A stretch of 34,968 bases of DNA, taken from positions 1-34,968 of the forward strand of contig DASYUH010000092.1 of NCBI GenBank assembly GCA_036001465.1, given 5' to 3'. Source of the stretch: Candidatus Polarisedimenticolia bacterium (GTDB lineage: Bacteria; Acidobacteriota; Polarisedimenticolia; Gp22-AA2). Every line of letters starts with the position of its first letter. Positions within the stretch are counted from its first letter, which is position 1. A program made the translations under genes and the position numbers. The notes beneath the pieces are model-generated. The model was not told the DNA's origin. It saw only the letters and a list, made by a program, of their open reading frames with translations, and did no database searches. Shown here one piece after another: positions 1 through 34,968 of this stretch.

Positions 1-182
1 TTCGCCCGCTCCGGCGTGAACGCCTGGAGCAGCCTCAGATCCTTGTAGTCGATGAACTTGATCTTCTCGTCGCAGAACTTGCAGAACTTCTTCTTCCGGA
101 ACAGGAACTTCTTCTTGTACTGCTTCTTGCGGCCCCGGTCCTGGCCGCGGCCTCCTCCGGACTCCCTGCCTCCCATCCTCAT
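1..182 (-). CDS. rpsR: 30S ribosomal protein S18 (C-terminus cut by window edge)
   Basis: Small-subunit ribosomal protein that binds next to S6 on the 16S rRNA platform. About 60 codons are visible before the window ends. They show a basic, Gly/Arg-rich start, then lysine-rich KKKFCKFCDEK and the S18-typical stretch IKFIDYKDLRLLQAF. The two Cys of FCKFC fit the zinc-ribbon-like start of C+ type S18 proteins. Two in-frame ATG codons occur (182 and 176); the first is chosen because GGGGAG lies five bases before it. The gene follows rpsF by 16 bases, the usual S6-S18 order. The C-terminal part lies outside the window. Confidence 0.93.
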   Translation of the reverse strand, partial: MRMGGRESGGGRGQDRGRKKQYKKKFLFRKKKFCKFCDEKIKFIDYKDLRLLQAFTPERA

Positions 183-198
183 CTGGTCTCCCCGGCCC

Positions 199-567
199 CT
201 AGGGCGCGATCAGCGGCTCGGCCATGAGCTCGTCGCGCTCCGGCCGCGGTTTCATCATCGGTGACGGGCCGATCTGGGCCTCGTTCTCGACCCGGACCAC
301 GAGGTGCCGCAGGATCCGGTCGTTCATACGGTACCGCCTGTCCAGCTCCTTGACCAGCGAGGGCGGGCACTCGATCGTCATGAGAACGTAGACGCCCTCC
401 TCGCTGCGACGGATCGGATAGGCGAGGCGTCGCTTCCCCCACTTCTCGATCTTGATGATCTTGCCCTTGGCCGATCCGATCACCTGCTCGTATCCTTTGA
501 CCAGCTCGTCGATCTCCTCGTCCATGTAGGTCGGATCGGCGATGAACACCGTTTCGTATTGTAGCAT
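199..567 (-). CDS. rpsF: 30S ribosomal protein S6
   Basis: Ribosomal protein S6, 122 residues, which forms a heterodimer with S18 on the 30S platform. The N-terminus MLQYETVFIADP and the central WGKRRLAYPI segment, followed by GVYVLMTIEC, are typical S6 beta-alpha-beta signatures. The length is close to the usual 95-140. The C-terminal tail is acidic and proline-containing, as in many S6 proteins. The ATG is preceded by GGAGG at about ten bases. It lies 20 bases downstream of pth and just upstream of rpsR, so it is likely cotranscribed with both. Confidence 0.95.
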   Translation of the reverse strand: MLQYETVFIADPTYMDEEIDELVKGYEQVIGSAKGKIIKIEKWGKRRLAYPIRRSEEGVYVLMTIECPPSLVKELDRRYRMNDRILRHLVVRVENEAQIGPSPMMKPRPERDELMAEPLIAP

Positions 568-587
568 TCCGGAAACTCCTCCCTGGC

Positions 588-1181
588 CTAGCCTGCGTCA
601 CCGCCGGCCTCGTCCGCCGGCTTCCTGTTGAACCGGTTCATTGCGATCGCCAGGCCTTCCGACAGCGCCAGCTCGGCGCAGTCGGCCGCCTGGGCGACGA
701 TCCGGGGCAGCTCCTTCTGCTGCCGACGCGGAAACCTATGCAGCACGAACTCGGCGTGCGGCTCGCCGGCATCGACGGGGCCCACCCCGACCCGCAGCCT
801 CGCGAAGGCTTGCGTTCCCAGGGTCTCCACGATCGACAGGAGGCCGTTGTGCCCCCCGGGGCTGCCGCGCGGCCGGAGCCGGATGGTGCCGAAGTCGAGG
901 TACAGATCGTCGCAGATCACCAGCAAATCCTCCGGTCCCGCACCCGCCAAATCGAGCAGTGCGGCCACCGCCGCCCCGCTCCTGTTCATGTAGGTCATGG
1001 GCCGCGCCACGATCGCCTCGGAGCCGCCGATCGCCACACGGCAGACGAGCGATCGGGCGCGCCGCGCCTCGTAGGGGCTCCCCCTCCGGCCTGCAATCTC
1101 CTCCGCCACGAGGTAGCCGATGTTGTGGCGCGTGGCCGCGTAGTCTTCCCCGGGATTGCCGAGACCGACCAGCACCTTCAC
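588..1181 (-). CDS. pth: Peptidyl-tRNA hydrolase
   Basis: Cleaves the ester bond of peptidyl-tRNAs released by stalled ribosomes, recycling tRNA in the cytoplasm. The 197-residue protein has the family signatures: LVGLGNPG at the start, the catalytic His at residue 19 in TRHNIG, Asn66 in PMTYMNRSG, Asp91 in the ICDDLYL segment, and Asn112 in GGHNGL. Length matches the family. The start is GTG. It lies 23 bases after rplY and 20 before rpsF, so it is part of the rplY-pth-rpsF-rpsR run. The family assignment is secure. Confidence 0.96.
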   Translation of the reverse strand: MKVLVGLGNPGEDYAATRHNIGYLVAEEIAGRRGSPYEARRARSLVCRVAIGGSEAIVARPMTYMNRSGAAVAALLDLAGAGPEDLLVICDDLYLDFGTIRLRPRGSPGGHNGLLSIVETLGTQAFARLRVGVGPVDAGEPHAEFVLHRFPRRQQKELPRIVAQAADCAELALSEGLAIAMNRFNRKPADEAGGDAG

Positions 1182-1204
1182 GGCGCGCCGATCCCCGGCC
1201 GCCC

Positions 1205-1927
1205 CTACTTCTTGCCTTCTGGCTTCTTGGCTTCCTTCTTCTTGGCGGCCTCTCCCTCTTCGGCTTCGGCTGCTCCCTCCTCGACCACCTTGCCCTTCTT
1301 GATGACCTCCGGCTCGGCGGGCGCCGCGGGGGCCGCCTCGGCGGCCGGCGCGACCGTCTCCTCCTTGGCCGGCGGGCTGACGACCACGAGCGTCTGGTCC
1401 GTCTCGGTCAGGATGCGGTACCGGTCGCTCGTCGGCAGATCCGAGACGCGCAACGCGTCGCCGATCTTGAGCGGCGTGACGTCGATGGTGATGTGCTCGG
1501 GAATGTCCCCCGGCAGGCAGGAGACCCTCACCAGGCGCGTGACGTGCTCCAGGATGCCGCCGTCGAGCTTCACTCCGGCCGCCTCCCCCGTCACCTGCAC
1601 CGGCACCTCCACCTCGATCACCTCGTCCATCTGGATGCGGACGAAGTCGGCGTGGATCAGGTTCCCCTTGACCGGGTCGACCTGGTACTCCTTGATCATC
1701 ACGTGACGCCGGGCTTCCTTCTCGGCCAGGTTGAGCTGGAAAATCGTGTTGACTCCCGATTCGGAGTGGATGATCTCGAGGATCTTCTTCGGATCGACCA
1801 CCACCGGCACGGGATCCTTGCGGGCGCCGTAGACGATGGCGGGGATCTGCCCCTGGCTGCGGAGCCTCCTGGATTCGTTCTTGCCGAGATCACCCCGGCC
1901 CTTCACATCGACCACGAGTTCCTTCAT
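1205..1927 (-). CDS. rplY: 50S ribosomal protein L25 (Ctc/TL5 type)
   Basis: Long-form L25, which binds 5S rRNA in the large subunit. The 240-residue protein has the N-terminal L25 domain (RRLRSQGQIPAIVYG, about residues 1-95) and the C-terminal TL5/Ctc beta domain (about 100-190, including VEVPVQVTGEA and LPGDIPEHI). A low-complexity Ala/Glu/Lys tail of about 50 residues follows and is probably disordered. The ATG is preceded by AGGGA. The gene lies downstream of prs but is separated from it by an intrinsic terminator, so it needs read-through or its own promoter. I see no convincing promoter in the 50 bases before it. Confidence 0.94.
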   Translation of the reverse strand: MKELVVDVKGRGDLGKNESRRLRSQGQIPAIVYGARKDPVPVVVDPKKILEIIHSESGVNTIFQLNLAEKEARRHVMIKEYQVDPVKGNLIHADFVRIQMDEVIEVEVPVQVTGEAAGVKLDGGILEHVTRLVRVSCLPGDIPEHITIDVTPLKIGDALRVSDLPTSDRYRILTETDQTLVVVSPPAKEETVAPAAEAAPAAPAEPEVIKKGKVVEEGAAEAEEGEAAKKKEAKKPEGKK

Positions 1928-1975
1928 GGAGCGTTTCCCTGTGCCCGGGCGCGGCGCGTGCCGTCCCCGCGGCTC

Positions 1976-2012
1976 AAAAAACGGGACCTCTCGGCGATTC
2001 GGGAGATCCCGT
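1976..2012 (-). terminator. Intrinsic terminator after prs
   Basis: Reading the minus strand, an arm ACGGGA-TCTC (2012-2003) pairs with GAGA-GG-TCCCGT (1992-1981). This gives 6 plus 4 base pairs with a two-base bulge and a loop of about ten. Six T residues (1981-1976) begin at the foot of the stem. It starts about 19 bases after the prs stop codon. It should end or attenuate transcription from the kinase-to-prs run before rplY. Confidence 0.8.
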
Positions 2013-2030
2013 GACCCGGTCGAGCCGCCT

Positions 2031-2999
2031 TCAGACGAACAGCGAGCTGACCGACGAGTTCGTATGAATGCGCTTGATCGCTTCTCCGAGGATCCCCGCC
2101 ACCGAAAGCACGGTGATCCGGCCCGCCTTCCTCTTCTCCTCGCTGATGGGAATGCTGTTGGTCACGACGGTCTGCAGCATCTCGGACGAGCGGATGCGCT
2201 CCACGGCCGGCCCCGAAAGCACGGCGTGGCTGAAGCAGCCGTAAATCGCCCGGGCGCCCTTGCGCGTGAGCGCCTGCACCGTCCCGGCGAGCGTCCCGGC
2301 CGTGTCGACGATGTCGTCCACGATCAGGCACGTCTTCCCCTCCACGTCGCCGATGACGTGCATCACCTTGGGCTCGTTCCCCTCGCCCCGCCGCTTGTCG
2401 ATGATGGCCAGAGCCGCATCCAGTCGCTTGGCGTAGGCCCGCGCCCGCTCCACGCCTCCGGCGTCCGGCGACACGATCACCGGGTTCTTGAGGTGGAGCG
2501 ATTCCACGTGCTCGATCATCACCGGCGCGGCGAACAGGTGATCCACCGGGATGTTGAAGAACCCCTGGATCGCCGGGGCGTGGAGGTCCATGGCGAGGAC
2601 GCGGTCGGCGCCCGCCGCGGTCAGGAGGTCGGCCACGAGCTTCGCGGATATCGGCACCCGAGGCTTGTCCTTGCGATCCTGCCGGGCATAGCCGTAGTAA
2701 GGAAGTACGGCGGTGATGCGGGCCGCCGACGAACGCTTGAAGGCATCGAGCATGACCAGGAGCTCCATCAGGTTCGCGTCCGCCGGGGTGCAGGTGGGCT
2801 GAATCACGAAGGCATCGGTGCCCCGCACATTTTCCAGGATCTGGCAGTAGGCCTCGCCGTCCGCGAACCGACGGCACTCGGTCTTGCCGAGCGGAATGCC
2901 CAGGACCCGGCAGATCTCCTGCGCCAGGGCCGGGTGCGCGCTCCCGGAGAAGACCTTCAGGTTGCTGGTGTCGAGTCCGCTCATCGCGCCGTTCCGCAC
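2031..2999 (-). CDS. prs: Ribose-phosphate pyrophosphokinase
   Basis: Makes PRPP from ribose 5-phosphate and ATP for nucleotide, histidine and tryptophan synthesis. The protein has the family blocks in order: LKVFSGSAHPALA near the start, the ATP-loop segment YYGYARQDRKDKPRVPIS, the DLHAPAIQGFF metal/ATP segment, and the PRPP-binding loop LIVDDIVDTAGT. Its 322 residues are normal for the family. A GTG at 2999 is chosen because GGAGG lies six bases upstream. An ATG at 2984 (five codons later) is the alternative and gives the more usual N-terminus. It is preceded by tRNA-Gln and followed by a terminator. Confidence 0.96.
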   Translation of the reverse strand: MRNGAMSGLDTSNLKVFSGSAHPALAQEICRVLGIPLGKTECRRFADGEAYCQILENVRGTDAFVIQPTCTPADANLMELLVMLDAFKRSSAARITAVLPYYGYARQDRKDKPRVPISAKLVADLLTAAGADRVLAMDLHAPAIQGFFNIPVDHLFAAPVMIEHVESLHLKNPVIVSPDAGGVERARAYAKRLDAALAIIDKRRGEGNEPKVMHVIGDVEGKTCLIVDDIVDTAGTLAGTVQALTRKGARAIYGCFSHAVLSGPAVERIRSSEMLQTVVTNSIPISEEKRKAGRITVLSVAGILGEAIKRIHTNSSVSSLFV

Positions 3000-3028
3000 T
3001 CCAGTCCTCCGCCGCCTCGCACGCCCGA

Positions 3029-3102
3029 TGGTTGGGGCGGGAGGATTCGAACCTCCGGTCCTGGATCCAAAGTCCAGTGTCTTACCGCTTGACGACGCCC
3101 CA
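3029..3102 (-). tRNA. tRNA-Gln (anticodon TTG)
   Basis: Seventy-four bases fold as a tRNA. The acceptor arm TGGGGCG pairs with CGCCCCA. The anticodon stem CTGGA/TCCAG encloses the loop CTTTGGA with anticodon TTG. The T arm has GGTTCGAATCC, and the 3' CCA is encoded. It sits 29 bases upstream of prs and 27 bases downstream of spoVG on the same strand, so it is probably cut from a longer transcript or has a promoter within spoVG. Confidence 0.97.
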
Positions 3103-3129
3103 ACGATCGCATCCAGGTGACGCCCGGTC

Positions 3130-3495
3130 CTAGGCAGGGGTGGAATCGTCCGGTTGGATGATGGTGGGCCGCTCGCGGCCGGCCTCGTCGTCTGAACCGT
3201 CTCTCCCCTCGGCCGCCGGGCGGGATCTCCCGGAGTCCAGATTCACCAGAACCTCCCTGTACCGGGCCAGAACCTTGTCCTCGATCTTCTTGCGCGTCTC
3301 GTTGTTCAGCGGATGGGCGATGTCCCTGAACGTGCCGTTCTTTCTCTTCTTGCTGGGCATCGAGATGAACAGCCCGCTGTTGCCATGGATGATCTTGATG
3401 TCGCTCACGACGAAGCAGTCGTCGATGATGATCGAAACGAACGCCTTCAGCTTCTCTTCTTCGACAGGAAAGACCCGGACCTCGGTGATTTCCAT
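3130..3495 (-). CDS. spoVG: SpoVG family regulatory protein
   Basis: SpoVG proteins are small nucleic-acid-binding regulators, first found as septation regulators in Bacillus sporulation but also present in many non-spore-formers. The 121-residue protein opens with MEITEVRVFPVEE and contains the conserved VSDIKIIHGNSGLFISMPSKK and FRDIAHPLN blocks, about residues 1-85. An acidic, polar tail of about 35 residues follows. The ATG has GGGAGG eight bases upstream. It lies 37 bases after ispE, with a short hairpin (3516-3530) between them. Its targets cannot be told from sequence. Confidence 0.95.
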   Translation of the reverse strand: MEITEVRVFPVEEEKLKAFVSIIIDDCFVVSDIKIIHGNSGLFISMPSKKRKNGTFRDIAHPLNNETRKKIEDKVLARYREVLVNLDSGRSRPAAEGRDGSDDEAGRERPTIIQPDDSTPA

Positions 3496-3532
3496 GGCCG
3501 GCGCCTCCCTTGGATCAGGAGATCCTCCTGTA

Positions 3533-4435
3533 TCAGTCGAACGCCGCGCGTCTCCGATAGTCCCGACTGTTGATGGGCACGCTCCGCATGACCGTGAACC
3601 CCGAAGGGCCTATATCGGCCAGCGCCCGCTCCGCGGCCGCCGCGGTCCTGAAGATTCCAAACACGGCCGAGCCGCTCCCGGTCATCGCAGCGGCCGACGC
3701 CCCCGCGACCAGCAGGCGATCCTTGATTTTCCCGATGGCGGGACAGAGCGCGCACGCATATGGCTCCAGATCATTTCCTGCGCGCACCCACGTCTCGACT
3801 TCCCTGGGGAAGTCGTCCTCCGGGGTCTGGTTGAAGCGAGGCATAGTACTGATTTTCAAGGCAGATGTCAACGGCGCGACGACTCGCCCGTAGACCTCCC
3901 GCGTCGAGATCGGGATGCGGGGAAAGACGATCAGGACCTCGAAGCCCTCGAGGTCGGGGAGGGGCCGGACTTCCGTCCCGGTTCCCGTCAAGAGGGCGGT
4001 TCCCCCGGTCAGGAAGAACGGCACGTCCGATCCCAGCGTGGAGGCGAGGCCCGCAAGCTCCCCATCGGACAGATCCAGGTTCCAGAGGCGCCTCAGACCG
4101 ACCAGGGCCGCGGCCGCATCGCTGCTCCCTCCCCCCAGGCCGGCACCTGTGGGAATCCGCTTCTCCAGCCGGATCCGTGCGCCGCGAGGGCCGTTTGCAA
4201 GCCGGGGCAGGAGGGCCTCCGCCGCCTTCCACACCAGATTGTCCGGCCCCGCCGCGAGGTCCGGATCGTCGATGTCCAGGACAAGACCCGCCGGGACCGC
4301 GTCGAGGATCAGCGTGTCGTGCAGGCTGACCGTCTGGACCGCCGATTCAATGAGATGGTACCCGTCCGGTCGTCGGGCCTTGATGGTGAGATTGAGGTTG
4401 ATCTTGGCGTGCGCCTTGAGGCGGATCCGGGTCAA
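3533..4435 (-). CDS. ispE: 4-diphosphocytidyl-2-C-methyl-D-erythritol kinase
   Basis: GHMP-family kinase of the MEP isoprenoid pathway that phosphorylates CDP-methylerythritol with ATP. It shows the N-terminal AKINLNL segment with the substrate-binding Lys, RRPDGYHLIES, the ATP-binding loop PTGAGLGGGSSDAAA, the catalytic-Asp segment LGSDVPFF and the C-terminal MTGSGSAVFG. The frame stays open up to 4561, but homology begins only at LTRIRLKAHAKINL. The TTG at 4435 is therefore taken as start. It overlaps the stop of the LolB-like gene (TTGA), giving 300 residues, a normal length. No strong ribosome-binding site is seen, consistent with translational coupling. Confidence 0.93.
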   Translation of the reverse strand: MTRIRLKAHAKINLNLTIKARRPDGYHLIESAVQTVSLHDTLILDAVPAGLVLDIDDPDLAAGPDNLVWKAAEALLPRLANGPRGARIRLEKRIPTGAGLGGGSSDAAAALVGLRRLWNLDLSDGELAGLASTLGSDVPFFLTGGTALLTGTGTEVRPLPDLEGFEVLIVFPRIPISTREVYGRVVAPLTSALKISTMPRFNQTPEDDFPREVETWVRAGNDLEPYACALCPAIGKIKDRLLVAGASAAAMTGSGSAVFGIFRTAAAAERALADIGPSGFTVMRSVPINSRDYRRRAAFD

Positions 4436-5274
4436 TTCTCCCGGGTTGCGTCCCCCGGGTCCAGGAGGCCCTGAAGGTCCGGTGAACGGCCCGGCGTCCG
4501 CTCCCGAAACCCCTCCGGGATCGCCGGGGACACGATCTCTTCGGAGACGTTTCTGGCCCAAGGTCCCTCCACGGCGGAGAGATCCACGGTGCCCTCCTTG
4601 CGAGGCAGCCGCAGCTTGATTTGCCTGGGCCAGCGAGGGCCGAGGCCCTTCTCGTACTCGCCGTACTCGACCTCCAGGATGATAGCACCGCTGATTCCTT
4701 CTCGAACGACCGCCGAAATCAGCGTGCCGCCGCGTTCGGCGCAGCGGGCCTGATAGCGGATCTCGCCGGGCGGGCAGGACACCTCATACCACGAGACGGT
4801 GCGGCCGAAAGTTGCTGCGGGCCGGGTCTGGACCTCGACCCGGACCGACTCCGGAGGGCACATGGGCCTCCCCGTGAACAGGGAAACGACCCCCGCCGCG
4901 TCGAGCGGCACGCCCAGGAGCCCTTCCAGTGCCCGCTCCGGGGACCCGGCGCGCTCGAATACCCTTTCCGAGGGCCGGAGCGCCACCGCCTGGTCCCGCG
5001 TCGCCGCGATGATCAGGCGCGGTCCGCCTGCCGGGCCATAGAATTCCATTCGCAGCCGGTCGGGGGGCAGCAGGGTCACCGCGAGCCGGAACCTGATCCT
5101 CCCTTCCGGCCCATCGGATTGTCCCCGGAAGAGCGCCTGATAACCGGGCTGCCCCGGCAGAGTCCCGGATCCCGGCGCGATCGAGCCGCCCGTGGTGCAG
5201 GCCGGACCGGCGAGACAGAGGGACCCCAGGACGGCGAGGAGTGCCCGAGTCATTCCCGGGCGCGCCTCGCTCAT
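4432..5274 (-). CDS. LolB-like outer-membrane lipoprotein (predicted)
   Basis: A 280-residue exported protein with a hydrophobic signal sequence (ALLAVLGSLCLAG, about residues 10-22) followed by Cys in GPACTTGG. The lipobox is imperfect, so lipidation is inferred. After a Gly/Pro-rich linker comes RIRFRLAVTLLPPDRLRMEFYGPAGGPRL, an alternating beta pattern like the half-barrel of LolB/LolA or DUF4292 proteins, which carry lipoproteins to the outer membrane. The direct neighbour downstream is ispE, as in Escherichia coli lolB-ispE, which supports the reading. Similarity is weak, and a generic DUF4292 lipoprotein is the alternative. The ATG overlaps the TPR gene's stop (ATGA). Confidence 0.65.
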   Translation of the reverse strand: MSEARPGMTRALLAVLGSLCLAGPACTTGGSIAPGSGTLPGQPGYQALFRGQSDGPEGRIRFRLAVTLLPPDRLRMEFYGPAGGPRLIIAATRDQAVALRPSERVFERAGSPERALEGLLGVPLDAAGVVSLFTGRPMCPPESVRVEVQTRPAATFGRTVSWYEVSCPPGEIRYQARCAERGGTLISAVVREGISGAIILEVEYGEYEKGLGPRWPRQIKLRLPRKEGTVDLSAVEGPWARNVSEEIVSPAIPEGFRERTPGRSPDLQGLLDPGDATREN

Positions 5275-7238
5275 GGAGTCACCGGGCGGGCGGATTCGAT
5301 CTTGAGGATCTTCTTGCGCACCCGCTCCGGCTCTTCGTGCCCCGAGGCCAGGGCCGCCTGCCACTCGCGCACCGCCTCGTCCTGTCTTCCGGTCTCGCGA
5401 AGCAGATCGCCCAGGTGCTCGTGGATCGTCGGGTCGGACGCGTCATAACGGAGAGCGGCACGCAGGTGCTTTTCAGCCTCGCTGTAGAGCCCCATCCGGA
5501 AGCGGACCCAGCCGAGGCTGTCGAGGTAGGCGGCGCTCTTCGGATTGATCTGCAGGGCCCGCTCGACGTAGCCGACCGCCTCGGTCAGCTTCACGCCTCG
5601 ATCGGCCAGCATGTACCCGAGATAGTTGAGCGCCATGGCGTTTTTCGGGTTGACCCGGATCGCCCTGGCCAGAAGGCGCTCCGCGTCCGCATGCTTCCCC
5701 AGCCGCTCCAGGGCGGCGCCGCGGGCGAAGAGCAGGGCGTCGTCCCCCGGGTGGCGGCCGGTCGCCTCCTTGAGCACCGCGTCCGCCTCTGCGTAGCGTT
5801 TCTGGCGCAGGAACGCCTCGGAGACACGGGCATAGACATCGGACGATCCCCCCGCCTCCTCGATCAGAGCCTTGAAGTGCTGCCGCGCGTCCCCCTCCTT
5901 CCCTGTGGCGATCAGGATCTCGCCGCTGAACACCTTGGCGTCGAGATCGTCGGGGAAACGTCGCTCGGCCTCGACGGCGACCCGCCGGGCCTCGTCCGGC
6001 TTGCCGCCGAGCATCTGGGCGCGCGCCAGAAGCAGGAACAGCTCGGGGCCCGGATCGCCGGCGGAATTGAGCGCCTCGACGAAGGACTCGCTGGCGTCAC
6101 CGTAACGGCGGCCCTCGAGCTGCAGGATGCCGATTTGCGAAAAGGTCAGTGCCAGGACCGCGGCTTCCCGGTCGCTCACCGCCCCCCTTCCGTTCGCCAG
6201 CTCGATGATCTCCCGGTACTGAGCGAGGGCCGTCTCCACCTCGCCGTCCTTCTGCCGCAGGCGCGCCATCTGAAAGCGGGCCTCGAGATTCGCCGGCTCC
6301 TTCCGGATCAATCGATCGCAGGCGGCGATCGCCTCGTCGATGCGTCCCGCGCCCTCGTAGGCCTGCGCCAGCGACAGCAGGCTTCGGGAATCCCCGGGGT
6401 CGGCCTCCAGGGCCTTGAGCAGCTCCGGGATCGCCTCGTCGTTCCGGCCCGCCAGCAGGTGCAGGGACCCGATTCGCCCGTGCAGGTAGACCGAGTCGAC
6501 CGACCGCTCGAGGAGATCGGTGTACAGGGCAATGGCCTCGTCGTACTTCTTGCCGTATTCCAGGACGGCCGCCAGGGCATCGGCCGCCTCCAGATTGCCG
6601 GGCGATCGCGCCACGAGACGGGACAGGACCTTCTCCGCTTCCTGGGCACGGCCGGTCCGCGCGTAGACCTTGCCCAGGAGCAGGGACAGGGCGGGGTCGA
6701 GAGGTTGCCCGCTGCCGAACTCGAGGATCGTCTCCCCGGCTTCCTTGAGGCGGCCGGTGTGGTAGTACAGCTCGGTGAGGGCCCGGCACGAATCCCCATC
6801 CGCGGGGTTGGCCCGCAGGGCGGCACGATAGCGTTCGATCGCTTCGCCGATCTGGGCCTCGGCATCGCCGCCTTCACGGGCGCGTCTCAGGTGGATGTCA
6901 CCGAGGAGTTTCTGGGCCGGCGCCATGCCCGGATCGGCGGCGACGATCCGCTCCGCGAGCACCGAGGCGCCGGCCAGGTCGCTCAGAGAAAATTTGAGCT
7001 GGGCCAGCTCCAGCAGCAGGGAGGGGGATGAATCGGTCCGGGTGGCGTTCTCCATCTGCTCCAGGGCGTTGATGTAGTCTCGTTCGAGAATCATCTGCTG
7101 CGCCAGCGAATAATGATAGTAGGCCTCCGGCTGCGCCGGGTTCCGGCCCGGCCCCGCGGCTCCGAGCGCTCGGCGCTCGGAGGCGAGGAGCAGGATCGAC
7201 GCGACGAGGATCGCCCGGGTCCATCGTCCGGATCTCAT
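5271..7238 (-). CDS. Exported tetratricopeptide-repeat protein
   Basis: A 655-residue protein with an N-terminal signal peptide (AILVASILLLASERRALGA), followed almost entirely by TPR helical hairpins. The TPR spacing of 34 residues and the usual A/G/Y/P positions repeat, for example AEKVLSRLVARSPGNLEAADAL, AIALYTDLLE, AIPELLKALEADPGD and AVGYVERALQINPKSAAYLDSLGWVRF. There are perhaps 14-16 repeats. Such proteins are scaffolds; the partner is unknown. It overlaps the upstream kinase stop (ATGA) and the downstream lipoprotein start (ATGA), so the three are translationally coupled. This suggests an envelope assembly role with the LolB-like protein. Confidence 0.88.
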   Translation of the reverse strand: MRSGRWTRAILVASILLLASERRALGAAGPGRNPAQPEAYYHYSLAQQMILERDYINALEQMENATRTDSSPSLLLELAQLKFSLSDLAGASVLAERIVAADPGMAPAQKLLGDIHLRRAREGGDAEAQIGEAIERYRAALRANPADGDSCRALTELYYHTGRLKEAGETILEFGSGQPLDPALSLLLGKVYARTGRAQEAEKVLSRLVARSPGNLEAADALAAVLEYGKKYDEAIALYTDLLERSVDSVYLHGRIGSLHLLAGRNDEAIPELLKALEADPGDSRSLLSLAQAYEGAGRIDEAIAACDRLIRKEPANLEARFQMARLRQKDGEVETALAQYREIIELANGRGAVSDREAAVLALTFSQIGILQLEGRRYGDASESFVEALNSAGDPGPELFLLLARAQMLGGKPDEARRVAVEAERRFPDDLDAKVFSGEILIATGKEGDARQHFKALIEEAGGSSDVYARVSEAFLRQKRYAEADAVLKEATGRHPGDDALLFARGAALERLGKHADAERLLARAIRVNPKNAMALNYLGYMLADRGVKLTEAVGYVERALQINPKSAAYLDSLGWVRFRMGLYSEAEKHLRAALRYDASDPTIHEHLGDLLRETGRQDEAVREWQAALASGHEEPERVRKKILKIESARPVTP

Positions 7239-8728
7239 GGGCGGGCCGATCCCGCCGGGGGCTCGTCGAATCGCGCCTTCAGGCGTTTGGTCATCGGGCT
7301 GACCGAGACGGTCAGGACCTTCTGTTCGTTGGGCCGGAAGTCGCCCTGGATGCCGACGATGTCATCGAAGCTCTTCCCCGACACGACACGAACCTCCACG
7401 CGATGAGTGCCCGGAGCGACCCCGAGGGTCCGCATGAAACGACTCCGGCCCGAGGCGCTCCTGAGCTTCTCGTCCACAAGCGGTGAGCCGTCCAGGCGCA
7501 CTTCGATGCGCCCCGACTCGAAGCGGTGCTGCAGGGTGAGCCGAAGGCGGGCGGTCTGGGCAGCCCATCCCTCCGCCTGACCGGGAGCCCCGGCCAGCCC
7601 CGCGAGAGACCCGGCGGGCGCCGGGGACGTCAGGAGGCCGAGCGGCTGGGACCCCGATCGTCCCGCCGGTGAACGGTACAGGAGGAACGGCGCCGAGGCG
7701 AGCAGGACGAGGCAGATCAGAAAGGCGACCCAGCCGATCCCGAGGGGCGATCCGCTCGGAGCGAACAACCGCGCGAACCGGGGGGCCAGAAAGACGATGC
7801 CGCGCGATCCGACGGAGACCGGTTCCGACGCCGGACCCTTCCCATCCTCCCGCGAGACCAGCGTGGGCGGCTCCGACTGCTTCGCCGAGTCGCGCCACTG
7901 CTCCACGGCGGCCTTGAGGTCCGCGACCAGATCCTGGCAGCACCCGTAGCGATCCGAGGCAGACTTGGCCACAGCCTTGCGCAGGATCCGATCGAAGGAA
8001 GGCCGGAGCGCAGGATTCAGCTTCGAGGGAGGAGGCGGGTCGACGTTCACCACCTGGTAGGAAATGGCGGTGACGCTGTCGCCGACGAAGGGCTTCTCCC
8101 CCGTGAGGAGCTGGTACAGGATCACGCCGAGCGAGAACTGGTCGGACCTCCCGTCCACCTCCCCCCCGATCACCTGCTCGGGAGACATGTAGTTCGGCGT
8201 GCCGAAGAATTTCCCCGGGCGGGTCAGTCCGCCTGCCACGAGCCGGGCGATGCCGAAATCGAGGATTTTGGGCTGGCCACTCTCGGTCATCAGGATGTTC
8301 GCCGGCTTGATATCGCGGTGGACGACACCGTTCTCGTGGGCGTAGTCCAGGGCCTGCGCCAGCCTGTCCATGACATCGGCGACCTGCAGGAGCGGCAGGC
8401 GGCCCCCGCCGGCCAGGAGGTCGTGCAGATTGGTGCCGGTCACGTACTCCATGGCGATGTAGGCGTCCTCACCGGGCGCCTTTTCGCCCACGTCGTAGAT
8501 GGTGACAATGTGAGGGTGATTGAGCCGGCCGGCGACCTGGGCCTCGTGATAGAAGCGGTGCAGGAACTCCTCTTCTTCGTTGGGACCGAGCGGGAAGGAG
8601 AAGGCGATCGTCTTGAGAGCCACGATGCGGCCGATTCGGGGGTCGCGGGCCTTGTAGACGAGGCCCATCGACCCGCGGCCGATCTCCTCGAGGATTTCGT
8701 AGCGACCGATCGCCTTCGGCATCCCCAT
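7235..8728 (-). CDS. Membrane-anchored Hanks-type Ser/Thr protein kinase
   Basis: A 497-residue transmembrane kinase. The cytoplasmic N-terminal kinase domain (about residues 8-275) has the glycine loop GRGSMGLVYKA, Lys39 in VALK, catalytic Asp139 in HRDIKPAN, Asp157 in DFG and MSPEQ in place of APE; all key residues are present. A proline/serine-rich linker leads to one membrane span (GWVAFLICLVLLASAPFLLY, about 330-355). A periplasmic beta-rich tail follows (RIEVRLDGSPLVDE... GTHRVEVRVV), resembling a PEGA-like domain. Its substrates are unknown. It is coupled to the TPR gene by an ATGA overlap. A second ATG two codons on (8722) is an alternative start. Confidence 0.93.
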   Translation of the reverse strand: MGMPKAIGRYEILEEIGRGSMGLVYKARDPRIGRIVALKTIAFSFPLGPNEEEEFLHRFYHEAQVAGRLNHPHIVTIYDVGEKAPGEDAYIAMEYVTGTNLHDLLAGGGRLPLLQVADVMDRLAQALDYAHENGVVHRDIKPANILMTESGQPKILDFGIARLVAGGLTRPGKFFGTPNYMSPEQVIGGEVDGRSDQFSLGVILYQLLTGEKPFVGDSVTAISYQVVNVDPPPPSKLNPALRPSFDRILRKAVAKSASDRYGCCQDLVADLKAAVEQWRDSAKQSEPPTLVSREDGKGPASEPVSVGSRGIVFLAPRFARLFAPSGSPLGIGWVAFLICLVLLASAPFLLYRSPAGRSGSQPLGLLTSPAPAGSLAGLAGAPGQAEGWAAQTARLRLTLQHRFESGRIEVRLDGSPLVDEKLRSASGRSRFMRTLGVAPGTHRVEVRVVSGKSFDDIVGIQGDFRPNEQKVLTVSVSPMTKRLKARFDEPPAGSARP

Positions 8729-8831
8729 CCGCCTGCTCGACTTTCCCGGTCCCGCGTGAGCCGGGACGGCCCGAGGCCCGCGCAGTCCTCACCCCGCGCG
8801 CCGTGTTCGGCGCCCCGGGGGCACGCGCTTC

Positions 8832-8860
8832 AATATAGGCCCCGTGGCCGGTATCGGCCA
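8832..8860 (-). promoter_or_regulatory. Possible kinase promoter with palindrome
   Basis: Upstream of the kinase the minus strand has a -10-like TATATT (8837-8832) without a good -35. Where a -35 would lie is a perfect inverted repeat, TGGCCG-N4-CGGCCA (8845-8860). The repeat could be an operator covering the promoter. It could also be a hairpin ending the S41 gene transcript, whose stop codon is about 14 bases away; there is no T-run after it. The rest of the 8729-8873 gap shows nothing else I recognise. Confidence 0.4.
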
Positions 8861-8873
8861 TAGATGCGGGAGA

Positions 8874-10046
8874 TCAGGCGGCGTTCCTGTCGGCCGGTCG
8901 CGACACCCCTCGCAGGTACTCGATCGCCTTCTTCAATTGCGGATCGTCCGAATCGGTCGGTCGGCCCTCGATGGCCAGGTCGGGCTGAATCCCCTGTCCG
9001 TGCCACTCCTTGCCCGAGGGGGACTGGAGCCTTCCCGTAGCCAGGAAGATGCCGTCTCCCTGCTGCAGGGGCAGGAGAGCGCGCACGGCCCCCTCCCCCC
9101 AGGTCTTCTGGCCGACGATGGGCGCGCTCCGATCGTCGTGCAGTGCGGCGGCCAGGACCTCGCAGGCCCCGGACGTCCCTTCGTTCACCAGGACCACGAG
9201 CGGGCCGGACCAGACACGGCGCCGTCCGTCGGCCTTGTAGGCCTTGTCGCCATCGTAGCGATCGGTCACCGTCACGATCGTTCCGTCGTTGATGAACAGG
9301 CTCGCGGCGCCGATGCCTTCGGCGAGGCTATCCGACGAGCAGCCGCGCAGGTCGAGCAGGAGCCTCGCCGCGCCCCGCTTCTTGAGGCCCGCGATCGCCT
9401 GGTCCAGACGTTTCGCGTCCCCCTCCTGCAGGGCGGCGACCCGCACCACGCCGGCGTCGGGAGCCTCGAGAGTCCCGGAGGGGGCCGGCGGCGCGAGCGT
9501 GCGGCGGGTCAGCTCGATCGTCTTCCGCCCCGCGGCCGCGACCGGGCTGACATTGAGGGTCACCTTGGTCGAAGGCTTGCCGCGCAGGGCACGGGACGCC
9601 TCCCAGACCCCCATGAGTCGCGTCGATCGGCCGTCGATCATCACCACGACGTCCCCGGTCTGCATCCCGGCCTCCGCCGCGGGGGAGCCGGCCTGGACCG
9701 ACACCACCACGAGGTAGCCGCGCCGCTTCGAAAGGGTCAGCCCGGCGCCGGCCGGACCTCCGGCGTCTCCACGGAAGGCCTTTTCGTACTGGACGGGGCT
9801 CAGGTACTCGTTGACCGGATCGAGGGACTCGAGCATGCCGCGGTACGCCCCCTCCATCAGGCCGTCCAGCTGCACGGGCTGGACATAGTTGTGGACGATG
9901 AGATACAGCGCCTCGTTGAACAGCTTGAGATAGCTGTAGGTGCCCTCCACCGCAACGACTCGTCCCATCATCGCCCCGGAGACACTGAACAGGACGAGCG
10001 CCGTGGAGAGGACCAGCATCAGTTTTCTGTCGGCCGTGATCTTCAT
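8874..10046 (-). CDS. S41 (Ctp-type) family protein, catalytic dyad apparently lost
   Basis: A 390-residue exported protein with an N-terminal hydrophobic segment (LMLVLSTALVLFSVSG), a PDZ domain (about GAGLTLSKRRGY to KVTLNV) and a C-terminal S41 fold. Known Ctp proteases have GSASASE with the middle Ser as nucleophile and a Lys 25 residues later in TFGKG. Here the aligned segments read GTSGACE and TWGEG, so the nucleophile position is Gly and the Lys is Glu. It probably binds substrates or partners without the standard cleavage mechanism. The start is ATG 10046 with GGAGG just upstream; the frame opens at a TTG at 10064. It lies 14 bases after the EnvC-like gene. Confidence 0.85.
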   Translation of the reverse strand: MKITADRKLMLVLSTALVLFSVSGAMMGRVVAVEGTYSYLKLFNEALYLIVHNYVQPVQLDGLMEGAYRGMLESLDPVNEYLSPVQYEKAFRGDAGGPAGAGLTLSKRRGYLVVVSVQAGSPAAEAGMQTGDVVVMIDGRSTRLMGVWEASRALRGKPSTKVTLNVSPVAAAGRKTIELTRRTLAPPAPSGTLEAPDAGVVRVAALQEGDAKRLDQAIAGLKKRGAARLLLDLRGCSSDSLAEGIGAASLFINDGTIVTVTDRYDGDKAYKADGRRRVWSGPLVVLVNEGTSGACEVLAAALHDDRSAPIVGQKTWGEGAVRALLPLQQGDGIFLATGRLQSPSGKEWHGQGIQPDLAIEGRPTDSDDPQLKKAIEYLRGVSRPADRNAA

Positions 10047-10060
10047 CAGTCCTCCGATCT

Positions 10061-11368
10061 TCAAGGAACCCTGCGGGATTCCCGCTTGATGCGAGGTGCC
10101 GCGGGCTTGCGCTCGGCCACCCGGCCGGGCAACCCGCGCAGCCAGGCGGCCGGGTCTTCGGGCTTGCCGTCGTGACGGATCTCGAAATACAGCCCCGGCT
10201 GCTCGAACGACCCCCCGGCCCCGGAGCGCGCGATCGGATCGTCCCTCTTGACATCGTGCCCGGCGGCGACCAGACGCTCATCCACGTGACCGTAGACCGA
10301 GAGGTACCCGTCGCCATGATCGATGACGACCATCTGGCCGTACCCCTTGAACCAGTCGCTGAAGACGACCCGGCCGTCGAAGACCGCCCGAACCTCCTGG
10401 CCCGGCGCCGAGGCGATGTCGATGCCGGGGTGGGGCACGATCGTGCTGAATCGCGGGTGGCGCATGTTGCCGAAGGGGACCGCCAGGCGGCCGCGCGCCG
10501 GCCAGTCGAGCAATCCGCGGAAGCGGGCGAACCCCAGGGACGGCACGCCGGCCGAGGCATCGGGACGGGCGAGGCGATCCAGGAGGGAGCGGATGTCCTG
10601 CTCCACCTGCAGGAGATCGCCCAGCATCTCTTTCTGAAGCGACTGCCGTCGCTGCAGCCCCGCCAGGATCGACTGCTTGCTGCCCCGCGCCTGCCTCAGA
10701 TCCCGGGACTTCCCGTGCAGCGCCGCCTGGAGGGCGCGCAGCGAGGCGTCCTTGCCCTCCAGATCGGCGAGCACCTCGTCCAGGCGGGCGCGGTCCGCCC
10801 GATAGTCCTCGACGCGCCGTGCCTCGGAGAGGCTCAGCGCCTCGATCGATCGGTAGCCCGCGGCGATCTGGGCAGGGGCCGAGGCGGCCGTCACCACACG
10901 CAGGTACCTCGCCGGTCCGATCTTGTACGTCTCCCGCAGGTAGCCCCGCAGCTCCTCCTCGGTCCTGGCCAGTTTCTGTTCCAGGGTCAGTGCCTCCAGG
11001 CGGGCCAGCCGCTCGCGCTCGGCGGTGCGCCCGAGCTCGTCCTTGAGCGACTCCGCCTCGCGCGACAGGAGCGCCATCCTGAGATCGAGCTCCTCGATCG
11101 AGTCGAGGACGGAGCCGGCGCTCGCCTCGGCCTCCACCAGGCGAACCTTGAGCTCCTCGATCTCACGCCGCACGCGATCGAGTCGCCCTTCCTCCTCCTG
11201 CCGGCGGATCTCCTTGAGACGGGAGGCATCGTCCTCCGGCGCGGCCCCGACGGGCGCCGGATTCACCGCACCGCACAGGGCCAGCGCCAGGAACCCCTCC
11301 ACCAGGAGCCTGCCCGGCCCAATACTCGGCCAGCCTCCTGGCCTCTCAGCGTGCGAGCGAGCGTCCAT
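10061..11368 (-). CDS. envC: EnvC-like murein hydrolase activator (LytM/M23 domain)
   Basis: A 435-residue exported protein. A signal segment (LLVEGFLALALCGAV) is followed by a long coiled coil (about residues 50-265, rich in Glu, Arg, Leu) and a C-terminal LytM domain: HPGIDIASAPGQEV, VFSDWFKGYGQMVVIDHG, YGHVDERLVAAG, GLYFEIR. True M23 endopeptidases end with an HxH zinc motif (HLHFE). Here it is GLYFE, as in EnvC, which has no hydrolase activity and instead switches on amidases for daughter-cell separation. HxxxD of the first motif is retained. ATG 11368 is chosen with GGAGG six bases before it; it overlaps the upstream gene's end by 23 bases. Confidence 0.87.
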   Translation of the reverse strand: MDARSHAERPGGWPSIGPGRLLVEGFLALALCGAVNPAPVGAAPEDDASRLKEIRRQEEEGRLDRVRREIEELKVRLVEAEASAGSVLDSIEELDLRMALLSREAESLKDELGRTAERERLARLEALTLEQKLARTEEELRGYLRETYKIGPARYLRVVTAASAPAQIAAGYRSIEALSLSEARRVEDYRADRARLDEVLADLEGKDASLRALQAALHGKSRDLRQARGSKQSILAGLQRRQSLQKEMLGDLLQVEQDIRSLLDRLARPDASAGVPSLGFARFRGLLDWPARGRLAVPFGNMRHPRFSTIVPHPGIDIASAPGQEVRAVFDGRVVFSDWFKGYGQMVVIDHGDGYLSVYGHVDERLVAAGHDVKRDDPIARSGAGGSFEQPGLYFEIRHDGKPEDPAAWLRGLPGRVAERKPAAPRIKRESRRVP

Positions 11369-13613
11369 CGATTCCTCCGACCGGCGGCACTCCGAGCAGC
11401 GCCAGGACCGTCGGGTAGATGTCGGCGATCCCGGGGGCGCCGAGCGCCAGCGGGGCACTGCTGAACAGCACTCCCGGCACCAGGGCCGGGTCGTTGGAGC
11501 AGTGGTCTCCGCTCCAGGCCTTCAAGTTGTCCTCGAACACCTGCGGCGGCACCTCACCGAGGGCGGTCTGCCAGCCGATCCTGTAGTGCGCGGTGTTGGC
11601 GGCCCGGAGATCCGGGATCAGCCGCGGGTCGAATCCGGAGTAGATCTCCTCCCGGCGGTAGACGCGCGCCACGGGCTTCTCTCCTGTTTCAGGATCGACG
11701 AGGTCCTCGAGCTTCCGGGCGATCGAGGTGCGCGTCTCTTCGTAGTCGCGCCCGGGGACCACGCTCCCCTGCGGCTCCCTCCCCATGAGGTTGATGTAGA
11801 TGTTGCCGAGCCCCATGGCGTACGCCCGCGTGCGCGACCAGTCCACATAGCGGAAGAACTCCCCCAGCTCCCCCTTGTCGAACAGGTCCTCGAGGGTCTT
11901 CCCTCCGGTCGAAGTCCCCTCCTTCAGGGTCATGAATCCGTTCTTGACCAGCCAGGTGTTGTAATTGATCCCCCTGCGGAACGACGCGAAGCCGTGGTCG
12001 GAGCACACGAAGAGGGCGGTCTTGGGCCCGATTCTCTGCATGGCCTCGCCTACGATCCGGTCCATGCGCTCGTACGACCGGGGAATCTCCTCCGCGTACA
12101 GCGCCGCCAGTCGGGCGTCGAAGAGCGGATGTCCTGGATCATGGAGCCGCCAGAGCATGTGTCCCACGCGATCGGTGAAGTCGAACACCTGGACGTAGAG
12201 GCGGTCCTCCCCGGTCTCGAGGAACCGCCGCATCATTTCGTCCTGCTTGGCGACCGTGGCCTCCATGTCCTCCAGGAAGTGCTTCTCATCGGTCAGCCCG
12301 GACGGCAGCGACCAGGTGTCGATCGGCCAGCCGAGAGTCTTGAACAGCCCGAACTCCCGGACCAGGTCGCCCGCGAAGGCGCGCGGCCGGGTGAACGGCA
12401 CCGGCTGGCTCTGTGGATGGAAGTTCAGCGGCGAGGCGTAGAGCCGCAGCTCGGGCGAGAGCGACAGGAGCTTGAAGCGGATGATTCCCGTCAGTCCGGC
12501 CACGCGGTCCACCACCGGGTTGACCGGAATCGGTACCACGAACCAGTCACTCCAGGATCCGGGGCGGAGGGTCTGGCGCGCCCCGGCCAGTTCAATGCTG
12601 GCGCTGTCGCCCGTGGCCTCGATCCGGAACGGCACGTCGAGTCGGCGCGCCACACCCCGCTCCGCCAGGCGCTTCTCCGCTTCCGAACGTGCCTGCGAGC
12701 GCGCCGCTCCCTCCAGGCCGCGGGTCGCGTCCTCCACCACGTAATCGTAGAACGGCTGGTTGAGGGGGCCGAAGATGACCGTGTCGATCGTGCCGCGCTT
12801 CGCCTTCAGGCGGACGATTTCCACGCTGAACTGGTTGTCCTTGAGCGCCAGCGCTTCGTCCGAGGTGTAGTACGACGGCGATCCGATGCGCCCGCGCATG
12901 TCGGGAACTCCGAGGCCGGACAGCATCCACTCGTTGTGATGGTCCTCGGCGGGAAACGTCGTCGGCACGTTCATGATCTTCACCCGCAGCCCCGCATCGG
13001 CCGCGGCGGTCCAGAAAGGCTCTCCCTTGCGTGGATTGATCGCGGTCGGCACCTCGTGGGGCAGGTAGCGGATCGACACGAGCGCCAGTCCTGCACCGGA
13101 CGCGACCGCGACCAGGGCCGCCCCCGCGAGCGCCGATGAGAATCGGCGCCGCACCACGTAGACCGCGATCAGGGCGAGGCTGCCCGCGACGCCGCCGCCC
13201 ATCAAGCCGAGAATCAGGGGGTTCCTCGCGCCGAAGAGGAGGGGCTTCCGTCCGACCTTGATCATGGCGAACTCGGGAAGGTACGTCCCCTCGGTGCGAC
13301 GCAGGAAGTCGAAGATCTCGGTCCGGCCGGGATTGAGGCCCGTGGTGAACGAAGCCCAGGACACCGGCGTCTGCGGCGGATTCGTCGGGCGGAGCGGCGC
13401 GTAGGACCCCTGGGCGCGCAGGCGCGACAGGTTGGGAAGCCGGCCCTCGGCCATGTAGTGCTCGACCAGATTGGCGTCCGCACCGTCGAATCCCAGAATG
13501 ACGACCTTCTCGAACGGGGTCGCGGCGCAGAGGATCGGCGCGAGCATCAGGATCAGGCGCAGCCACGTCGTGCTCGATGGTCTGGACCGTTCCTTAGAGG
13601 GGCGCGACTCCAA
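11346..13613 (-). CDS. Alkaline-phosphatase-superfamily membrane phosphodiesterase (predicted)
   Basis: A protein of about 755 residues of the type I phosphodiesterase/nucleotide pyrophosphatase kind. Metal and nucleophile motifs are visible: ILGFDGAD, NPPQTPVSWASFTTGLNPG (Thr82 probable nucleophile), FDFTDRVGHMLWRLHD, FVCSDHGF and GDHCSND. Two hydrophobic helices (NPLILGLMGGGVAGSLALIAV and SALAGAALVAVASGAGLALV) sit inside the domain after the nucleophile block. A signal-like segment (LRLILMLAPILCAA) comes first. The start is uncertain. TTG 13613 has GGAGG nine bases upstream; a GTG at 13658 lies two bases after the predicted transcription start and would be almost leaderless. The substrate is unknown. 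It is first in an operon with the EnvC-like and S41 genes. Confidence 0.83.
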   Translation of the reverse strand: MESRPSKERSRPSSTTWLRLILMLAPILCAATPFEKVVILGFDGADANLVEHYMAEGRLPNLSRLRAQGSYAPLRPTNPPQTPVSWASFTTGLNPGRTEIFDFLRRTEGTYLPEFAMIKVGRKPLLFGARNPLILGLMGGGVAGSLALIAVYVVRRRFSSALAGAALVAVASGAGLALVSIRYLPHEVPTAINPRKGEPFWTAAADAGLRVKIMNVPTTFPAEDHHNEWMLSGLGVPDMRGRIGSPSYYTSDEALALKDNQFSVEIVRLKAKRGTIDTVIFGPLNQPFYDYVVEDATRGLEGAARSQARSEAEKRLAERGVARRLDVPFRIEATGDSASIELAGARQTLRPGSWSDWFVVPIPVNPVVDRVAGLTGIIRFKLLSLSPELRLYASPLNFHPQSQPVPFTRPRAFAGDLVREFGLFKTLGWPIDTWSLPSGLTDEKHFLEDMEATVAKQDEMMRRFLETGEDRLYVQVFDFTDRVGHMLWRLHDPGHPLFDARLAALYAEEIPRSYERMDRIVGEAMQRIGPKTALFVCSDHGFASFRRGINYNTWLVKNGFMTLKEGTSTGGKTLEDLFDKGELGEFFRYVDWSRTRAYAMGLGNIYINLMGREPQGSVVPGRDYEETRTSIARKLEDLVDPETGEKPVARVYRREEIYSGFDPRLIPDLRAANTAHYRIGWQTALGEVPPQVFEDNLKAWSGDHCSNDPALVPGVLFSSAPLALGAPGIADIYPTVLALLGVPPVGGIDGRSLAR

Positions 13614-13666
13614 AACGGAGATCCTCCGACGGGTCAATGAGATACCGCGTGGCTGCACAGGGGCAA

Positions 13667-13695
13667 ATTATAGGTTAAAAAGTTTGACCCTTCAA
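13667..13695 (-). promoter_or_regulatory. Sigma-70-type promoter for the phosphatase/EnvC/S41 operon
   Basis: On the minus strand TTGAAG (13695-13690), a 17-base spacer and a perfect TATAAT (13672-13667). The expected transcript starts near 13660, about 47 bases before the TTG start with its ribosome-binding site. Confidence 0.7.
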
Positions 13696-13697
13696 CG

Positions 13698-13726
13698 TTG
13701 ATCCCCCGCGGCGATTCCGCTAATAT
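13698..13726 (+). promoter_or_regulatory. Sigma-70-type promoter for anmK
   Basis: On the plus strand TTGATC (13698-13703), a 17-base spacer and TAATAT (13721-13726). The transcript would start near 13733, giving anmK a leader of about 64 bases. The two divergent -35 boxes here are only two bases apart. Confidence 0.55.
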
Positions 13727-13796
13727 CGCGCCGCCAGTTCGCGGTGCCGCGGCGCTAAGTTCATACACTCCTTGATGTTCCATGTGAGACCACGTC

Positions 13797-14987
13797 ATGC
13801 TCGAAAAGCTTGCCGGAAAGCCGGAAAAACTGGTGGTGGGAGTCATGTCGGGCACGTCGGCCGACGGGGTGGACGCCGCTCTGGTCCAGCTTCGGGGGAG
13901 CGGCGAGCAGCTGACGTGGCGCTTCCTGCGCCACGAGACCCTCCATTACTCGCTCAAGGTGCGCGATTTGATCCTGCGCTGCTGCGATCCTGCGGGGGGG
14001 GACGCGGCGTCACTGTGCCGGCTCAATGTGCTCCTCGGGGAGCTGTTCGCCCGCGCCGTGCAGCACGTCGCCCAGAAGGCCGGTGTCGATCCGACCTCCA
14101 TCGATCTCGTCGGCTCGCACGGCCAGACGGTGCGGCACCTGCCGGTGCCGGTCACCATGACCGGCATCCCGGTGCGGGGCACTCTCCAGGTCGGCGAGCC
14201 GGCGGTCATCGCCGAACGGACCGGGATCACGACGGTGGCCAGTTTCCGGGCGCGTGACATGGCCGCGGGCGGGCAGGGCTCGCCCGTTGTCTCGTTCGTG
14301 GACTTCCTTCTGTTCCGCAACCGATCACGCGGCCGGCTCGTCCTGAACATCGGCGGGGTGGCCTCTCTCACGGCGATTCCCGCGAGCGCTCCCGCGGATC
14401 GCGTGGTCGGCTTCGACACGGGACCGGGGAACATGGTGATCGACGGCCTGGTCTCGCACATGACCGGCGGCCGCGAATCGTTCGACCACGGAGGGCGCTA
14501 CGCGCGTGGCGGCCGCTCCTCGGACGACCTCCTCGCGCGGCTTCTCGATCATCCCTACCTGCTCCTGCCGCCTCCGAAGTCCTGCGGCCGCGAGGAATTC
14601 GGCCGCCCGCTCCTCGACAGCATCCTGAAGGACAGCGGCGCTCTCCCGCCCAAGGACCTCGTGGCCACACTGACCCGCTTCACCGCGGAATCGATCGCCT
14701 TCGCCTGCCGGCGGTTCGTGATGCCGCACAACGTGTACGAGGAGGCGATCGTCTCGGGGGGCGGAGCGCGCAACGATTTCCTCATGGAGCAGCTGCGCTC
14801 GGCCATCCCCGAGCTGTCGATCAAGCAGAGCGACGAGTACGGACTGCCGGCGGGCGCCAAGGAGGCGGTGGCCTTCGCCATCCTGGCGAACGAGACGCTG
14901 CACGGCCACCCCGGGAACCTGCCCTCCGCGACGGGCGCCACCCGCCCCGTGGTCCTGGGCACCATCGTCCCGGGGCGGCTCTCATGA
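13797..14987 (+). CDS. anmK: Anhydro-N-acetylmuramic acid kinase
   Basis: Converts anhydro-MurNAc from peptidoglycan turnover to MurNAc 6-phosphate, using ATP and opening the anhydro ring, in cell-wall recycling. The 396-residue protein has the family blocks GVMSGTSADGVDAALV, DLVGSHGQTVRHLP, LQVGEPAVIAE, RLVLNIGGVASLT, VGFDTGPGNMVID and IVSGGGARNDFLMEQL. Length is near the usual 370-390. The ATG at 13797 is the first in frame; the ribosome-binding site is weak. It converges with tsaC eight bases after its stop. It faces, across a divergent promoter, an operon with an EnvC-like protein, so cell-wall functions flank both sides. Confidence 0.95.
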   Translation: MLEKLAGKPEKLVVGVMSGTSADGVDAALVQLRGSGEQLTWRFLRHETLHYSLKVRDLILRCCDPAGGDAASLCRLNVLLGELFARAVQHVAQKAGVDPTSIDLVGSHGQTVRHLPVPVTMTGIPVRGTLQVGEPAVIAERTGITTVASFRARDMAAGGQGSPVVSFVDFLLFRNRSRGRLVLNIGGVASLTAIPASAPADRVVGFDTGPGNMVIDGLVSHMTGGRESFDHGGRYARGGRSSDDLLARLLDHPYLLLPPPKSCGREEFGRPLLDSILKDSGALPPKDLVATLTRFTAESIAFACRRFVMPHNVYEEAIVSGGGARNDFLMEQLRSAIPELSIKQSDEYGLPAGAKEAVAFAILANETLHGHPGNLPSATGATRPVVLGTIVPGRLS

Positions 14988-14995
14988 AGCGGCAA

Positions 14996-15640
14996 TCAAC
15001 CGAGGCGGCGGGCGAGCACCTCTTCGATCGCGGACAGAGGCACGGCGCCGGAGCGCACGACCCGGGGTGGATCGGCCGACAGGTCGAGTACGGTCGAGGC
15101 ATGGCCGCCCGAGGTCGCGCCGCCGTCCAGGACGAGCGCGACGTCCTCTCCCAGAGCCTCGCTGACCTCCAAGGCGGTCTGGGGAGCCGGCCGACCCGAT
15201 CGGTTCGCGCTCGTCGCCACGATCGCCGACCCGAAGGCGCCCGCCAGCGCCGCCGCGACCGGATGCGGCGAGATCCGGATCCCGATCGTGCGTCCGTTGG
15301 CGAGCAGGAGCGGCGGGAGCGACGGCGAGGCCATGAGAACGAGAGTCAACGCACCCGGCCAGAAGGCCGTGGCGAGGCGCTCGGCCGTCTCGGGGAGCCC
15401 GCTCACGCAGTCCAGGACCGATGGCCGGTCGGCGGCGATCAGCGGCAGGGCCAGGCGCTCCGGCCTCCCCTTGGCGGCGAACACCGCCTCGACGGCCCGT
15501 GGGCTTCGCGGGTCGGCGCCCAGGCCGTAGAACGTCTCCGTCGGATAGGCCACGAGCCTTCCCTCCCGGAGGAGAGCGACCGCCCGATGGATGAGGGCGG
15601 GATCCGGGTGCTGCGGGTCGATCCGTTGCGACTCGCTCAT
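14996..15640 (-). CDS. tsaC: L-threonylcarbamoyladenylate synthase (YrdC/Sua5 domain)
   Basis: Makes threonylcarbamoyl-AMP from threonine, bicarbonate and ATP, the first step of the t6A37 modification of ANN-decoding tRNAs. The 214-residue protein is a single YrdC domain: LREGRLVAYPTETFYGLGAD, AAKGRPERLALPLI, FWPGALTLVL, GIRISPHPVA, IVATSANRSGRP and the end VRSGAVP. It lacks the extra Sua5 C-terminal domain. ATG 15640 has GGGGGA six bases upstream. It is convergent with anmK and divergent from the methyltransferase gene. Confidence 0.94.
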   Translation of the reverse strand: MSESQRIDPQHPDPALIHRAVALLREGRLVAYPTETFYGLGADPRSPRAVEAVFAAKGRPERLALPLIAADRPSVLDCVSGLPETAERLATAFWPGALTLVLMASPSLPPLLLANGRTIGIRISPHPVAAALAGAFGSAIVATSANRSGRPAPQTALEVSEALGEDVALVLDGGATSGGHASTVLDLSADPPRVVRSGAVPLSAIEEVLARRLG

Positions 15641-15675
15641 GCCATGTCCCCCGTGATGTTCGAGGTGTGGGATCG

Positions 15676-15706
15676 ACTATAACCGATCCGGGCCGACCCG
15701 GCCCGG
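15676..15706. promoter_or_regulatory. Divergent tsaC / methyltransferase control region with palindrome
   Basis: Overlapping -10-like boxes lie on both strands: TATAGT on minus (15681-15676) and TATAAC on plus (15678-15683). Neither has a good -35. Next to them is a perfect inverted repeat CCGGGCCG-ACC-CGGCCCGG (15688-15706). It would fall in the methyltransferase leader and upstream of the tsaC -10. It could be an operator or simply a GC-rich hairpin. Confidence 0.35.
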
Positions 15707-15730
15707 ACAGGTGACATCAGGCTTGACTCC

Positions 15731-16567
15731 GTGAGCCCGACGATCAAGGTGATCGACAGCCCGCAGAACGCGCTCGTGAAGCACGCCCGCGCCCTGGAGC
15801 GTGACCGCGCGCTGCGCACGAGCGCGCGCACCTATCTGGCGTGGGGCGTCCATCTGGCGGAGGAGGCCCTTCTGGCCCGGGCCCCCTTGAGGCAGGCATT
15901 CCTCGGGCCGGGCCTCGAGGACTCGACGCGCGACTCCGGCCTGGCCCGCCGCCTGATCCAAAGCGGCGTCCCGATCGTGCGGGTCACCGCCCGCGTGCTC
16001 GAGTCGATCATCGAAGGATCGGCCGACCAGGGCGTCCTGCTGCTCGCCGAACTGCCCCGGACGGACGTGAAATCGGTCCTGTCCTCGGTGCCCCCCCTGG
16101 TCCTCGCCGCTCACGGTGTCCAGGACCCCGGGAACCTCGGCTCGATCCTGCGGAGCGCACGGGCGCTCGGGGCCGGCGGCCTGATCGCGCTGGAAGGCTC
16201 CGCCGATCCGTTCGGGAGCCGGGCCGTCCGGGCCGCCATGGGGACCCAGTTCACCCTGCCGGCGGTCTCCTGCACCACGACGGAGTGTCTCCGGGAGGCC
16301 AGGGCCGCGGGACGGCACCTGGTGGCGGCGGACCCGGGGGCGACCGAGCCACCCATCGGCGTCGACCTCGTGCGGCCGACCGTGCTCCTCGTCGGCAACG
16401 AGGGGGCCGGCCTGCCCCGGGAGGTCCTCGACGCGGCGGACCGGCGGGTCCGCATCCCGATGGCCCCGGGCGTCTCGTCCCTGAACGTCCACGCCGCGGC
16501 GGTCGCCCTGCTGTACGAGGCCGCCCGTCAGCGCGGCTTCACCTATCCTCCCTCGCGCTCGGGATGA
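15731..16567 (+). CDS. TrmH/SpoU-family RNA 2'-O-methyltransferase
   Basis: SPOUT-class, SAM-dependent methyltransferase, most likely acting on 23S rRNA (RlmB/TsnR-like). The 278-residue protein has an N-terminal substrate-binding domain (about residues 1-105). The knotted catalytic domain follows with the three SpoU motifs in order: motif 1 DPGNLGSILRSARALG, motif 2 VLLVGNEGAGLP and motif 3 IPMAPGVSSLNVHAAAVALL. The start is a GTG with only a poor ribosome-binding site. It converges with the histidine kinase gene 18 bases after its stop. The exact RNA target cannot be told. Confidence 0.91.
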   Translation: MSPTIKVIDSPQNALVKHARALERDRALRTSARTYLAWGVHLAEEALLARAPLRQAFLGPGLEDSTRDSGLARRLIQSGVPIVRVTARVLESIIEGSADQGVLLLAELPRTDVKSVLSSVPPLVLAAHGVQDPGNLGSILRSARALGAGGLIALEGSADPFGSRAVRAAMGTQFTLPAVSCTTTECLREARAAGRHLVAADPGATEPPIGVDLVRPTVLLVGNEGAGLPREVLDAADRRVRIPMAPGVSSLNVHAAAVALLYEAARQRGFTYPPSRSG

Positions 16568-16585
16568 GACGACGGCAGGGGGAGA

Positions 16586-18865
16586 TCAGCCTTCGGAGCG
16601 ACCCCGGCCGTGCCCCGGCCGGGGTGTCGAAAGCTGCTGATCGCGGGCCAGCGGCAGCGTGAAGGTGAACACGGACCCCTGCCCGACTTCGCTCCGCACG
16701 GAGATGTCCGAGCCGTGCAGGCGCAGGATGTCCCTTACGATCGACAGCCCGATGCCGGTCCCCTCGTACTGTCGCCCGGCGCTGGCGTCCACCTGGTAGA
16801 AGCGCTCGAAGATTTTCTCCTGGGCTTCCTTCGGGATGCCGATACCGGTGTCGGCCACCTCCACCTCGAGGAAACCGCGAGGCCCCTTGCGCGCCGCCAG
16901 CGTGATGCGCCCTCCCTCCCGGTTGAACTTCACCGCGTTCGTGAGGAGATTGACGAGCACCTGGCCGATCTTCACCCGATCGCCGCGCACCACGAGCTCG
17001 TCGGTCTCGTATTGGGTCGTGACCGCGAGGTTTTTCCTGCGCATGCGCTCCCCCACCATCTCGATCGATTCGTCCACGACCTGCCACAGGGGGACGTCCT
17101 CGAGCCGCATCTGGGTCTCGCCCTTCTCGATGCGCGAGAACGACAGCAGGTTGTCGATCATCTCGATGAGCCGGTCGATGTTCTTCAGCGCCACTCCCAG
17201 GCCGCGCTCCTGCTCGGGCGTGAGCGGCCCGAGGCGGCGCTTCAGGATCATCTCCGTGTACCCCTTGATCGAGACCAGGGGCGTGTGCAGCTCGTGGGAC
17301 ACGTTCGCCAGGAGATTCGATTTCATCTCGTCGAGCGACTTGAGCTCGCCGTTCAGCTTCACCAGCTGCTCGTTGCGTTCCGCCAGGTCCTTCTGCGCCG
17401 TCGCCAGCTCCCGGCAGGCGGTCTCGAGCTCGGCCTTGGCCTTGGCCTGCTCCTCGAGGCTTTGACGCAGCCGATTCTCGTCCTCGATGCGCCGGGTCAT
17501 GTCGCGCGCCGTGAGGATCACGCCCCATTCGTCGCCCGAGCCGGAACGCACCGGCCCGGCCAGGAGATCCACGACGGCGTGACGGGGGCGCAGGAGCTCG
17601 AGCCCCTCCGCGCGCGTCTCGCGCCGGGCAGCCGCCTCCGCGAGCAGGGCTTCGATCACGCCCGGGTCGGCGGAACGCTCCCGCAGCAGGCTTCCGAGCT
17701 CCTCCACTCCCCGTCCCAGGAGCGCGTCCCGCGGCGCTCCGAACCGATCGCAGAAGGCGCGGTTCACGAGGGTGACCTCGAGACCCTTCCCGCCATCCTC
17801 GAGGACCAGGATGCCGTCGCCCGCCGACTCGAGGGTGGCCTGCAGCCGCGCCTCACTCCCCGCCAGGGCCCTCTCGCTGCGCGCGCGGCGGGTCACGTCG
17901 GTGACCGTCCCCACGAGGGCCGGCACGCCCTGGAATTCGGTCCGCGCCCAGGCGAGACGCGCTTCCACACTGGCCGACGAGGCGGACAGGAGGAGGCAGG
18001 AGATCTCCCCGGCCGTCTCGCGCCCCGACTGGGCGCGGCGCACCACTTCAAGGACGCGGAGGAGGTCATGGGTGTGGAGGATCGTCTTGATCGACGCGCC
18101 CTCGATCTCCTCGCGCCGGACGTCCAGCATGGACGCCAGGGCCGGGTTGGCGTAGACGAGACGGTCCCCCTGCAGGACGAAGACCCCGTCGGACATCCCC
18201 TCGACCAGGCTCCGATGGCGTTCCTCCGACTCCCGCAGCCGGACCTCGAGGCTCCGCTCTGCCGACAGGTCGCGGGCCGCCACGAGCATGCCCCTCCCGT
18301 TCCCCGGCAGCCCGGCAATCGACACCTGCGCCGGGAAGGTGCTGCCGTCCCGGCGGAGCATGGTCAGGGTTTCCGAGATGCCGGCCTCGCGCAGCGACCG
18401 GCGCGCCAGCTTGGGCAGGATCCGGTCCCACTCCCCGGGATGAAACAGCGACTCGACGTGTCTCCCGGCAATGTCCTCGACCGCCCATTGCGTGAGCGCG
18501 ACCGCGCCGCGGCTGAAGAACGTGACGCCCCAGTCGGAATCCGTGCCGACGACGGCCAGGTCCGGGGGGCCGGACGCCAGGCACTCTAGATCCGAGAACT
18601 GCCCGCGGGATTCCTCGAGACGTCCGCGCAGGTCCGCCACCAGGCCGTTCATCTCCCGGGCCAGCGCCCCGACGATGGGGTCGGGGTCCGCCGGCAGGTT
18701 TCCGATCAGGGGATGGCGGCGCACCTCCTCGACCAGCGCAGTGAGGCGGCGCAGCGATCGACGCAGGAGGCCGATGCCGAGGATGGCGAGCGCCACGGCG
18801 AGGACGCCGGCGAAGATGGTGACGCCGGCCACCAGGAGAAGGCTGGATTCGAGCGATGCGTCCAT
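16586..18865 (-). CDS. Multi-PAS sensor histidine kinase
   Basis: A 759-residue membrane-attached sensor kinase. Order of parts: one N-terminal hydrophobic helix (about residues 8-34), a short HAMP-like linker, three PAS-like domains (about 95-215, 220-345 and 350-470) and a coiled-coil segment. The kinase core follows: phosphoacceptor His524 in NVSHELHTPL, N box LLTNAVKF, G1 DTGIGIP, F box FERFYQ and G2 GTGIGLSIV. All core residues are intact. The frame is open far upstream, but ATG 18865 is chosen with GGGAG four bases before it, 14 bases after the EAL gene. It carries no receiver of its own, so the receivers encoded upstream are likely partners. Confidence 0.93.
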   Translation of the reverse strand: MDASLESSLLLVAGVTIFAGVLAVALAILGIGLLRRSLRRLTALVEEVRRHPLIGNLPADPDPIVGALAREMNGLVADLRGRLEESRGQFSDLECLASGPPDLAVVGTDSDWGVTFFSRGAVALTQWAVEDIAGRHVESLFHPGEWDRILPKLARRSLREAGISETLTMLRRDGSTFPAQVSIAGLPGNGRGMLVAARDLSAERSLEVRLRESEERHRSLVEGMSDGVFVLQGDRLVYANPALASMLDVRREEIEGASIKTILHTHDLLRVLEVVRRAQSGRETAGEISCLLLSASSASVEARLAWARTEFQGVPALVGTVTDVTRRARSERALAGSEARLQATLESAGDGILVLEDGGKGLEVTLVNRAFCDRFGAPRDALLGRGVEELGSLLRERSADPGVIEALLAEAAARRETRAEGLELLRPRHAVVDLLAGPVRSGSGDEWGVILTARDMTRRIEDENRLRQSLEEQAKAKAELETACRELATAQKDLAERNEQLVKLNGELKSLDEMKSNLLANVSHELHTPLVSIKGYTEMILKRRLGPLTPEQERGLGVALKNIDRLIEMIDNLLSFSRIEKGETQMRLEDVPLWQVVDESIEMVGERMRRKNLAVTTQYETDELVVRGDRVKIGQVLVNLLTNAVKFNREGGRITLAARKGPRGFLEVEVADTGIGIPKEAQEKIFERFYQVDASAGRQYEGTGIGLSIVRDILRLHGSDISVRSEVGQGSVFTFTLPLARDQQLSTPRPGHGRGRSEG

Positions 18866-18879
18866 GGATCTCCCGTCCT

Positions 18880-20226
18880 CTAGGTGTCTGTCCCACCGCG
18901 CGCGAGGACGGGAAACGCCGGCGCGGGACGGGCGAAGAAGAACCCCTGCCCGTAACGCATGCCGCAGGCCCGCAGAGCCTGGTATTCCTCCGCGGTCTCG
19001 ATCCCCTCCGCGATCACCCGCGTGCGCGTTCGCGCCGCGACCTGGAGCAGGGAGTGCACCAGATCCTGCTTGATCAGGCTCTGGTGGATGTTCTGGATCA
19101 GGGACATGTCGATTTTCAGGAAATCGGCCGCCACTTCGGAGACCGTCTGCAGCGAGGAATATCCGGTCCCCACGTCGTCGATCGCCACGAGGAAGCCGAG
19201 GCGGCGAAGCCGATCCAATTCGCGGCCGAAGGTCTCGAAATCCTCGATCCCGGTGCGCTCGGTGATTTCCAGCACCAGGTTGCCGGGATGCAGGTCGACC
19301 TCTTCGAGGAGGGCCTGGAGGTTCTGCTCCACCAGACCGGGGGTGCCGAGGGTCTCCGGCAGCGAATTGAGGAAGAGCTTCTTCGATCGGTCGAGCCCGC
19401 GGGCGTTGCGCAGCGCCTCCCGGCGGCACAGGATGTCGAGCTCGGAGGACAGGCGGTTTCGATCCGAGCAGGTGAACAGCGCCTTGGGCACTTCGAACGC
19501 CGTATTCGCAGGTCCGCGCGTCAGCGCCTCGTACCCCATGATGGAGGCGTCGTCCATGTCCACGATCGGCTGGTAATGGGTGGTGAGCCGTCCCTCTTGC
19601 ATGATCGAACGCAGCTCGGCGGCGCGCTCGTGATGCAGGCGGTCGGCCTCCCGCAGCGTCATGCCGCGGGCCTCGCGGATCCCCTGGTACACCATCCTCT
19701 CGTACCGTGCCGTGGGATTGGGCGACACCAGAGCGTAGCCGACGGAGAAGTCGACCGGCGGAGCCGGCGGGGCCCACGGCGCGTCCGCGAGCCGGACCGC
19801 CAGGTGGGCCGCCAGGCTCCCCGCGGCGTCCGCCAGATCGGGGATCGCGATCTCCTGGCCGCCCGGGCCTTCACGGAGAAACATCGTGAAGGCGTTCCCG
19901 TACACGCCGTCGAGTGAGATCAGCGTGTTCCCGGGGAAGATCCGGCTCTTCAACGCCTTGAGGTGCGCCGCCACCCCCGCCAGGAAGCGATCACCGAATT
20001 CCCAGCCGTGCGCCTGCTCCAGGGAACCCAACGACGGAAACTCGAGGACGATGATCCCCAGCCGGCGGCCGGCGCAGTGCATTTCGATCTGGTCGAGGTG
20101 GAGGGCGTACGAGGACAGCCCGGTGATCGGGTCGCAGATCGCTCCTTTCAGACGAAGGAACGAGGCGCGCAGCCGCCGGGTGTCCTCGGCGCCGCGCGCC
20201 GGATCCGCGTCGAGGACTGGCTTCAT
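18880..20226 (-). CDS. c-di-GMP phosphodiesterase: degenerate GGDEF plus intact EAL
   Basis: A 448-residue cytoplasmic protein. Residues 30-165 look like a GGDEF domain: DPITGLSSY recalls DPLTGLPNR. The GGDEF signature itself is replaced by DGVYGNAF, so it should not make c-di-GMP and may only bind GTP or mediate contacts. Residues 205-440 form an EAL domain with all metal and catalytic residues: Glu233 in YEALTRG, Asn287, Glu320 in LEITER, Asp350/351 in IDDVGTGYSS, Lys371, Glu407 in AEGIE and Gln427. It is thus predicted to cleave c-di-GMP. Its ATG overlaps the stop of the receiver gene (ATGA). Confidence 0.92.
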   Translation of the reverse strand: MKPVLDADPARGAEDTRRLRASFLRLKGAICDPITGLSSYALHLDQIEMHCAGRRLGIIVLEFPSLGSLEQAHGWEFGDRFLAGVAAHLKALKSRIFPGNTLISLDGVYGNAFTMFLREGPGGQEIAIPDLADAAGSLAAHLAVRLADAPWAPPAPPVDFSVGYALVSPNPTARYERMVYQGIREARGMTLREADRLHHERAAELRSIMQEGRLTTHYQPIVDMDDASIMGYEALTRGPANTAFEVPKALFTCSDRNRLSSELDILCRREALRNARGLDRSKKLFLNSLPETLGTPGLVEQNLQALLEEVDLHPGNLVLEITERTGIEDFETFGRELDRLRRLGFLVAIDDVGTGYSSLQTVSEVAADFLKIDMSLIQNIHQSLIKQDLVHSLLQVAARTRTRVIAEGIETAEEYQALRACGMRYGQGFFFARPAPAFPVLARGGTDT

Positions 20227-20633
20227 GCGGTCGCCCCGCGTCCCAGGGTCTCGAAGATCCTCCGCACGCGCGCCAGGAGCTCCTCGCAGGAGAACGGCTT
20301 GGCGATGTAATCGAACGCCCCCTCCTGCAATCCGTGGAGCTTGTCGCGCACTTCCATCTTGATGGAGAACATCGCGACCGGGATCCCGGTCGTCTTGTCG
20401 TCGACCTTCAGCATGCGGAGGACCTGCCACCCGTCCATGCCCGGCATGTTGATGTCGAGCAGGATGAGATCGGGGGCCGCCTCTTCGAGACTGCGCAGGG
20501 CCTCCTGTCCCCCCCGGGCCTGCATGACCCGGTAGCCTCCGCCCTCAAGGACCAGGCGGGTCATGTCCAGGATGTCGGCGTCGTCGTCCACCACCATGAC
20601 GATGGGAGCCGTCGTCCCCCCGGGAGCCGTCAT
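20223..20633 (-). CDS. Single-domain response regulator
   Basis: A 136-residue CheY-like receiver with no output domain. The acidic pocket is DDD (residues 16-18), the phosphoacceptor is Asp60 in LLDINMPGMDG, the switch Ser is Ser90 in MFSIK and the conserved Lys is Lys112 in AKPFS. All needed residues are present. It overlaps both neighbours by 4 bases (ATGA at each end), between the receiver-PilZ and EAL genes. It is probably phosphorylated by the histidine kinase of the cluster and may act on the EAL protein by direct contact; this is inference. Confidence 0.92.
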   Translation of the reverse strand: MTAPGGTTAPIVMVVDDDADILDMTRLVLEGGGYRVMQARGGQEALRSLEEAAPDLILLDINMPGMDGWQVLRMLKVDDKTTGIPVAMFSIKMEVRDKLHGLQEGAFDYIAKPFSCEELLARVRRIFETLGRGATA

Positions 20634-21373
20634 GTGCGCCGCCCCGGGGCGTCCTCGTCCCCCTCGTCCGCCGGCCCGTCGATCGTCCGGTTGACGTAGT
20701 GGTCAATGCGCTCCTCGTCGTGAGGATCGAGGTCGACGAAGCGCACCCCGACGCCGGGAATCAGGTGGGAATGCTCCTCGTCCGCAACCTGGCGCACGAC
20801 CACACCCCGGGCCTTGAGCGGCCGCTCGCCGCCGGGCCCCGGGAGCCGGAGCGACAGCGCCAGCTGAGATTGGAGAGGCAGGGGCTCGGGAATCACCAGG
20901 AACAGTCCGGTGCGGCTGATGTCCTTCAGGCGGCCGCGCTTCACGCCCGGCGGAGCGGAGACGTGGACCCAGCCGCGCGCCCCGCGCCTGCGGCCATGGC
21001 GATGGCCCGCCCGCCCCAGGGAGGTCAAGGCCAGCTCGAGGGCGCCGCTCTCCAGGGGCCGCGAGAGCGCGACGTCGGCCCCGGCCGCGCAGGAGGCGGT
21101 GACGCCATCCGTGCCGGTCACCACGAACACCGGAATGGATCGCAGCGCGGGATCCGACTTGAGCGAGCGCACGCAGGCCTCGCCGTCGAGGCCCGGCTTC
21201 TGCGCGTCCAGGAGAATCAGGTCGGGGCCGCAGGACGCCGCCTTCCGGATCACGTCGGGCCCGTCGTGCGCCCGCACGATCTCGCACCCCAGGCGTTTCA
21301 GGAACGACGATTCCAGCAGCCGGAAGAGTCCGGCATCGTCGACCACCAGAACCCGGGACAGCGTTCGCTGCAT
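20630..21373 (-). CDS. Receiver-PilZ domain protein
   Basis: A 247-residue fusion of a receiver (about residues 5-120) and a PilZ domain (about 130-240). The receiver keeps DD (12-13), Asp56 and Thr86, but the conserved Lys is Arg105 (SRPLE), so its phosphorylation switch may be altered. The PilZ part has the DxSxxG-type motif in KDISRTGLFLV and an upstream basic stretch (RHGRRRGARG), the usual c-di-GMP contacts. It is likely a c-di-GMP effector controlled by phosphorylation. The frame is open to an ATG at 21463, but that codon lies inside a possible promoter and has no ribosome-binding site; ATG 21373 is preferred. Confidence 0.84.
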   Translation of the reverse strand: MQRTLSRVLVVDDAGLFRLLESSFLKRLGCEIVRAHDGPDVIRKAASCGPDLILLDAQKPGLDGEACVRSLKSDPALRSIPVFVVTGTDGVTASCAAGADVALSRPLESGALELALTSLGRAGHRHGRRRGARGWVHVSAPPGVKRGRLKDISRTGLFLVIPEPLPLQSQLALSLRLPGPGGERPLKARGVVVRQVADEEHSHLIPGVGVRFVDLDPHDEERIDHYVNRTIDGPADEGDEDAPGRRT

Positions 21374-21453
21374 GGATGGCCTACCGGGAGGAGGCCTGCG
21401 TCCGGAAACGGCTGGATCGCGTATCTCCGCGACAGGTAGCGGCTTGCGGCTGG

Positions 21454-21483
21454 ACGATACCATAGTCGCGTTCGCCCAATCAA
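21454..21483 (-). promoter_or_regulatory. Possible promoter before the receiver-PilZ gene
   Basis: Minus strand: TTGATT (21483-21478), an 18-base spacer and TATCGT (21459-21454). Each box matches four of six consensus bases. It lies in the 168-base gap after the NtrC-type gene and would give a leader of about 75 bases. Confidence 0.3.
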
Positions 21484-21541
21484 GGTTCCGAAGCGACCGG
21501 ATCCACGATGCGATCCGCCTCCCGGTCGCTCCTCGACGCTC

Positions 21542-23002
21542 CTAGTTGTTGCTCCCCTGATCCGATGCCGGCTCCGCCGCATGGGAGCCGTGAACCGCCG
21601 CGTCGCCGCCGCTGCGCTCCGTCCCGCCCTTCAGCGGAATGCCCAGCCTCTTCATCTTCTCGATGAGCGTGGTCCTCTTGATTTTCAGCAGCTCCGCCGC
21701 GCGCGTCTTGACCCAGCCGGCGTGCTCGAGGGCCTGGTAGAGCATCCGCTGCTCGTAGGTGGCCAGCACCTCGTCCAGCGAGAATCCGTCCCCCCCGACG
21801 TGCAGGACCGGCACCTCGATCAGGCCCTCGTCCAGGATCTCCCGGGGGAGGTCCTCCGGCCCCAGCACCTCCTTGCTGAACGACAGGGCCACCGCCCGCT
21901 CGATGACGTTCTCGAGCTGCCTCACGTTCCCGGGCCAGGAGAATTCCATCAGCAGCTTCATCGCCTCCGGGGCGAGGCGCTTGGCCGCGACGTTCATCTC
22001 GCCGCAGTACTTGTTCAGGAAATGCTGGATCAGGACCGGAACGTCCTCCCGCCGCTCGCGCAGGGACGGCAGCTGGATCGAGATGACGTTCAGCCGGTAG
22101 TACAGATCCTCCCGGAACCGCCCCTCCTCCATCATCGCCTTGAGGTTCACGTTGGTGGCGGCGATGATGCGCACGTCCACCTGAATCTTCTTCGTGCCTC
22201 CCAGCGGCATGAACTCCCGCTCCTGCAGGACGCGCAGTAGCTTGATCTGGAGGCTCACGCTCATGTTGCCGATCTCGTCCAGGAAGAGCGTCCCGGTGTC
22301 CGCCGCCTCGAAGCGCCCCGGCCGATCGGCGACCGCGTCGGTGAACGCCCCCTTCACGTGGCCGAACAGCTCGTCCTCGAGCAGCGAGTCGGGAATGCCG
22401 CCGCAGTTGACCGAGACGAAGGGACGATTGCGACGATCCCCGTTGAAGTGCAGCGCCCGCGCCACCAGCTCCTTTCCCGTCCCGCTCGCGCCGGTGATCA
22501 GGACCGTGCTCCGGCTGCTGGCCACCTGCTCGATGAGCGAGAAGAGGCGGCGCATCACCGGACTCTGCCCGATGATGTTGTGCACGCCGTAGGTCGTCTC
22601 CAGCTGGCGCCGCAGGTAGACGTTTTCGCGCCGCAGGTGGCTCCGCTCGAGCGCCTTGCCCACGACCAGCTCCACCTCCTCCATGCGGAAGGGCTTTACG
22701 ATGTAGTCGACCGCACCCATCTTCATCGCCTTGATCGCCGTCTCCACCGAAGCGTATCCGGTGATCATGACGACCGGGAGTTCCGGCTTGGCGGAGGTGA
22801 TGTCCCTGAGGACCTCCATGCCGTCCACGCGCGGCAGGACCATGTCCAGGATCACCAGATCGAACGCCTCCTCGCGCGCCGCGGCGACCGCCTTCTCGCC
22901 CGACTCGGCGGAGGAGACCCGGAATCCCGCCTCCTGCAGCGACTGGCCCAGGACCTGACGCACCCCTTCGTCGTCGTCCACCACCAGGATCTTCTCGTTC
23001 AA
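21542..23002 (-). CDS. NtrC-family sigma-54-dependent response regulator
   Basis: A 486-residue transcription activator. The receiver (about residues 1-120) has DDD at 9-11, Asp53 in LVILDMVLP and Lys in IVKPF. The central AAA+ domain has Walker A GASGTGKE, the sigma-54-contacting loop as GAFTDA (usually GAFTGA), Walker B GTLFLDEIG and FSWPGNVRQLEN. The C-terminal Fis-type helix-turn-helix is AAELLKIKRTTLIEKMKRLGI. The start is TTG 23002 with GGAGG five bases upstream. The frame reaches a TTG at 23041, but that codon is part of the -12 promoter element. It has its own sigma-54 promoter and so may be autoregulated. Confidence 0.94.
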   Translation of the reverse strand: MNEKILVVDDDEGVRQVLGQSLQEAGFRVSSAESGEKAVAAAREEAFDLVILDMVLPRVDGMEVLRDITSAKPELPVVMITGYASVETAIKAMKMGAVDYIVKPFRMEEVELVVGKALERSHLRRENVYLRRQLETTYGVHNIIGQSPVMRRLFSLIEQVASSRSTVLITGASGTGKELVARALHFNGDRRNRPFVSVNCGGIPDSLLEDELFGHVKGAFTDAVADRPGRFEAADTGTLFLDEIGNMSVSLQIKLLRVLQEREFMPLGGTKKIQVDVRIIAATNVNLKAMMEEGRFREDLYYRLNVISIQLPSLRERREDVPVLIQHFLNKYCGEMNVAAKRLAPEAMKLLMEFSWPGNVRQLENVIERAVALSFSKEVLGPEDLPREILDEGLIEVPVLHVGGDGFSLDEVLATYEQRMLYQALEHAGWVKTRAAELLKIKRTTLIEKMKRLGIPLKGGTERSGGDAAVHGSHAAEPASDQGSNN

Positions 23003-23036
23003 GGTCTCCTCCTCGAAGTGTGTCGCTCCCTCGAAG

Positions 23037-23052
23037 AGCAAGGGGTGTGCCA
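23037..23052 (-). promoter_or_regulatory. Sigma-54 (-24/-12) promoter of the NtrC-type gene
   Basis: Minus strand TGGCAC (23052-23047), five bases, then TTGCT (23041-23037). This matches the TGGCAC-N5-TTGCW consensus fully, with GG and GC at the required distance. The transcript should start near 23026, about 24 bases before the TTG start codon, with the GGAGG site in between. Confidence 0.85.
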
Positions 23053-23125
23053 GAACTCCGACACCCGTGAAAGGAGTGGAAGCGCTTGGATTTGAGGGAG
23101 AACAGGGAAGTCGGACCTAGGCGCG

Positions 23126-23172
23126 CGTCAGAATGGTGACACAAAACGTCAACGGATGGAAAAAAAGCGTCA
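23126..23172 (-). promoter_or_regulatory. Three phased TGACG repeats, probable enhancer site
   Basis: TGACG occurs three times on the minus strand, at 23172-23168, 23151-23147 and 23130-23126. The spacing is exactly 21 bp, two helical turns. The block lies about 75-120 bp upstream of the sigma-54 promoter, the normal place for an enhancer-binding activator. A run of seven T between the first two copies could also help end bactofilin transcription. Confidence 0.6.
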
Positions 23173-23191
23173 GCCGTCCGGCGGAGCGTTC

Positions 23192-23617
23192 CTAGCGTGC
23201 GGTGCGGCGATCGCGACCCGGCAGGCCGGCGACACGGGCTCGCCCCCGGACGATCGAACCGGGGCAGACCTCGAGGACCGGCGTGTCCATGTCCCCTTCG
23301 AAATCGCCGGTTGCCGAGAGGGACACTCGGGTCGAGACGGACATCTTGCCTCGCGCCTCCCCCTCGAGGTCGACGCTGTAGGCCTCCACGTCGGCATCGA
23401 TGCGCCCCCCGCTTCGAACGCACAGGCCGCCGCGGATGGCGATCGCGCCCTGCACCGCGCCGCGCACCACCACCGGGCCGTCGCCGAGGATCCGGCCGAC
23501 GATTCGCGTGTGCCTCCCGACGAGCGTCCGGCCGCCGGACGCGGCCCCCGGCGCCTCCGGGACCACGGGAAGCGCTTCTCCCGTCTCGACCTTTGGTTCG
23601 CGTTTTCGGAAGAGCAC
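23192..23617 (-). CDS. Bactofilin (polymer-forming cytoskeletal protein)
   Basis: A 141-residue protein of the bactofilin family, whose members polymerise without nucleotide into filaments that place cell-wall or motility proteins. The core (about residues 30-125) shows the repeating Gly/Val pattern of the right-handed beta helix: LVGRHTRIVGRILGDGPVVVRGAVQGAIAIRGG, GGRIDADVEA, LEGEARGKMSVS. Short disordered tails flank it, the C-terminal one being basic. The start is GTG with a G-rich site upstream. It lies between tRNA-Gly and the NtrC-type gene on the same strand. Confidence 0.87.
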   Translation of the reverse strand: MLFRKREPKVETGEALPVVPEAPGAASGGRTLVGRHTRIVGRILGDGPVVVRGAVQGAIAIRGGLCVRSGGRIDADVEAYSVDLEGEARGKMSVSTRVSLSATGDFEGDMDTPVLEVCPGSIVRGRARVAGLPGRDRRTAR

Positions 23618-23663
23618 GGCGCGACCCCCCGGGACGCCGCGCAGGCGGCTAGGGAGAAGAGAA

Positions 23664-23739
23664 TGGAGCGGGCAGCGGGACTTGAACCCGCGACACCGAG
23701 CTTGGGAAGCTCGTACTCTACCAGCTGAGCTATGCCCGC
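23664..23739 (-). tRNA. tRNA-Gly (anticodon CCC)
   Basis: Seventy-six bases fold as a tRNA: acceptor GCGGGCA/TGCCCGC, D arm TAGCTCAGCTGGTAGAG, anticodon stem CGAGC/GCTCG around TTCCCAA (anticodon CCC), T arm with GGTTCAAGTCC and an encoded CCA end. It has its own promoter reaching into the end of mnmA. Confidence 0.96.
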
Positions 23740-23764
23740 CCCTGGACAGGCTCCTAGCGGGCCG

Positions 23765-23794
23765 AATCTAGCATCGCCCGAAGCGCCCTGTCAA
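23765..23794 (-). promoter_or_regulatory. Promoter of tRNA-Gly
   Basis: Minus strand TTGACA (23794-23789, overlapping the mnmA stop codon), an 18-base spacer and an extended -10, TGC-TAGATT (TAGATT at 23770-23765). The start would be near 23758, about 20 bases before the tRNA. The same TGCTAGATTC string forms the -10 of ileS. Confidence 0.7.
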
Positions 23795-24903
23795 ACCGCC
23801 TCCTGGATGAACCCACCGCCCAGAAGCAAATCGTCGTGGTACAGGACCACCGCCTGCCCCGGGGTGACGGCGCGCTGCGGCTGGTCGAACGCCACCCGGA
23901 TCCGTCCCCCCTCGAGGGGCGTGACGACGGCCGCCGCTCCGGCGTGGCTCGATCGGATCCGGGCGGTCGCCTCGATGGGCGTCCGGGGCCTTTCAATCGA
24001 CACCCAGTTCACCCGCTCGGCGACGAGCCCGCTGCGGTACTGCTCGCGATCCTCCCCCACGATGACCCGGTTGCCGACCGGGTCGAGTGCCACGACATAC
24101 AGGGGCCGTCCCGATGCCACTCCGAGCCCGCGGCGCTGGCCGACGGTGTAGCCGGCGAGGCCGGTGTGTCGCCCGAGGACCCGGTCCTCGGTATCGACCA
24201 GATCTCCGGGGGGGCCCGTGTCTCCCGCCTCGCGGCGGACGAACGCCCGGTAGTCGCCATCCGGGACGAAGCAGATGTCCTGGCTGTCCGGCTTCCGGGC
24301 GTTCGGCAGCTCATGGCTCAGGGCGATCGACCGGACCTGCTCCTTCTTCATTCCGCCGAGCGGAAACACCGCCATCGCCAGCTGCTCCTGGCCGAGGTCG
24401 AAGAGAAAGTAGGACTGGTCGCGGGCCCGGTCGAGCGCCTTGAGAAGCTGAAAGCGGCCGGCCGCTGGATCCCGGCGGACGGAGGCGTAGTGCCCCGTGG
24501 CCACCGACGAGGCCCCCAGCTGGCGGGCGCGCGCCGCCAGGTGCCGGAACTTCGGGCCGCTGTTGCACTGCACGCAGGGGACGGGGGTGCGGCCGGATCG
24601 ATAGTCCGACACGAAGGGATCGATCACCTCGCGCTGGAACTCCTCTTCGAGGTTCAACACGTAAAAGGGGATGTCGAGCCGGTCGGCGACCTCCCGCGCA
24701 TCCTGCACGTCGCGCGGCGAGCAGCACCGTCCATAGACCGGCAGGCCGTCGCGGCTCCGGTCGTAAAGCTGCATCGACAGCCCGACGACCGACTCCCCCG
24801 CCTCCTTCAGCAGGAGGGCCGCCACCGAGGAATCGACTCCGCCGCTCATCGCCACGACCGTGCGGCCCGAGGCCGCGTCGCGGGAAGCGGCCGCCTCCGT
24901 CAT
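23791..24903 (-). CDS. mnmA: tRNA-specific 2-thiouridylase
   Basis: Adenylates and thiolates U34 of Lys, Glu and Gln tRNAs, using sulfur passed from a cysteine desulfurase. The 370-residue protein has the PP-loop SGGVDSS (residues 20-26), the catalytic Cys113 in [11 protein letters not shown], the persulfide-carrying Cys211 in [13 protein letters not shown], and [12 protein letters not shown] leading into the C-terminal beta barrel. ATG 24903 overlaps the FHA gene's stop (ATGA). The desulfurase is the first gene of the same operon, so sulfur donor and user are made together; the tRNA-Gln(TTG) of this window is a likely substrate. Confidence 0.96.
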
Positions 24904-25439
24904 GCGAGCGTCTCGAGGTCGCTCTCGATCTGGGTCAGGATCAGCATCAGCCGGGTCCCCCCGAGACGGAATTCCGTCCGGTTCTCGATTTCCGCCTGCG
25001 ACACCTTGACCTCGTTGACGAACACCCCGTTGGTGCTGCCCAGGTCCTTGAGCACGACGCGCGCGCCGTGAACCTCGACACAGGCGTGCTGCCGGGAGAC
25101 CTCCGTGTCGTTCAGCACGATGTCGGCCTCGCCACGACCGAGGATCATGCGCGGCCGTTCGATCAGGTAGATCCGGCCGCTGTCCTTCCCCTCCAGGACG
25201 GCCAGGGACAACCGCCGATCGGACGGCATCGCCAGGTCGCCCTGGGGCACCTTCGCGCTCTTGGAGAGAAGGTTGGCGTCCTCCGGAAGGCGCATCGTCT
25301 GGTCTCCCGGGTCGCCGCCCGCCGTGACCGTGATCGTGGTGCTGCAGTGCGGGCAGCGCAGCCGGGCCGAGGGGCGCCCGGCGAGCTTCGCCTCGTCGAA
25401 GTTGTACTTCCTGGCGCAGCCGCCGCAGGTGACGATCAC
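24900..25439 (-). CDS. Zinc-ribbon plus FHA domain protein
   Basis: A 179-residue protein. The N-terminus has a four-Cys zinc ribbon of the MJ0042 type (Cys5, Cys8, Cys29, Cys32). A linker of about 45 residues follows, then a forkhead-associated domain (about 78-165) with Gly101-Arg102 in ILGRGEAD, Ser115 to His118 in SRQH and the GSTNGVFVN block; these are the phosphothreonine-binding residues. It should bind a phosphoprotein, perhaps a target of a Ser/Thr kinase such as the one at 7235-8728. The GTG start overlaps the desulfurase stop (GTGA), and its own stop overlaps the mnmA start. Its link to tRNA thiolation is unknown. Confidence 0.86.
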
Positions 25440-26599
25440 CGACGGCTCGCCGGCGCGACCGTGGACGCGCGGATGCGATCGACGACCTTCGCAACGACCT
25501 CTGCGACGCTCTCGATCTCGCCGTCGGTCGCCGCGGGGCCCAGGCTGACCCGGATCGAGGAGCCCGACGACTCGCCCAGCCCCATGGCGTCGAGCACGTG
25601 CGACCGTCTGACGGTGCCCGCCGAGCACGCCGATCCGGACGAGACCGCGATCCCCTCCAGATCGAGCGCCATCACCAGGACCTCTCCCGTCACTCCCGCG
25701 AAGGCCAGGCTCGACGTATTGGGGACCCGCGCGGCCCCGGCGCCGTTCACCCGGGAGGCGGGAACTCGCGCGAGGATCTCGCGCTCCAGCCGGTCGCGCA
25801 GCGCTCGAACCCGGAGGGATTCTTCAGGCAGCGCCCGCGCCGCCGCGTCCGCGGCGGCTCCGAGACCGGCGAGGGCGGCGACGCTTTCCGTTCCCGGGCG
25901 GCGGTTCAGCTCCTGCCCGCCCCCGCGCAGGTGCGGGCGCAGGGCGACGCCGCCGCGCACGAACAGGGCCCCCGTGCCCTGCGGCGCGCCGAACTTGTGT
26001 CCCGCGATGGACAGGAGATCCACACCGAGAGCGCGCACGTCGATCGGCACCTTGCCGGCGGCCTGGGCGGCGTCGCAGTGGAACAGGAGGCCGCGGCGCT
26101 GGAGCTCTGGGCCGAGAGCGCCGATCGGCTGCAGGGTCCCCACCTCGTTGTTGGCGAGCATCAGCGACACCAGCCCCGTCCCGGGGGCGGCCGCCTCGAG
26201 AAGTGAACCGGGCTCGACGACCCCGGCGCGCGTGGGCGCCACCCGCACCACGTCGATCCCCCGACGCTCCAGGTCCCGCAGCGGCTCCAGGACCGAAGGA
26301 TGCTCGATGGCCGAGGTGACGACGCGCCCCGAGGACGACGGGAGCCGTGCGGCGGCGCCATAGATGGCCATGTTGTTCGCTTCGGTTCCCCCGGCCGTCA
26401 GGACGATCTCCTCGCGCCGGGCGCCCAGGAGGCGCGCCACCTGCTCGCGCGCGGTTTCGATGATCATGCGGGCGCCCCGCCCGGCCGCATGGAGGCTCGA
26501 TGGATTCCCCGCCGGCCCGGCCAGCACACGGTCCATGGCCAGGCGCGCCTCCCGCCGGAGGGGGCTCGTGGCGTTGTGATCGAGGTAGATGGCCCGCAT
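25436..26599 (-). CDS. iscS: Cysteine desulfurase (IscS/NifS family)
   Basis: PLP enzyme that takes sulfur from cysteine as an enzyme persulfide for tRNA thiolation and Fe-S clusters. The 387-residue protein has [51 protein letters not shown], the PLP Lys202 in [12 protein letters not shown] and the active Cys325 in [10 protein letters not shown]. NifS and IscS types cannot be separated firmly; with mnmA downstream and no iscU here, tRNA thiolation is the supported role. The ATG has no clear ribosome-binding site. The predicted transcription start falls on its A, so the message is probably leaderless. Confidence 0.93.
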
Positions 26600-26605
26600 T
26601 GGGGG

Positions 26606-26635
26606 AACCTAGCACAAGGCCGCCATCCTTGACAA
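26606..26635 (-). promoter_or_regulatory. Promoter of iscS, giving a leaderless transcript
   Basis: Minus strand TTGTCA (26635-26630), an 18-base spacer and an extended -10, TGTGC-TAGGTT (TAGGTT at 26611-26606). Counting seven bases on gives a start at 26599, exactly the first base of the iscS ATG. Confidence 0.6.
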
Positions 26636-26656
26636 TATTCGGAAGTGTGCTAGATT
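26629..26656 (+). promoter_or_regulatory. Promoter of ileS operon
   Basis: Plus strand consensus TTGACA (26629-26634), a 16-base spacer and an extended -10, TGTGC-TAGATT (TAGATT at 26651-26656). The transcript would start near 26663, leaving a leader of about 56 bases, too short for a T-box. It shares its -35 bases with the divergent iscS promoter. Confidence 0.78.
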
Positions 26657-26718
26657 CCGTGCTTCCGCTCTCCGGCCAAACCGCTGGCCGCCAACGATAT
26701 ACGACGATCCCGGGAGCC

Positions 26719-29556
26719 ATGGAAACGCGCGATTTCAAGAACACTCTCAACCTGCCGCGCACCGACTTTCCGATGAAGGCGGACCTGCCCCGGCGGGAGC
26801 CGGCCCTCCTGGAGCAGTGGGACCGGCTCGATGTCTACGCCGCCGTGCGCCGGGCGCGGGCCGGGCGGCCCCGGTTCGTCATGCACGACGGCCCCCCCTA
26901 CGCGAACGGCAACATCCATCTCGGGCAGGCGCTCAACAAGATCCTGAAGGACGTCGTGGTGAAGTCGCGCACCATGCTGGGATTCGATGCCCCGTACGTG
27001 CCGGGATGGGACTGCCACGGGCTGCCGATCGAGCATCAGGTGGACAAGGACCTCGGCAGGAAGAAGGCCTCCATGTCGCCGCAGGAGATCCGTGGCGCCT
27101 GCCGCGCCTACGCCGAAAAGTACGTGGGCATCCAGCGGGAGGAATTCCGGCGTCTGGGCGTCTTCGGGGAATGGGCCCGGCCGTACCTGACGATGGACCC
27201 GGTCTATGAGGGGACGATCGTCGACCAGATCGCGCGCTTCGTGGAGAACGGCAACATCTACCGGGACAAGCGATCGGTCCACTGGTGCCCGCGCTGCGCC
27301 ACGGCGCTCGCGGAGGCCGAGGTGGAGTACGAGGACCACGCTTCGCCCTCCATCTACGTCCGCTTTCCCCTGCTGACCGGCCCGCTCGAAGCGCGCTTTC
27401 CGGCGCTCGCCGGGCGCCGGGTGTCGATCCTGATCTGGACCACCACGCCGTGGACTCTGCCGGCCAACGTGGCCATCGCCCTGCACCCGGACCTGACCTA
27501 TCAGTTCGTGGACCTCGGTGACGAGGTGCTGCTGGTGGCGGCGGATCTGGCTTCCCAGGTCCTGGCGCTCAAGGGACTCAAGCCGCGCGCGGTGCTCGCC
27601 AGCGTCAAGGGACGGGACATGGAGGGGGCGACGACGGCGCTCGCGCCCTATCCGTTTGCCGCCGAGGGGATTTCGCGCCTGGTTCTGGGCGAGTACGTGA
27701 CGAAGGACACCGGCACGGGGGCGGTGCACACCGCTCCGGGTCACGGGATGGACGACTTTCAGACGGGACGGAAATACTCGCTGCCGATTTTTTCTCCGGT
27801 GGACGACCACGGCCGCTACACCGAAGGCCTGGGGTGGCTCACGGGCCAGAACGTCTTCGAGGCCAACGCGGGAATTCTCGCCGATCTCGAGACGCGCGGC
27901 CTCCTGTTCCACGCCTCGACGGTGACCCACAGCTACCCGCACTGCTGGCGGTGCAAGCAACCGATCATCTTCCGCGCCACGGAGCAGTGGTGGATTGCGC
28001 TCGATCGCAAGGATCTCAGGCGCCGCTGCCTCGACGCCATCCGGAAGGTCCGCTGGATTCCGGAGGGGGGCGCGCTCCGGATCGGCGGCATGATCGGCAC
28101 CCGGCCGGACTGGTGCATCTCGAGGCAGCGGGTGTGGGGCGTCCCGCTGCCCTTTCCCTACTGCGCCTCCTGCGGCCGCGAGATCGTCGATGCGGCCTTC
28201 GTGCGCCGGACCGCCGCCCTGTTCAGGGAGCGCGGCAGCGACGCCTGGTTCGAGCCGGAGGCCTTCCGTCGCCTCGCCGACGGCACGGCCTGCCCGAACT
28301 GCGGCTCCCGGGATCTCGTGGCGCGCAGCGAAATCGTCGACGTGTGGTTCGAATCCGGGGCTTCGTACCCGGCGCTGCTCGGCGCGCGCCCGGGGTATCC
28401 CTGGCCGAGCGACCTGTACCTCGAGGGCAGCGATCAGCACCGGGGCTGGTTCCACTCGTCACTCCTGATCGCCGTCAACGATCGGGACACGGCCCCCTAC
28501 CACGCGGTCCTGACGCACGGCTTCACGCTCGACGGCGCGGGACGGAAGATGTCGAAGTCGCTCGGTAACGTGATTCCGCCGCAGGACGTGATCAAGCAGC
28601 ACGGCGGCGACGTCCTGCGCCTGTGGGTGGCGACGGTCGATTTCCTCGAGGACATGCGATTGTCGAAAGAGATCCTGGACCGCAACGCCGAGGCGTACCG
28701 CAAGATCCGGAACACCTGCCGCTACCTCCTGGGGAACCTGTACGATTTCGACCCCGCCCGCCACGCCCTCGCGCGCGGCGACCTCGAGGAGATCGACCGG
28801 TATGTCCTCGGCCAGCTGGACCAGGTGATCGCCCGGACGCGCACGGCGTACGAGCGCTACGAGTTCCATCTCGCCACGCAGGCGATCCACCGGTTCAGCA
28901 CCGTCACGCTGAGCGCCCTCTACCTGGACGTGCTCAAGGACCGCCTGTACACCAGCCCTCCGGATGCCCGCGCACGGCGCTCGGCGCAGACGGCGATGCG
29001 GATCATCCTGGACGCGCTGGCTCGCCTCATGGCCCCGATCCTGTGCTTCACGGCCGAGGAGGTCTGGCAGGCGCTCCGCGGGCGCAAGCCCGGCGATCCC
29101 ATCGACGAGTCGGTGCACACGATGTCGTTTCCCGAAGCGGATGCGGCGCCCGCCGATGACGAGCTGGATCGCCAGTGGGCGCGACTTCTCGAGCTGCGCG
29201 ACCAGGTTCTCAAGGCCCTCGAGCTGGCGCGCGCCGAGGGCACCCTGGGGAATTCGCTCGAGGCCCGGGTGATCCTCGAATCGGACGCCGGCACCCTAAG
29301 GAATCTGCGGCGCGATCCCGCCTTCCTGCAGGACCTGTTCATCGTCTCCCAGGTGACCCTGGCTCCCTCGCCGGCGGAGGCGGCGGACCGCCCGGGCTCG
29401 ATCGCGGTGCGCGTGGAGCGGGCCGCGGGAGAGAAGTGCGCGCGCTGCTGGCATGTCACGACCGACGTCGGATCGGACGGGCAGTTCCGCACCCTGTGCG
29501 CCCGGTGCGCCGCGGCCGTCCGGTCGATCGTCTCGGCCCGGGGGGAGACCGCATGA
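26719..29556 (+). CDS. ileS: Isoleucyl-tRNA synthetase
   Basis: Class I synthetase that charges tRNA-Ile and edits valine. The 945-residue protein is of the bacterial, zinc-containing type. It has the HIGH motif as HLGQ in [14 protein letters not shown] (about residue 68), the editing-domain start [24 protein letters not shown], the KMSKS loop in [10 protein letters not shown] (about residue 610) and a C-terminal four-Cys zinc cluster (CARCW... CARC). ATG 26719 is taken as start, with GGGAG two bases upstream. The stop overlaps the lspA ATG, so ileS and lspA are coupled, as in many proteobacteria. Confidence 0.97.
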
Positions 29557-30068
29557 GCCGCGACACCCTGGTGCGCCTCGCCTACACCCTGCTGACCCTT
29601 TCCGTGCTCGTTCTCGATCAAGCCACCAAGGCGATGGTGGTCTCGCGCATGACGCTCTACTCGTCCACGCCGGTCGTCCCCGGGCTCTTTCACCTCACGC
29701 TCGTGACCAACCGCGGGGCGCTGTTCGGCCTGTTCCACGATCTTCCGGACCCCTACCGCAGCACCCTGTTCACCGCCGTGCCGCTCCTCGCCGTGGCCTT
29801 GATGCTCGTGTTCCAGTACCGCACGACGGTCCACGACTTCGCCACCCAGTCCGGGCTGGCGCTCATCCTGGGCGGGGCTCTGGGGAACCTGGTGGATCGG
29901 ATCCGGCTCGGGTACGTCGTGGACTTCCTGGACGTCTTCGTGGGCGAGCACCACTGGCCGGCCTTCAACGTGGCGGACTCGTGCATCTGCATCGGCGTCG
30001 CCTGTCTCGTGATCGACCTGCTGGCGCGTGGCTGGAACCGCCAGGCCGCGCTTCCCCCGGGAGCCTGA
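29553..30068 (+). CDS. lspA: Lipoprotein signal peptidase (signal peptidase II)
   Basis: Inner-membrane aspartic protease that removes the signal peptide of prolipoproteins after Lgt has added diacylglycerol. The 171-residue protein has four hydrophobic spans and the conserved LDQATKAMV, Asn53 in TNRGALFG, the catalytic Asp115 in [11 protein letters not shown] and Asp142 in FNVADS. Length is typical. The ATG overlaps the ileS stop (ATGA) and GGGGGAG lies upstream. Lgt is next, so both lipoprotein maturation steps are coded side by side. Confidence 0.96.
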
Positions 30069-30069
30069 C

Positions 30070-30885
30070 ATGTATCCCGTCCTGTTCCAGCTGGACCTCG
30101 GCCGCTTCGGTCAGTTCACGGTCGGGACGTACGGCCTGTTCTACGCCCTCGGGTTCCTTCTGGCGCTGCGCCTGGGGGTGGCGCTGGCCCGCCGCGAGGG
30201 GATCGACAGCGCCCGCATCATCGATCTGGGGATCGTGGCGCTTCTGGCCGGCTTCGTGGGCGCCAAGGCGACGCTGTACCTGATCGACGCGCGCTACTAT
30301 TACGAGCACCCCGCGGAGATCCTGCGGAACCTGCGATCGGCCGGCGTGTTCTACGGCGGCTTCGCGCTCGCGGCCGCGGCCGGGGTCGCCTATGTCCGCC
30401 GCCATCGCCTGCCCATCGGCAAGATGGCCGACCTCGCCGCGCCGCCGCTGGCGCTTGGCCAGGCGATCGGCCGGATCGGCTGCTTCGCGGCCGGCTGCTG
30501 CTACGGACGGGCCTGCGACCTGCCCTGGGCCGTGACGTTCACCAAGCCGGCCGCCTACCAGCTCACCGGAGTGCCGCTGGGCGTGGCGCTCCACCCGACC
30601 CAGATCTACCATGCCCTCGCCGACCTGCTGATTCTCGCCGTCACGCTCCGCCTGCTGAAGCGCCGTCACCCCCCCGGACAGGTCTTCTGGGTCTACGTGC
30701 TGCTCTATGCGGTGCTCCGCTTCCTGGTCGAGACCGTGCGGGGCGATGCCGCCCGCGGTGTCTTCCTCGGGGGCGCCCTGTCCACCTCGCAGATCATCGC
30801 GGTGCCGGCGGCGCTCGTCGCCGTCGTGATGCTGGTCCGGCTCCGCCGGACCGCAGGCGGCTCCCCCGCGCGCACAGGCGCCTAG
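30070..30885 (+). CDS. lgt: Phosphatidylglycerol-prolipoprotein diacylglyceryl transferase
   Basis: Inner-membrane enzyme that moves diacylglycerol from phosphatidylglycerol to the lipobox Cys. The 271-residue polytopic protein has YGLFYALGFLLAL, GVFYGGFALA, the Lgt signature region GQAIGRIGCFAAGCCYGR (with the essential Arg), LHPTQIYHAL and the C-terminal LRFLVETVRGD. The signature normally reads GRIGNFINGE; here CFAAGCCYG replaces part of it, a variant seen in some non-proteobacterial Lgt proteins. ATG 30070 is one base after the lspA stop, with GGGAG six bases upstream. Confidence 0.94.
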   Translation: MYPVLFQLDLGRFGQFTVGTYGLFYALGFLLALRLGVALARREGIDSARIIDLGIVALLAGFVGAKATLYLIDARYYYEHPAEILRNLRSAGVFYGGFALAAAAGVAYVRRHRLPIGKMADLAAPPLALGQAIGRIGCFAAGCCYGRACDLPWAVTFTKPAAYQLTGVPLGVALHPTQIYHALADLLILAVTLRLLKRRHPPGQVFWVYVLLYAVLRFLVETVRGDAARGVFLGGALSTSQIIAVPAALVAVVMLVRLRRTAGGSPARTGA

Positions 30886-30888
30886 GCC

Positions 30889-31893
30889 ATGCCTCCCCGC
30901 ACCCGGGCGCGCGCCGGCAGGCGGCACCTGACGCTCGATCTGCCGGCCGAATCCCGCGGCCAGAGGCTCGATCGGACGCTGGCCGAGCGGCTGCCGGGGG
31001 AAAGCCGCGCCGCTCTGCAGCGGCTCATGCGGGGGGGACGCGTCCTGGTGGCCGGCCGGCCGGCGCGCCCCTCGGACAGGGTGCGCGGCGGCGAGCGGGT
31101 GGAGATCGACCGCCCCGCCCCCGTGCCGTCCGCGCTCGCGGCGGAGGACCTGCCTCTGACCATCCTGCACGAGGATGCCGACCTACTGGTTCTCGACAAG
31201 CCCCCCGGCCAGACGGTTCATCCCGGCGCCGGTTCCCGAGGCGGCACGGTGGTGAATGCGCTCCTGCACCATTGCCGGGATCTCTCGGGTGTCGGCGGCG
31301 TCGAGCGCCCCGGCATCGTGCACCGTCTCGACAAGGACACCTCGGGCGTCCTGGCCGTCGCCAAGAACGATCTGGCGCACCGTGCCCTGGCCGCCCAGTT
31401 CAAGGCGCGCGAGGTCGAGAAGGTCTACGAAGCCCTGGTCTGGGGCCGTCCGAGCGCCGGTCGAGGCGTCGTCGATTCCGCCATCGGTCGCCACCCGACT
31501 GCCCGCACCCGGATGACGGTGCGCCCGGACGGGCGTCCCTCCCGGACCGCCTACCGGGTCCTCTACACCCGCGGCCCGGTGTCCTTCCTTGAAATCCGGC
31601 CGGAGACCGGCAGGACACACCAGATTCGCGTGCATCTCAGCTCGATGTCCCATCCGGTCGTCGGCGATCGCCTGTACGGTGGCCGGAGGGACCCGAACCG
31701 GGCCGGCCCGCCCTTCGGGGAGATCCTGCGGTCCTATGCCGGCCTGGCGCTGCACGCGCGGCGCCTCGCGTTCACCCACCCGCGGACCGGCGAGCGTCTG
31801 GCCTTCGAGGCCCCGCGCCCTCGGGAGCTTCAGGCCCTTCTGGACCGGCTCGAGCGTCTTCCGGGCCCGGCCGCCGCCGGAGCTTCGAGATGA
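30889..31893 (+). CDS. RluA/RluD-family pseudouridine synthase
   Basis: Converts uridines to pseudouridine in rRNA or tRNA. The 334-residue protein has an N-terminal S4 RNA-binding domain (about residues 18-75, SRAALQRLMRGGRVLVAGRPA). The RluA catalytic domain follows, with LVLDKPPGQTVHPG, catalytic Asp148 in GIVHRLDKDTSG, EKVYEALVWG, ETGRTHQIRVHL and HPVVGDRLYGG. The S4 domain and position after lspA fit RluD (helix 69 of 23S rRNA), but target choice cannot be read from the sequence. The ATG is three bases after the lgt stop. Confidence 0.93.
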   Translation: MPPRTRARAGRRHLTLDLPAESRGQRLDRTLAERLPGESRAALQRLMRGGRVLVAGRPARPSDRVRGGERVEIDRPAPVPSALAAEDLPLTILHEDADLLVLDKPPGQTVHPGAGSRGGTVVNALLHHCRDLSGVGGVERPGIVHRLDKDTSGVLAVAKNDLAHRALAAQFKAREVEKVYEALVWGRPSAGRGVVDSAIGRHPTARTRMTVRPDGRPSRTAYRVLYTRGPVSFLEIRPETGRTHQIRVHLSSMSHPVVGDRLYGGRRDPNRAGPPFGEILRSYAGLALHARRLAFTHPRTGERLAFEAPRPRELQALLDRLERLPGPAAAGASR

Positions 31894-32765
31894 AGGCGAA
31901 ATTCGCAATCATCGGGGCGGGACGCCTCGGCCGCACCCTGGGGCGGCTGCTGACGCTCCGCGGGTACCAGCCCACGGGCCTGTCCTGCCGCACCCTTCAA
32001 TCCGCCCGGCTGGCGCGGGCGTTCATCGGCGGCGGCGAGCCCACGACCTCGAACGTCCAGGCCGCGGCGCGCGCCCGTCTTGTCCTCATCGCCACGCCGG
32101 ATCGCGAAATAGTCCCCGTGGCGCGCGAGCTGGCGCGGAGCCGGGTGCCATGGGCCGGGAGGGTCGTGTTCCACACCAGCGGGGCGATCTCCTCGGCCGC
32201 CCTCGACCCCTTGAAGAGACGCGGGGGGCTGGTCGCCTCGGTTCACCCGCTGGCGAGCATCGCCGCTCCCAGGCGGGACGTCGATCTGCGCGGCACGCCG
32301 TTCGCCATCGAGGGCGATCCCGGCGCCGTGCGGCCCCTGCGGCGGCTGGTCATCGAGGTCGGCGGCACTCCGGTCACGATTCCCCGGCAGGCGAAGGCCC
32401 TGTATCACCTGATCGCGTGCATGCTCTCCAACGACCTCGTGGCGTTTCTCGCGGGGGGATTTGAGGCCGCGCGCGGCCTCGGCCTGGGGTCGCGCCAGGC
32501 CGCGCGCCTGTACATGCCGCTGATCCGGGGCACGGTGGATAATGTGGCCCGGCTCGGGCCCGTCAGGGCGTTGACGGGGCCGGTCTCGCGCGGGGACATC
32601 GCGACCCTGCGGCTCCATGGCGAGGCGCTGCGCACCCTGCCCGCGGAAATGCGCCGGGTGCACCGGGCCCTTGCGCTCCGCTCGGTCGGCCTGGCGCTCG
32701 AGGCCCGGACCATCACGCCTGAGGTGGCGGCCCGACTGGCCCGATTGCTCGGATCGCTGCCCTAG
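31890..32765 (+). CDS. Rossmann-fold plus DUF2520 protein
   Basis: A 291-residue protein with an N-terminal NAD(P)-binding fold (AIIGAGRLGRTLGRLL, GxGxxG at residues 9-14, about 1-135) and a C-terminal all-helical DUF2520 domain (about 140-285, AKALYHLIACMLSNDLVAFL). It resembles 6-phosphogluconate or F420-dependent dehydrogenases and ketopantoate-reductase-like proteins. The substrate is unknown; homologues often lie near pantothenate genes, but none is here. Its ATG overlaps the pseudouridine synthase stop (ATGA), so it is the last gene of the ileS operon. Confidence 0.85.
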   Translation: MKAKFAIIGAGRLGRTLGRLLTLRGYQPTGLSCRTLQSARLARAFIGGGEPTTSNVQAAARARLVLIATPDREIVPVARELARSRVPWAGRVVFHTSGAISSAALDPLKRRGGLVASVHPLASIAAPRRDVDLRGTPFAIEGDPGAVRPLRRLVIEVGGTPVTIPRQAKALYHLIACMLSNDLVAFLAGGFEAARGLGLGSRQAARLYMPLIRGTVDNVARLGPVRALTGPVSRGDIATLRLHGEALRTLPAEMRRVHRALALRSVGLALEARTITPEVAARLARLLGSLP

Positions 32766-32872
32766 GATGTCCGAGTATGGGGCCGGGCCGCAACCATCCT
32801 TGATCTTGCCGCTCTGCGAAATTACCTTCCAGAAATGAAGAGGGGTGAAGGATGCCGTCGTCCGAGGCGCGG

Positions 32873-33817
32873 CTATTCGATTCCGTCGATGCAGAATCCG
32901 TTCGGGAAGCTGGACGGCGAGAGCATCCCGGGCTCGCCTTTGCAGTTACGGAGGTCTGTCTGCTGCGAGAAGCCGTGCAGCAGGCAGCAGCCGCACGAGT
33001 CGCCTGCGCAGGCGAACCGGCTTTCGTCGGATACGGCGACCAGCTTGTTCGGCCAGGCTGCGAGGTTCCCCTGGCGATCGACGGCCTCGATCTTGAACTC
33101 GTAGGTGGACTGCGGATCGGCAGGCACGCCGATGACGTTCCTGGATCGCATGATGCAATCTTCCAAGAAGCCCGACGTCGTCCGGCTGAGGATGACGAAT
33201 CGCCGGGTGTACAGATCGTCGCCCTTGACCTGATCCCCCGACTGGATGTTGTACCGGGCGCTGTCGCACGAACAGGTGGCGCTTGGAATGTCGACGGTGC
33301 AGGCCTCTTGAACCGCCGGGGTTTTCTGCTCGACCGGAAAGTTGTTCTGCGAACCGTCGTCGAACAGCACGAGCGATGTCTCGACGGTGCTCTCCGGCGT
33401 GATGAAGCTGGAGCTGACGAGGAGAATGTTGTTGTTCCCGGTGGTCGAGTTGGGATCGACGACTTTAGCCTTGAAGTTGATCTCGGTGTATATGGCGTCG
33501 ATGATGACGCCGGGAACGGTACTGGGGGTGGCCGTGTGGTGGAATGTGGGATCGCCCGGCACGATCCACCAGCCGGTCCCGGTCTGCGGTTCCATGTCCA
33601 GATATCCGAATTGGCAGAACAGCGCGAGGACGATTTCGGTGAAATCGCATTGCGTCTCGTGCTGCGGTTCGACGAAATCGGGGTCGACGCTCACAATCGT
33701 GGGCGGCTCCCCGAAGATCCGGCGTTCCGGGGCCGTGTCCTGGGTCTTGCTGCACGCGAAGGTGGCAACGACTGCCAGGGAAAGAAGCAGCGCGAGGTTC
33801 CGAGGCAACGTCCTCAA
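32873..33817 (-). CDS. Cysteine-rich predicted lipoprotein of unknown function
   Basis: A 314-residue protein I do not recognise. It has a signal peptide (LALLLSLAVVATFAC) ending in Cys followed by SKTQ, a probable lipoprotein start although TFAC is a poor lipobox. The middle is Thr/Val/Asn-rich with beta character. Residues about 245-275 (YEFKIEAVDRQGNLAAW) look like the end of a fibronectin type III strand pair. At least nine Cys lie in the second half (CSCDSARY, FACAGDSCGCCLL, RNCKG, GFCIDG), suggesting disulfides outside the cytoplasm. TTG 33817 is chosen with GGAGG seven bases upstream; ATG 33886 would put 23 polar residues before the signal. Codon use looks less GC-rich than its neighbours. 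Confidence 0.7.
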   Translation of the reverse strand: MRTLPRNLALLLSLAVVATFACSKTQDTAPERRIFGEPPTIVSVDPDFVEPQHETQCDFTEIVLALFCQFGYLDMEPQTGTGWWIVPGDPTFHHTATPSTVPGVIIDAIYTEINFKAKVVDPNSTTGNNNILLVSSSFITPESTVETSLVLFDDGSQNNFPVEQKTPAVQEACTVDIPSATCSCDSARYNIQSGDQVKGDDLYTRRFVILSRTTSGFLEDCIMRSRNVIGVPADPQSTYEFKIEAVDRQGNLAAWPNKLVAVSDESRFACAGDSCGCCLLHGFSQQTDLRNCKGEPGMLSPSSFPNGFCIDGIE

Positions 33818-33946
33818 TGCACGACCTCCAGAGTGTCGAACGCTCAAAAAATCATCGCCCTGGGCCGGCGTGCTTCCCCGACCCATGGCCCCAGAGCCTT
33901 TGGAAATCAGTCATTTGGAGCGACCGCACTGAGCGATCGCGGGCTA

Positions 33947-33975
33947 AGTGTACGGGGAGGCCCAGGGGCTGTCAA
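33947..33975 (-). promoter_or_regulatory. Promoter of the cysteine-rich lipoprotein gene
   Basis: Minus strand consensus TTGACA (33975-33970), a 17-base spacer and TACACT (33952-33947). The transcript would start near 33940, leaving a leader of about 120 bases before the TTG start. I see no known riboswitch in that leader. Confidence 0.65.
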
Positions 33976-34073
33976 GGCCAAATCCCGCGCCTTGCGGCGC
34001 AAATACAGCAGCGTAATCGGGCGTCCGGGCCGGCGGGATTCTGGCGCCGTCCGGACCGCCTGAAGGGGCGCCG

Positions 34074-34820
34074 ATGGCCGGATCGACCATTCTGAGCGGG
34101 GACCTCGGCGGCATCAACCTGTCCGACATCTTCAGCCTCCTCGGCATGTCCAAGAAGACCGGCGTCCTCAAGCTGACGCGCGGAGCGGAGACCCGGTCGC
34201 TGCACTGGGAGCAGGGGGAAATCGTCTTCGCCCGCTCCAATTCGGTGCGCGACAGCCTGGGAAACTGCCTGGTGCGGAAGGGGATCATCACGCCCGAGCA
34301 GAACGCCGTGTCGGCCTCGAAGATCGACGAGACCACGCGCCACGGCAAGGTCCTGGTGCGCATGGGGTTCATCACGGCCGATCAGCTCCTGTGGGCGGTG
34401 AAGCACCAGGTCCTCGAGATCGTGTACAGTCTCTTCCACTGGCGATCGGGAATCTTCGAATTCGTGGAGGGGGAGCCGGACGCCAAGGAGAAAATCACCC
34501 TGTCGATGTCGACCACGAAGATCATCATGGAAGGCATTCACCGGCTCGACGAGTGGGCCAAGATGCGAGCCATTTTCCCCGACGATTCGGTGCTCCTCGA
34601 GCCGGCCCTGTCGCCCCGAGAGCTGAGCGCGCGGCCCGACCTCGGGCCGGACGAGAAGAAGATCCTGGCGCTGGTGGACGGCTCCCACACCCTCAGCGAG
34701 ATCGCCGGCCTAGCCCGCCAGGGGGAATTCGAGACCTACTCCCTGCTCTTCAACCTGGTCTCCGCCGGCGTCCTGAAGGTCCGGGGGGCTCAGGCGCAGG
34801 CCCGGCGCGCGGCCCGCTGA
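34074..34820 (+). CDS. DUF4388 (PATAN-like) domain protein
   Basis: A 248-residue cytoplasmic protein. The N-terminal DUF4388 domain (about residues 5-105) begins ILSGDLGGINLSDIFSLLGMSKKTGVLKL and continues LHWEQGEIVFARS and GNCLVRKGIITPEQ. A second helical part has VLVRMGFITADQLLWAVKHQVLEIVYSLFHW, and a C-terminal winged-helix-like end has ALVDGSHTLSEIAGL. DUF4388 proteins occur with gliding, pilus and two-component systems in myxobacteria, cyanobacteria and related groups; the function is not settled. AAGGGG lies six bases before the ATG and is part of an inverted repeat (GGCGCC at 34043 and 34067) that might mask it. Upstream TTGCGG-N16-TAATCG is only a weak promoter candidate. Confidence 0.84.
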   Translation: MAGSTILSGDLGGINLSDIFSLLGMSKKTGVLKLTRGAETRSLHWEQGEIVFARSNSVRDSLGNCLVRKGIITPEQNAVSASKIDETTRHGKVLVRMGFITADQLLWAVKHQVLEIVYSLFHWRSGIFEFVEGEPDAKEKITLSMSTTKIIMEGIHRLDEWAKMRAIFPDDSVLLEPALSPRELSARPDLGPDEKKILALVDGSHTLSEIAGLARQGEFETYSLLFNLVSAGVLKVRGAQAQARRAAR

Positions 34821-34968
34821 CCGCTTCCATAGTGGTGCGGAGCTTGTTGCGGTCGGGGCCGGACGGGGCGTTCGTGGGGTGGCCGGAGCCGGTCACTGCG
34901 ATCGCACACCTCGAGGCATAAGTCCTTCCGATCGCCCAGTTGCGCGCCTTATCCACTGGGCACGCGGT
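34821..34968. other. End of window without a recognised gene
   Basis: No frame here gives a recognisable protein. The only structure I see is an inverted repeat GCCCAGT-N14-ACTGGGC (34934-34961) near the edge. It has no T-run, so it is a weak terminator candidate at best. Confidence 0.4.

Follow-up and report, generated by a model that had tools for sequence, protein, structure and literature searches.

In Pseudomonas aeruginosa and Bordetella, EnvC and CtpA share one operon, and excerpts of the two reports put forward a functional link between them as a suggestion (PMC12569750, PMC8263021). The EnvC gene comes first in the ctpA operon of P. aeruginosa (PMC12569750, excerpt), and a Bordetella envC mutant resembles a ctpA mutant, for which the authors propose that EnvC may promote CtpA activity, an effect on ctpA expression also being possible (PMC8263021, excerpt). 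In vivo, the substitutions S302A and K327A each abolish the activity of P. aeruginosa CtpA, while the effect of H84A is moderate and that of Q331A small (PMC11021448, excerpt). CtpA-S302A still co-purifies with the TPR partner LbcA (PMC6050968, excerpt) and served for the structure of the CtpA-LbcA complex; LbcA is met by the hydrophobic face of CtpA (PMC11021448, excerpt). Another such pairing, of a PDZ protease with a TPR lipoprotein that controls cell-wall hydrolases, is Prc-NlpI of E. coli (PMC11021448, excerpt).

The window, that is, the whole stretch of 34,968 nucleotides analysed here from a Candidatus Polarisedimenticolia bacterium (contig DASYUH010000092.1), carries a tight row of minus-strand genes for a phosphodiesterase, an EnvC-like protein, an S41 protein, a kinase, a TPR protein, a lipoprotein, IspE, Prs, L25 and Pth (Table 1). 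It resembles the P. aeruginosa CtpA-LbcA system in that CtpA is among the best matches to the core fold of the S41 protein, in its EnvC gene, and in that an LbcA-like TPR gene and ispE lie downstream. The differences are that the EnvC, S41 and TPR genes stand in one cluster here and in two operons in P. aeruginosa; that LbcA is an outer-membrane lipoprotein, a cysteine for lipidation being absent from the TPR protein here; and that P. aeruginosa CtpA is an active protease whose Ser302, Lys327, Gln331 and His84 are all replaced in the window protein. Prc of E. coli is larger, monomeric and active, and its partner NlpI has four TPRs.

In Alphaproteobacteria, Piscirickettsia and, by the literature, Bordetella, the EnvC-CtpA pair likewise has envC ahead of the S41 gene. 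Four of the seven plasmid-collection records (Sinorhizobium, Rhizobium, Piscirickettsia and Methylobacterium) have an EnvC gene ahead of the S41 gene, EnvC being assigned in Piscirickettsia, where gpmI precedes the M23 gene, and in Methylobacterium by our own profile and not by the record annotation. Unlike the window protein, the S41 proteins of these EnvC-linked Pseudomonadota (L170, L171, L172 and L176) keep His-Ser-Lys-Gln, 4/4.

Table 1 Features of the gene cluster in the window, in window coordinates.
Feature	Position	Strand	Basis
Type I phosphodiesterase (PF01663), opening the conserved set	11346..13658	minus	Pfam
EnvC-like protein (coiled coil + LytM/M23; HxH reads GLY)	ORF 10061..11458; likelier start internal ATG ~11368	minus	Pfam, PDB search
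S41/CtpA-like protein, 390 aa, without Ser-Lys dyad	8874..10046	minus	
Hydrophobic N-terminal helix, residues 9-31 (membrane anchor or signal peptide)	9954..10022	minus	Sequence; model helix 5-30
N-terminal dimerisation region	9759..9935	minus	Alignment to CtpA
Val78, at the place of CtpA His84	9813..9815	minus	CtpA alignment
PDZ domain, residues 97-166	9549..9758	minus	Pfam
Peptidase_S41 domain	8973..9455	minus	Pfam
Gly293, at the place of nucleophile Ser302	9168..9170	minus	CtpA alignment
Glu318, at the place of base Lys327	9093..9095	minus	CtpA alignment
Arg322, at the place of Gln331	9081..9083	minus	CtpA alignment
Ser/Thr protein kinase (PF00069)	7235..8728	minus	Pfam
TPR protein, C-terminal third LbcA (PA4667)-like	5271..7238	minus	PDB sequence search
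Lipoprotein, lipobox-like LAGPAC	4432..5274	minus	Sequence; sub-threshold Pfam
ispE (ORF; match begins at residue 44-45)	3533..4561	minus	
prs, ribose-phosphate diphosphokinase	2031..2999	minus	
Ribosomal protein L25	1205..1927	minus	
pth, peptidyl-tRNA hydrolase	588..1181	minus	

Fold and active site of the S41 protein

By fold, the S41 protein of the window is CtpA-type, with an S41 domain, a PDZ domain and an N-terminal region. Its gene starts at an ATG at 10046, with GGAGG at 10051-10055, 14 bp past the EnvC stop. Peptidase_S41 (PF03572) matches the protein above cut-off (E=1e-33), alongside three PDZ models and a CtpB_N-like match, and TIGR00225 (prc) gives 208.6 bits, under its cut-off of 218.6. 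By sequence, the solved structures closest to it are CtpA from P. aeruginosa and from H. pylori (E=4e-45 to 3e-44). Our structure model is middling (mean pLDDT 73, pTM 0.53, 11 alignment rows) and unreliable in its domain arrangement; its core matches P. aeruginosa CtpA (7rpq) over 198 residues with an rmsd of 2.3 A and Z 26.9. CtpA structures head the fold ranking, H. pylori CtpA and B. subtilis CtpB being tied with 7rpq within 1 Z. The S41-like fold is also that of IRBP/RBP3 (Z 16.6-19.2 against the window model), a binding protein with a non-proteolytic role. It differs in being eukaryotic and 17-20% identical, and it has no EnvC or LbcA partners.

We aligned the window protein to P. aeruginosa CtpA (7rpq, E=3e-44; numbering offset 33). 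The alignment bears out what had been read from the motifs GTSGACE and TWGEG alone, that the nucleophile is Gly and the base Glu, and it adds changes at Val78 and Arg322, so that all four active-site positions are replaced (4/4). As CtpA activity is lost in the S302A and the K327A mutant alike, either Gly293 or Glu318 alone is expected to remove proteolysis, and by homology the window protein would be proteolytically inactive. Loss of the dyad in this protein and its relatives is well supported. Sequence supports the earlier note's view of a PDZ-bearing Ctp that has lost catalysis beside an EnvC-type activator, a view that, as described below, applies widely across the phylum.

Dyad loss across the Acidobacteriota

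Our first sample covered 60 Acidobacteriota genomes, with 87 S41 copies scorable at the two dyad columns. One or both of Ser and Lys are missing from 54 of the 87 copies and both are present in 33; a dyad-less copy occurs in 54/60 genomes and both classes together in 51/60. Because the classes are defined by these two columns, finding Ser+Lys in 59/59 copies of the enlarged set is circular; independent tests of the classes are EnvC linkage, His/Gln conservation and a tree calculated without the catalytic columns. His and Gln are also kept in all of the first 33 Ser+Lys copies, and His84 and Gln331 in 59/59 once added fetches had enlarged this set to 59. The nucleophile column of the 54 dyad-less copies reads Gly in 43, and their base column Leu in 22 and Met in 7, the rest being mixed. 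We dropped L036, L037 and L095, which miss the catalytic region, and L156_1770 (G010), which does not extend to the active site; the contig-end fragments L011, L014 and L022 are in the 54-copy count and out of the alignment and tree. The first sample omits about a dozen weaker S41 matches (E > 1e-21, mostly long multidomain frames).

The second sample consisted of 61 short-frame S41 hits in the other genomes of a 159-genome phylum search, picked by hand or by ranking among the matches listed. One match (L182) contains an internal stop codon, and L236, counted with the dyad-less copies, ends before the Lys column. Among the matches listed, 59/61 are dyad-less, including L233, which keeps Lys only, and one other copy with Ser only; the remaining two, L218 and L228 of family f34, both EnvC-linked, keep Ser and Lys. 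Within these 59 of the matches listed, the nucleophile column reads Gly in 55, the base column Ala in 16, Arg (still basic) in 15 and Glu in 10, with the rest mixed, and Gln331 is kept in 55. Given the retained Gln and the Ala, Arg or Glu at the base column, the loss pattern among the matches listed is milder than that of the window's class. L218 (G078) and L228 (G067) have Phe at the place of His84, and their EnvC proteins are without HxxxD too.

The first tree, from which the catalytic columns were removed, is unrooted and was built without bootstrap, with SH-aLRT support. In it, 51 full-length dyad-less acidobacterial rows are split by a 99% SH-aLRT branch from 68 others, namely 59 acidobacterial Ser+Lys copies, 4 EnvC-linked Pseudomonadota and 5 others. 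One of these five, a Calothrix plasmid S41 (L175:3737-4996) that keeps Ser and has Tyr for Lys, falls on the Ser+Lys side, possibly an independent loss.

The second tree omits half of the acidobacterial Ser+Lys copies, and L236. The f34 rows (L218 and L228) together with L233 form a branch of their own there, outside the 99% SH-aLRT branch of the Ser+Lys long copies; L218 and L228 lie on the dyad-less side, the placement of all three being weakly supported. The data do not support one universal loss, since L218 and L228 keep Ser and Lys, L233 keeps Lys, and all three fall outside the Ser+Lys long-copy branch of the second tree. From these residues and positions, either the dyad was lost repeatedly or family f34 retained the old state, probably one of the two. 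Dyad loss in the phylum is common and old, and it is not universal. For the S41 gene, 10 pairwise comparisons within a set of five relatives from the same genus or family gave dN/dS values of 0.13-0.34; it evolves under purifying selection, kept and not decaying.

EnvC and the LbcA-like TPR protein as neighbours

The EnvC-like protein matches PDB chains named EnvC with E=5e-25 to 2e-21 and scores 109.9 with the PRK11637 equivalog, under the cut-off of 270. Its LytM site, which the earlier note had called degenerate, is so in part: HxH is lost, reading G-L-Y, but HxxxD is present. Of 51 EnvC C-termini, 4 of them pseudomonadotal, none has the whole HxH and three have its second His. To judge from these residues, the degenerate site fits a role as amidase activator; the same genome encodes an FtsX extracellular-domain (FtsX_ECD) protein and one strong Amidase_3 protein as candidate EnvC partners.

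Among the copies scored in the first sample, 33/54 dyad-less and 0/33 Ser+Lys copies have EnvC within the flank retrieved, every scored copy with EnvC in its flank being dyad-less (33/33). In the Ser+Lys loci added later to reach the set of 59, no EnvC-profile match was found in any added locus. Two Ser+Lys copies (L081 and L085) have matches of 34 and 40 bits about 3 kb away, which we did not count as EnvC; most EnvC genes score 369-484 bits. The second sample has EnvC in the flank of 12/59 dyad-less and two Ser+Lys copies among the matches listed, so that 45/47 EnvC-linked acidobacterial S41 copies of both samples, the second again among the matches listed, are without the dyad. The idea that such proteins always lie next to M23 genes does not hold at these frequencies in the two samples (the second among the matches listed), and obligatory EnvC linkage was rejected, the scanned neighbours at L201, L205 and L220 being other genes. 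At L113:4954-6387 (G005) two overlapping frames share the EnvC gene between them, which may reflect a frameshift or an error of assembly.

For the TPR protein, the best natural PDB match is LbcA (E=1.2e-29), followed among natural proteins by one at 8.8e-18; one engineered TPR protein scores higher. Residues 430-646 align with LbcA 323-538, with the common block NAMALN-LGY-LADR...LDS-GW. No sequence match to the LbcA adaptor domain was found, and the model shows TPR-like helices from residue 35; the N-terminal signal region contains no Cys and hence no site for lipidation. The model is confident (89.7) and its fold search unspecific, LbcA ranking 8 and 17 with many eukaryotic TPR proteins alongside.

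Counts of neighbouring genes at the 54 dyad-less loci are lower bounds, as several loci end early, and the TPR match is the least specific of those used: there are at least 33 loci with EnvC, 33 with a TPR gene, 24 with the phosphodiesterase, 24 with ispE and 23 with both TPR gene and ispE. An LbcA-type motif, defined by a pattern of our own, occurs in 17 of these TPR genes. In P. aeruginosa, lbcA shares an operon with lolB and ipk (PMC6050968, excerpt). The sole Pfam match of the lipoprotein in the window is LolB, at E=0.027 and below cut-off. The window order of TPR gene, lipoprotein gene and ispE can be compared with lbcA, lolB and ipk of the Pseudomonas operon, ipk being presumably ispE. 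The downstream LbcA-like TPR gene, which the earlier note had missed, is a stronger clue to the binding partner of the S41 protein.

On the S41 side, L40, F43 and L47 of the window protein align with the LbcA-touching residues L46, F49 and L53 of P. aeruginosa CtpA. Among 51 dyad-less copies these residues recur in 34, 46 and 28, against 33, 27 and 49 of 59 Ser+Lys copies, a pattern compatible with LbcA binding and not diagnostic of it.

Between the TPR gene and ispE, a relative of the lipoprotein is found in 13/13 near genomes, its own included. In this genus and several other families the Ser/Thr kinase gene separates the S41 gene from the TPR gene; in others it was not seen there. A promoter/terminator scan gave no matches.

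A binding role and its alternatives

Our combined findings would fit an LbcA-CtpA-EnvC module that is dead as a protease and binds without degrading, a function to which we give roughly even chances. The window S41 protein would be a CtpA-type pseudoprotease that corresponds in nature to the CtpA(S302A) mutant made in the laboratory; as that mutant co-purifies with LbcA, a dead CtpA can still hold LbcA. The pseudo-CtpA may still use its N-terminal dimerisation helices to associate with the TPR protein, and its PDZ domain and blind substrate tunnel would bind the C-termini of cell-wall proteins. The complex would hold, shield or position its clients instead of degrading them, the likeliest clients being EnvC and the amidase that EnvC should activate, and proteolysis proper would be left to the separate Ser+Lys S41 copy. 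In these soil and groundwater Acidobacteria the wall-linked protein is dyad-less in most relatives covered and still often stands beside its usual partners, which suggests that it now binds proteins and does not cut them. Points against this reading are the two EnvC-linked Ser+Lys copies of family f34; the absence of EnvC from the flank of 21/54 dyad-less copies in the first sample and 47/59 in the second, among the matches listed; the retained Gln331 and the Arg at the base column in the second sample; and, in the TPR protein, the missing lipidation Cys, the lack of a sequence match to the LbcA adaptor domain and the unspecific fold search. We extend this only tentatively, at somewhat less than even odds, to a protease-free EnvC-CtpA-LbcA system run by the Acidobacteriota, with pseudo-CtpA and TPR adaptor capturing peptidoglycan hydrolases and EnvC undegraded. 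If true, the structural, non-proteolytic job of an EnvC-linked CtpA predates the loss and can outlive the enzyme.

The dyad-less protein might instead be a regulatory subunit of the Ser+Lys S41 protein of the same cell, tuning the active enzyme in mixed oligomers or by competing for substrates or the TPR adaptor. The co-occurrence of both kinds in 51/60 genomes is in keeping with this, as is the P. aeruginosa CtpA hexamer, in which only one subunit per dimer is activated (PMC11021448, excerpt). The two classes are, however, parted by the 99% SH-aLRT branch, and the Ser+Lys copy is encoded elsewhere (within 9 kb of it in G000, genes for LolA, a chaperonin and a glycosyltransferase can be recognised, besides two ORFs without a match), so we hold this to be rather unlikely. 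Were the S41 protein an accessory of EnvC only, docking on it to control amidase activation with the TPR gene as an unrelated neighbour, EnvC linkage in both Pseudomonadota and Acidobacteriota and the resemblance of the Bordetella mutants (PMC8263021, excerpt) would be accounted for; but family f4 includes 11 copies whose flank lacks EnvC, and the TPR gene and ispE are still present at four of them (L165-L167 and L169), which leaves this reading improbable.

The window protein does contain Ser292 and Cys295, and the earlier note had left room for an altered mechanism through the Ser of GTSG. A hydrolase with such a shifted nucleophile, or with different chemistry, would draw on the second sample, where, among the matches listed, Ser292 occurs in 14/59 copies (Ala in 44/59) and Arg at the base column in 15/59. 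Against it, the first sample has Ser292 in 3/54 dyad-less copies, with Ala there in 40/54, which brings Ser292 to 17/113 in both samples, the second among the matches listed; Cys295 is found in 9/54 versus 0/59 among the matches listed; and the shifted Ser/Lys pair sought in the alignment does not occur, 0 copies combining Ser292 with Lys at the base position. Conservation makes an altered Ser or Cys nucleophile very unlikely, and the claim is weak. The assembly is fragmented (114 contigs), as a decaying gene or assembly artefact might have it, yet frames are intact in separate genomes, the dN/dS values above indicate purifying selection and the finding recurs across the phylum, all of which contradicts such an explanation and makes it hardly credible.

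In the open-licence PMC literature searched, no paper turned up on an EnvC-linked Ctp that is catalytically dead, on an S41/Ctp pseudoprotease or on EnvC in Acidobacteria, a result that does not prove absence. S41 folds without protease function are already known (IRBP). A phylum in which EnvC-linked CtpA is mostly non-catalytic while its partners are kept sets binding apart from cutting and makes it testable why EnvC and CtpA occur together. Such genes should, with due caution, not be annotated as proteases. Elsewhere in the window, 16589-19777 encodes a PAS-rich histidine kinase and 20633-21463 a response regulator with a PilZ domain.
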